Part shown: piece by piece, positions 1 through 64,000 of the stretch
Numbering within the stretch: position 1 is the first letter of the stretch
How the letters are laid out: each line of letters starts with the position of its first letter
From: Escallonia rubra
Lineage: Eukaryota; Streptophyta; Magnoliopsida; Escalloniales; Escalloniaceae
Assembly: GCA_033065855.1 (NCBI GenBank)
Contig: JAVXUO010002960.1
Location: 1-64,000 of the forward strand
Reading direction: 5' to 3'
DNA length: 64,000 nucleotides
The notes under the pieces: model-generated
What the model was told of the DNA's origin: nothing
Seen by the model: the letters and a program-made list of their open reading frames with translations, nothing else
Database searches by the model: none
Program-made: the position numbers and the translations under genes

Positions 1-104
1 TGAGACGGCGATGGCTATAAGGTTGTGAGCCCATCCCGGTAGCATGCAACATGATTGTGGCGCATGATCGCGGTGCCTATAGCACGAAACAATACCTGGT
101 GCCT

Positions 105-595
105 GGGGCACGTGTTGTGAAAGTGGTGCGGCGACGATCGTCGCGAAGCAATACTTGGTGCCGGGGCACGTATCATGAGAATGGCGCAAAGGCGCGGCGA
201 CGAACGTCGCGGAGCAATATTTGGTGCCGGGGCACGTATCATGAGAATGGCGCAAGGGCGCGGCGACGAACGTCGCGGAGACAATAACTGGTGCCAGGGG
301 CACGTATCATGACGATGGTGCGATGGCGCGGCGACGAACGTCACGGAGCAATATTTGGTGCCGGGGGCACGTATCATAAGAATGGCGCAAGGGCGCGGCG
401 ACGAACGTCGCGAAGCAATACTTGGCGCCGGGGGCACGTATCATGACGATGGCGCGAGGGCGCGGCGACGAACGTCGCGGAGCAATATTTGGTGTCGGGG
501 CACGTATCATGAGAATGGCGCGAGGGCGCGGCGACGAACGTCGCGGAGCAATACTTGGTGCCGGGGGCACGTATCATGACGATGGCGCTCGGGCG
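105..595. repeat. ~67-bp tandem array in LTR U3
   Basis: The marker GTATCATGA recurs at about 170, 236, 304, 371, 438, 504 and 571, a spacing of 66-68 bp. Each unit holds the palindrome-like core GCGACGAACGTCGC followed by GGAGCAATATTTGGTGCC and a GGGGCACGTATCAT segment. The same array, longer and more rearranged, lies at 7795-8415 in the other LTR. Confidence 0.9.
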
Positions 596-921
596 CGCAT
601 CGGGTGTCCCGAAGACGAGATGTGAGCTAAGTGTGCCTGTCATAACAAAATAATGAATGCAACATGCAGTAGTGACAAAGTTGGGGAGTGATGGTATGCG
701 GTTGTTAACGACGGGTTTTTCGGTGGTAGCGTGCGACTTTGGGTGACGGGCATCGCGAGAGCGGTGCGCGGTCACGGACGACGGACGTCCCGAGGTTGAT
801 GCACGACGGACGTCATGAGGTTGATGCACGACGAACGTCGCGAGGTTGATGTACGAACGTCTGTGATCATCGCGGAGGTGCAAAGACTCGAGAAAACAAG
901 TGCGCGCGGGAGGGGAGACCA

Positions 922-1735
922 TTGGCCAAAATGGGGGGAAGGCCAAGGCTAACCCCTCGAGGAGGCCGAGGCCGACCCCCTAGGCATGGGGAAGGCCGAG
1001 ACCGACCCCCTGGGGTTGGCCAAGGTCAAATGGCCAACTCCCATGAAGGAGCCCAAGGCCACTCCCCCCTCTTGGTAAACTTCGGGCGCGCCGACGGTAG
1101 GTGGTTTGATGAGCAAAGACAAATCCGAAAGTTGCATTATGCAAGCGTGTCGACGTGAATCGTACCTACATGACGAACGAGCTGTCAAAGTTACGTGCAA
1201 AGCGTACGGAGTGAAAAAAGTGCGAAAGGGGTTTGCGCAGAGGGGTGAACCACCGGGGGAAAATGGCCGAGGCCAAGCCCTCCAGGAGGCCGAGGCCGAC
1301 CCCCATGGCCTGGGGAAGGCCGAGGCCGACCCCCTGGGGTTGGCCAAGGTCATTTGGCCATCTTCCATTTTTCGGAGCCCGAGGCCACTTCTCCTTTTGC
1401 GAACTTCGGGTGCGCCGTCGGTAGGTGTTTTGATAAGCAATGACGAATCCGGAAGTTGTGTTACGACGAGCACGTTGCCAAGAATCATACCCACATAGCG
1501 ATCAAGGTGTCAAGGTTACGTACAAAGCGTACGAAGGGAAAGAAGTACGAAAAAGGGGTATGCGGGAAAGGGGTGAACCACCGGGGGAAAGTGGCCAAGG
1601 CCAAGCCCCCCAGGAGGCCGAGGCCGACCCCTATGGCCTGGGGAAGGCCGAGGCCGACCCCCTGGGGTTGGCCAAGGCCATTTTCCCCCTTGACCCCGTT
1701 TCTCCAAATGAGCCGTCGGCCGATATTTTTGATGA
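922..1735. repeat. ~350-bp GC-rich modules repeated inside the LTR
   Basis: Two to three degenerate modules, at about 922-1100, 1105-1430 and 1435-1735, each run from a CAAT/CAAAGACGAATCC-type start to a block of GGCCGAGGCCGACCCC repeats. The same set is at 8743-9550. No coding meaning is apparent. Confidence 0.75.
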
Positions 1736-1970
1736 AAAGGTGTTCGGATGGTCTCGGTGTGACGATCGCGCTAGCGTTAGTGACGTCGACGCGAAATAAA
1801 ATGACTAAGTCACGCACGAAGCGCGCGGAACGAGAAAAACACGTGTCTTGGGCGCGCGGGCGCTGACAGATTTGATGCGTTGGAAAATTGACCGTTGACA
1901 ATGTCGACGTGTTCGCGTGAAATAGGACTCCTATTGGGCCTTTGGGTATGGCCAAAATAGGTTGGGAACA

Positions 1971-1985
1971 TAAGCCCCCTGCGTG
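1971..1985 (-). other. Polypurine tract of the gag-only element
   Basis: Read on the minus strand, CACGCAGGGGGCTTA directly precedes the TGTTCCC start of the 3' LTR. This is the expected place and composition for the plus-strand primer of an LTR element. Confidence 0.7.
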
Positions 1986-4672
1986 TGGTGTGCGCGGAGG
2001 GGCAACCCGAGCGGGCACCGCACGCATAAACACTGAGCAAGATTTTGATGTTGTTTGGCCGACGAGTTGTTGACGTCGTCAATGCATGATGATGAAGAGT
2101 AGGTGGCTCGAGCCACCTCGTGCACCACCTACGAAAGCTTGGAATGATTGGGGGTTGAGACAAAGGCACGATGATAGGGCGCAGGGGCGCGAGCATGTAA
2201 ACGGCACCCGGGCGACGGACGACGAATGTCGCGGAGACGTCACTCGGGCAATGGGCGACAAGCGTCGCGAAGATGGCGCACGGGCGCTGGCGACGGGGTC
2301 ACGGAGACGGCGCCCGGGCGATGGGCGACGAGCGTCGCGGAGATGGCGCACGGGCGCTGGCGACGGGGGACGGCGCCCGGGCGACTGATGACGAATGTCG
2401 AATAATGAGTTGGAGTAGGTGGTTCGAGCTACCTCGCGTACCACCTACCAAGGATGTTGATGTCGGAGGACGTGATCAAATTTGCAAAAAAAATCTAAGT
2501 GTATGAAATGTGTAGGGGCGCGATGTGGGCGCGATCGGGAGTCGCGATGCCGGGGCAGTCCACGACGGGCGCATGTGCGCGAGCAATGCACGTTGGTCTA
2601 TGTTGCAATTTTTTTTTTTGAAGTTGCCGGCCTTGGATGTCGGTGTTCGGTCGTTGGGTGAATGTGGGCAAGCCGAAGTATGTATGGGTTGTCGGCCGAG
2701 AGGTCTGCCGTGGCGAGAAAGGTGAGAGGGGGGTGGTTGTGGTGTGTATGAAGTAAAGACAATAGGTAGTGATGGGAGAGGGAAGAGTAGAAAAAAACTA
2801 AGTATGGATTTTGGGGGTGTATGAGGGGAGAGTAATGTAAGGAAGATAGAATGATGTTTAACTTTGGGAGTTAAGAAAGAAAGGGAAAAAATACAAGTGT
2901 TGATTTGGGGAGGAAATGAAGGAAGTGAGGAGGAAGGGAATTAATGGGGAAATGATAAGAGATAGAAGGACCGGGGTCGGCCTTGGTCAAGGCATGGGGG
3001 TTGGCCTTGGTGAGGGGAGTGTAAGGGAAGTGTGGTGTTGTAAGAGAAAATGGAAGAGGGAGAGAGTGGCCTTGGATGTTGGGATATGAGGGAGTTGTGA
3101 TTGGAGGGAAGAAGTGATGAGAAATTTAATGAGGAAGAGTGGAATGGGTAAAGAAAGAGAGAGTGGCCGTGAAGGATGAGGGGGAGTGAGTGGTGATTGG
3201 TTAAGGTGAAAGAAAGAGGGAGAGAGATTGAGGTGAAAGATGGGGAAATTATATGTGGGTCTTTCATGAGAGAGAGAGAGAGAGAGGGGATAATGAGAGT
3301 GATTGGAGAGAGGAGTGAGAAGGGTGAGTGAATGAAGAGGTGAGAGGGGGTCGGCCTTGGTGAGGGGTTGGGGAGGCCGAGGCCGAAGGTGTTGGTGTGG
3401 GAAAATGGGGGAGGGATTGTAGGGGGAAATGATGAGAGTGAAGTAAGGTGAAAGGGGGGGGATTAATGTGAGTGGGAGATAGGGTGTAATGATGAGTGAA
3501 AAGGAAGAGAAGTAAGGGGGATGGTGGGAGAACCCACGTGAGGGTGAAAAAGAAGAGTGTGTTGGGTGGGTTAATGAGTATAAGAGAGAGAAAGTGTGTA
3601 AGAGAGTGTAAGAAAGAGAGAGAGAGGCATTTAATGTTACAAGAGAGAGAGAGAGAGAGAGAGAGAGTAAAGTGGGGAAATTGGGGGATGTTGTCTCGGG
3701 TAGAGAGAGAAGAGTAGGAAGTGTGTGAAATGGGTGATGTGAAGGAAGAAAGAGAAAAAGTAAAAAGTGATGGGAGGGAGAGAAAAAGGAAGAGAGAGAA
3801 AGGGAGAGAGGGAATTAAAATTGGGGAGAGAGAGTGGGGAAGACCCACATGGAGGGGTGGGATGGAGGCTGCCCGAATTTGGGGCTGCCCAGGCGCCTGG
3901 GTGGTGGGTGGGGGGTGATGGGGTGGGGTGGGGTTTTTTTTTTTTTTTGGTTGGCCTCCATAAGGAGAGGGAACCCCCAATGACTTTTTTTTTCATAATG
4001 CACAAGAAGAGAATGAGAGAAGTGGGGTGGTGGAAGTATGAAATTTTGCTCCATAAAATGGAGAAAGAAGTGATGTGTGAAGTGGGGAAAGGGTGATGAG
4101 GTGTTGGATGGTGAGGGAGGAGAGGAAAATGTGAGAGGGAGAGTGATGAGAGCTTGAATGTGGAGAGTAGTGGGGAAGATGAAAAACTTGAAATTTTTTC
4201 TAAGTGTTGAAAAAAAAAATTTTGAGCTCGGTCGGGCAAGGATGCTAAGGGAGGCCGCTGAGGATGATCATCGATGATCGGTTGCGAAAAAAATGATTTT
4301 TTTTTTTCTAAGTGTCAAGAAAAGTAGATGGAGAATGATGATGCGACCGTAGTAACGGGCTCGAGCCACCCCGCGCACCACGTACCAAGTCGTTGCAATG
4401 TGAGGCCGAAGGGATTGGGAAGGGGTGAAGCCCCCAAGGGAGTGGGTGATGGCATGAAGGGTGATATCAATAGACTTGTGCAAGAGCAATGTAGCTTGAA
4501 AATTTTCTAAGTCTGGAAAATGTAACTTCATTGATAACGAAGGATAGGCAGCATGCCTTGATACATGGGTATGATGTACATGGAAACTTGCAAAATGAAC
4601 GAAAAAATTACAAGTGTGGAAAATGCACTAAGGCATGCCAAGGCTTGGTCGGGTAGGTCATACGTCCCGTAC
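1986..4672. other. Non-coding 3' half of the gag-only element
   Basis: No protein domain is recognisable. It holds a GC-rich repeated part (about 2100-2475), then 1.5 kb in which the plus strand is strongly purine-rich with GA runs (about 2700-4230), then ordinary sequence up to the gag stop. A GGTGGCTCGAGCCACC-type motif recurs near 2103, 2412 and 4358. This is where pol would lie in an autonomous relative. Confidence 0.6.
2690..4230 (+). repeat. Purine-rich, GA-repeat tract
   Basis: The plus strand is mostly G and A with runs of GAGAGA (3267-3285, 3643-3667) and oligo-T/A blocks near 3938-3950 and 3986. Frames read here as long Ser/Pro/Leu or Arg/Glu proteins are composition artefacts. Confidence 0.8.
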
Positions 4673-6412
4673 TTAGAGTTTGAGCTCTCCGGACGCAATC
4701 TTGTCGGCGAAGACAAACTTGAGGCCCCTGCACCACTTGAGGCCATGACCGACCTTTCGATGATAGGGGCAGTAGTTGTGATGGGCTAAGTCTTCCGGGG
4801 TAGGTTCATTGTCGACATTGGGCAGGGTTATGGCATTGTCATCGATCCATGTCTCGAGGAGAGTTCTAACAATCTTCAAGTCGCACGGGTAGTCCGGGGT
4901 AGGCATCGGCTGCCCTCTCTTGTCAGGACGCCCGTCCCTTCCTTGGGACTGACGCTTGCGGCTGTTGTCGTCGTTACTAGCTGCTTCCATCGTCGCGGCC
5001 AAGGCAATATGAGGTTGGGGCTTTGGGGTCTTTGACGGACCGACCGAATCGTAGGTGCGTCGTGCAGCTTCCTTGAGATGTCCCCAAGATCGAAGCTGAA
5101 GGTTTTCAAGGTAGACCTTGTAGATGTCATTCATGTTCTTGATACAAATGGGCACAAGGGTTTCATCCTTGCTGAAGTCAGTGCACTCCAAGCACTTGTG
5201 ATGAAATCGCGTAACATAGGTGTTGAGGTCTTCCCCGGGGTTCTGACGGATTCCGGCGATGTCAACGATGGTCACACGTTCCGTCTCATAGTGAAATTTG
5301 TCAAGGAAGAGCTGGACCATGTCGGACCATGAGTGGATAGTACTGTCGGGAATCTGGTGATACCAAGAGTAGGCGAGGCCAGTCAGGGACTTGTGAAATT
5401 CTCGAAGCTTCAAAGTGTCGTCCTCCCCGAAGTGCTCCAGGGAGCCAGCAAAACGGGTGAGGTGCTCGCGGGCGTTGCCCTCTTTGCCATTGAACAAAGT
5501 GAAGGATGGTTGCTTGTACTTGACGGGGTAAGGCTTGGTAGCGAGGCTGCCAGAGTAGGGAGCATGGCCTGACAGCTTAGAGGGGGAGTGGGGTAAGGAT
5601 GACTGCTTGAGACGGTGAAGGAGGGCATCAAGGTCATGCTTGGTGACGTACGACGCATGTGAGGGTTTGTGCCCTGTCGTGATGATCTGAGCACCAGAGC
5701 CCCCAGACGGTACAACCTGAGGCATTGAAGGGATGACGATGGTAGAGAGGGGTTGGTGGTGGTGAGCAACTTGTTGGGGCATGGTTTGTACATGGGTAGT
5801 GTCAGCTGCTGGAGGCCGGTCGTCAGGAAAGGTCGACTGGAGTAAGCCGGGGGAATGACTTGTGTTTAGGTTTCGACTAGTTATGTTCGGGTTAGGCTCC
5901 ATCTCAATTGATTCGTGAGTCTCCGAAGTGCTTCGAGCAAGGGCAAGGCGTGGCGCCGGGGGCTGAGGTGCCGCGAGTCCTACTGTCGAGGGCCCGGAGG
6001 ACCAAGGCAGCGGTGGTCGCGACACTGGGACCTGAGCAGTGTCCAAAACTAGCCCAGGCCTTGAAGGTTGCATATGAGCAGGAGGGGCCAAACCTGGATC
6101 TTGGGATAACATGGGGTGAGTAATGGGCACAGGGTGCAGAGCTCTAAGGCTTTGGGAAATTGGTGATTGTGAAGTCAAGACTTGGATTGATTTTTGCATT
6201 TCTACCATGGCTGTCATAAGAGTGGCTATAGTGGGCGAAAACTGCTGGATGGCCGCATTGACTGCAACTTGTATGTCAGGTGCGGTAGTTTGTGGCTGGT
6301 CTTGGGGACGCACAGCACTGGTCCCCTCTTGTTCACCTGAGTGGTCCTCTTCTTGCACGGCATGGATAAGGCCCTGGCTGGCAGCCCTCGTAACTTTTCG
6401 TTGTCTAGGCAT
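4673..6412 (-). CDS. gag protein of the gag-only LTR element
   Basis: An uninterrupted frame of 579 codons from the first ATG (6410-6412, MPRQRKVTRAAS). A 15-codon extension upstream has no ATG and reaches towards the primer site, so it was not used. Residues 1-280 are Pro/Gln/Ser-rich and low in complexity. About 300-430 matches the retrotransposon gag (capsid) family, with motifs such as LTGLAYSWYHQIP, WSDMVQLFLDKF and RQNPGEDLNTYVTRF. The C-terminus has a Cys/His cluster, CPYHRKVGHGLKWC, of the kind seen at the end of Tat/Athila-type gag. In this family the protein assembles the cytoplasmic particle that packages element RNA. Lacking pol, the element would depend on enzymes from a relative (inference). 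Confidence 0.85.
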   Translation of the reverse strand: MPRQRKVTRAASQGLIHAVQEEDHSGEQEGTSAVRPQDQPQTTAPDIQVAVNAAIQQFSPTIATLMTAMVEMQKSIQVLTSQSPISQSLRALHPVPITHPMLSQDPGLAPPAHMQPSRPGLVLDTAQVPVSRPPLPWSSGPSTVGLAAPQPPAPRLALARSTSETHESIEMEPNPNITSRNLNTSHSPGLLQSTFPDDRPPAADTTHVQTMPQQVAHHHQPLSTIVIPSMPQVVPSGGSGAQIITTGHKPSHASYVTKHDLDALLHRLKQSSLPHSPSKLSGHAPYSGSLATKPYPVKYKQPSFTLFNGKEGNAREHLTRFAGSLEHFGEDDTLKLREFHKSLTGLAYSWYHQIPDSTIHSWSDMVQLFLDKFHYETERVTIVDIAGIRQNPGEDLNTYVTRFHHKCLECTDFSKDETLVPICIKNMNDIYKVYLENLQLRSWGHLKEAARRTYDSVGPSKTPKPQPHIALAATMEAASNDDNSRKRQSQGRDGRPDKRGQPMPTPDYPCDLKIVRTLLETWIDDNAITLPNVDNEPTPEDLAHHNYCPYHRKVGHGLKWCRGLKFVFADKIASGELKL

Positions 6413-6458
6413 AGAGACTGAGTACGGAAGATAGACAGACTGCAGTACGATGCTCACC

Positions 6459-6476
6459 TCCCCAGCGGAGTCGCCA
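6459..6476 (-). other. Primer-binding site, tRNA-Arg type
   Basis: The minus strand reads TGGCGACTCCGCTGGGGA three bases after the LTR end. It is complementary to a tRNA 3' end reading TCCCCAGCGGAGTCG plus CCA, which matches plant tRNA-Arg as I remember it. Ogre elements are known to use tRNA-Arg. Confidence 0.8.
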
Positions 6477-6832
6477 AAATGATGCCAAGGAAAATGGGTT
6501 CGTACTTACGTGGAGGTGCCACAAAGGCTGCAGTCCGTGTCAGCTTCCAAGTATGCAAAGTGAGAGACAGCAAGGACGGAGTAAGGGCTGAGAGCAAGGC
6601 TTCCTAGACAGGCCGTGAGGAATGGCAGTGCTGCGAAGGCAAGGCTAAGACGAACAGGGCCGGCAGTCGATAGTCCAAGTCAGGGTCCGAGTCGAGGTCC
6701 AATGTTACGATCTTAAGCTATGTCCAATTTTATGTTTCTCTCTCTAGAATCCAAGAGCTCTCCAATTCTAGAGTGAGAAAGTGATTTTTGTGAGAATGAA
6801 GAAGAAGAACTTTTTTGAGTTGTAAAGTTCAC

Positions 6833-6840
6833 TATTTATA
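6833..6840 (-). promoter_or_regulatory. Probable TATA box of the LTR promoter
   Basis: The minus strand reads TATAAATAGTGAAC here, in an otherwise suitable AT-rich context. It lies about 350 bases before the LTR 3' end, which fits a U3/R boundary near 6805. Confidence 0.65.
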
Positions 6841-7294
6841 GAAAACAATGTGCTTATGTCATAAAGTGCCACATGTCGTCCCCCGGGAGTGACACGTCAC
6901 CAGGGGGTCCCAAAATACCGGTTTTCCGTTGGACTGCCGATTCCCAAATTCGCGTTGCCTGCCTCGCACAGCGTCGCTCTGCCTGTCTGAGAAGACTGAC
7001 CATACCATGACGGCATGGTCAGAGTAAACCCGTTGCCCCAGCCACCAATCCAAGCCCTTACTGAATCCCATGAGGTGCGTCAAGAGACGCGCAGATAACC
7101 TGACAGTGATGAGGGTTACCCCTGTAGCCAACTGCCAGGCGGACTAGGCGCGATGCCCTCCAAGGACCTGCTCCCGTCCCGAAGTGACCCGGGGGTCATT
7201 GCCCTGGTGGTGTCGAAGATCGATAGTAACATGAGCGGACATGGTCGCAGCTCAGTGCTCCGAGTCTGTGGCGAGGGGTCCTTGTGTCGGAGCC

Positions 7295-7735
7295 CCCTGT
7301 GACTGTGACGATGGCTATGAGGTTGTGAGCCAATCCCGGTACGAGGGTCGAAGCCCCCTTGTGATTGAGACGGCGATGGCTATAAGGTTGTGAGCCCATC
7401 CCGGTACGAGGCCGAAGCCCTCTTGTGATTGAGACGGCGATGGCTATAAGATTGTGAGTCCATCCCGGTATGGGGGCCGAAGCCCCCTTTCTGATTGAGA
7501 CGGCGATGGCTATAAGGTTATGAGCTCATCCCGGTACGAGGCCGAAGCCCCCCTTTTGATTGAGACGGCGATGGCTATAAGGTTGTGAGCCCATCCCGGT
7601 ACGAGGCCGAAGCCCCCCTTTTGATTGAGACGGCGATGGCTATAAGGTTGTGAGCCCATCCTGGTACGAGGCCGAAGCCCCCCTTTTGATTGAGACGGCG
7701 ATGGCTATAAGGTTGTGAGCCCATCCCGGTAGCAT
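7295..7735. repeat. ~65-bp tandem array in the LTR
   Basis: The marker GAGACGGCGATGGC recurs at about 7367, 7431, 7497, 7562, 7627 and 7692, with a diverged copy near 7303, a spacing of 64-66 bp. Units share GGTTGTGAGCCCATCCCGGT and GAGGCCGAAGCCCCC. Only the last unit of the matching array is visible at 1-40. Confidence 0.9.
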
Positions 7736-7794
7736 GCAACATGATTGTGGCGCATGAGCGCGGTGCCTATAGCACGAAACAATACCTGGTGCCT

Positions 7795-8415
7795 GGGGCA
7801 CGTGTTGTGAAAGTGGTGCGGCGACGATCGTCGCGAAGCAATACTTGGTGCCGGGGCACGTATCATGAGAATGGCGCAAGGGCGCGGCGACGAACGTCGC
7901 GGAGCAATATTTGGTGCCGGGGCACGTATCATGAGAATGGCGCAAGGGCGCGGCGACGAACGTCGCGGAGACAATAACTGGTGCCGGGGGCACGTATCAT
8001 GACGATGGCGCGATGGCGCGACGACGAACGTCACAGAGCAATATTTGTTGCCGGGGGCACGTATCATGAGAATGGCGCAAGGGCGCGACGACGAACGTCG
8101 CGGAGCAATATGAAAGTGGTGCGACGACGAACGTCGCGAAGCAATACTTGGCGCCGGGGGCACGTATCATGACGATGGCGCGAGGGCGCGGCGACGAACG
8201 TCGCGGAGCTATATTTGGTGTCGGGGCACGTATCATGAGAATGGCGCGACGACGAACGTCACAGAGCAATATTTGTTGCCGGGGGCACGTATCATGAGAA
8301 TGGCGCAAGGGCGCGACGACGAACGTCGCGGAGCAATATGAAAGTGGTGCGGCGACGAACGTCGCGGAGCAATACTTGGTGCCGGGGGCACGTATCATGA
8401 CGATGGCGCTTGGGC
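7795..8415. repeat. ~67-bp tandem array, second copy
   Basis: Same units as at 105-595, with about nine copies including short hybrid units near 8100-8130 and 8240-8360. The extra units account for the length difference between the two LTRs. Confidence 0.85.
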
Positions 8416-9792
8416 GCGCATCGGGTGTCCCGAAGATGAGATGTGAGCTAAGTGTGCCTGTCATAACAAAATAATGAATGCAACATGCAGTAGTGACAAA
8501 GTTGGGGAGTGATGGTATGCGGTTGTTAACGACGGGTTTTTCGGTGGTAGCATGCGACTTTGGGTGACGGGCATCGCGAGAGCGGTGCGCGGTCACGGAC
8601 GACGGACGTCCCGAGGTTGATGCACGACGGACGTCATGAGGTTGATGCACGATGAACGTCGCGAGGTTGATGTACGAACGTCTGTGATCATAGCGGAGGT
8701 GCAAAGACTCGAGAAAACAAGTGCGCGCGGGAGGGGAGACCATTGGCCAAAATGGGGGGAAGGCCAAGGCTAATCCCTCGTGGAGGCCGAGGCCGACCCC
8801 CTAGGCATGGGGAAGGCCGAGACCGACCCCCTGGGGTTGGCCAAGGTCAAATGGCCAACTCCCATGAAGGAGCCCAAGGCCACTCCCCCCTGTTGGTAAA
8901 CTTCGGGCGCGCCGACGGTAGGTGGTTTGATGAGCAAAGACAAATCCGAAAGTTGCAATATGCAAGCGTGTCGACGTGAATCGTACCTACATGACGAACG
9001 AGCTGTCAAAGTTACGTGCAAAGCGTACGGAGTGAAAAAAGTGCGAAAAGGGGTTTGCGCAGAAGGGTGAACCACCGGGGGAAAATGGCCGAGGCCAAGC
9101 CCTCCAGGAGGCCGAGGCCGACCCCCATGGCCTGGGGAAGGCCGAGGCCGACCCCCTGGGGTTGGCCAAGGTCATTTGGCCATCTTCCATTTTTCGGAGC
9201 CCGAGGCCACTTCTCATTTTGCGAACTTCGGGTGCGCCGTTGGTAGGTGTTTTGATAAGCAATGACGAATCCAGAAGTTGTGTTACGACGAGCACGTTGC
9301 CAAGAATCATACCCACATAGCGATCAAGGTGTCAAGGTTACGTACAAAGCGTACGAGGGGAAAGAAGTACGAAAAAGGGGTATGCGGGAAAGGGGTGAAC
9401 CACCGGGGGAAAGTGGCCAAGGCCAAGCCCCCCAGGAGGCCGAGGCCGACCCCTATGGCCTGGGGAAGGCCGAGGCCGACCCCCTGTGGTTGGCCAATGC
9501 CATTTTCCCCCTTGACCCCGTTTCTCCAAATGCGCCGTCGGCCGATATTTTTGATGAAAAGGTGTTCGGATGGTCTCGGTGTGACGATCGCGCTAGCGTT
9601 AGTGACGTCGACGCGAAATAAAATGACTAAGTCACGCACGAAGCGCGCGGAACGAGAAAAACACGTGTCTTGGGCACGAGGGCGCTGACAGATTTGATGC
9701 GTTGGAAAATTGACCGTTGACAATGTCGACGTGTTCGCGTGAAATAGGACTCCTATTGGGCCTTTGGGTATGGCCAAAATAGGTTGGGAACA

Positions 9793-10254
9793 CCAGTTAT
9801 GCTTCAAAAGGTGAATGATACTCATAGCATCCAGCATGTGAATTTTTGCTCCAGTTCGTTCCTTTGGAAGCTACAATAGTGTTTTTGGTCCACCAATTGC
9901 TAACAAAATGGCATAGTTTTGCCCTCAAGTCATAGCACGACCCAGAAATAAAATATCAATTATCACAGTTCAAGCTCATAACAGAAATAAAACTTCAACC
10001 AGTTCTCCTAATCTTTCTTCTTCGGCTTCACATACTAATGACTTAGAAGAAGAGGTACTATTTTAGACTCTTGTGACAAGCTTTATTAGATTCAAAAGAA
10101 AAAAACTAACGCCAAGTACATATATTCTGCCATCTTGAGAAATGTGGATGATACACTCTATTGCCGTTGAGAACACAATCGACATTGTGAAATTGTTATC
10201 TAATCATCCGCTGTATAGTAATTCATGAGGGTCTTCAAGCTCAGCCGCTCACTA
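9793..10254. other. Spacer holding the kinase 3' untranslated region
   Basis: Non-repetitive, AT-rich sequence between the LTR and the kinase stop codon. No open frame of note. The part nearest the gene is likely its 3' UTR. Confidence 0.5.
10082..10087 (-). terminator. Candidate poly(A) signal AATAAA for the kinase gene
   Basis: AATAAA on the minus strand, about 170 bases past the kinase stop codon. This is a plausible distance for a plant 3' UTR, and no other evidence supports it. Confidence 0.4.
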
Positions 10255-12867
10255 CTATCTTGGACCTGATATCTGCTGAGATGAGATATACGAAAAATAA
10301 GTATTTGAGCCACTCTTCGTGTTCGTGCGAGATGCATTTGCTTGTGGGTACAACATAACATCATTTTGCGCACTGGCATCCTCTATCATGGAAGCCTCAG
10401 CAAACCGCCGACCATAAAAGCGCAAAAAGTTCAAAGATTCCACTCGGGGCCGAGACAAAGGGATCTCACCTTCCAACATGCCAACAACACTAACCATATT
10501 CGGCCTCAGTGAGGGCTCCTCGTGAACACAGCACAAAGCTACGCGCACCAACTTCTCCACCTCTTCACTAGACACCCGCCCCTCTAGCCTCAGGTCAGCA
10601 AGGTCCAAGTAATTTCCTCTCTCATGCATCTCCAATGCAAATAGTGGAAAATAGACAAGTCCCTGTCTTGATGAAGATGACGAGTGGCCACCGCCACTAT
10701 TATCATCGCTGGTGCTACGGCTCTGTGTTCGTATAGAGCAGTTTTTCCTTCCACTGACAAGTTCAAGTAACACCATTCCGAAACTATAAACATCAGTTTT
10801 ATTAGAAATCGCAGAGCTAGTAAGCCATTCCGGAGCAAGATAGCCCCGAGTGCCTCTCATTGTTGTGAATAGACTGGACTGCTCAGGGCTTAGAAGCTTT
10901 GAGAGTCCAAAATCTGAGATCTTTGCCGGGGAATTAGCGTGCAGGAGAATGTTCTCCGGCTTGACATCACAATGGATAATTTTTTGCTCACAGCCAGTGT
11001 GCAAGTATGCAAGGCCACGTGCTGTTCCAAGAGCTATCTCGACCCTTTCTTGCCATTCCAAGACTGGTCCACCACCAAAGAGAGTGCAGTCCAATGAGCC
11101 CCGATTCATGTACTCGTAAACCAACAGCCATTGTCTCCCTTGGGCACAAAACCCTTTCAGCTTGACCAGATTCACATGGTGAACATTTCCTATGATTGCT
11201 ATTTCATTGCAAAAATCCCTCTTCCCCTGAACACCCAAGTTAGTAATCCTTTTAACTGCCACGAGAGTTTCATCAGGAAGTCTACCCTTGTACACCGTAC
11301 CAAACCCACCCGACCCAATCTTAGTCTGGAAATTGTCAGTAGCTGCCTCGAGCTCTTCAAACTCAAATCTTTTAGGTAAGCCTGGGATGGAAAAGGCATC
11401 CAGCTCTCCAGAAGAAGGGCAGGTTAAGGACCCCAGCTTTATCATTAGTGTCTTGGAGACTCTAGACCTCCTCCACAAGAGGAATCCCAATGCGAGTAAC
11501 AGGAACAACCCAGTGCATGGTAAGAGCACTAACGCAATTAGAGGAAATTGTACTGTTGGCCCGCCAATATCATCGTCGTTGTCAAAGCTTCTTGTTGCAG
11601 CTCCGACTAGAGTTTTAACAAATCCCAACCAATCATTATCACTCGTGGTTCGTGAAATAATTGATCCAAATTCATATCCTACCACATAACAAGACCCAGA
11701 TGAGTTCCCATAGAAAATTCCTAAGCAAGAGCAATCCTCTGAGCAGAGATCTTGACATGCTGACAAATCAACACCATACTTGACAGGCGAGGTGAAATAA
11801 TTGGCAAAGTAGTCGATACCATAGTTAAGCCGTAAATATGACACTGGTGAAGAAGAATTAATCTGACTGCTACTGTGAGTAGTATTACAAGAGACTGGCA
11901 AAGAATACGAAGCATCAGCTGGCACGCAATCACCGGTGTTTTGTGAAGCAAGACGGAAGTTAGATGGGCACGAGCATACAGGACTCCCTGATGAGGCATC
12001 ATCCCTACACAACCCAATTTTTCTGCAGATAAATGGAATTCGGCATTCATCTGCTGGCCCCCCAAATTCCCGCGTCTGTGCACCACCTCTGACGATGAAC
12101 TGTCCAGAGACATCCAATGTGGCAATTCTGAAATCAGATTGAGGCAAGTTCATCTTAATAATAACTACAGATCCGTTGCGCCCAAACAAAAACAGACCTG
12201 TTTGATTAATCGCCATATATTCAACTGCATGATTTGAGTTCGTGTAAGCCTTGGTATCCATAGACAATTTCCAATATGTCAAACCCCGCCACTGCAAGAT
12301 AGCGTCAGAGGCAGTAATAGCAAGCTTGTAGTCACCGGTTGACAAGTCATAATCAGATACAGCGCTGAACAGTGCTGTCTCGACAGGCAAGTACTGTCCA
12401 ATCACGATTGTATCGGTCGGATATTGGAAACTCTCCCAAAGGGTCCCGTTAAATTGATCAAGCAAGACAAGGTTTCCCATCTCAGTAAGCCTTAGAGCCG
12501 TTGCTGGCGACCGTAACTGTGGAGTTGACCATCTGAAACTACCATCTTCATCAGTTATATAAATTCCACGGAAAGTAAGATTCATCTGTCCAGAACTCGA
12601 TATAGGCGCATCACGATTGGCAGACCAGACGATGGTATTTGATGCTACATGGATAACGCATAAGTAAAATTTCGTTTGTTGGCCCCTGGGATTGAACAGA
12701 GCAGCTTTGAATGTTCCGTTACTAGAAAATAAGAAACTGCCAGAGCCATCAATGAAACGGAAATGTGAGGCAGAGTAGTTTGGATATATAAACTCTGATG
12801 AAGAAAGACAGTAGACAAATGCGCAAGATAAGGAAATAGAGAGGAAGAAGAATAACAGTGAGCCCAT
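10255..12867 (-). CDS. G-type lectin S-receptor-like serine/threonine-protein kinase
   Basis: A single-exon gene of 870 aa for a plasma-membrane receptor-like kinase. It resembles Arabidopsis At5g35370 (about 872 aa) in length and domain order, from memory. Signal peptide 1-24; B-lectin about 35-150 (VWSANRDAPIS, LWESFQYPTDT); S-locus-like part to 270; EGF-like cysteines about 274-314; PAN/apple cysteines about 327-410; membrane span 441-464 followed by WRRSR; kinase about 515-800 with GSGGFG (518-523), Lys539 in VAVKR, HCDVKPEN (632-639), DFG (652-654) and APEW (688-691). HCD instead of HRD marks a non-RD kinase, a class often linked to immune signalling. An in-frame ATG 31 codons upstream (12960) exists, but the inner ATG sits directly before the signal peptide and gives the family length. 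All catalytic residues are present, so it looks functional. Ligand unknown. Confidence 0.92.
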   Translation of the reverse strand: MGSLLFFFLSISLSCAFVYCLSSSEFIYPNYSASHFRFIDGSGSFLFSSNGTFKAALFNPRGQQTKFYLCVIHVASNTIVWSANRDAPISSSGQMNLTFRGIYITDEDGSFRWSTPQLRSPATALRLTEMGNLVLLDQFNGTLWESFQYPTDTIVIGQYLPVETALFSAVSDYDLSTGDYKLAITASDAILQWRGLTYWKLSMDTKAYTNSNHAVEYMAINQTGLFLFGRNGSVVIIKMNLPQSDFRIATLDVSGQFIVRGGAQTREFGGPADECRIPFICRKIGLCRDDASSGSPVCSCPSNFRLASQNTGDCVPADASYSLPVSCNTTHSSSQINSSSPVSYLRLNYGIDYFANYFTSPVKYGVDLSACQDLCSEDCSCLGIFYGNSSGSCYVVGYEFGSIISRTTSDNDWLGFVKTLVGAATRSFDNDDDIGGPTVQFPLIALVLLPCTGLFLLLALGFLLWRRSRVSKTLMIKLGSLTCPSSGELDAFSIPGLPKRFEFEELEAATDNFQTKIGSGGFGTVYKGRLPDETLVAVKRITNLGVQGKRDFCNEIAIIGNVHHVNLVKLKGFCAQGRQWLLVYEYMNRGSLDCTLFGGGPVLEWQERVEIALGTARGLAYLHTGCEQKIIHCDVKPENILLHANSPAKISDFGLSKLLSPEQSSLFTTMRGTRGYLAPEWLTSSAISNKTDVYSFGMVLLELVSGRKNCSIRTQSRSTSDDNSGGGHSSSSSRQGLVYFPLFALEMHERGNYLDLADLRLEGRVSSEEVEKLVRVALCCVHEEPSLRPNMVSVVGMLEGEIPLSRPRVESLNFLRFYGRRFAEASMIEDASAQNDVMLYPQANASRTNTKSGSNTYFSYISSQQISGPR

Positions 12868-13641
12868 GTTAGAGTAGAGAAGAAGGGAGGAGCAGAAATG
12901 GGTTGGATGGATGGGAATGGTATTGGCGAGATGGAATTGGTCTGCTCTAGCTACCCTCATTTCTTTTCTGCATTATGGGTTTTCAGTTGACTTGTGAAAC
13001 TCTCCTTCTCTCTCTACGCCAACTTTGACAATATTGGTGGCCCAAGTATAACATCAGCTGGGGATGCAAATGTTTGAATTCCAGTACACGTCTCTGACCT
13101 TAGAAACTAGTTATTTAACCCAAAACATTCAAGCATGATGCACTACCACATTATTCAAATGCAGTATTCCCTTCTGACAACTTGTTTGCCTTCACTTGCA
13201 TATTCACACTGTCAACATTACAGTGGGAGCTTATCCATGGTCAACCACAATCACTTAGCCAAAAAGTTCGATTCATTTCTAGCCGTCCACCTCAGCACCG
13301 TGATGAATGATCCAGATGCGGAGGCTTTAGAGCGGCGGTCGAAATGACCAATTTTTGCAAGCCTCCGTGAATAGCGACAACTTCTGTAGTTTCACCCACG
13401 AGCAAAGAAAAAAGGAATACGTTCGGCCGACCCATTCATTAGCGAAAGCGAATGGGTGGGCCCAGGTTGGAGCATGCTAAAACCTGAAATGGGGTCGGCC
13501 TGAATTTATCTTCTTTCTTTTTCCCAATAATATTATGTTAACGCTAAGAGTGATGCTTTTAAAGGATTTAGTGACGGCAATGTGTAGCCTGGAAGAAAAC
13601 CAGCCATCAGATCAGAGTGAAGAAGAACAACTTGAGTGGCA
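12868..13641. other. Upstream region of the kinase gene
   Basis: Non-coding. On the minus strand a GA-rich stretch (about 13000-13018) lies 130-150 bases before the start codon and could be leader or promoter. No clear TATA box is visible. A short inverted repeat, ACCCATTC / GAATGGGT, lies near 13430-13460. The 70-codon plus-strand frame at 13135-13347 has no recognisable content. Confidence 0.4.
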
Positions 13642-13651
13642 TAAAATCAAA

Positions 13652-14651
13652 GGATAATTGCGTAAAATATCCCTGTGGTTTGGGGTAGTTGCAAAAAATC
13701 CATCCCGTTACAAAAATTGCAAGAAGACACCTAAGATTTAAAAAGTGTTACACCCGTCAATAAAACCGTTTGTTTTAACCGCGTTTGTCGTAAATGCGCA
13801 TGGAGAGCAAGTGCCACTGCTAAATAATTATTGGAAACCCATTTTTGCCCCGAGATACCTCTCTTGCAGCCTAGCCCTAATTAGGGCCGGCGCAAGAAAA
13901 CAATAGGAAAGCGGGGAAAGGGAGGAGAAGGGAAGGGGGAAAGGCAGGGGACCAGGGGAAGGGGAGAGGAGGGGAGGGGGAGCCACGGTTGTCACCGGCG
14001 ATGGCCGTGACAGCGCCGGGGAGAAGAACCGAAGGCCAAACCGGAGGTGGACGGGGCTTGAAAATGGTGGCAGAAACGGGCGGTGGCAGAAACGGGGTGG
14101 TTGATGGGGCCTGATGAGGGTACGGTGGTCGATGGGGCCTGACGAGGGTGGCAGCTAGGTTTTGGGCTTGAGGGGCTGTGGCGATTTGGCGGAGTAGATG
14201 GCGACGACGGTGGCGATTGTATTGAGGCGGTGGTGGGATTTAGGGCTTAGGAATGGGGAAGAAGAAGACATAATCTGTAAATTCGAAGGGAAGGGGAAAG
14301 GCAGGGGACAAGGGGAAAGGGAGAGGAGGGGAGAGGGAGCCGCGGTTGTCACCGGCGACGGCCGTGACAGCGCCGGGGAGAAGAACCGAAGGCCAAACCG
14401 GAAACCGGCGAAGAAGACGGCCGGAAAACCAGAAAAAAGCAGCAAAACGAAGATTGGTCGGTGACGGGACCTCGACAAATATGTAAATCCGAAGCTTAGG
14501 CTGGGGTAGTTTAGGAAATTCGTTAATTCTGTAACGGGAGTTAACGGGTGTAACACTTTTTAAATCTTAGGTGTCTTATTGCAATTTTTGTAACATGAGG
14601 GTTTTTTTTGCAACTACTCCAAACCATATGGATATTTTACGCAATTATCTT
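13652..14651. mobile_element. Non-autonomous Mutator-like element, 1,000 bp
   Basis: The ends are inverted repeats of about 105 bp (13652-13760 and 14541-14651), both reading GATAATTGCGTAAAATATCC and continuing with about 85-90% identity. A direct 10-bp repeat TAAAATCAAA flanks it (13642-13651 and 14652-14661). Long TIRs with a 9-10 bp target duplication are the mark of Mutator-like elements. No transposase is present. The inside is GC-rich and holds a direct repeat of about 120 bp (13921-14045 and 14287-14405). This may be captured or internally duplicated genic DNA; the 133- and 88-codon frames in it are not convincing genes. Confidence 0.85.
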
Positions 14652-14661
14652 TAAAATCAAA

Positions 14662-15043
14662 CACATGGTGTGTAGTTCATATCACCTCCATGAGCCCATA
14701 ATGAAGAAAACATAACGAGCAACACCAACGGGGTAGATCCGACGATGGCGAAAGAAGCGTCGGTGTTAACAGGCCACTACGGCTTGCCATAAACATGATA
14801 GATGACCAGTTGATTCCAGTGGTGAGTGATATCGGGTGGGAGAGGTGTTGGAGACGAGGGGTAGAGAGGGAATCATGGTTTGTAGTAGGTTTGGGGGTGC
14901 AGGGAGCAGTTTGCAAGTGAAGTGAGTGGACTCTGGTGTAGAGCGAGTGTCTCCAAGTGAGAGGGTTGGCTTGATAGTTGCGATCAAGTTCTGGTTGGCC
15001 ATGGAACTCATCCGCTGCAATTTAACGTGACTAAGCACTTACA
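14662..15043. other. Unassigned sequence between MULE and LINE
   Basis: No recognised feature. A 90-codon minus-strand frame (14766-15038) is low in complexity and matches nothing I know. Confidence 0.3.
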
Positions 15044-18000
15044 TTTTTTTTTTGTTGATAGAAGTCAGACACCGAATGTACATAGGAATAAAAGAACCAA
15101 ACAAATAAACTAGATGACATTCTCATCTTGATAAGCAAAATAAAACACTAAGGAACAAGTCCATAAAACACCACAAGGAAAATATCAAAGTGACTTGTCA
15201 ATACTAGGAAGGACCGGTGTCGAATGAACACAATCGAATTGTTTCTGTCCATGGCTAGTTCGCACAACAAAAGTCGCCAAGGCTGATGAGGGATAACCGG
15301 ATAAGGCATAAGCTTTTCCTTGGGTGACGTGCACGAAGTGCAATCCCCTACAGTGAAAAGTCAATGAACACAAAAGATCTGTGATAGACAAACGCATCCT
15401 AAAGTGAGTGTTCATCTGCAGCACGAGAGTACAAGTAGGGAGGAGTACAATGACATGAAAATAATGTAATTTAAGAACCCATTGTAGTCCAGAACACAAA
15501 GCTAATTCAATAGAACTTGATCCATTAGCAGTAATGAGAACATCAGTTAAAGCCCTAATCGAAACCCAATTCTGGTTAAATAGCACCATGCCCAGAACAT
15601 ATTTCCCATCCAATGAGAAACCAACAACAGTAATAGCACAGAAGACTGGGGACGGTGGAATTGCACAACCACAATAATCCGTGAAGTATATGGAATGAAG
15701 AGGAGGATAAAAGTGGCTGTAGCAATCACCCGTAACCATTGAAGGGAAAATACCCTTAAATTGAACCTTACAAAGACAATTTTGATACGTTCTAGTGCTC
15801 TAAATATTATGAAACAGAGCACTACTCTGAGAGATGACCAATTTAGGATAGAATTTTTTTCTATTGATAGACCAACGCATTCCTAGCAAGCCAGACATAC
15901 CAAAGTATAGTGGAGACACGCACAGTCTAAAGTAATGCATCCTGATTTCGAAAGAATGGCTTAGCTAACTAACTCGAGTACCAGTGTACCGATGAAGAAC
16001 TAGCCCAAAGAAAGAAATTCCAAATTGGTTCAACACAAGGGCATTCCAAAAGTAAGTGCTCCTGAGATTCCGAAAGAGAAAAATAGAGAGGACATCAAAC
16101 ACTAATAGCGCAATGGTGTTTAAGAAGTTCAGAGAAAGTAGGCAAACGATGGTGGAGAAATTGCCATACAAATATTTTAAGTTTTTCTGTGATGAGAAGT
16201 TTCCACATTTTAAGCCAAAGAAAAAGGGTCAAACAAGAAGAAGTCAGTGGAAAATGCCTAGACCTATCAGACAAGAACCTATAAGTAAAAGCAACTGAGA
16301 AAGAAGCTCCCTGAACAAAGGAACAAAAGCACTGATCTGTAGACCCTTAAGGCAGGACACGAATTTTCAAATTTTGGGAAATAAGATCAATAGGGAAAGT
16401 ACGAAAAAGCATACCCAAATCCCAGGAATTAGTATTGGGGAGAAATAAGGCAAATATAGACCAAGAATCATTATCATTAGTACGAAACTGTTGTAAGTCC
16501 GTATGAGAGGTAGAAGGCAGCCACCAATCCGTCCAAACTGAGATCGAACACCTATCCCCAATATGTCATTGTAAGCCCTGTTTGAGGGTACATTGTCCTA
16601 CCATTAAATTGCGCCAGATCCATGAGCAAGTTCGAGAGAAGGTTTGTTGAAAAAAATGACATCGAGCAAAGTAACATCCTTTAAGAACTCGAGCTACCAA
16701 ACTTTGAGGGCTGGACCAAATCTTTTAGACCTGCTTAGTAAGTGAAGAATGGTTAAAGAGTTTAAAATCTCAGAATCCCAAACCCCCTAACCTTTTAGGG
16801 AGGCACAAAGTAGGCCAAGCAAGCTAATGAATGGAATGGCGAGACATTTCCCAGACCACAAAAAACGAGCTAAAATTTAATCAAGTCAATTACAAATCGA
16901 CATTGGGAATTTGAAAACTAACATATAATGCACCAACAGTGATGATAAAACGGATTTAATGAGAGTGGTGCGACCAACTTTATATAACAGGAGGCCTAAC
17001 CAGTGTGCACACTTGTCTTGAACTTTCTGAACAAGGCCCCTGAAAATCTCCTTCTTATGCACAACCACATCCAGATGTACACTCAAATATTTCCAAACTA
17101 CGGATTGGCAAAAAACTGAAAACCACCTTTAGTAGCTTACCGGTGCTCAAGACTAGCATTCGGACTAATGACCATACTGGATTTGTTCTAGTTAATGCAC
17201 TGCCCAGACATGCGGCAGTAATCGCTCAAGATTTGCTTAACTACCTCAATGTCATGAATAAAGTCTTTTCGAAGTCGAAGAAATATGTAAATATCATAAG
17301 TGTCTAAAGAATGCGAAACTGACGGAGAGTATTTACCGGCCTTAATACCTTGAAATTCTCCTTGACATTCATCCTGAAGCAAGCTAACCGAAAGTGTTTT
17401 CGCAAAAAGTATGAAAAGAAAATGTGATAAAGGGTCACCCTATCTAATGTCACATGAGGGAACAAAAAAAGGAGAAGGGGAAGCGTTGATCAGGATGGAA
17501 TAAGAAACTGTGGATATACATTGACGAACCAAAGTTACCCAGGAAGACGGAAGCTCAGTACTACCTCCTGAAGAAACTCCCAACTGACCCGTTCAAAGGC
17601 CTTGCTCAAATCCAATTGAAGAGCAATGAGGATGATGCCTCCTTTCTTACGTTTTTTAACACAATCTGTAAGTTCTTGAGCCATTAACACATTATCGGCA
17701 AGACAACGGCCCGAAATGAAAGCACTTTGAAAAGGTGAGACCAATTCACTCATGACCTGTTTAAGCCAGTTCACTAGAACTTTGGATATGATTTTATGAA
17801 TGACATTGCATAAACTAATAGGTCAAAAATCTGCTGTTGATTCAGGATAAGGAACTTTCGGAATCATAGCAATGAAACTTTTAACCGCACTAGTGACAGA
17901 TGAGTTCATAAAATCCCAACAACACTTGTAAACAGTGGCCGAAAAACCATCCAGGCTCAGAGCTTTCAAATCTCCTATCTGAAAGATAGATTTTTTAATT

Positions 18001-19503
18001 TCCTTCGGCGTAAAAGGCTGCTGGAGATGCAAAAAATGAATAGGAGAAAGTGAAGAGAAGGGTAAAGAAGCCAAAAAAGAGGGAATGCAAGGCTTGGAGT
18101 TAGAGGAAAAGGAAGGAGGGAAAAGTAGGTTTTTGAAGTAGGAAACGATTAGGGAATGAAGGGCAGGACCCCAGAGGAATCCTTGAGGGATGAAATGTGG
18201 TTTCTCCGACGATGAATATTAGTAGATGCATGGAAAAGCTTAGTGTTACGGTCACCCAAGTTAAACCAAGTAATTTTAAACTGTTGGGCCCAAAATACTT
18301 CTTCACACTTCAAAAGGAAATCCGGTCTACTAGAAGCAAAAAAATCTAAAAGACTGAAAGTTGTGGAAGCGACAACTTGGTTTTGAGATGCAACCAAAAA
18401 TTGACGGGTCTCTTTAATTTAAAAATCAAGTCATCAAGTTGCCCAAAGCCGTCCTTACTCCAAACGTGTAAAGCCCCTAAGACTTTGTGAAGTTTCCTCA
18501 TCCATTGGAACAACGGTGAACCAATCACCGGAAAAGACCAAAACTCCTGCATCAAAGGTAAACACTAAGGAGCTGAGAGCCACATGGCTTCAAAGCCCGG
18601 GGGGGGGGCGGGGGGGGGGGGAGGAGGATGTAGACTGGCAATATGATCATTAATGCACAAAATGGGCGTGTGATAAGAGCACCAAATTGCTAAATTCCTG
18701 GCTATCGCATTAGCGTGAAGTAGAATTCAAGAAACTGAAGCCATTACATGATCTAATTTTTTCATAAACAAACCCACTTAAAGGAAAACCACACACCCAT
18801 GTAAAAAGGGGACCATCCCAATAGATGTCAGACAAACCAAACAATTCAAGAAAATCTCAAAAAATAGAAACCCCGGGAGGTATGATCGAGCTACAACTGG
18901 ATTTTTTTGGCCCCAAAACTTGGTTAAAATCACCACATAAACAGATAGGGCAGGAGAAGGGTCGCAAAAGAGAAGCGATAAAATCCCAAGTACACGAGCG
19001 CAAGGAAGCCTAAGCATGACCGTAAACAAACCAGGGTTCAATATCGCCGGTCAACCCTAGGAAAGTGGTGATAATAAAATTTTTATTCACTTGATGAATT
19101 GTCAAGGCAATAGGAGACGCCAATCTAACCTTAAGCCCCCACTAAGAGCGACCAGATCCACACCCACAGATGAAGTAAAACCGAATTTATGGAAAATAGA
19201 TGCAACCTTTTGACAAAAAATTTGGTTTCCATAGAAACACAACGTCCAAGTAGTGAGGTTTGATCAAATCGAGCACTGACCAAACTGTGGTGGTATTCAC
19301 TGACCGAATTATGGCAGTTTGACCAATACCACCATAGTTCCAGCATAAAATGATCTTTAGGCCACCCGTGGTTGGCAAGGACCAACCACCAAGGCCACAA
19401 GCAAACTTAATAAACTAGCTGCAATCTGAACAAACCAAGCTCGAAAAAATGGATTGAAACCTAAAGACCCTATACTCTGAGATGATAGAAATAAAGCACA
19501 AAA
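15044..19503 (-). pseudogene. L1-type LINE, ORF2 pseudogene
   Basis: In minus-strand order: endonuclease start near 19330 (CWNYGGIGQT, family CWNCRGLGN); linker near 18300-18550 (GDRNTKLFHAST, RRRNHISSLKDSSG); reverse transcriptase from about 18000 (LDGFSATVYKCCWDF, FQSAFISGRCLADNVLMAQEL, LDLSKAFERVSW near 17600); RT tail near 17190-17330; thumb region near 16900-17080 (GRTTLIKSVLSS); zinc-binding RVT near 15970-16170; RNase H-like part near 15190-15740. The FADD catalytic motif near 17300 is degraded to TYDI, and stops and frame changes occur throughout, so no frame exceeds 184 codons. An oligo-A run on the minus strand at 15044-15055 marks the 3' end. An old, dead copy. Confidence 0.85.
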
Positions 19504-20540
19504 GTAGACCTGACAAAATATTACCCGGACCCGCAGGTCTACCCATACCCGCTCAAAAAAGCTGGGGTACGGGTACATATGTAAGAGATCCACTGATATT
19601 AGACCCGTACCCGAACTGACCCGCAATTTTCAGGTCAGGTACAGGTTACCCAGATTTACCCGGATATTGTGCTATATAAATGGTTTTAGGGTTTCTAACC
19701 CTTTATTCTCACTTCATTCATTTCTCGTCTAGCCACTGCACGCTCTTTCTCTTGCTCGTTCACACTCTCAGACCTTCCACTCCAAGCCAAACCCACACGA
19801 TGGACACCAATCACCACCACATAGACTCCATAGTCCACAAGATCACAGATCCACGCCTCCGCCGCCGTCTTTTTCCCAATCCATAATCACAACCTGCATG
19901 ACCAATTCTGCCGTCAGTACACCTCTGTAGATCTACTACCACTAACACCGACAATGGCGGCCACTTCCACCGTAGATCTAACGCCGACCATTTCCACTTA
20001 CTTCGTCACCTTAAAACGCCCTTTACTTTTTTCAACCCCTGGTTTAGTTTGGTTTGATGCTACTGAACCAATTAGATATTGTTACGGTAACATGAAGCCA
20101 TTGAACTAATTAGACCGTGTCAACTTGTGTTAAAGTTTAGTTTATACTGTTGCTATGAATGATTTTGTTATTTTGTTCGGTAGATTCATGAAATGTGGAT
20201 TATGTTGTTAGACTTTCAGTGGATCTTGATGGTTGTTGTGTAGATGAGTAGATTGTTGTGTAATGAATTTTGACGGAGAAGAAAAATATAAAACATTCAA
20301 GAATGAATTGGAGGTTAAAATATAGCAAAATGAGGTAATTAAAATTTACTTTATTATTAAAAATTATTAATCAGAAATTGGTAATTTACCCGTGGGTAAT
20401 ACCCTACCCGCAAGGTTAGGGTACATGTTCTCAAAAAGCTTACCCGGGAAAAACCGGGTAAAATATAACAGACCCGTTTTTACCCGGACCCGACCGGGTT
20501 TTACCCAGACCCGAAGGGTATACCCATTTGCCAGGTCTAC
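19504..20540. mobile_element. TIR element with TACCCG subterminal repeats, possibly hAT-like
   Basis: The ends are inverted copies of GTAGACCTGRCAAA. Within about 150 bp of each end TACCCG or ACCCG occurs many times, as in subterminal transposase-binding repeats of hAT-like elements. It interrupts the LINE. I could not find a clean 8-bp target duplication, so the class is uncertain. The inside has a TATA-like box (19673-19679), a pyrimidine-rich leader, and a 28-codon reading (MDTNHHHIDSIVHKITDP) starting at 19800 that may be a captured promoter and first exon. No transposase. Confidence 0.55.
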
Positions 20541-20876
20541 ACCCAACAAATCTTGTAAACATAGAAATAAACATAGGAGCAATAGAGAATAGTCAGTGGA
20601 GTATATAAAAAGGGATGGAAAATCTGCAATACCTGGAGGTTGGTTAGATGGTAACACCTCCAAATTGCGAGATTTTTTTGTTTTAAGGTCGAAACTCAAC
20701 TCGTCAGGAGAATCTTCTCTTTCTCATTTGCTCGAGCTCGAATGAGAGGATGAAGGAGAAGATGAGGTGACAACATCCACATTCAGCTCTAGTCCATCCC
20801 CCGTGAGCGCAAGAATAATCAAAATTAGAGAAGAAACATCTGAGGCAAAAAACCCAGTTATGTGCTTCTTAGGAAC
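20541..20876 (-). pseudogene. Probable LINE 5' part (segment 1)
   Basis: Sits between the TACCCG element and the Tat element. On the minus strand, a frame from 31271-31468 continues into this piece across the Tat insertion (reading MVP, then KKHITGFFASDVSSLILI, then a Ser-rich end and a stop near 20740). It may be the end of LINE ORF1, but no diagnostic motif is seen. Confidence 0.35.
20872..20876 (+). repeat. Target-site duplication GGAAC (left)
   Basis: Five bases directly before the 5' LTR, matched by 31266-31270 directly after the 3' LTR. Confidence 0.9.
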
Positions 20877-21298
20877 TGATATGGCTAAATATATCCACCC
20901 AACCGACTAATGACACGTGGAATGTTTGACTCTGAGTGGACTAACGAACCTGTATCAGGATAGAACCTAAGAGAGGTGATAGAAGCCGTTAAGGACTCAA
21001 GTGCTAAAAGAAGAGTCCTAACATGGCTCTTCTACAAGAAGAACAGTCAGAAGAGAGTTCTAAAGAAGAGAGGAGTCTAGAAATGACCTATATATTGGGC
21101 AGATCCTCAGGTACACGGACAAGTTCACACACAAGCACTCAGTGCATTTTTAGCTATTCAGAATCCTACCCTAGTAGCGTCGTTCTGACTTTAGCATCGG
21201 AGCCGCCTCCACCGGAACATCCCCTGTGGTCACTCTGTGTTTCTATTTTGCAGGCTCATTTCCTAGCTGTGGTCCCGATCAAGATTTAAGTAGTAACA
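20877..21298 (+). repeat. 5' LTR of the Tat element (422 bp)
   Basis: Starts TGATATGGC and ends TAGTAACA. A TATA-like box CCTATATATTGG lies near 21088-21097 and recurs in the 3' LTR near 31051. Confidence 0.9.
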
Positions 21299-21301
21299 TT
21301 T

Positions 21302-21319
21302 TGGCGCCATCCGTGGGAC
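21302..21319 (+). other. Primer-binding site of the Tat element
   Basis: TGGCGCCATCCGTGGGAC starts three bases after the LTR. It begins with TGG, complementary to a tRNA CCA end. I could not assign the tRNA with certainty. Confidence 0.7.
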
Positions 21320-21549
21320 CGACCAGGAAATGGCTAGGCAATCACCTTCAGACACTCCCCCAGCCAGCCGCTCCATCCAAAATTGACGAGCGAAATCAAG
21401 CGGCTCCCACCGAAGAAGTCGGCAACCAACACCATCCCAACAACATTCTAGTAACGAATGGATTAATGTAACTTCAGTCACCCCGAAGACGACTGACAGC
21501 TCCCAGGGAACTCGTTCCCCGACCCCTCTTTTAAAAAGGGGAGACTTGC

Positions 21550-22850
21550 GCCATCGCCTGACCAAAAAGCTGTTTGACACTCCGAATGCGGATCTGACCA
21601 GAGAAGTCCACGAACTTAAGGGTGTGGTAACCACCTTACAGAAAAAGCTTGAAGAGGTGGCCCCGATGATTTCTACTAACCAGACACGCCTTAATCCCAG
21701 CGACCTTCGTCTTAGACTGACCTCAAGGTCCAGCTATGGTCGAAAGTATAAATCAGAGACTGATCCCAGCTATCAGCCAGAACAAGAAACCGAAAAACAT
21801 GTCACCAGAAGTGGATCATGTTTTCAGCACGGGATGTCAGTAGAGAACAGCAAGAATTCGCCTCCTGTTGTAGGCGGCGAAATTTGAGGTCAACGCTGCG
21901 CGAACCAAATGCATTGTCCCCAAGGATGAATTCATGGCTCCATACGAAAAGCGCGTCCCCAAGGGCGAACTTCTCGCAAAACTATCTCTGGGCCTTGCCC
22001 GGAGGCATTCACTCCCCCAAAGGAGGTCTCAGGATACCCTATGTCCAAAACAATTGAGAAGGCGAAACTTCCTCCAAATTTTCGGATGCCGCAGTGCGAT
22101 TTATATGATGGGAGCGGAGACCCTGGAGAGCACGTCTACCAGTTTCAGATGCCGTCATGTGCCGGGCATTCCCAACCACTTTGAGGAAGGCGGCGCATGC
22201 GTGGTTTAAGTCTCTACAACCCAGGACCATCCATTCTTTCGCCCAGCTGTCTGACTTGTTTCAGAAACATTTTGTGAGCAGCCGAACTCGGAGGAAGAAT
22301 TTAGCAAGTCTTCTTAACGTGGTCCAGGAAAGGAACGAATCCTTGTCGCGGTATTTGGGACGCTTCAATGCGGCGACATTAGAAATAGATAACCTTGATG
22401 AGTTGGTAAAGTACACAGCTTTTATGCGCGGGCTTCGTCTTACAACCAAATTTGCATTTGCGGTAAATAAGAGCCCCCCCGGAAGCATGAGCACTTTGTT
22501 GGATAAAGCCAACAAGTACATCCAGGCCGAAGAGTATTTAGAAACCCACAAAGGACACAGAGGAGACAATGGGCAAGAGCAAGAAAAGAAAGCTCGAGAA
22601 AATAGTCCAAGAGGTGGACAGGGTTCTAAGCGTTCAAGAAGGGACGAAAGGCGCCCCAAAGAGATGTTCGACATGAAGAATCTGACGCCATTGACTGCTA
22701 GACCATCGCAGATTCTTCATGAGATAAAGGATAAAGAGATACTGGAAAGACCAGACATGATGAGATCGGCGCCCAGTCAGAGAGATAGAAATTTGTGGTG
22801 CCGTTAACACAACGACCATGGCCATACTACCGACAAGTGTGAATCGCTCA
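21550..22850 (+). pseudogene. gag region of the Tat element
   Basis: The clearest part is at about 22160-22560, where the capsid-family pattern is plain: AWFKSLQPRTIHSFAQLSDL, FQKHFV, NESLSRYLGRFNAATLEI, YTAFMRGL. A basic stretch and a Cys/His zinc-knuckle-like motif follow near 22800-22850. Upstream the region is more diverged. Interrupted, so not a working gag. Confidence 0.8.
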
Positions 22851-23056
22851 AGCGTGCAATAGAGGCTCTTATCAAACGCGGACACTTGCGAGGGTATGTC
22901 AATCGAAGAAATAAAAAGAGGGAAGCCACTCCTTCAGCAGGAAGAGAAGAGGCGCAAGAAAATGCGGGTGTCATCCATACTATCTCGGGAGGAATCGCCT
23001 CAGGAGGTTCTTCCGGACATGGATGAAAAGCTTACGCAAGAGAAGTCATCACAACT

Positions 23057-26000
23057 ATGGGGCCGTCGATTAAGAAGCATAAGATAAAACCGGCCCCAAC
23101 AATATCCTTCTCTGATGACGATGTGGGAGACACGAGAACACCTCATGACGACCCCTTAGTTGTTACACTCCGGGTAGGGAACTTCGATATGAAGAGAATC
23201 CTCGTAGACAATGGGAGCTCGGCGGAAGTACTTTTTTATGAAGCATTTTAAAAAATGAACATCCCGTCGGACCGCTTACGGAAGATAGATACGCCCCTAT
23301 ATGGTTTTTCTAATCATCCTGCTACTTGCGAGGGAATTATTACATTACCCGTGACCGTGGGTGCCCCTTCGACCCAAGCTAAGCTAATGTTAGACTTCGT
23401 GGTGGTACGCGTTCCTTCGGCCTATAATGCAATTTTGGGGCGAACATCGTTAAACCAATTAAAGGCGGTGGTATCAACATACCACATGAAAATGAAATTC
23501 CCCACGGAGAATGGAGTTGGGGAAGTAAATGGAGACCAGGTGGTAGCTCGACAGTGCTACATGGCATCATGCCGAAACAAAGCCAAAGAAACCCTCATGA
23601 TAGAGGATTTGAGGGATGAGACCAAAGTCGAGAGAGGCAAGCCCGCTGAAGACCTCATTCATATCGAATTATATCCAGGAAATCAAGAGAAGACAGTAAG
23701 GGTGGGAACCGGTCTGTCAGACGACCTCAAGCTCAAGCTTGTGGATTTATTAAGAGGCTACTCAGATATCTTCGCCTGGACGGCATCCGATATGCCTGGG
23801 ATTGATCCGGAAGTGATCACCCATAAATTGAATGTTGACCCGCTCAAGAAGTCGGTTAAGCAAAAGAAGAGGACATTCGCTCCTGAAAGACAAGTGAAAA
23901 TCGAAGAAGAAGTTGACAAGTTATTGACAGCAGGATTCATTGAGGAGATATCGTATCCTGATTGGGTCTCCAATGTCGTGATGGTACCCAAGTCGAGCGA
24001 CCGTTGGCGGATATGCATCGACTTCACTGACCTCAACAAGGCTTGCCCAAAAGACAGCTACCCGCTACCGCGAATTGACATTTTGATTGATGCAACTTCG
24101 GGTCATGAGCTGTTAAGTTTCATGGATGCGTATTCTGGGTACAACCAGGTAAAGATGTGCGTAGATGATATCCCCAAGACCTCCTTTATTACAGAACGGG
24201 AATTATATTGTTATAAAGTCATGCCCTTCGGACTCAAGAATGCGGGGGCAACTTATCAGCGCCTCGTTAACATGATCTTCCATGACTCAATTGGGAGAAA
24301 CATGGAGGTATACGTGGATGACATGCTGGTCAAGAGTGTGGAAGCCGAGGCTCATGTGAAAGACCTCAAGGAAACCTTCGACATCCTGAGAGCTTATAAC
24401 ATGAAACTAAATCCGCTCAAGTGTGCGTTTGGTGTAGCATCAGGGAAGTTCTTAGGATTCGTGGTATCTCAACGAGGTATCGAAGCAAACCAGAAAAGAT
24501 AGGCGCTATTCATGCCATGAAGTCGCCTAAGACAATCAAGCAGGTTCAGGAGCTTACAGGAAGAGTGGCGGCTTTGGGAAGGTTCATGTCCAAGTCAGCC
24601 AAAAAATGCCTCCCCTTTTTTAAGGCTATCAGGAAGGCGAAAGATTTCGAGTGGACCGAAGAATGCCAGAGGTCGTTCGAAGAATTGAAGCAATACTTGT
24701 CGTCCCCGCCGCTCCTTACAAAACCGGTTACTGGTGAAGACTTGTTCTTGTACCTATCGGTTAGTGAAGTAGCGGTAAGCACGGTTTTAATCCGAGAGGA
24801 AGAAGGCAAGCAAAGACTTGTTTATTACATGAGCAAGGTCTTATAGGACGTGGAAACGAGGTACCCTCGAATAGACAAGGTGGCCCTTGCCCTTGTCACA
24901 TCGGCGAGGAAATTGAGACCATATTTCCAGTCGCACACCATCGTTGTGTTGACTGATCAACCATTGGGTAAAGTTCTCCAAAATCCTGATGCGTCGGGGA
25001 GATTGGTAAACTGGTCGGTGGAACTGGGCAAGTTTGATATTAGATATCAACTCCGTACAACAATTAAGGCTCAAGACTTATCAGATTTTGTTGTTGAATG
25101 CACAATACCGGAGAACCCCCTGCAGTTAATTCTTTCAGAAGTTTCGGATCCTTGGCTCCTTTATGTTGACGGCTCTTCCAAGGTAGGAAGTAGTGGAGCC
25201 GGGCTTATACTTATCAGCCCTGAAAAGTTTGTGATTGAGTACGCCCTCCGCTTCAATTTCCAGGCATCAAACAATGAAGCTGAGTACGAAGCGCTCCTAG
25301 CAGGAGTAAAGTTGGCACACTCTCTCAAAGTTGACTCTCTTTCCGTCCATAGCGATTCTCAATTAGTTGTGAATTATAACTTGGGAGAATATGGAATGAA
25401 AGATGGTAGAATGGCCCAGTATCTCCAAGCCGTGAAAACGGAAGTTGCTAAGTTCAAAATTTTCGCCATCCGCCACATATCGCGAGACCAAAATGCCCAA
25501 GCAGACTCACTGTCAAGACTGACTTCCGAGGACATTTTGGCGTTAAACCGGGCAGTATACATTGAGTTCCTCCAAGAAAGAAGTATCCAGCTCTCAAAGG
25601 AGGTGGATGTAGTATAACATGACCCTTGCTAGATGGACCCAATTATTCAGTACGTCGTCTCGGGAGTGTTACCGTTAGAGAAAAGCGAAGTGCGCAATTT
25701 ACGTGCTAAAGCTGCTCGGTTTGCCCTTGTAGATGGGATGCTATATAAGAAGTCTTTTAGCCTGCCATACCTAAAGTGCCTGAGCCCTAGAGAGGCAGAC
25801 TATGCGTTACAGGAGGTCCATGAAGGGATTTGCGGACAACACTTGGGTGGAAGAAACCTGGCGCACAAAATCTTGCGGCAAGGTTATTATTGGCCAGGGA
25901 TGCAGAGAGATGCGATCAAGTTCACAAAAAGATGTGACCGCTGTCAAAAATTTGCCCCGCTCACGCACACGCCGGCGGCACCCCTTAGTATCTTGACTTC

Positions 26001-26832
26001 CCCAATTCCGTTTGCAATGTGGGGAATGGATATTTTGGGCCCATTTCCGATGGCTACCGGGCAAAGACGTTTTGTGATAGTCGCCATCGACTACTTCACA
26101 AAATGGACTGAGGCCGAGTCGTTGGCCACCATAACGGCATCGAAATGCGAAGAGTTCTTCTGGAAGAACGTTGTCTGCCGCTTTGGGGTTCCAAAGGTCC
26201 TGATCACTGATAATGGGAAGCAATTCGACAATTCAAACTTTCGAAGCTTTTGTGAAGGTCTCTCTATTGATCTCCGTTTTACGTCGGTCGCTCATCCCCA
26301 ATCCAATGGACAGACAGAGAACATGAATCGCTCAATCCTTCAAGGGTTGAAAAGAAAGCTGGATGATGCGAAGGGGGCATGGGTTGATGAGCTTCCTAAG
26401 GTACTTTGGGCATACCGCACAACACCCCATTCTGTGACAGGCGAGACACCATTTCTCCTGTGTTTCGGGACAGAGGCGCTGCTACCCGTAGAAGTGGGCC
26501 TCCCCACGGTTCGAGTGTTGCAATTTTCGGAGGCAGAAAACAAAGAGAATCTCAGAGGGAATATGGATCTATTAGATGATGTGCGAGCCCAAGCCTTAGA
26601 TCGGATGATTTCAACAAAACAACGAGTTGCAAGATTCTATAATCGAAAGGTCCGAATGAGGATATTTAGAGTCGGCGATCTAGTCCTCAGAAAATTGGAA
26701 GTTTCAAACCCTAAGGCAGCTGTGGGGAAGTTGTCGCCAAACTGGGAAGGACCTTACAAGATATCGAAGGTGCTTAGACCAGGCGCTTATTCACTGGAAA
26801 CACTTTCAGGAGAAGCGATCCCGCGAACATGA
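23057..26832 (+). pseudogene. pol region of the Tat element (PR-RT-RNH-aRNH-IN)
   Basis: Protease: ILVDNGSSAEVLFYEAF near 23200. Reverse transcriptase: RICIDFTDLNKACPKDSYPL, FMDAYSGYNQ, MPFGLKNAGATYQRLVN and YVDDMLVKS near 24000-24340. First RNase H up to about 25060. Second, archaeal-type RNase H: LYVDGSSKVGSSGAGLIL and FQASNNEAEYEALLAG near 25160-25300. Integrase: zinc-binding His/Cys near 25850-25960, then core Asp in WGMDILGPFP, Asp in LITDNGKQFD and Glu in SNGQTENMNRS, and an AYRTTPHSVTGETPF segment. The motifs are well kept but the region is broken in several places. Confidence 0.9.
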
Positions 26833-27195
26833 AATGCTGACAACTTGAGGAAATACTACCAGTAGAATCTTGTGTCTGTCACAAGACGTTTTTTTTTTTT
26901 TTTTTGGGGAAAGTGGCATAGAACATAGTTGGAGAGTAGAGATGAAGTGTTTAGAGATGAAGTGTTTCCGTTGTAATAAAAATCAACTGCAGTTTGAAGT
27001 ATATCGTTTCGTCTACCCAATATTAACATCTTCATTATTGTTTGAAGGAGGTATTGCTTACATTAGCATAACGATCATTGGTTAACTCAGTTGACGATAT
27101 TCATGTTCCCAAGAACGACGTACATTCAATACCCGAGCAGACTGCCTGAACAGACTGCTCGATTAAGTGAAACCACGAATGTTGCTCAAGCAAAG

Positions 27196-27597
27196 TATCA
27201 CTCAATGTGATAGGGTAAGACACAAGTCTTACCTAACACGGTCTAGCTTTAGTTCTAGCCCGAGAAACGGCAAAACCATGTGGGAGATCGTCGCCCCACC
27301 CTGTTTTGTTAATTCGAAACATGGCCAAGCGTGAGTGCGAGGCTTCTTTGCCAGCCCTTAGCTGACGATAAGGGTTCGCGTCAAAGTAAAAACAAAATAT
27401 CACCCAATGTGATAGGGTAAGACACAAGTCTTACCTAACACGGTCTAGCTTTAGTTCTAGCCCGAGAAACGGCAAAACCATGTGGGAGATCGTCGCCCCA
27501 CCCTGTTTTGTTAATTCGAAACATGACCGAGCGTGATTGCGAGGCTTCTTTGCCAGCCCTTAGCTGACGATAAGGGTTCGCGTCAAAGTAAAAACAA
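27196..27597. repeat. Two tandem copies of a 202-bp unit
   Basis: CAATGTGATAGGGTAAGACA occurs at 27203 and 27405, and the following 190 bases repeat with very few differences. It lies between integrase and the antisense ORF region, probably in the 3' untranslated part of the latter. Confidence 0.85.
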
Positions 27598-27752
27598 AGC
27601 AAAAGGTGAAAGATTCAAAACACGATTGCAAAAACAAAACCCTCAAGGGGTAAACAAAAATGTATCCATTTGCAAGCCTCTGAGGCAATAATAGTACTGA
27701 GGGAACATCAAATGGGAATTACAAAACATCAGGGGAATAATCTTAAATTGTC

Positions 27753-29738
27753 CTAAGACGCAGGAGCATTCCCGGATCGAACACTTTTCTCTCCAGGAGA
27801 AATAGCATCTCCAGCTTCAGTAGGCGCAGCAGTTTCCCCCGATGGTGATTCAAAGCTGGGAACCACAACGTCCTCCATGAAAAGACTCGGATACTTGGCC
27901 ACCGTTAGATCCTTGGCTTTCTGAAAGCCCTCCTTAAAGATGGAAAGCCCATCTTCTGTCCACTTCTGTAGCCATTCATCACCAGCGGTACCATCAAGGA
28001 ATGCCTGAATGGCCTTGTTCCCAATCTCGGCTTTATCATGCCTTAGCTTCTCACATCTTTTTTCCAAACGACCGAGCTTGGTAAGCAGATCAGCATTCTC
28101 TGTCTTGAGGTCTTTGACTTCCTTATCAAGCTTGTTAGCCTTGCCTTCAGCTGCTCTCTTCTCAGTCTCAGCACTGCAGGCCACATCCATCGCCATTACG
28201 AATCTGTCCTGCATCTGGCTGTTGTAGCAGTATGCCTGAAAAAGAGGAGAGATGAAGATGATTAAATGTTAGAAGAACGGGAGGAATTTAATTGAAAGCT
28301 CAAAAAGAATGAAGTAATTCAAATTACATTATAAGCAGCCTGGACGTGCGCCATAGCGAAGGCCTCATGCGGCTGGTTTTCCAAGATCAGTTTATCGCCT
28401 GGCAACACCCCGTGAGCCAAGTGCTGAGCAGAAACATGCAAGCTTGGCATTCCCAAGTCCCCTCTCTTGATGGTCCATAGGGGACGAAAAATTGGATCCT
28501 TGCCAATAGGAACGTCCTCGACCACAAGCGGAGCCACTGAAGGAGTTGGAGCACGGGCCCTTTTTAGAAGAGGGGAAGAACCTTCCCCTGTACCTTCTTT
28601 CCTCTTACCTTTAGAAGCCTTTTGGAGCAGGCCGAAAAAATCACCTTTTGCGCCTTCACCTTTGCCAGCCATTTCTAAAAAAATGAACAAGGTCAGATAA
28701 CATGTTTGTAATTATAACGGCAACGAATACATAAACATGGCTGTAGACTCTACCTAGACTTGGAGTTCTAGAAAGCGACATTTCTATCGCCATCCCTTGA
28801 GTCTTAGGCCCCAAGACAATTTGCGACTCTACAACAGGAGTTGGAGGAACAAGCAAAGCGGGGGCAGGAGGAATAAGTCCCGCATGCCGCATCTCTTGAT
28901 CTGAAAGGGGCTCATCAATATTGAGAACACCCCTCCTCTTTATATGATCAATCAGTTTTTTCGTGGTAGCATTGGGAGCCTAAGAACCTTTCTTTTCATA
29001 ATCTTTACAATACCCATTCCACTTTCTTGGGAACTCCCATTTTCCGCTTGGCCGCTGAATGAAGAAATACCGGGAATGCCAACCTTTGTTGGATTTAGGA
29101 CCCCCCTTTATAATTCGGAGCCGATTGTGAATATAATACCAACCGACACTGTTGGCCACGTTCTTTATAAAGCACACTTCAAGGTATAGCCTCATAAAGT
29201 CGTGGACCGTTACTGGGTACCCTGAAGTTTGCACAAGGTAGATCAAACCAACGAGTTTTCTCCACCCGTTGGGCACAAGCTGACCTGGCGCCATTTTATA
29301 GTGGTTGAAAAAGGCGACAACAAAGGGGTGCATGGGAACTCTATAACCAGATCTAATCTGACCTTCGTAGACACTTGTTTCCAAGTCCGTACCATAATTG
29401 GCAGGCTCTTGGAGTGCTGGAACCCGAGCAGAGAAGGGAGGAGGCAAAGGTATTTCTTCCAAAAGCTCGACTATGCTTTCTTTCGTCATCTTGTTCCTCT
29501 TCTCGTCTGCGGAGAACCAAGTGTCTTCGTTAAATTTCTCCTCGGCTTCATCCTTGATTTCTGCGAGAGCATCTATACGAGGAAACGAAGTGCTGGCTTG
29601 GGGAGTAGAAGTTCCTACTTGACTTCTATGAGTTGAAGTACCTACTTGTGAAGATCTAGTTTCTGAACCACTCTCTATATCGTTTTTTGTTGAACTACTC
29701 GAATGTGACGAAGAACTACTTGAAATTGATGAAGACAT
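27753..29738 (-). CDS. Antisense accessory ORF region of the Tat element
   Basis: Opposite in strand to gag-pol. The first segment (28980-29738, about 250 codons) has a Ser-rich start, then motifs such as GYRVPMHPFVVAFFNHYKMA, PGQLVPNGWRKLVGLIYL and GWHSRYFFIQRPSGKWEF. These fit the Pfam-type putative gypsy transposon domain that plant proteomes carry in large numbers. Later segments include a basic stretch near 28560-28680 and a Glu/Lys-rich coiled coil near 28000-28200. Segments are separated by non-coding gaps, probably introns, as reported for extra ORFs of this lineage. Function unknown. Whether it is still expressed cannot be told from sequence. Confidence 0.65.
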
Positions 29739-30051
29739 ATTCTAAACAGACTCTACGATATTTAGAGCTACTAAAGGGATATAGATATGTGCCGAGCAAG
29801 AAAAAAGAGAAGAAGAACTTACTTGTTAGAGATGAGCCGAACAGAGATAGAGTGAGTAGCAGGGGGCAAATGAGGAGAGGAGCTCCAAATATATATAAAT
29901 AGGAGTTGGAATAACCGCCATTATAAAGGTGGCAACTTTTAATTCACATCTGGCACGTTTCCCGGAGTATTAAAATTTGAAATTCAAAATTTAATCGCCA
30001 CAATTTTGGCGGCTAAAGGAACGTTACAACTGAATCGATTCCCGCCACGTG

Positions 30052-30805
30052 GCTGTACCCGAGCAGAGTGCCCGAGCAGTGTTTCCGTGCAGAGTGCCCG
30101 AGCAGAGTGCCCGAGCAGAGTGCCCGTGCAGTGTTTCCGTGCAGAGTGCCCGAGCAGAGTGCCCGAGCAAATTTCCCGAGCAGAGTGCCTGTGCAGAGTG
30201 CCCGTGCAGTGTTTCTGTGCAGAGTGCCCGAGCAGAGTGCCCGTGCAGAATGCCAGAGTAGAGTGCCCGACCAGATTGCCCGAGCAGAGTGCCCGAGCAC
30301 AATATACCCGATCAGAGTGCCCGAGCACAATTCGAGCAGAGTGCCCGTGCAGAGCGCCCGAGCAGAGTGCCTGAGCAGAGTCACCATGTAGAGTGCCCGA
30401 GCACAATATGCCCGATCAGGGTTCCCGACCAGGTTTCCTGACTAGGGTCTCCGGAAGGGGTGCCCGACCAGGCCTACTGACCAGGATGCCCGACCAGGTC
30501 TCCCGAGCAGGATGATCAACCAAGCCTCCCGAGCAGGATGCCCGACCAGACATCCCGAACAGGATGATCAACCAGGCCCTACGAGCAGGATGATCAACCA
30601 GGCCTCCCGACCAGGACGCCCGACCAGTGATCCCGACCAGGCCTCCCGAGCAAGATGCCCGACCAGGCTTCCCGACCAGAACGTCCGACTAGGACTCCTG
30701 AGCAGGATGTCCGACCAGGCCTCCCGAGCAGGATGCCCGACCAGGCCTCCCGAGCAGGATGCCCGACCAGATGTCCCGACCAGAATGTCCGACCAGATCG
30801 TCCGA
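30052..30805. repeat. 13-bp minisatellite, about 55 copies
   Basis: Units such as CCCGAGCAGAGTG and, in the right half, CCCGACCAGGATG or CCCGAGCAGGATG. A period of 13 shifts the frame at each unit, so all six frames stay open for long stretches and translate to repetitive peptides; these are not genes. It lies within the Tat element close to its 3' LTR. Confidence 0.9.
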
Positions 30806-30810
30806 ACATG

Positions 30811-30840
30811 AAATTTTGAGTGTTGAAACACTCAAAATTT
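30811..30840. repeat. Perfect 30-bp inverted repeat
   Basis: Arms AAATTTTGAGTGTT and AACACTCAAAATTT around the two bases GA. It sits exactly between the minisatellite and the 3' end of the element. Confidence 0.85.
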
Positions 30841-30936
30841 TTGAATTGCAATGGACATGGAAAATTCGTGGCTGAACGGTTTTTAGTCGATTTTCTACAC
30901 TATATGCCTTTAACTGTTCACTTGAGGGAACCGTCA

Positions 30937-30952
30937 AAGACAGGGGGCATTA
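30937..30952 (+). other. Polypurine tract of the Tat element
   Basis: AAGACAGGGGGCATTA ends directly at the TG start of the 3' LTR. Confidence 0.75.
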
Positions 30953-31265
30953 TGATATGGCTAAATATATCCACCCAACCGACTAATGACACGTGGCATG
31001 TTTGACTCTGAGTGGACTAACGAACCTGTATCGGGATAGAACCTAAGAAATGACCTATATATTGGGCAGATCCTCAGGTACACGGACAAGTTCACACACA
31101 AGCACTCAGTGCATTTTCAGCTATTCAGAATCCTACCCTAGTAGCGTCGTTCTGACTTTAGCATCGGAGCCGCCTCCACCGGAACATCCCCGGTGGTCAC
31201 TCTGTGTTTCTATTTTGCAGGCTCATTTCCTAGCTGTGGTCCCGATCAAGATTTAAGTAGTAACA
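30953..31265 (+). repeat. 3' LTR of the Tat element (313 bp)
   Basis: Same ends as the 5' LTR, shorter overall, 4 substitutions in the shared part. Followed by GGAAC. Confidence 0.9.
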
Positions 31266-31270
31266 GGAAC
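31266..31270 (+). repeat. Target-site duplication GGAAC (right)
   Basis: Matches 20872-20876. Confidence 0.9.
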
Positions 31271-31486
31271 CATATCTGTATGTGATGCATCAACCTTAGT
31301 AGCCAAGCATTTACGAGACTCAGAGCATATTGACGAATTAGAACACCACGACACTCTGGAGCAAGAGACGACAGGTTCATCAGAGGCAGTACCTGGCCAC
31401 AATCCAAAACACCAGCTGGTCGCTTTCTTGAGTGTTATACTTTGTCCTTCATAGCCTCCTGAGTGCAACCCACTTAGACCTCAGGC
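31271..31486 (-). pseudogene. Probable LINE 5' part (segment 2)
   Basis: Continues on the far side of the Tat insertion in the same minus-strand frame as segment 1 (DASHTDMVP just before the insertion). No known motif. The left end is not defined. Confidence 0.3.
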
Positions 31487-33766
31487 TGTCTAAGTTTCTT
31501 ATGTCGAAGCATCGGTAAATTGTTAAGCGAATATTTTTTTATACTTAGCATCGATATTTTTATTTACAACTTTTAGCGACGATTAGTGAAGTGGGGTTAG
31601 TTATAAATCAAAATTTAAATTGGGGACTATTGAATAATTTAAAAAAATTAATTTTTATTTTAAAAAAAATGTCAACTTCTTATTTATGGAAAAAAATATT
31701 AGAGGGGAACAAATAGAGGGAATTAGAGAGAAATTAAACATTACCATAAACGTATTTTCGGCTAAAGAGAGAGAGCAGATTGCTCTTCAGTTACAGAAAA
31801 ACAGAGAAAAAGAGGGAAAGAAGGAGAGAAAGGGAGAAAAGAGAAAGAAAAGGATAGAAAGAGAAGAAGTTTATGGATGTGCTCGTGAAAAAGGCAGAAG
31901 AAGAAATACACCGAGGAAGAGAGAGAGAGGGCCAAACAAAGACTCGCCGGAACCTGATGAAGTGAATCAAAACCTTCGGTAAGCCCTCTTGCAGATTTAT
32001 TTAGTGTATGTGTGTGCGATGGTGTATAGCAATGAGAAAAATGAGGGGCTTCATGAATAGGGCAGCCATGGTGGTTACCGTGGCTATATGCGGCTGTGTG
32101 CAAGGGACATACGTGTGGGTTTTGTGTATGTGTGTGTGTGTGTGTGTTGGGGACAAGGAGTAGAAGCTAATAAGAAGAAGAAGCATCCATGAGGGGCTGA
32201 AGTGGTTAAAGAGAGAAACAGCCGCTGCTGTGGGTGCTGTGTGTGGGTTAGACGGGAAGAGAACCCACTGCCTCACTACTGTGGGTGTGTTGTATGTGTG
32301 GAGTGTTGTGTTTTTGTGTGTAGAACAAGAGGAAGGGGTGCAGCTGTGAAAGAAATGGATTGTAGGTGTGTTATTTGTGTGTTGAACAAGAAGAAGACCC
32401 ACTACCGTGAGGCAGTGGGTGTTGGATGTTTTGAGTGTGATGGTGTGTGTTGTGAGTGTATGTCTATATCTAATATGTATATGTGTGTGTTAGCGAAGTG
32501 AATTGTAGTGTGCTAGGGGTGAAGGTGGTGTGCATGGTCTGCTGTGTGTGCTTGGGGTGTGATAAGAGTGAGCATAGAAGGAGAAGGAATAAGAAGACGG
32601 GTCAACAGCTGCTGGGTTTGTGCAATAAAAGTGGTACACTGTGTTGCACAGTTGTACCACATGATGGTGGGCTATCGTGCAATTGTTATAAAATGCTGAA
32701 ACTTTATAGAAAGTTTCATAGGATAATATTAGAATTACTGGTAATAATTCAAAATTTTCTGGAATTGTTTAATATTTTTAATAATTTCGGCAAATTCAGT
32801 TTTTCTAAAACTCATTTGGAGTTTTTAAATTTCTCAAAAAATTACAGTAATGTTTTTATGATATAAAGAAGTTTTCTTTTCCGTTTCATAAATTTTAGAG
32901 TTGCTTTGGTACTACTATCCATATCACATTTGATTTAGTAAAATAGATGATTTTAAAATGGTTTCGGTATTTAAATCCTAATTTTAGTTTCACTATTTTC
33001 ATTATATATTTTAAGGCTACTAGTAAAATTATGGGACTTTATATTGAGCTAGAAATATTAATGGCTAATTTTGGGCTTTTTAGGAATTTAAGAAAATTAT
33101 TTGTAACTCGATAATATTAAAAAATTCAGAAAATTCATATTTTAACTTGTTATGTAGTTTTAAGTTATAAAAGTATTTTATAAGGATCTGTTATGAATAT
33201 TGGGGTATCTTACTGCCTTATAGAGTGTACGGTGTTTTCGGTTAGGTTGGCTGTTCGAGGGATCCGTTTCGATTTGGTTTTGTGTAAGTGTGTCGGAGTG
33301 AGCAACCTTTGAGAAATTAGCATTGAGTTCATAGTTTATGAGGCTAGATTGTATTCTAATAATTAATTCGCCAAATTTGGTAATTCGAGGTTTTGGACGA
33401 GGTTGAATAACAGTGAGAGCATAGCTTGGTTTGAGGTAAGGGATTTATATCCAAAACCTAATTCCTCATAATTGATTTCGTGTACTTTATTCTGATTTGC
33501 TATCACTATTTCTTTGGACTCTGTTATATTGATACAAGAATGTTTTATTGCCCTTAAACCCTTGCTTTGAGCCTTAAACGTTCATTAGAAAATCCTTATC
33601 GATGCTCATAAATTTGTTACTCATCGAGCAACGATTTACACATTGAATTATCGCTTATTGTACTATTTCTATTGACATGAGATAGTGTATTGAGGCGATA
33701 TAAGGATGATCCTATTGGGGGTGATATAAAGATGGTATGTTATTGCGAGAAACTAGTGAGTGTACA
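31487..33766 (+). mobile_element. LTR-like block, left part
   Basis: AT-rich, with AGCGACGATTAGTG- and GCGAATATTTTT-type stretches resembling the start of the LTR at 60233. Includes a GA-rich leader-like segment (31690-31960), a GT-rich tract (32115-32470) and AT-rich sequence after that. It probably continues at 41019-41589, beyond the nested solo LTR. The left boundary is not sharp. The frame at 31686-31982 (Lys/Arg/Glu-rich) is composition only. Confidence 0.45.
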
Positions 33767-33874
33767 TGTCACGCCCCCAAACCGGGTGGCCGCGACAACA
33801 AAGCAAACCTCAAGATATACGATTACCCTTTTAATGATAACGGTATAAACAGAGCAACTAAAAACCTCCAAAAT

Positions 33875-33877
<3 letters not shown>

Positions 33878-33905
<28 letters not shown>
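33878..33905. repeat. TA microsatellite, left of element A
   Basis: 28 bases of alternating A and T ending directly at the GGGAGCTGATCC terminus of element A. Confidence 0.9.
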
Positions 33906-35648
33906 GGGAGCTGATCCATTGACAGCGCTGGCAAATGGAGTTAAGTTGCCAACGCGATCTGGCCGTCCATCCTGAAAGATGGACCGCCCAGATCGCGCCT
34001 TTTTCGAATACTGTCAGTCGTCCGCGACACTATATCGCGGACGGACTTTTTTACCTTTTTGCCCCTCCGCCCCGTCCGCTAAACTGTGTCGCGGACGGAC
34101 TTTTTTTTAGTTTTTTTTAAGCCCGTCCGCTACATAATGTAGCGGACAAATTTTTTGACAAAAATGACAGTCTGTTACGTCCGCTACATTATGTAGCGGA
34201 CGAGTAGACAGAGACTACTTTTTCTTTCTCTTTTTCGGTCCTTTCTCTCACTGCTCACGCATCAGTACCATCTTCCTGGTTGACAGAATCGCAAAATCTC
34301 CATGCCAGTTTAACTGCAAGACTCCAGAAGAGGACAAGGGCAATATAAGTTTTGGTAACAACCCTAACTGAATGGTGAACAGCAAGTAGGTTGCTTGGAT
34401 ACCCTTTTTTCGAGTTGAACCGTTACTGTTTTCTTCAAGACTTGGAACCACTTCCGTTGCCTACTTCTGCCAGCCATGCCCCATTTTCCATTTTGATCAA
34501 CGAAGGCGAAAACCCACTCTTTCACCTCACAACTTGCCTATGCTAAACTAGCAAGTCACCGCCACTGACTTGCCTTTGCTTACCTTTCCAGTTCTTGCCA
34601 TTTTCTGGGGAAAAAAAGAACTCGTCTTGTCCGGCCGGATTCTTCAGTCCACCATGTAACCTCCCAAAAATCCCTTCTGGGTTTATGTTCACAAGAAAAC
34701 CCAAGTTGCCCACTTGCCCCTCTGGTCAACTCGCTCCCAGACTCATTTATTGAGCTCCGGCGACACGGAAAGCGACTCAGTGTGTTGCACTGTCGTGACG
34801 TGTCCTCCAGCAAGGCGCCGGCGCCGCGCATAAGTCAGGCACCCACCACCGTGGGCCTTCAACAGTCGCGGCCGCATATCTTCCTCCACCATCGGCAATG
34901 GGTAACGACGACGAGTAGGTGATGCTTAAGCGCCGCCCAAACACCGTCCAGCTCCCGATCTATGCCACCGCGATCTGGAGCTTGGATGGTTGGCGCAGAT
35001 CGGCACGGAGCTCCTCGCAACGATGATGCTAGTGGTCACAACCTCCAGATATGCGGCGCCGTCGTCTCACGTCGTACCGTCGCGCAGACTCCATCAACCG
35101 CCGGCCACCGGCGCTCCAGATCTACTCCAGATCTGCCCCACCGTGATTGGCCGCAGCGCCATGGCCACCATCGCCGATGTCGCATCGCCATCTCTTTAGG
35201 CCGTGCTGTTCCTGTCAAGAAATTGGGTTTTTTTTTCTAAAGAGAGAAAATGAGAATGGATGTGGGGGTTGGCTTTCTCTTTTCTGAAATATCGTCCGCT
35301 ACATAATGTAGCGGACAATATTTTAGAAAATATAATTTTTTTAAACCCATCCGCTACATAATGTAGCGGATGAGAGAAAGGACAGACCAAAAAGTCAGAG
35401 CATTAATGAGAGAAAGGGAAGAGAGAGAAAAAAAATGTCAGAAAACTATCCGCTACATAATGTAGCGGATGGGCTGTTTTTAAGTTTGAGGGTATTTTTG
35501 TCAAAAAAATCGTCCGCTACATTATGTAGCGGACGAACTTAAAAAAAGTGCAAAAAAAAGATCTGGACCGTCCATAGATCGCGCGTGGACGGCCAGATCG
35601 TGTTGGCAACTTAACTCCATTTGCCAGCGCTATCAACGGATCAACTCC
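33906..35648. mobile_element. Palindrome-rich TIR element A, bounded by TA repeats
   Basis: The ends are inverted: GGGAGCTGATCC at the left and its complement-like GGATCAACTCC at the right, continuing with about 90% identity for roughly 60-75 bp (GCGCTGGCAAATGGAGTTAA). Both ends abut TA microsatellites. Six copies of a 23-bp palindrome (arm GTCCGCTACAT, one A or T, complementary arm) lie at 34125, 34179, 35294, 35349, 35448 and 35512, with two variants at 34020 and 34074. No transposase is seen. The middle (about 34210-35280) is GC-rich, gene-like and non-repetitive. A non-autonomous element of a class I do not recognise; microsatellite-linked Micron elements of rice are the nearest idea. Confidence 0.7.
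34230..35230. other. Interior of element A: possible captured genic DNA
   Basis: Not palindromic and higher in GC than the ends. Frames of 60-92 codons on both strands overlap (for example 34580-34831 minus, 34962-35240 plus), but none shows a domain I can name. The mix of UTR-like and exon-like composition suggests fragments of host genes. That is inference. Confidence 0.35.
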
Positions 35649-35676
35649 ATATATATATATATATATATATATATAT
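35649..35676. repeat. TA microsatellite between elements A and B
   Basis: 28 alternating bases, the same length as the tract left of A. It directly joins the right end of A to the left end of B. Confidence 0.9.
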
Positions 35677-37603
35677 GGGAGCTGATCCGTTGAGAGCGTG
35701 GGCAAAATGAGAGATCTTACAAACGCGATCTGGGCGTCCACGCGCGATCTGTGGACGGCCCAGATCTTTTTTTTTTGCGTTTTTTAAGTACGTCCGCTAC
35801 ATAATGTAGCGGACAATTTTTTTGACGAATATACCCTCCAACTTTGTCCGCTACATTATGTAGCGGACAGAGGCCCCATACTTTTTTCTGACTTTTTCTC
35901 TCTCCTTCTCTGACCACTTTTTCTGACTCTTTCTCTCTCTCTAAAATATCGTCCGCTACATAGTGTAACGGACCATATTTCAGAAAAAACAGAGTCTGCC
36001 AACCCCACATCAATTCTCACACTCTCTCTCTTTCTCTCTCTCTCTCTTTTTCTGACTCTTTCTCTCTCTCTTGCTGGGAGATCGTCATATGGGGCTTCAC
36101 TAGTCTCTTCCTGGCCAACTGCTCTCTTCCTGGCCGAGCCCTCCTCAGAATCAGAAGCCTTCTTCAATGGGGCTTCACTTGGTTGTGCGCTTGTTTTACT
36201 ATTCCGATTCACGGATTTTCTTTCTTCCCTCCTACCATGTGACTTCTTGATCTGTTCAGGCACATAAACTTGTTTCTGAAACTTCATTCTTTGAAGCCCC
36301 GAATCTTCCACCTTGACCAAAGAACCGTCGGGTTGCCCCACAGATAAACACAACTCTTTCCTCCCAACTGCCTCTACGTCTCACGAGGTCTTCAACCTGG
36401 CCTAAGAAGCCAACAAATCAGCCTCAGCTCCTTTAATCTGTGCAACAAAGGCTTCCCGAATTTTTGAACCCGAGCCACCTTCCAATTGCCCAGAGCCCAC
36501 TGTCGCCCTCAGAAGAGCCAAGCGCGGAATCGACTGGCTTCTTGATCCGACATCTTCCCCTGTCTCCAAAGATTCACCCCGTGAAAGAGCAATCTGCGTC
36601 TCCGAAGCTATTTTGTGGATCCCTATAGGCTCGATGCTTTGATCAGTAGAGCCACCTGGTTCTGCTCTACCTCCTAACGAAAAGCTGAATTGGGCTTAAG
36701 AGATTGGTTGATCTTTCGAAGCGTTATCCTCAGCTTTGCTTAAGTACGGCCTTGACTCGGTCTTACTAGAAGCCGGCCTATTAGACTCCAAAGCCTCTTC
36801 TGGCCTACCAGAAAAACCCGTCAACTGTTCTGTCCTATGTGGGTTTTTTTTTCTGGCGGTGGTGCGAACAGCACAGGCAAATTCGCGGCGACGGTGCGGA
36901 CGTGTCGGGATGGCTGTGTCTATGTGTCATGTGTGGATGGGTGTGTGCGGTGGTCGACAGTGCTTTTTCTTCAACGACGGCGGTTGTTGATCTCGTCGGC
37001 GGAGGGTGGTGATCGGCGTGGTTACGGTCCTAGTGGTCATTGGGGGTTGGGGAGGGCCGGAGGGGGGAGGGGGGAGGTACGTGCTGGGTGGTGGTGGTTG
37101 GGTTGCAGTACTGTTGTGGTCGTGGGTTGATGATTAGAAATGTCTGGAATTTTACCAATTTATCCATGAGAGATGAAAAAAGAAGAAGAACATGTAGTTC
37201 AGAGAGGGGAGAGAGAGAGAGATGAACAAGAGATGGGTTTTTTTTTCCTCTAAAGAGATAGAGAGAGTGAGAATTGATGTGGGGTTGGCACTCTGTTTTT
37301 TCTGAAATATGGTCCGCTACATAATGTAGCGGACGATATTTTAGAGAGAGAAAAAGTCAGAAAAAGCGGTCAGAGAAGGAAAGAGAAAAAGTCAGAAAAA
37401 AGTATGGGGCCTCTGTCCGCTACATAATGCAGCGGACGAAGTTGGAGGGTATATTCGCCAAAAAAATTGTCCGCTACATTATGTAGCGGATGTACTTAAA
37501 AAAAACGCAAAAAAAAGATCTGGGCCGTCCACAGATCGCGCGTGGACGGCCAGATCGCGTTTGCAAGATCTCCCATTTTGCCCACGCTCTCAACGGATCA
37601 GCT

Positions 37604-37606
<3 letters not shown>
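35677..37606. mobile_element. Palindrome-rich TIR element B, bounded by TA repeats
   Basis: Inverted terminal repeats of about 345 bp (35677-36030 and 37255-37606), about 94% identical by eye, start GGGAGCTGATCCGTTGAGAG. Six 23-bp palindromes or close variants at 35792, 35846, 35951, 37312, 37415 and 37469 are placed symmetrically in the two arms. Each end also has an inner hairpin, GATCTGGGCGTCCAC against GTGGACGGCCCAGATC. It shares end sequence and palindromes with element A. The middle (36040-37250) differs from A. No transposase found. Confidence 0.75.
36090..37140. other. Interior of element B: possible captured coding fragment
   Basis: The minus strand from about 36353 to 36090 reads a Lys/Arg/Ser-rich segment of normal complexity (SVGQPDGSLVKVEDSGLQRM, VYVPEQIKKSHGRREERKS). 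Related sequence continues to about 36800 with interruptions. 36840-37130 is G-rich. I do not recognise the source gene. A fragment picked up by the element is the simplest reading. Confidence 0.35.

Positions 37607-37639
<33 letters not shown>
37607..37639. repeat. TA microsatellite, right of element B
   Basis: 33 alternating bases starting directly after the GCTCCC end of B. Confidence 0.9.
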
Positions 37640-37641
<2 letters not shown>

Positions 37642-37908
37642 AACAAAAGCTATCCATTCACAAGTATTTCTTCCACTAAGTATTCTATTACAAAACAACT
37701 TCTAATCGCAGCGGACAAACGGTTATACAAAACAATTCTATCAAATTACCCCAACCGAGTAAAGTTCCCAAAAGAATATAACTACAAACTTTATCAAACC
37801 AAAAGCAAAATCTCATAGTTCCCAAAGCTGCCATAAGAATCAAGAGTCACTTCCTTCACCTGTGACAAAGGCAAGGTAAGAAGACAAAGGGGTGAGCTCA
37901 AATAGCCC

Positions 37909-39948
37909 TGTCACGCCCCGAAAACGAGAGGCCGCGACTAACATCAAACTCCATTATATACCATTACAGTTCTATAGATAACGGTATAGACAGAGCAACT
38001 AAATCCTCTAAGATAAAATATCTCCACAAACAAAAGTCTAAGACAATCCGTTCACCAAAATAATTCCACTGAGTATTCCTTTACAAAATAATTACCAAAC
38101 GTAGCGGTGAAGTAATTTACACAATAATTAATTCTATCAAATCACCCATATCAGGGTAAAGGTCTCCAAAAAGAATTTCACTATCCAAATTTTCTCATAA
38201 GATCAATACTCTAACTTCAGGGTCCATACACGTCTTTAAACCAAGACCCAAACACATCAATGACATAACCATTATAAAGATATAGCAGATGCCACAAACA
38301 CCATTATCTAAATCTCAATCTTACTTATCTCAAAAGATCCAAGAGTTTAAATACAATCCTTTAAAAAAAAACTTTAACTAATAATCTTCCTCATCAAAAT
38401 CCACTAAAACCAACTAATATGACCAAAGCTCTACTATTCAATACAAATTCCAAGTCTCAAAACCAAATTACTCACTTTCGGGTAGAGTTCTCAAATGATT
38501 TACATGCTCAATTATACTAACAAAAACTAAATGCTCTAATTTTTCCCAAACATGACACGCCCAAAATCACGTTCGATACCTGTGGTAAGGGACAAAACAA
38601 ACGAGTAGGGGGTGAGCTTGAATAGCCCAGTAAGTGGAAAACAAATGGGAAGCAAATACGATGGTTTGTAGTCCAAAATAAAACCAAATCTTTGACGAAC
38701 ATGATATAGCAATTGACTACAATGCAAATAAGGCGAATCAAATGCACGAAATGTTCATAAGGTGGTCCAAAGAACCCAAATCAAATACAAGCCCGAAGGT
38801 ACGAAAGTGAGCAATCATATCTTACTGTCAAATACCAAAGCAAACGTCATTAAGCGTTTAACCAAAAACACATATCAATTATAGGTCGGGTACGCTACAA
38901 ACATACGATGACTATGGTGGTCATAAGACCCAAATATTGTCGAACCAAACATCAAATATCAAACGTGTGCTCCAGAGCATACTAGGAGGCTTTGGCTTTC
39001 TAGTATAACAAACATGTGTCCATAGGACCCTCTCTATTTTGAGAGTTGTTCAACATAGTCAGTGTCAATCTTAAATTGACGGTCACAAATGTATAGATTC
39101 AAAGATGTGCATCATCAGGGCACAAATGAAAAAGGGTAAACAATATTATAGACGAAAGGGTACAAGTGCGACAAATCAAGTGCAAACAAATATAGATGAA
39201 CCAAAATTGACGAAGCATAAACCTTCAGATTCCGACGGATATCTTTCCCACAACAAAAATGACGATAAAATCCCTTTCACAACAAGCTTGATCAAAATCC
39301 AATAATTTTCCAGATTTAAAGAAGGAAACCCAAGCCAAAATCAAAAGGTAGAATCCCTTACAAAACAAGATTAATCAACTCCAACAACTCTTTTTCAGAT
39401 TTAAAGAAGCAACCCATACCATAACAAAAACGTTACAAACCCTTACCACAGGAAGAACGTTCAAATCCTTACCTCAAACAAGCTTTCGAACAAAAGAAAA
39501 CCTCAAAGCACCACTCTAGCGCCAAAAGAGCTTTTCAAGCCTTCCATTGTCTCTATCTCCTCCGCAAAGGAACAAGGAACCAAGAACAAAAGGGCTAAAA
39601 TAAAACAAAGAGGCTATTTATATGAAGGTAAACAAATTACACTATTCATTCAAAGCAATACAAGTTTAAGTCGACTCAAACCTTCAGCCGTTTCTTCTCT
39701 TGATTTAAAACACTTTTAAGTCGACCGAAAACACTTTTAATGAAAATACTTTTAATTCTACCGAAAACAACTTTAAGTCGATCGAAAATAGTTTTAAGTC
39801 GACCGAAAACACTTTTTAGTCGACTGAAAGTACTATTCATTCGACTAAAAGTTACTGTTCATCAGCTAAAAGTAGTAGTTCACCAACTAAAAACTTCAGA
39901 AACTTTTTTCTTTTTTTTACACAAGAAAGAAGATTTTGGGGTATTACA
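37909..39948 (-). mobile_element. Solo LTR (inner), 2,040 bp
   Basis: TGTCACGCCCC to GGGTATTACA, inserted into a relative of the same family. The outer LTR is interrupted after AATAGCCC and resumes with AGTAGGGTAAACAAATGG at 39954, just as the inner copy reads across that point (38620-38650). Flanks AGCCC (37904-37908) and AGCAC (39949-39953) differ at one base. A TATA-like TATTTATAT near 39615 fits minus orientation. Confidence 0.85.
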
Positions 39949-41018
39949 AGCACAGTAGGGTAAACAAATGGTAAGATGTCAAGCAATAATGGCATAATCT
40001 AATAACAATATTAGATGAAACGGACCAGTCATGTCTTACTATCAAATATCAAAGTATCAAAGATTAGCATTTAACCCAAAACACATTTCAATTATATGTA
40101 GGGTATACTACAAACATGTGATGACTATGCTGGTCATAAGACCCAAATGTTGAACCAAACATACAAACATCAAACGTGTGCTCCGGAGCGTACTAGGAGG
40201 TTTCGGCTCTCTAGTATAACAAACATGTGTCCAAAAGACCCTCTCTATTTTGAGAGTTGTTCAACATAGCCAATGTCAATCTTAAATTGACGGTCACAAA
40301 TGTACAATTGCAAAGGTGTGCTCATCAAGGCTCAAATGGAGGAAGGTACACAATGTTATAAATGAAAGCAAAAGTTAAACAAACCAATAGTGAACCAATA
40401 AAGATGAACGGCATTGGACAAAGCATGAGCTTTCGAATTTCAAAAATACCTTCCCACTGCAAAAAGCGATAAAATCCTTTACCTCAAACAAGCTTTCGAA
40501 CAAAAGAAAACCTCAAAGCACCACTCAAGCGCCAAAAGAGCTTTCCAAGCCTCATATTCTCTCTCTCTCCTCCGCAAAGGAGCAAAGAACCGAGAACAAA
40601 AGGGCTAAAAAGAAAATAAAGAAGCTATTTATATGAAGGTAAAAAAATTACACTATTCATTCGAAGCAAAACAAGTTTCATTTGACTTAATCCTTCAGCC
40701 GTGAAAATACCTTCCCCAAAATATTAACTATTTTCATTCGACCGAAAACTATTTCCATTCGACCGAAAATTTCAGTAACTTTCCTCCTCAAATCAACCCA
40801 AGTTTTCAATCGAAGCAAAGCAGATTAATTCGACCGAAAACACTTTTAATTCGACTGAAAGTACTATTCATTCGACTTAAAGTTTACTTTTCATCGAATG
40901 AAAGTTACTGTTCATCAACTTAAATTTACTGTTCATCGAATGAAAATTACTGTTCATTTACTGAAAACTTCAGAAACTTTTTTTTTAAACACAGGGAAGA
41001 AAGTTTTGGGGTATTACA

Positions 41019-41589
41019 GTATATATGCATATGTAATTACATTGTTATTAAGCACTGCATGTGTAGCTTTGCTATGTCTTACCCTGCACTGCCTGTGTGG
41101 CTTTGTAAATTACTTATGTTCAATGTCATCTACATCATTTACAGTGTACCTGAAATTGTATTTTTTATTTTGATATCTGATTTAAAGGACTAAGTTGAAT
41201 CTCTTCCCATATTGCCATTGAAATAAATTTGTAAATCATTTGTATTCCCTCTACTGAACTTTGAGTGACCTTACTGTGCTCTCAAAATCCCACCCCTATA
41301 TGTTCCCTTCTGAAGATAATAATCTTCAGTAGAATTCTTGGGGTGATTAGAGCCTGAATAAGAAGTCGACTGGAATTTTATTATTTCATTTAATTAAGCC
41401 CCTGCAAGGGAAATTAATGTTTAACTTATTTTCACGAGTATCTAAATTTAGTCTTTTTATTTAAGAATAGTTAATTTGAGGTTTGAGTTCCTGTAGAAAC
41501 TCTGATATATTTTAGAGTTGTTTATTCAATTGAGGTTATTGAATGATTAAGTATCGTTCGTCTGATTGGCTACTACTCCAAAAATTCCG
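41019..41589 (+). mobile_element. LTR-like block, right part
   Basis: Continues 31487-33766 beyond the solo LTR. It holds GACCTTACTGTGCTCTCAAA, matched by GACCTTACTGAGCTCTCAAA at 61503 in the 60233 LTR, and ends GAGGTGTTACA at 41589, a plausible LTR 3' end. It abuts a MULE transposase remnant. Confidence 0.5.
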
Positions 41590-44191
41590 AGGTGTTACAT
41601 ATTTCATGTACCAAAGGCCCTAAAAATATAGGTGGCAAAATATTATCAAGTAGGGTCTTTTTCCATTGTGACTTGTCAAGTCCAGGAATAATCACATGTT
41701 TGTAAGACCTGATGTATGCATCCCTATGATAACACTTGTCCACATAATTAACAAGGTCCAAATTTTCATATACCAAACTTGCAGCAGCATGAACACAAGG
41801 TATCCATGTGAGCTCCTATAGCCTACAAGTGCAGGTTCAAGCCTCCAAGTCGAAAATGCATGTATTAACAACTGAGTAAGTTCAAAGATGTAGTTCCCAA
41901 GGACTACCACCTCAAAAGTCCTAGCCTCATCCATGATTAACTCTACTTTTCCTTGATCCTTGGACAAAGCACTTAATTCCACTTTTTCATATAATTCCTC
42001 TTCTCTTGATATCTATTCATTAACTGCCTTCTAATCGTCTCTAACATTGTTAGCATTGGTTTATCCCTAATTTCCTCAGTATATTAGTTAAAAGACTCAT
42101 AAATGTTGTTAGATAGGATGTGACACTTAGCCTTACCACTAAAAAATGCCCTACACTATGTTGCAGGTGACTCTCTCATTAAGTACTTATTTTCGCCTGC
42201 TTTCTATCCCTTAAGCTTGTGCATGTAATGGACAAAACCAGATTCTGTGGAAGTAGATGTAGCTGCCCACATCAAGTCGTTAAGCTCCTTGTCATTGTGT
42301 CCTGCACTCTTGAAATTGGCATGCATATGCCTCGCACAAAACCTATGATCAACATGTGGCAATTGTAGTTTAAAATCTTCAACTGAACCCTTTTTAAGAG
42401 GAGGACAACAAAAAACATAGAATTGTTAAGTGTTCAATCAATAAAAGTAAACCCTTATAACAAATAAAAAATAATACTGAAACTAAAGCTATGTTTTTTG
42501 TATTAGATATGAAAGTACATTTCCCCATTTCAGATACTCCAAGGCAGTCAATCAATGTCTCTAAAAACCAACCCCTACTGTCTTTTGTTTCTTGCTCGAT
42601 AACAGCATTTTCTAGGGGTACATCTTGTCAATTTAATCTCTCCCCATAGCATGCATCAACTGACCACAATATGCTCCCTTCAAATGACAAGCATCCAATC
42701 CAATGAATGGCACACTACCACCAAGGAACCTTATACTCTGTGCTTCAAACAACATGAACATTCTCTGAAATACTGGCATCCCATCACTGACCAATGTCCT
42801 TTCTACCTTAAGTGATGTAGTGCTCCCTAGATTTTGCTTCCTTGCACAGTAGCCCCAAAGCCTTTTGTACCAATCTTTGTTGCTGCCATGCATCATTTCC
42901 ATGGCCTTTCTCAATTTCATTTTCATCACCTTCATTATCAACTAGTTCATCAATACCTACATCAATTCTCCCTCACCCATACCTGCATGGTCAACATACA
43001 CCATCACTACATCACTCACACCCCTAAAAAGACTGAATATTGTTAACATATCCACATCACTCACAAACTTCCTAAGCTCCAAACTAATTGGAGATTTGTA
43101 ATAAAAGTTGCCAGGTTTAGTATTCTCAACCCCAAACACATTGATGTCATCTTTAAGTCAAGCATAGAATATGAATGCTCATCTGCATCTCTACCATAAT
43201 CTAATGAGCCCATTATAAGTGCAATGTGCAAAATCAATCTTACCACCATGCTAGACTCATATGTCAGACAAACTGCTACTGGGAGCCCTGATCCTGTTGG
43301 TAAAGGAAAAAAAAGACATTTAAAAACACAAAAAGTACCCAAACCGACAGATTTTCTGGAGAGAGGTCACAAAAAAATTGGCACCTTACAGATATAATCA
43401 ACATTATTTATTGAATGATTTAACATAAATAGTCAGAGGGACCACAAACCTCTCGATAAATGCATAAATACAAAAAGGTACCCAACTCGATTGTTCTTCA
43501 TGCATGAAGATAAAGGCAAACCCCTAACTTATCTGAATCAAAGAAAATGTTTCTCAATCAGAGGGACCACAAACCTCTCGATAAATGCATAAATACAAAA
43601 AGGTACCCAACTCGAATTGTTCTTCATGCATGAAGATAAAGGCAAACCCCTAACTTATCTGAATCAAAGAAAATGTTTCTCAATCAAACTAAACAAAACC
43701 CAAAATCTAGAAGTCTATGAATTTAGTGTTACAATATATGGTAGTGAAATTGATTACAGTTAAAAAGACATAATTTAAATAGAAATATCGGTCGTCCCTG
43801 GTTTGCACCGCCATTGTCTACCTTTTTCGGTCATTTTCTTCCTCCTCCTTTGAGTCCTGATACGCCTAGGGTTTTGGCTGAGAGGAAGAGTGGCCGTGAT
43901 TTGGGGGAATTTAGGGGTCGCGATTTGAGAAAAATTGGGGACCATGAAAGAAGAAGATGTGGTCGAAACTGCCCCACAATACACATTTTAGTGGTAATTT
44001 GGGAATATAGCATTTTAATGCCCTAGGAAAAATAGTTGTTGACTTGTAAGGCTACAACAGTTTTTTTACAAGCTCAAGTAGTTGGGTGTAATTATTGATA
44101 GTTAAAAGGGTTTCAACTGTAAAAATTAATACCTGAAGGGGTTGACCCGCAAGCACGAAATGCTTTAAAGGGGGCCATTTGTCATTTCCCC
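41590..44191 (-). pseudogene. Mutator-like transposase gene (mudrA-type), decayed
   Basis: Minus strand, 5' to 3': a terminal sequence GGGGAAATGACAAATGGCCC near 44191; a short leader and start region (MTEKGRQWRCKPGTTDISI) near 43780-43850; a MuDR N-terminal-like part near 42960-43300 (YGRDADEHSYSMLDLK); the transposase core near 42640-42940 (VFQRMFMLFEA, PFIGLDACHLKGAYCGQL, with the first catalytic Asp); then near 42000-42340 FCARHMHANFKSAGHNDKEL and RDKPMLTMLETIRRQLMNR; a SWIM-like zinc site near 41800-41850; and the tail YHRDAYIRSYKHVIIPGLDK near 41700. Stops and frame changes break the core into pieces of at most 102 codons. The C-terminal end is cut by the LTR at 41589, and the second TIR was not found. 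Confidence 0.8.
43433..43683. repeat. Two tandem copies of a 125-bp unit
   Basis: TCAGAGGGACCACAAACC starts at 43433 and 43558, and the following bases are almost identical. It lies in the 5' part of the MULE gene, probably an intron or leader. Confidence 0.9.
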
Positions 44192-47100
44192 ATGATATTA
44201 CTCAAGTGAATGCCGACAATAATGAGGGGAATGTTGCGAATACCGTTCTTAACTTAGCTCAGGCGATTTAGAAGCAAACTCAAGCAGTTTTAGGTGGGCA
44301 GAGAGGAGGTGGAATTTTAATTTTTGAGTTCAGTAAGTTGGCAACGAAGTTTAAGTAGGCGGCTGATCTGGTGAAAGTTGAGGTGGGGATTGCTGGTCTT
44401 GAGAAACTTTTGAGGCTCTTAGTTGTGGATATGACAAAAAAGTCATTGTTGTGGTGTGCAAGTCAAATCATGAGATTGATCAATGGTGGAAGAAGGTGAT
44501 TTGCACCAGTCGTGCAAATGCTGGGCCGATGACGTGGCAACAATTCAAGCAGACTTTTCTTAACAAGTATACTTCGTGTGTCGAGAGGGATCGGATGTCG
44601 TAACCTTTCATCAGTTTGAAACAAGGGGAGCATGATTCAATTGCCCATTATGAAGTACAGTTCACCCAGTTATCCAGATATGCAACTCATATTGTGTCTA
44701 CTGAGGAGCACTGTGTGGCAAGATTTCAAATTGGGTTCTAGCCAAATATTCAAGGTAAGCTGTTTGATAACAGCATTATGGCAATGATGGGATAGTGAAG
44801 GTAGCTCAAGCCGTTAAGCAAGATAATGACATATATTACAAGGAGGAAGATGAGCAGAAGAAGAAGCGAAGAAGAGAAGAAGGAAACAATAAAGGCAAGT
44901 CTACGACTCAAGATAATAAGAGAACTCAAACGTTAGAGATAAGGAATAGGGCACCAGGTAGGGCACTGGTACAACTGGAGCATGTCAGAAGTCTAGGAGG
45001 AACCATGGGAATCAACCGTGCTATTTCATTAAGGTGCATGCTTTAATTGTCAACAGTTAGATCACCGAGGTCAGAAACTTCCCTCATCCAAATAAGCTCC
45101 TTCTTGGGAAGTCAAGTGGAAATGGTAAAAAAATAATGGGGAATGATCAGAGACCCATGTTTTAGGGCCGAGCTGATGCCATGAATGCTAGGGATGCTTT
45201 CGCATCCAACGATGTGGTGTCAGGTACACTTCAAATTAACTTTTATGTCCCTTTCTTTTGCACGTCGCTTGAATATTAAAGTGCAGCCTCTATCATCTAT
45301 CTTTTGGTTTTCTACTTGACAAGTCCCTTATTACATCCTCTATATAGTCATTGTAGTACTCATATAGGTGATAGAGACCTTCATGTTAATTTCATCCCAC
45401 TTGACTTACAAGACTTTAATGTCATTTTTGGCATGGACTGGCTTGATAATTTCCATGCATCTATTGACTGTTTTCGAAAGAGGTTTCCTTTTGTGTACTA
45501 AAGTACTTGAGTTTGGATTTTACGGTTTGAAGCTTATTTCCCTCCCATATTTTATTTTGACACTTGGTGGAAAAAGATTGCTTAAGAAAGATTGTAGTGG
45601 ATTCTTGACCCATATCGTTGATGCTTGTATTGCTAGAGACAGATTAGGGAATGTACCTAGTGTTAACAAATTTTCAGATGTATTTCCAGAGGAACTTTCT
45701 AGTCTTCCTCCTGATAGAAAGATATAGTTTTTCATAGAGCATATTCTTAGAGCTGGGCATATCTCGGACCTTAAAGAGCTCAAGGTACAATTACAAGAAT
45801 TCTTAGACATGAGTTTTATTTGGCCAACTGGTCACCTTGGGGTGCTCCAATGCTGTTTTAAAAAAAACGGATGGGTATATGAGGCTCTGTATTGATTACA
45901 GAGAATAAAATAGGATAACAAGTCATAAAAACAATCCCTTGCCTAGGATTGATGATTTCTTTGACCAGCTTCATGGAGGCAAACATTTCTCCAAGATTGA
46001 TCTTTATTCTAGGTACCATAAGCTAAAGGTGAAGAATGAGGATGTAGGAGAAACTGCATTTAGAACGAGGTATGACCATTACAAGTTTTTGGTAATGTCA
46101 TTCGGTTTAACGAATGCTCCTGCTGGAATTAAGGATTTAATGAACAAGGTGTACAGACGCTGATAAATTTTTCATTGTCTTCGTCAATGATATTTTCGTT
46201 TATTCGAGGAGTGAAGATGAACACTAGCAACATTTGAGACATGTATTGAAGTTCTATGAGATGAAAGGCTTTGTGTAAAATTCTCTAGATGTGAGTTTTG
46301 GCTAACAAGTTTCATTTCTTGGCCATGTCATTTCCAAGGAAGGAATTTCAGTGGATCCATAAGATAGAGGTCGTAGTGAATTGGAGTAAACCATTTATGG
46401 TTACTCATATTCCCAGCTTTCTAGGTTTGGCAGGGTACGATCGTCGCTTTGTAGAGGGGTTTTCTTCAATTGCAACTCCTTGGACCCATTTGACTCAAAA
46501 AGGTGTAAAGTTTGTTTGGTCAGAAGCTTATAAGAATGGGTTTCAAGAGTTGAAGAAATGCTTAGAAACTGCACCAACTGTTACCCTACCTTTAGGATGG
46601 GGTGGCTTTGTGATGTACATTGATGCTACTAGAAAAGGTTTGGGATGTGTATTTATGCAGCATGAGAAATTCGTAGCTTATGCTTCATGACAGTTGAATT
46701 ATGAGAAGAACTGTCCTAATCATGACTTGGAGTTGGTAGTAATTGTCTTTGCTTTGAAGATACTGCGGCATTATTTATACGGTGAACCATATAAAATTTA
46801 TATTGATCATAAGACGCTTCAATATATTTTCATCAGAAAGAGTTAAACTTAAAACAGCGTCAATGGCTTCAGTAAGTGAAAGATAGATTGTACTTTTCTT
46901 TACCATCTGTGTAAGGCAAATGTGGTTGCTGATGCTTTAAGCACGAAGAGTTCTTGTAATTTGCAACTTTGATCACTAGACAACCACAACTGATGTTTGA
47001 TTTACAAAGTTTAGATTTGGAGATCAGATTGAGTGGTTCGATGGCACAGACAGCTCCTTTTCAGGTTCAACCTATGTTGATTGGTAGGGTTAAATCTACG

Positions 47101-49640
47101 TAGTTGGGTGATCCATAATTGGTTAAAACCATTGAATATGTGAAATTAGGCAAACAATCTGAATTTCAGATAGAAGAGGTGGTAGCTTAAATATGGGGAT
47201 GAGATTATGTCTGCCCACTGTAATGCCCCAATTTAGGGTTATCCCAATCCGGTGGAGCATTACGACACATCAGCTAATCGCATCATACTGATAATACAAC
47301 TCACTCTAACTCACTTAGTAATTGAACCATATCGTACAAAATTAGAGAGTTTAGTTTTACAAAACACACCTAGCAAGCTCTCTGCTAGATCTAAGAGTTG
47401 ACATACTGTTCTATTCCAGTACAACTTAATTCACAAATGTACAAGTGTCCCTTTGCCCCTTTTCTCACCGTGCCTCACGCCTTTTCCTTGCCATTTGAGG
47501 GACTGACTCCTTGATCTAAAATATTATGAGTAAAAACCCGTCAGCCCACTGGCTCAATAAGATAATCAAAGGCATTTAATGTAACTTTCAACTCAAGAAT
47601 ATTGATAATGCACGCTATTACAATTCAATTAAATTAAGCAGTTCTACATGTGCACATTACACATATCACACGTTCACATTTAGTTGAGCATTACAAGAGT
47701 TTATCATTCCTGAATTCAATCCCATCAATAGACCACCCTTATGTCACCACACCCGGGATATAAGTTCATAACTTTTGCCTCGGCCAAAGGCAAAGTGACG
47801 GAAAACAAATGATCACTGATACTGCCTAGGGTAGCAGTCGAAGATACAATTGTTCGGCTCATACGGTGCACCGCTACTCAAACCCAATCAAATCAACCCC
47901 CAATCATTTTAATGGGGTAACATAATAATCATCAATAATATATCACCCATCCCTTACAATGAAAGGGTGTAACATGCTAATGTGCAAGCAAACATATCAT
48001 TTCATACATGTAGTTCTTGTAATCTTCTTTACTTGCACCATAAAACTTAGCCATCAAATATTTAATCACTTTCATCATGTAACATCATCTTCATAACATC
48101 TTGAACATGTAATGTAATCATTTATATTCAGAAAATGAGCTCCAATTATAGAACTTAACAAACATGTACAAAACCATATTCTAACCATGTCTAGTTTAAC
48201 ATAATTCCATAATTTACATGTATCATAACCTGTTTCACGTATTCCATAATCTCCAATATGTTAAACACGAATATATTCACTTATTAACAAGTCTCTAACA
48301 AGTATTCAAAGTTTGACAAAGAATTCATACTAAAAGAATTACGCTAACATATCATTAAAACCCTTTAATTATCTTACTTTAAAGAAGAGATGAAAGAACC
48401 AAAATTTCAGATTTGAAATGCCTTCAAAATACTCCTCAGAACACGTTCTAAACATTGTTTGAAGCTCATAGAAACTTTCCAAATCAACTGCTTAAGGTTC
48501 CCTTTCAAAAACAATCTTAATTCTAGATTTTGTAAGGTTTTTGGTTGATTTTCTTGCAATTTTCTCTCCAAAACGAGGTAAGAAGATTTAAGCATGTCAA
48601 TTTAGGTCTTTTTAACTCAAATTAGAAGCAAGTAGGAGGTGTCAAGTGGACGTGAAGATGTGGAGAAGTCAAGCGCACCGAGGCTCTAAGTACGAGGTGG
48701 CAAGACACGATTGTGCCACCTAGCAAGCACGACAAGGCTCAAAGCACGACGTGTAGCGATAGTATGTTGATACATCATAAGCACGAGGTGGCAAATTCTG
48801 TGCAAAAAGCACAAACAATTCGCAGGCAGTCCGGTCAACAACCGGTTCGTCCCAGTTAGAGTTTTTATCATTTTTTTTTGTTTCCAACTGTTCTAAAAAT
48901 ATTTTGTCATTCCAAGTAATTATTTAAAGTTTCTAAACATCGAATACTCTTTTCCATTTCTAGCACTTTGTTCACCTTCTTAGACAATTTACTCAATTCA
49001 AGGTGTTTAACATTTAAACGTAGATTCAAATATGTTATCATGCATAGTTCATCATAACCATTTTCACATAGAGTGATGCATCTAATCATACTTAAATATG
49101 TAATCAAAGCATATGAAATGTTGGGTTCTCACACCCACAAACCCACTTTTGAAGAGAGACTTGATGTTGGAGGCTCATAGTTCGGGGTTCTCAGTTCATC
49201 TTGATGGTACGAAGATGTACAAAGATCTTCGGCATAGCTTTTAATGGAATGTTATAAAGTGAGAAATTGTTGATTTTGTATCAAGGTGTTTGTCTGTCAG
49301 TAGGCTAAGGCTGAACATTAGAAGCCTCATGGCTTCTCGCAACCTCTTGCTATACCTAAGTGGAAGTGGGAGGATATATTAATGGATTATGCTACTGGGT
49401 CACTAAGGACTTCACAAAATGATACAGTTGGGGTTTTCTTGGATCATTTGACCAAGTCTGCACATTTCTTACCCATTCGTGCTAATTGTTCAATGGAAAA
49501 GTTGGCCAAGCTTTATGTTCGTGAAATTTTCTGATTGCATGGTGTTCCAATTATTTTTTGGACCAATTGCCAAAGAGGAATAGGGACACAATTGAATATG
49601 AGTTCGGCGTATCACCCTCAGAGAGATGGTCTTTACTGAC
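44192..49640 (+). mobile_element. Chromovirus-like Ty3/gypsy gag-pol remnant
   Basis: Plus-strand order: gag near 44190-44790 (MTWQQFKQTFLNKY, YEVQFTQLSRYATHIVSTEE), protease near 45360-45470 (FNVIFGMDWLDNFHASIDC), reverse transcriptase near 45740-46160 ([20 protein letters not shown]), RNase H near 46410-46980, then integrase near 49140-49640 (KWKWEDILMDYATG, FLDHLTKSAHFLPI, SSAYHPQRDG). A solo LTR splits it at 47219-49133. The region carries many breaks, well over ten, and is old. No 5' LTR of its own is identifiable on the left. Confidence 0.8.
47219..49133. mobile_element. Solo LTR, 1,915 bp, with perfect target duplication
   Basis: Starts TGTAATGCCCC, ends GGGTTCTCACA, and is flanked by CCCAC at 47214-47218 and 49134-49138. 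The pol remnant continues on the other side. No coding sequence inside. The target duplication is unchanged. Confidence 0.85.
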
Positions 49641-50491
49641 TTGAACTGACGGTTGGGCCAGTGATATAGGTCTGTAATCAACTGCAGGCCCATTAGACTC
49701 TCATCTAAAGCTCTGCCAGACCTTACTATAACCTTTATATATGACTCATTACAAACCACTGAACTCTAACCCGTTAATGAGGCTACTAAGAGCTGCACTT
49801 AGGGATTTCTCAAAAGGCGTCACTAATACCACCCTCAAGATATTCAACTGACAGGTAAAATCGAAGTTCATGGAGACCTAAGCTCCTTACAAATTCCAAC
49901 ACAAATTTAGTGATCACAAGCCATGAAGAATTATTAAGTCTAAAAATGTTCCACTACTGTAGCAATCGTCTCCCGCATCCTCTACATCGCGATCCTCATA
50001 AAGGTTGGATCCACCTAGGTCGTTGGCTGAAAAATAAAAGAGTGAACTGGAGCCTAGCAAGCACACGTACTATATCCTAAAATAGTTTTCAAATTTCGTC
50101 AAAAATGTCATGGTTTCATCTCAAAATTTGTGATCAGCTCATAAGCATAAAGATACATATAATCTATGACATATTACTATATGAGTAAAAGAAAAATTTT
50201 GAGTCATAAAACCATTTAACATAAAAAGCGTCGTCGCGTGACTATTACAATATTACATCAATGCACATAGTCCCGTTGACAAGGGCTCGAAATCTAATCT
50301 TCTGCCATTAGATATGGAGCACATCAACCATTTAATAAATTCTCATCTCATTCAATAAAACAGAGTTCATAAACAGCTAGTCACAAAAGTATTCCATGTC
50401 AACTCATCTTTTTTTCTTATCGAGTAGTGTAGAAACTAAATTAGTAGTATTTCTTAAAAGGCTTTAAAATGTCTAGCTAGTAGAAATCAAC

Positions 50492-50493
<2 letters not shown>

Positions 50494-50565
<72 letters not shown>
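50494..50565. repeat. TA microsatellite (about 36 repeats)
   Basis: Uninterrupted alternating TA. Unlike those at 33878-37639, no GGGAGCTGATCC element end adjoins it. Confidence 0.95.
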
Positions 50566-50567
<2 letters not shown>

Positions 50568-50832
50568 AGAATTGAAAATAGGGTATAAGTAGGGACATGG
50601 TAGGACTACTCACTTAAATCGCTAAAAAAACGGAGCTACTTTGTAGTATCCTTGTTTTTCTAAAAAATAATAAAAATTAATTTTTAATTATTATTATTAT
50701 TAAAAAAACTTTGTCTAATTTCTTGGTTTCCAAAGACAACCACACATATAAGGGAAAGACGCTTCAAAATTCTAAGAAGTGGAGTGTGTGCATGCGAAGT
50801 TAAGTGGAGGATGACTTGGCATAAGGGAATGT

Positions 50833-51193
50833 TTCAGGAGCAGTTGTTTGAGGGAGAATAGAGGAACATCTAGAGGGAATTTCAGGAAAGTTTTAGCTGA
50901 GAAGTTACAGAGGAAAAGGAGACAAAGAAAACTCAAGAAATAGAGGGAAATTTGGTGAGAATTGAAGGAGTTATTGACCCCAAAAGTCAGGCAAAAATTA
51001 GCTTTTAGTGTGTGGAGCATCTGTTTGAGGGGAAAATCGAGGATAATCCAAGCAGAATTTCATGAAGGGGTTGAATAAAAAAGTTACAGAAGTAAGAGAA
51101 AGGAAGAATTTTCAAGAAACAGAAGGCATTTTCGTGGAGAATCGAGGAAGTTACAGATCCTCAAAGTAAGGTAAAAAGTCAGCTATTAGTGTG
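50833..51193. repeat. Two diverged tandem copies of a ~183-bp unit
   Basis: GAGCAGTTGTTTGAGGGAGAA at about 50838 parallels GAGCATCTGTTTGAGGGGAAAA at about 51017, and both copies end in AGTGTGTG. It looks like the transcribed leader part of an LTR. Confidence 0.7.
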
Positions 51194-51199
51194 TGTATT

Positions 51200-53282
51200 C
51201 CTGGTGTTTTGGTATGTGCTCTTGAGGGAAATTAAGGCTTAAATGATTATGTTTTGATATACTTCCATGTTAAATGATGTTGTGGTATTAAATAAGTGGA
51301 AATGAAGTGAAATTAAAGTGGATTAAGGGGACATAAAGTGGAATGAAGGGGTGAATTGTATATGTGTGCATAATATGCATGTGTGTGAAGGAGGGGAGAA
51401 AATCTGGGAGTGCAAGAACCTAGAAACAGTGCAGGTGTGTCTGTAGGAGGTGAGAAAGTGTGAATTTGATTCATAAGTGATGAATAGTGACTGTTATTGT
51501 CACTAAATGTCTTGTTCTTTTAATGATTTTCAAAATTTATTTTTGAAACATAGCTTTAATCTAGAAATTGGCCAAACACAAAAGAAAAACTTCTATTCTT
51601 TTTAAAAGATCTACAATCTGTGAACTTTTGGGATTTTTCTGAGTTCTCTAAGGATGTTAAATATTTTTGACCTTGAAATAGGGTTTTGAATTTTTAAAAA
51701 TATTAAATCAGATTATTTTAATTTGAACATTTTATGGGAATCTTATGTAGCTGAGACACTTCAGTGTCTAAAATTTTATGATATTTTGATACCGATTGTT
51801 ATATTTAACAAAATTGGTTCCCTAGTGCTCGGTTTGGTTATCCGGATAGGATTTTCAAGCGAAATCAAAAAGATATTTTGAGCCACTTTGGAGTATTTAT
51901 TAGTGCAAGAGTTAGCAAGGGGTATTTAGGTAATTTTACTTATGCCCGGAGGTGTTTTGGTAATTTCCCACACCTAGTGACAAATTTTGTGGAAACTCGT
52001 GGTTAAGTGGCAATAAGCATAAGAAATGAGAATATGAGTTAAAATACGTTTAAAAAGGATGGTAGTGCGGTTGAGCCATTTTTATGGGCTAGGGAAAATT
52101 CAATTCACGGATTAACCGTAATAAGTTGTGAACAGATAAGCGGGAAGAGGTAAGGTTGGGTGTGTCTTTGTATCTTAAGGCTGTCTAACCCGAAAGATAT
52201 TATTTGGATAGGTAATTCCGTTCGTTAGGAGTTCATCAGCCACAAAGCAAACAAGTAAGGATAGTGCTATTCTGTTATGCTATTCATTGTTTCATTTAGC
52301 ATACCATGTTGATGATGCTTATGTTAAACTCTTATTGTTATCCTTGAACACCGGTTGAGCTTATGAGCATCGGGTACTTCTTGTTGGGTATGCTATTGAG
52401 GACTTAAGGTAGAATCGTTTCCCTTAGTCCTCTCATTGTTGAAGCGTGATAAGTTGACGAGGACTTGTGACCAAAATACTCTCGTGCCTTCAATGAAAAC
52501 TGTCATTTTCAAGCTATTGAAAACTGAGATGAAACCCCGTATGATGGGGCATCAATAAGGGGAGGGCCAGTGAAGTGAAATAACTGGCGGTCAGTGAAGA
52601 TAAAGTAAATGACAGAAAATGAAGAAGAGTGCTAGAATCTTTCATGTCGTTTCAAGTTGAGCACGCATTGCAATTGATTTTATTGTCTTGTTATTCTCAT
52701 GATGATTATTTACTTTAGTGTTTTCTCTTGCATTGCACTTGCATAGTCCATGAGTCTGTCCATGTGTAAATGTTGATGTTCTGTTAGGCTTGAACCGCTC
52801 AGTCTGAATAAAGGTGATGTATCAAGGTGATTGCAGATATTTGTTCTTGGCATTCTTAAATTCATTACCTTCGTTGAGAATTCATAATCGATTCTCCGAC
52901 GTTTTCGAAAGGGTTATGCATTGTACTCCTCGTATTATCCATACTGGGCGATTTGCACTCATTCCTTATCTGATGTCTTTTTCAGGTACTAGGCTTGAAC
53001 GAGGAGAAACCTCTGGTAAAGGTAAAGAGCAATTATGCTAAGGTTCTGTGAGGAAATATATCGCCACGGTGATGCAAATTTGGTGTAAATATTAATTGTA
53101 TTATGTTGTACAGTTTTCGCTGCAATACAATGTGTACTTTGAAGGAAACGTTTGTAAGGACGTATTGTTACGTTCCTTTATGATCTTAGAGTTGTAGTAA
53201 CTATGTGTTGTATTAAAGTTTTTGACATTGACAAGATTGACATCTCAGCTCCGGTGACATCACTTGGGCTGATGGTGTCACA
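51200..53282 (+). mobile_element. LTR-like segment, left copy
   Basis: Clearly but distantly similar to 57420-60040 in the same order: TGATGAATAGTGACTGTTATTGTCAC against GTGAATAATGACTGTAATCGTCAC, GTTAAACTCTTATTGTT, GAGGACTTAAGGTAGAA, and ATACTCCTCGTATT. Ends GGTGTCACA at 53282, with no primer site after it, so it is a 3' or solo LTR. The start is not defined. Confidence 0.6.
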
Positions 53283-53289
53283 TACTTCA

Positions 53290-53592
53290 TGTCCGATCTA
53301 AATCCTCCTCTATCGAATTTATAAATTCATAAGCGCTTGGAATTTTTTTCTTTTGTAGTCTAAAAAAAGGTTGTCTCGACCCCTCTCATCCTATCGCACT
53401 CACACGATAATCCTCTTCCAAAATAAACGCATACATGCACAGGGTACACCTACACAAGCATAAGATAAACCTGCACCTAGTACCACACTACCAACACAGA
53501 GACACACACGCTAAAGCTATACACATACCAACACCCCCCCCAACACACACACACAACTCACTATAAACTCCACATGCACAAAGTTCACACAC

Positions 53593-53631
<39 letters not shown>

Positions 53632-54730
53632 TAAACTCCATATGCACACAGTTCATACATATTACACATACACACACATAGTTTATACGCACATACCCAC
53701 TCTGTATACACCCCAACATATGCACACACACCATAACCACCCACACCCCACTCCCACACACACATTACATGCACATGTTCATGCACACACACACATACAC
53801 ACCCACACACACAGACACCCCCATGGTATGTTCAAACACACACAACACACATGCAGCAACCATTCCCACCCACACATCTCCCCTTCACACACCCAGCTTC
53901 ATGCATGCACATTACAGACACACCCCTTCCATACACGCGTGTGCGGGAGTGCGCGCGTAAACACACACACACACACACAAATGCATACGCCACTCACTAT
54001 ACACACGCACAGCCACTCAGCTATTCTCACGTACCCAAAATGCATACACATATAGCTCTACGGCTATACACAAAAACACACGCATGCATGCACAGCCACA
54101 AAAAGTCAAACAATTTTTTTACTCCTTCATTACTCACACAAACACGCTCGCACTGTGTTTACACACACTGCACCCACACATTCACACAACACACAGACCA
54201 ACACATTTGGCGGCCCCCCTTTCTTCTTTCCCCTTCCGCACTCGCGTGCGCGTGTATAGAGGCACTTAGAAGAACACAGAAAACTCAATGCATAATTTGA
54301 GGGACAACAGGGTAGGAGTTTACCAGTAAATCGTACCCTTTCTCGTCGTATTTCGCACTTCAATCACCAGAGGCTGTTGCAGATTTTAGCCTATCTTTCG
54401 CTGGTTTCTCCCTTACACTTCCTATTCCCCCCCCCCTCTATATATATTCTCTCATCTGAATACTTGAACCCCCCCCCCCTCCGGTATCACTCCACACAGT
54501 CACCAAATTAGCACTTGCCCCCACTTAATTTTCATATTTTTCTCTCCTCGTTTCTCTATCTCTCTGTTAGTTACCAAATATTTTGTCCCACATTCCTCTC
54601 TCTTCTATTTACATACTAACTCCATTATAACTAACACAAAGTCACCGACTAACTTATATTATTCTTCTATAGCCGAACGAATAGGTAAAATAATAAATAA
54701 AAAGATAATTAGATTAATGTAGGATATTAC
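53290..54730 (-). mobile_element. Probable 3' LTR of the minus-strand chromovirus remnant
   Basis: Ends TGTCCGATC and GGATATTACA form a TG...CA pair. On the minus strand the start at 54730 directly follows a polypurine-like tract (AAAGGTGGAGAGAA), as a 3' LTR should. Contains the CA-rich tract 53400-54260. The left end is tentative. Confidence 0.5.
53400..54260. repeat. CA-rich microsatellite tract
   Basis: A pure CA run at about 53597-53628 and many interrupted CACACA blocks with CATGCA and CGCGCG steps near 53937-53956 and 54240-54255. His/Thr and Val/Cys-rich frames here are artefacts. Confidence 0.9.
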
Positions 54731-56367
54731 ATTCTCTCCACCTTTAGAAACTTTGGTCCTCTACATTTATATACCTCAGGATATGAAGAAATGGTGATAT
54801 TTCTCTCTGACTTCATCTTCGCGGTCCCAAATGGTCTCATCCTCAACCGCTTGGTTTCTACAACTAAGGAAATTTTCTTAGTTCGGAGTGTCTATTCTTT
54901 AAACTCTAGAATCTGAATAGGATGCTCTAAATAAGTGAAGCCTTCCTAGATCTACATGGGCTCTAGCTGTAATACATATGTGGGATCCGATATATATTTG
55001 CTCAGGATGGAAACGTGGAACACAGTATGCATACTTGTTAGGTACGATGTTAAAGCAATCTGATAAGCGAGAGAACCAGTTCTGTCCACCACCTCAAAAG
55101 GCCCCACATACATAGGGCTCAACTTCCTTTTTTTCCCAAACCGTACTACTTAGTCATTGGTGATACTTTCAAAAGTACATAATCAGCGACTTAGAATTCT
55201 AACTCTCACCTGCATTTATCAAAATAACTCTCCTGTCTACTTTAAGGGCCACTTAATCTCTATTAAATCAACTTAACTTTCTCAGTGTCAGTTGTACTAG
55301 TTTAGGTCCTAACAACTTTCTTTCTCCTATTTCGTCCCAGGCTCCCATAAAAGCCTTAAAAGGGACCATTCCAATGCTACTTTCGTAACTGTTGCTATAT
55401 GAGAACTCTATCAATGTCTGATGATCATCCCAGTTGTCCTCAAAGTCAAGTGCCATGCCCGTAATAAATCCTCTCAGCAGGCCATCTGTTTGAGGATGAA
55501 CAGTAGTGCTAAACTCAAAGGTAGTACTAAATGCTCGCTGCAAACTATCCCAAAACTTAGATACAAAGTGAGGGTCCCTATCAGAGACAATGGAAATTAG
55601 AGTACCATGAAGGCACACTATCTCTTATACGTATGTGGTAGCCAACTTGTCGTTCAATAAGGTCTATGGCATCTTTGTGCTCAAGAAGGTCTCTGGGCAT
55701 TTTTGTGCTCCCGGGGTGGATTGAATAACCTGACCTATGGGCCTCCTCTAAAATCTCCTTTTATATGTTAGGTTCACTTGGCACGTGGATTATGCCGCCA
55801 AATTGAAGTACTCCACCATGCAGCATCTATTATGCTTTACTATCATTCTTCACATCATTCATGATCTTATGTAGATGGTCATCATTTTCCTGGCTTGCCT
55901 TAATCTTATCAATCAAAATGGGTTGCACCACAAGATTACTAAGTGAACTGTAATGGTCCAGACCTCAAATCTTGACGTCAATGTTCAGTTTCCCTATATC
56001 CTCTAATAAATGCATTTGCTTTATGATTAAGGAGGACAAAGACGAAGATGACTTCCAAATGAGCGCATAAGCAGCCATGTTTGCATCGCCTCGGTGATAT
56101 TGGATATTGACATCGTAGTTTTTGAGTGACTCTAAACATTACCTCTGTCTTAAGTTTAACTCCCTCTGGGTGATAATATATTTCAAACTCTTGTGGTTGG
56201 TGAATATCTTGCAAGATTCTCTGTAGAGGTAATGTCTCCCAAATTTTAAGGCTAATCTCCATCGCAAGTTCCAAGTCATGGGTTGGATAGTTTATCTCAT
56301 GAGGCATTAACTGTCTGGAGGTGTATGTGTGTGATACACTGGAAATACCAAAAAATAATCTAATCAT
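54731..56367 (-). mobile_element. Chromovirus pol remnant (RNase H, integrase, chromodomain)
   Basis: On the minus strand: RNase H near 56250-56340 (TYTSRQLMPHEINYPTHDLE); integrase near 55300-55620 (ISIVSDRDPHFVSKFWDSLQ, HPQTDG); near 54800-54860 EDETIWDREDEVREKYHHF, the usual chromodomain ending of Tekay/Galadriel-type chromoviruses. Polypurine tract at 54732-54745. Heavily broken; gag, protease and RT are absent. Confidence 0.75.
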
Positions 56368-56369
56368 GA

Positions 56370-59300
56370 ATTAAATTAATTAAAGGGGGCTATTTTTATT
56401 AAATAGCATTATTTTAGTGATAATTAAGTGTTAGAGAGTTAAATAAGGGGTTAGTGTGGCCTTAGGGGTCAAAATGTAATTTTACTAAAATAGTGGGGTC
56501 AAAATTTTAGAAAGCTAGAGGGCAAAAATGCAATTTTAGAAAATTTGATGAGTGGCAAGAAAGGTGTCATGAGGGAGGGAAAAATTTTAAAAGTGATGGA
56601 CACATCCTACTTAAAAAAAAGGTGACTAAGTAATTGTTAAAAAAGGAATAAGAGAATGTGGACTTGAATCAAGAAAAAAAAGGAAAAAGAGAGAAGTGAA
56701 CAGTGTCGTGAAGAAAAATAGAGGAGGAAGAAAGAAGAGAAAATAGGGGAGAAAAGAGAAAGATAGAAGAAGAAAGAAAAAGGAAGAGGAAGGAAGGAAA
56801 AAAAAAAGCTATCAAACCCTAAAAAGGGAAATCCCTATCTCTAATTTAATTGCTAGATTGTGTATATTATGTGTGTACTTTTGGGGGGATGAATTAATGT
56901 GTGCGTGAGGGTGATGTGTGTGTGAGTGTGGCCAGGGGGTGTGGGAATGGTGTGGAGAGTGAAAAGGGAAGGGGGTAGCTGTGGTAGCTACTAGTAGAAG
57001 TGAGGGGGGAGGGGGAGGCTGTGAGGGGGCCTGTGTGGGTTTGGTGTGCAAGCGTAGCACACTGCTGCTATGGTCGTAGTCTTGCTGCGTTTGGGGTGTT
57101 GGGAGATGGTGGAAAAAGGGTAGGGAGAGGGGTGGTGTAAGTGTGGGGGATGGGATGTGAGTGAAAGTAGGTAGAAGAGGGAGGTATGGAGGACTGAAAA
57201 TGGAGAGGGAGGGGCACGACAACAGTAGCAGTAGTTGGGATGCTGCTGTGGGGGTGTTACGGTAGAGGGGAATGGGGAGGAAAGGGGTGGGTGTTGGTGG
57301 GGAGGGTGAATTTGTGTGTGTATTAGGGTGTGAAAATGAGGGAAATTCGGGGGGAGGTCCATGGCAGTGAAAGGGGAAGAGGGAAAGACTCAGCAGTGGA
57401 GAGGGGAAGAAGAAGAAGTGTAGGGATGAATAATGTGTGTTTTGATTCAAAGTTAGGTGAATAATGACTGTAATCGTCACTAAAAGTGGTAGGTGGAATG
57501 CAGTCCAGTATTGGAATTTTAAGAAAATATCTAGAGTCAAAATTGGACAAAGTACAAAAAAAAAAGACCCTAGTTATTTTCATAAGATTTATAATGTGGA
57601 AAAAACTTCGATTTTTTCGAGGTTGGAAAGGGGGTTAACGGTTACAGTTATCGTGAAATTTCGTGGTGAATTTAAAAAATAGCAAACTAACGATGTTTCG
57701 TGCAAAAATTTTATGAGGACCCTAAGATGCTGAGATGTTCCATTTCCCAAAATTTTGCACCGTTCCGAAGTTGATAGCTCTTCTTAACCGAACTTGCTTG
57801 TAAGTGCTTGGTCCGGACACTGGTTCGGCATTTTTGGACAAAAATTCTCTAAAATACTTTTAAGCTCAAAAAATGAATCCGGAATGCTTAAAATAGCGTA
57901 AGTGTTTTTGAGATTTTTTTTCGGTGCCTAAAATTCCTAGAGGTGTTTTGGTAATTTGCCACCTAAAAGGGGTATTTTTGTAAATTTTCCTATAAAAATT
58001 TTCAAAGGATTTTTTGGTCCGAAAATGAATGTAGTACACCTAAAAAGTTGTTTTAAGGCGGTTTTGGGGGTGTTGATGGTGTAACGGCCATTAGGGGATA
58101 TTTTGGTAATTTGTGATATTGGCGCTAAATTTTTGGGACTGCGCATAATTAAGCGCCTGGAGTGATGGGAAGCGAGGGATGGTTTTAATACGCTAAAAAT
58201 GAGGTAGTTTGCTGTCATTGATGAATCGATAAGGCTAGGTTAAGGATCCGACTATCAGATTAGAATAACTAATCGCCGTAAGACGCTATGAACAGTTAAA
58301 TGGGAAGGGATAGAATAAAGTGTGTGTAGATATTTGAACGATGCCTGACGAGCAATGTCTTATTTGGTAGGGTGATCCCGCTCGTTGAGATCAAAGGTTG
58401 CGAGTTGCGTTGGCTATAAGCCATACATGTAAGGACAATGCGGTTCTGATATACTAGTTCATTGCTTCGATTAGCATGCCACGTGATGACGTTAATGTTA
58501 AACTCTTGTTGTTGTGATTGGACACTTGTAGTCATTGTGACCGATATTCATTTATTTGAATATGTTGTTGAGGACTTAAGGTGAAATTATTTTCCCTCAG
58601 TCCGCTCCATTGACGAAGTTTGGTAAGAATCACTCGTGTCTCAGTAAGCTATGGTTCGAGTCGATTAACATACCCGGTGTTGCTGATGATGTGGTTTTGG
58701 GTTTGTTGTGTGATGGTTGTAAGATATTGGCAAATTCTTGATAGCCGATATTTCTCCTGGTTAAGAACACCATTGAGGACTTGTGGTTAAATTTCTCCCA
58801 TGTTCGCCCTGTCGTTGATTGATGATGTTGTGTAGAGATTGTGGGGTTGTTGTTATTGTATATCGGCAATTGTTGATGGTCGATATTCCTCCTATGTAAG
58901 AACGTTGTTGAGGGCTTGTGGCAAGTTCTTCTCAAGTCCGCCCTGTTGATGATGTTTGTGCTGAATTCCTTTGGTTATATTTGAACACCAGTTAATCTTT
59001 TGACCCGGTATCTCTTGTTTAGGTTGTGCTGTTGAGGATATAAGGTGGAATAATTTCCCCTTCATCCGCCCCGTTGATGAAGCCTTGTTATTCTAACTGT
59101 AACGCGGTTAGGGACAAACACTCTTTGTGAGTTCCCTTCTTGATGACATCGTCTCTTTGATTATTTGAGACTGAGATGAACATCCCGTATAATGAGACAT
59201 CAAAACGAGGAGGATGGAATTTGAAACATGATCACTACCCAAAAAGGATGTATGGCGCTCGAGTCGAGTATGTCGTGTCTAGTCAAGTCCAATCTGTCGT

Positions 59301-60040
59301 GTCTGAGTCTGCATTGCATTTGATTTTATTTTGATGTTAATGATTTTAATGACTTGGATTTCATTGATGTTTACTTTTGCCATTCTTGTTTTAGGGTTCA
59401 CTTGCATAGTCAGTCAGTCTTGTCCATGAGGAGGTGACAATGATGCTACTCTGTTTGGCCTTAAAGCTGCTCAGTCTGACGAAAGAAAAATATTGTTTGA
59501 CAAATTATGTTGATGCTAAAATTTATTGCAAACTCTTGATTCATTGTTATCATTGAGATGATTGTTATTCTTTCGAGACCTTCGAATCACTTGTACATGA
59601 TACTCCTCGTGTTGTCTTTACCGGGCGATTTACGCTAAATCCTTATGTTGTGTTGTGCAGGTTATAAGATTGACCAAGGAGAACCCTGGGAAGGGAAAGG
59701 TAGCAAAAGCTAGAAAAGCTGAGCGAGGTGATAAGTTAAGCGAGGTGAGACGAGTTAGAAAAGGTAAGGTAAAGGTTGAGCTACGAGGTACATCGAGAGG
59801 AGCTACACGACTACAGTCGTGTATTATGTTGTAGTGTTTGCGATGCTTAAGGAGTTGAAAGTCTTCCACTACAGTATGATATATGTTTGTAAGAAAATTT
59901 TTGTAAGGACGCATTTTAGAGCGTTTATTTATGATTAATGATGTACGAAGGTGCAGTTGCTATGTATTCTACATAGGGTTTGATTGTGATTATGATCGAT
60001 AACTCAGTCTGGTGATGTCACTAGGGTTGAGGGTGTCGCA
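56370..60040 (+). mobile_element. LTR, right copy (5' LTR by position)
   Basis: Ends GGGTGTCGCA at 60040, followed three bases later by an initiator-Met primer site, so it is a 5' LTR in plus orientation. The left boundary is approximate. It includes a leader-like part (56640-57420), the segment similar to 51200-53282, and a four-fold internal repeat. A 242-codon minus-strand frame (56812-57540, Pro/Ser/His-rich) is the complement of a G-rich leader, not a gene. Confidence 0.6.
58510..59095 (+). repeat. Four diverged copies of a ~120-bp unit in the LTR
   Basis: Each unit carries GTTGAGGACTTAAGGTGAAAT-like and TTCCCTCAGTCCGC-like blocks followed by TTGATGAAG (about 58565, 58770, 58908 and 59030). 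The left LTR copy has one such unit near 52390-52440. Confidence 0.75.
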
Positions 60041-60043
60041 AGT

Positions 60044-60055
60044 TGGTATCAGAGC
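60044..60055 (+). other. Primer-binding site, initiator tRNA-Met
   Basis: TGGTATCAGAGC, the standard plant iMet primer site, three bases after the LTR end. It shows that the internal region of an element once followed. Only about 180 bases of it remain before 60233. Confidence 0.85.
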
Positions 60056-60232
60056 TTAGGTATATGATTCTGTAGCCTTTTGAAGTGTCTGGTGAAACGC
60101 CTAAGTCGTCGATGAGAAGAGTAGAAGAAGAATTTTGATAATTTAGCTGAACTAGGATGATGGTTGAGATACGCAGGCCGAGGTTGGCTAAGGCATATCT
60201 ATATTGCTGCCAGGAATGGAAGAGAAACTAGT

Positions 60233-61880
60233 TGTGTAACACCCCGATACTTTTAAGGATCTAATTAGAAATTTTAGCAGCGAATATATTTTTAGCGACA
60301 AAGATTTTGTTAGCACCGATATTTTTAAGTAGCGACCATTAGCATCAATAAATTTTTTCTTTAGTAACAGTGTACTTAATAGCGACGTTTTGACAAACAA
60401 GATAGCGTAATAACCCGTTGATAATTTTCTTAACACATAAATTATCATAAAGATTTATTGTTGGACCATTTTCAAGTTAATAATTTCAGTTAAGAAGTTT
60501 TAGCGACAAAAGGGTGAGAAGGTTTTCTTGTCTTTGTCCAATTAGGGTTTTGGGTTATATATAAGCATGATATTCTCTGGCAGCCGACCCTAAAATTTCC
60601 CATACCTCCTGTAAACGGCTGAGAGAGGAAGAGAGATACCGAGGGAGGAAAAAGGGAAGGAGATGTGTCGAAGTCTGGCGAAGAGTCTAGATTTCGGTAA
60701 GACTTCTACCTTCATTTGTCCTAAATTAGTCTATATATATATATATATATATACATAACGGCTGATAGAGGAAGAGAGATACCGAGGGAGGAGAAAGGGA
60801 AGGAGTTGTGTCGAAGTCCGGCGAAGAGTCTAGATTTCGGTAAGATTTCTACCTTCCTTTGTCCTAAATTAGTCATGCGTGGGTGAGAGAAGTTTGCTGG
60901 GTTGCCGTGGTGGTTTCGTGGGTAAGCAGCCATGGCTGCCTCAAAAGCTGTGAGTAGAGAGAGAGAGAGACATGCTGTGTGGGTGTAGAGTGTGTATATT
61001 ATTTGTATGAGGGTTGTAGGTGATCGGTGTGTGTGCATGCTGTGTATTTTGGATTTGTGAGTGTGAGTTGTGTGCTTGTGTGTGTGTGTGCCGTGAAGGA
61101 GGAAGGGGGGTTGCCCCTAGGATCAACATTGATTTTTTATTTTCTCTGTTATGTATATTGCCGTGACTGCTACGGAAATGATTAGAAAGTATTCTCTGAA
61201 ATAATTTGTGCTCGTGTTGAAATCTTTTTGAGAATTCTTCAATGCATTCTGGAAAGAACTGTCTCAGATGATCTGTGTACGTTTTGAAATTCTTTGGAAA
61301 ACCATCATCGTATTTTGGAATGATGGCTTTGAAGATGATCTTTTATTAATCGTTCTGGAACCCATCCTAAGTATTAATGTTTATTTTGGTATTTGATCCT
61401 TTTGAAAATTATTGAGTTTTTGACCGTTTGAAGTATTCTGAAAATTTTCGTCGGTTGGATTCTTTGGAATCGTTTTGTGATTCTTTTGTTAGTCTTTGTA
61501 TGACCTTACTGAGCTCTCAAAAGCTCACCCTTTGTTTGATTCCCTTCTGCAGGTAATGATCAGTTGTAGCATGTTCGGGGTTGGGATAAAGTCTGTGTGA
61601 GATTCCGGTGAGCCCACCACTACTGTGTAGTGAGACCCCTGCGTGGGTCAGTATTGTCAACTCGTTCTATAAGGACTCGAGTTGTAAAGAACCTAGGTCT
61701 TAATAGTTCAAGTCTAATCAGTTTTGTAATATTGTATGTGAAGAATTGGAGTTGATATCAGATTAAATGTTTTGAAGTATGTGTTAGTGAACAAGATCTG
61801 ATAGGTTTGATGTGATCCGGTAGGTTAACGACCCGAGAGTTCGGGGCGACGGAGCTCCGGATTTCCGGGGGTGTTACACA
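60233..61880 (+). mobile_element. LTR, 1,648 bp, plus orientation
   Basis: Ends TGTGTAACACCCCG and GGGGTGTTACACA are near-perfect inverted matches. A TATA-like TATATATAAG lies near 60556, about 320 bases in. The leader carries a duplicated block. The flanks (CTAGT and GACCC) do not match, so this is not a simple solo insertion. The right end lies inside a hAT gene, the left end against another element's leader. Confidence 0.7.
60615..60873. repeat. Tandem duplication in the LTR leader
   Basis: A block from ACGGCTGAGAGAGGAAGAGA to CCTAAATTAGTC occurs twice (about 60612-60731 and 60757-60873), separated by a short TA run. Each copy holds a donor-like TTCGGTAAGA. Confidence 0.85.
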
Positions 61881-63705
61881 GACCCTCTGCTCTCTTATAC
61901 TTACTCAACTCAGTGTCTATTGCATCTTGCACTGCCATGTCCAGGTTCAACATTTGAATGCAATCATACAAACCCGTCATAACCGTTTCATCACTTTCAA
62001 TGTCTGGGGTAGAGTAATAGTACTCCGGGTTCAAGAAACAACCAGCTGCATGCAAAGGACGATGGAGTTGAACACTCCATCTACTATCAATAATCTCATA
62101 AACCTTCTTGTACTTCAACTCATTCCCTTGAAAAGCACTTGCAATAGCATCTTTAACATTATCCATAGCCTTGTAAATGTATCCCATTGGAAGTTTTCTC
62201 TCACCATCAACCAATCTAAGTACCGAAATAAGAGGGTACGCTACCTTGAAGTATATACAACATTATTCCAAAACGAAGACATCAATATTATTTTTGCCAC
62301 TCTTTTTCCTTGTAGCTCCTTTGACCATTTGCTATTAGCCCACTCTTCCGATGGAAACATTTTTTTCAAGTTATTTTGCTCTTCATGGATCCTTGATAAA
62401 GTGATAGTGGTTGTTGCAAATCTCATTTTTCCATGCCTAAGCAATTCTCTTCTTGCAAATTTCCTTAACAAGTTTACAACACTCGAGCGATTATATATGT
62501 AACCCGTTCAGAGCAAGAGCCATTTCAAATGTTGACTTCATCTTAGCTAACTTAAATATGTCCTCTAAAATCAAGTCAATGCAATGCGCAGCACGTGGTG
62601 TCCAAAACAAGTGTGGATAATCACGCTCCAATAACTTGCCTATCAAGCAAAATTGCAAATAAATTGAAAAATTAAATGTCGAACTATCTATTAGCTAATA
62701 ATGTTGTGTACTTATTAAAACTTAAGTTACTTGAGCCACACTATATGTTAAAATATACTAACCTACCTTTACGTTGTTTGAGGCACTGTCGGTGACAACT
62801 TGAACCACATTTTTCGGGCCGACCTTCTCAACAGTCTTCTTAATCAAGTCATACATCAAGTCTCCGGTCTTTGAATGTTCGGAAGCATCAACGGACTCAA
62901 GAAACAAACTTCCTCTAGGACTATTGACTGAAAAATTAATTAAAGTCCTTTCTTTCTAGTCCTTCCAACCATCACACATAATCGAACAACCTGTTTTCTC
63001 CCACTCTTCTTCACGATCCTTCATCAACTTACGTGTATTATCCACCTCTTTCTGCAGTAAAGTAACTATAATCTCATGATAACTTGGTGGTTTTAAACCC
63101 GGACCATGTTGACCAATAGCCTCAACCATAGCCCCAAAGCTGCCAAAGTTCACGGCGTTGAATACAATCCCCGCGTCATAAAAGAATCTTGCTATTCAGC
63201 TACAAGCCCGATTTCTCACCTCCTTTTTCGCTTCTTCATTTTCAAACACTGTGGATTGCTTTATCCTTATCTTTCTCACTACCTCTTCCGGATCTGGGGT
63301 GAAGTACACTTCCATTGGAAGGGCCTTTGGATTCCTACGAAGAGGTTGACAAGAACTCCCAGTGGATGAAACTCCCTTCTTCTTGGATATCTCAACTACA
63401 TCATCGTTCTCATCATCTTCTTCATCATTGAAAACGTTATCAAAATCTGGTACGCACTTAGCTAGTTCTGTCTTTTCTTTGACAGACTGTAGCAAATCCG
63501 TCATCTCATCTCTTACATGTTGTGGACACTCTCGGCATGTTAAAGTATTCATATAACCCCCAGCAAGGTGTTGCTTATGTCGATAAATGCCGCCCTTTGT
63601 AAATTTTTGACAAAAATTACAAGTGACTGCATTTTTATTACTCGGATTAGCTGTACGTCCATAATTCCAAGTCGGGTCCTTTGAGTTCGTACTTGGTGTC
63701 GACAT
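61881..63705 (-). pseudogene. hAT-family transposase gene, broken
   Basis: Minus strand from ATG at 63703-63705. A BED-type zinc finger (TWNYGRTANPSNKNAVTCNF, then CNFCQKFTKGGIYRHKQHLA) lies near residues 10-50, an acidic linker near 90-105, then from about 63190 to 62770 a DUF659 domain (FGAMVEAIGQHGPGLKPPSY, EEEWEKTGCSIMCDGWKD, SPRGSLFLESVDASEHSKTG, VVQVVTDSASNNVK). The downstream hAT part runs from about 62640 to 61881 (MFPSEEWANSKWSKELQGKR, MGYIYKAMDNVKDAIASAFQ, SRWSVQLHRPLHAAGCFLNP). In-frame stops occur after NRACS (63196) and after DGWKD (62956), with more near 62400-62520. A gap at about 62640-62765 may be an intron. The C-terminal dimerisation domain is missing, because an LTR begins at 61880. 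Not functional. Confidence 0.85.
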
Positions 63706-64000
63706 GTATAATCCTGAGATTAAATTATTATCAAAACTCAGAATGTGTGTCAGAAGAAAAAACTAGACTACTAGAGTAACAAATAAATGAACATATATAT
63801 GAACGAAAAACATGTCAGTTACAAGACATACAATGGAGCACCCCTGCACTTTCCTAGCTATAGTGCTCTGTCGTACACTTCCTTTTCAATATGCTAACTT
63901 TAAAAAGCAGATAACGTGACGGAGAGACATGTACTTCCCATATATTTAGCTTGCTATCATAAGTTGTTGTCGATGTACGCTATGAACGCTATTCATAGCT
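63706..64000. other. Upstream of the hAT gene; nothing recognised
   Basis: Probably leader and 5' end of the hAT element. No terminal repeat was identified before the window ends. Confidence 0.3.

Follow-up and report, generated by a model that had tools for sequence, protein, structure and literature searches.

Two adjoining elements with ordered subterminal palindromes in a TA tract of Escallonia rubra, probably non-autonomous Mutator-like elements

The locus and its surroundings

The analysed stretch of 64,000 nucleotides from Escallonia rubra, here called the window, is plant-like by its ORFs. An uninterrupted ORF of 905 amino acids (10255–12972) codes for a B-lectin and a protein kinase domain, as in S-domain-type receptor kinases. 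Two direct repeats of 220 bp (21079–21298 and 31046–31265, 99.1% identical) surround ORFs for gag, reverse transcriptase, RNase H and integrase (22109–26832), an order which we take to be Gypsy-type. They probably belong to the LTRs of a Gypsy-type element that inserted recently. A pair of direct repeats of about 2 kb (1–1970 and 7691–9792) is located around a gag ORF (4673–6505), with identities of 98.5% over 525–1970/8346–9792 and 97.6% over 1–420/7691–8110. Its appearance is that of a young LTR retrotransposon whose LTRs are filled with tandem repeats. A recent tandem duplication at 43433–43686 comprises two copies of a 126-bp unit that are 99% alike.

Two elements, A and B, lie between three TA runs (Table 1). 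The original prediction had placed both elements and had given the runs as 28, 28 and 33 bases long. Coordinates and lengths proved exact, and Tandem Repeats Finder reported all three runs as 100% perfect. All four element ends abut a perfect TA run. The layout is A-(AT)14-B without nesting, and each element has its own two ends.

TA runs of at least 22 bases occur five times in the window, three times at this locus. The termini of A and B were not found beside the other two (50495–50565 and 60732–60753), and the window contains no further copies besides A and B. The run at 50495–50565 is perfect and, at 71 bases, exceeds the boundary runs of A and B in length. The run at 60732–60753 is located near the unit boundary of a tandem repeat (60614–60874, about 1.8 copies of a 143-bp unit, 94%). 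The window has no Rfam match at gathering score and no tRNA, and a structured-RNA or tRNA origin of the elements was rejected.

Table 1. Coordinates of the two elements, their parts, the boundary runs and the host repeat in the window.
Feature	Position	Strand	Description
Left half of interrupted host repeat	33767–33877	+	matches 37909–38003; joined-flank alignment
(AT)14 run, left outer boundary of A	33878–33905	.	28 bases
Element A, non-autonomous TIR element	33906–35648	.	1743 bp
A left terminal region	33906–34202	.	outer inverted repeat, GATCTGG..CCAGATC hairpin, palindrome units at 34019, 34073, 34124, 34178
A interior	34256–35215	.	unrelated to B interior, G+C 54%
A right terminal region	35293–35648	.	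palindrome units at 35293, 35348, 35447, 35511; end is AACTCC
(AT)14 run between A and B	35649–35676	.	28 bases
Element B, non-autonomous TIR element	35677–37606	.	1930 bp
B left terminal inverted repeat	35677–36031	.	93.5% identity with its right counterpart; palindrome units at 35791, 35845, 35950
B interior	36072–37226	.	unrelated to A interior, G+C 51%
B right terminal inverted repeat	37256–37606	.	palindrome units at 37311, 37414, 37468
TA run, right outer boundary of B	37607–37639	.	33 bases
Right half of interrupted host repeat	37640–37800	+	gapped alignment to paralog
Diverged host-site paralog without elements and without TA run	37909–38210	+	AATATC at about the matching place

Terminal regions, interiors and coding capacity

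Each end has the same order of parts from the tip inward: an outer inverted repeat, an imperfect hairpin (GATCTGG..CGTCCA / TGGACGG..CCAGATC) and the palindromes. Common termini had been predicted for A and B. This was exact at three ends, where the terminal 12-mer GGGAGCTGATCC is found at A left, at B left and, reversed, at B right. The fourth, A right, reads GGAGTTGATCC and is one base shorter; its two mismatches to the 12-mer come from one absent terminal G and one changed base. At up to three mismatches the 12-mer occurs 39 times in the window, with 39.08 expected. Since this is the chance level, the weight of evidence lies in the long ends. In the outer 64 bp or so, 59 of 64 columns are identical between A left and A right and 61 of 64 between B left and B right (92–95% within elements); the ends of A are 77–83% identical to those of B. 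The terminal inverted repeat of B comprises 355 columns with 93.5% identity. In A, the outer 63 nt are 94% identical and the repeat extends to about 146 nt at 77%. Long terminal inverted repeats, a trait of Mutator-like elements (MULEs), are thus present in both.

Likeness between A and B extends further on one side. Positions 35216–35648 of A and 37227–37605 of B share 71% identity over 441 columns, which exceeds the common part named in the original prediction. Over the outer 205 bp, A right is 79% identical to A left, 85.6% to B left and 88.1% to B right. A right is nearer to the ends of B than to A left, and recombination or rearrangement may accordingly have shaped A. Between the facing ends, A right and B left, the likeness is no greater than between A right and B right, which do not face each other, and a sequence conversion between neighbouring ends is therefore not indicated.

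These ends also bear on the number of elements. MULEs with additional tandem TIRs exist (PMC3310237), and A-TA-B might be a single composite MULE with multiple TIRs that moves as a unit. This is extremely unlikely: A and B each possess an end pair, a perfect TA run separates them, and over the outer 64 bp the two ends of each element resemble one another more than they resemble those of its neighbour. Identical clusters were not found in a pineapple study (PMC8449440). The argument from likeness within elements fits less well over 205 bp, because A right is nearer to the ends of B there.

The interiors, delimited here as 960 bp in A and 1155 bp in B, had been described as different. The comparison bore this out, with no match between them better than E 1.6. 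Their G+C content of 54% and 51% is higher than that of the adjacent host DNA, 38% and 36%. Neither element encodes a recognisable transposase: all 40 stop-to-stop ORFs of at least 50 amino acids inside A and B were compared with Pfam, and none had a transposase or MULE domain. The matches up to E 0.1 were a fibrillin EGF domain (0.0031) and a CycT2-like domain (0.09). A scan of seven ORFs up to E 1 gave weaker matches, to Presenilin, CDC45 and DUF1088. All of these were dismissed as signs of gene capture, since chance can produce such matches. A PDB search with three interior pieces returned nothing up to E 1. The interiors may contain captured fragments of host genes, a trait of Pack-MULEs.

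Palindromes in a common register

The palindrome layout is the least ordinary feature of the locus. A 23-bp palindrome family common to A and B had been predicted from the sequence and was confirmed: the two elements contain 14 units at up to four mismatches to a 21-base core, and the rest of the window contains none at this threshold. The scan covered up to seven mismatches on the + strand; the core is identical to its reverse complement. It yielded one extra place outside the elements, at 42147 with six mismatches.

The units are located at set distances from the tips: 113, 167, 218 and 272 bp in A left; 113, 177, 276 and 331 bp in A right; 114, 168 and 273 bp in B left; and 114, 168 and 271 bp in B right. 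The first unit is placed at 113–114 bp in all four ends, a unit at 167–168 bp is found in three of the four, and one at 271–276 bp again in all four. Common descent of the ends could alone explain this fixed register. The two most deviant palindromes, at 34019 and 34073, both belong to A left.

The outer 300 bases of the four ends, folded as single-stranded DNA, gave z values of −11.57, −8.31, −8.20 and −10.43, and for each end none of 200 shuffles folded as low. The evidence for compensatory change within the palindromes is weak. Paired cells made up 93.4%, and changes on both sides occurred in 3 of 11 pairs; depending on the measure, these values were reached by 11 to 46 of 500 shuffles, and the 14 units provide 11 distinct rows, which are related.

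The exact 21-base core was absent from a public collection of genome contigs. In a public collection of viral contigs it occurred once, between two ORFs of a 5.5 kb contig (L001:1530–1550). TA runs of at least six units are missing from this contig and, the palindrome aside, no part of it resembles A or B at an E value below 0.38. It was rejected as a relative of the elements and regarded as a chance hairpin match, by judgement and without a control. The string GTCCGCTACAT led to one paper in the literature, an unrelated mouse study. Literature searches for palindromes in a fixed register found no match. None of the terms "palindrome", "foldback", "subterminal" and "hairpin" appears in the main texts of the guayule (PMC5907723) and pineapple (PMC8449440) studies. 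Foldback-type repeats in MULE ends are already known from MuTAnT, FARE1 and Muta1; palindromes in fixed register did not turn up in the passages of the related literature.

A function of the palindromes can be sketched. Placed at set distances from the ends, they might bind the transposase or an accessory protein, or extrude hairpins, and help in the choice of TA tracts, which are prone to unwinding. This proposal is doubtful. If true, it would connect the structure of the ends with microsatellite targeting, which was left open by the authors of the SaTar study. How elements find microsatellites is described as an open question for guayule and carrot (PMC5907723, PMC8227079).

Host site, class and known systems

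Both outer flanks align, with gaps, in one piece with the nearby paralog, which contains neither element. Identity is 80% for the left and 72% for the right flank, the paralog being diverged by roughly a quarter. The local score of the right flank with the paralog was 120, and the best of 500 single-base shuffles reached 52. The continuity of the flanks in this empty copy supports an insertion into a continuous host repeat. It indicates that the outer flanks were once continuous. On one point the original prediction was supported: A and B are separate, non-autonomous TIR elements that belong to a single family and lie next to each other in one TA tract. Given its divergence and a mere AATATC at the site, the paralog does not establish a long TA run before insertion. 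For maize, empty sites are reported to be short TA tracts, with expansion following insertion (as cited in PMC5907723), and empty sites in Medicago have nine TA repeats on average according to PMC4486113.

The preferred reading, to which we assign a probability of about 0.8, is that A and B are two non-autonomous MULEs of one family, each of which inserted by cut and paste into a TA tract. By the descriptions of published families, they probably form a new family of a known kind, the microsatellite-targeted MULEs. Of the three features listed for the microsatellite-array kind, two are found at the locus: a microsatellite on both sides and a linkage without nesting. The third is a preference of many copies for microsatellites across the genome; the window has these two copies. 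Within flanks of TA runs, a target duplication of 8–11 bp is unrecognisable, and a duplication of the TA dinucleotide likewise. With the duplication hidden, the putative Mutator membership rests on resemblance. Neither a transposase nor a sequence match to any named MULE family was obtained.

For these putative MULEs, the transposase would come from a partner at another site of the plant genome and recognise the ends common to A and B. Recognition would probably include the subterminal regions with their palindromes. The first element would have entered an AT/TA tract within the host repeat by cut and paste. The second would have entered the TA run beside the first, which would yield an A-TA-B array without nesting. 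The TA runs may have grown later through slippage or repair synthesis.

The original prediction had assigned the family to a class outside the usual TIR families and had pointed to TA as the target of Tc1/mariner. The first claim was not supported: in the literature, such an arrangement is described as the way in which Mutator-like elements choose their targets, and rice Micron, on which the prediction had drawn, was reassigned to non-autonomous Mutator-like elements of the SaTar kind (PMC5907723). The link to Tc1/mariner adds nothing at this locus. A class other than Mutator that targets TA, such as a Tc1/mariner-type element with TA duplication, would also leave TA at every boundary. It is very unlikely here, as a dinucleotide target leaves the long perfect runs at every boundary unexplained. 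The 355-column TIR of B is also atypical of Stowaway-type elements. The microsatellite-targeting families compared here were assigned to Mutator by their authors (PMC4486113, PMC5907723, PMC8449440).

The manner of placement is a separate matter. The same MULEs could have been placed by homologous recombination between circular intermediates with TA filler and a genomic TA tract; a duplication made by transposase is not expected in that case. The authors of the SaTar study proposed this model because many SaTar flanks misfit a 10-bp duplication, and they called it speculative (PMC5907723). TA sequence at all three boundaries of A and B is in line with it. The local empty copy, itself diverged, offers just AATATC and thus little homology. 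Placement by recombination is unlikely, and insertion by cut and paste is preferred.

The closest known systems are microsatellite-targeted elements of plants, with which A and B were compared by description. SaTar are non-autonomous MULEs in microsatellites, often (TA)n, that form arrays without interrupting each other. The guayule study catalogued more than 300 clusters and mentions SaTar also in rice, sorghum and citrus. SaTar are about 380–1900 bp in size, and their microsatellite-linked arrays are described as never nested. They share with A and B the similar size of non-autonomous TIR elements, the mainly (TA)n flanks and the end-to-end links by microsatellites without nesting; the largest listed rice family has 1900 bp, whereas B has 1930 bp (all PMC5907723). 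Micron of rice and TAFT of maize are likened to A and B, again by description, through their insertion in (TA)n (as cited in PMC5907723). In carrot, more than 2000 microsatellite-targeted elements (MiMs) are reported in TA stretches (PMC8227079).

MuTAnT of Medicago truncatula resembles A and B in its insertion into TA microsatellites, its modular foldback TIRs and its non-autonomous copies. Its variable number of terminal Gs is comparable to the absent G of A. Fourteen of 218 copies were located outside perfect (TA)n and indicated 9-nt duplications, and a putative autonomous mudrA-like partner, AutoMuTAnT, is described. Unlike A and B, 90% of MuTAnT are 200–300 bp long, and the search mask for the TIR start is GGGGTTTGCTAGAACA rather than the 12-mer of A and B (all PMC4486113). 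This mask is the sole published end that was compared; by eye, its agreement with the ends of A and B was limited to the leading Gs. The passages in PMC9168764, PMC9569675 and PMC13359780 cite MuTAnT and contain nothing further on TA targeting. The pineapple families Ac-mMITE and mt-MITE have similar TIRs, TA flanks and an adjacent clustering without nesting (46.1% of full-length copies), as have A and B, but are MITEs of 210–570 bp in contrast to 1.7–1.9 kb (PMC8449440).

Foldback-type elements share the repeated ends. Muta1, a MULE of Aedes aegypti and type 2 Foldback element with 8–9 bp duplications, has a long TIR with repeated subterminal units, and its derivatives keep the ends with mixed interiors. 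Its units are 12-bp tandem repeats and not 23-bp palindromes, and TA targeting is not mentioned in the passages on Muta1 (PMC5225508). FARE1, an Arabidopsis Foldback element now classed as a MULE, has long palindromic repeats at both ends like A and B; TA targeting is not stated in the citing passage (PMC4486113). Tm1 is described as a Mutator/Foldback family of root-knot nematodes. By itself, the locus changes no general view. Next to these systems it offers well-ordered subterminal palindromes and a local copy of the empty site, and it is a probable addition to the plant elements that land in TA microsatellites and pile up without breaking each other.
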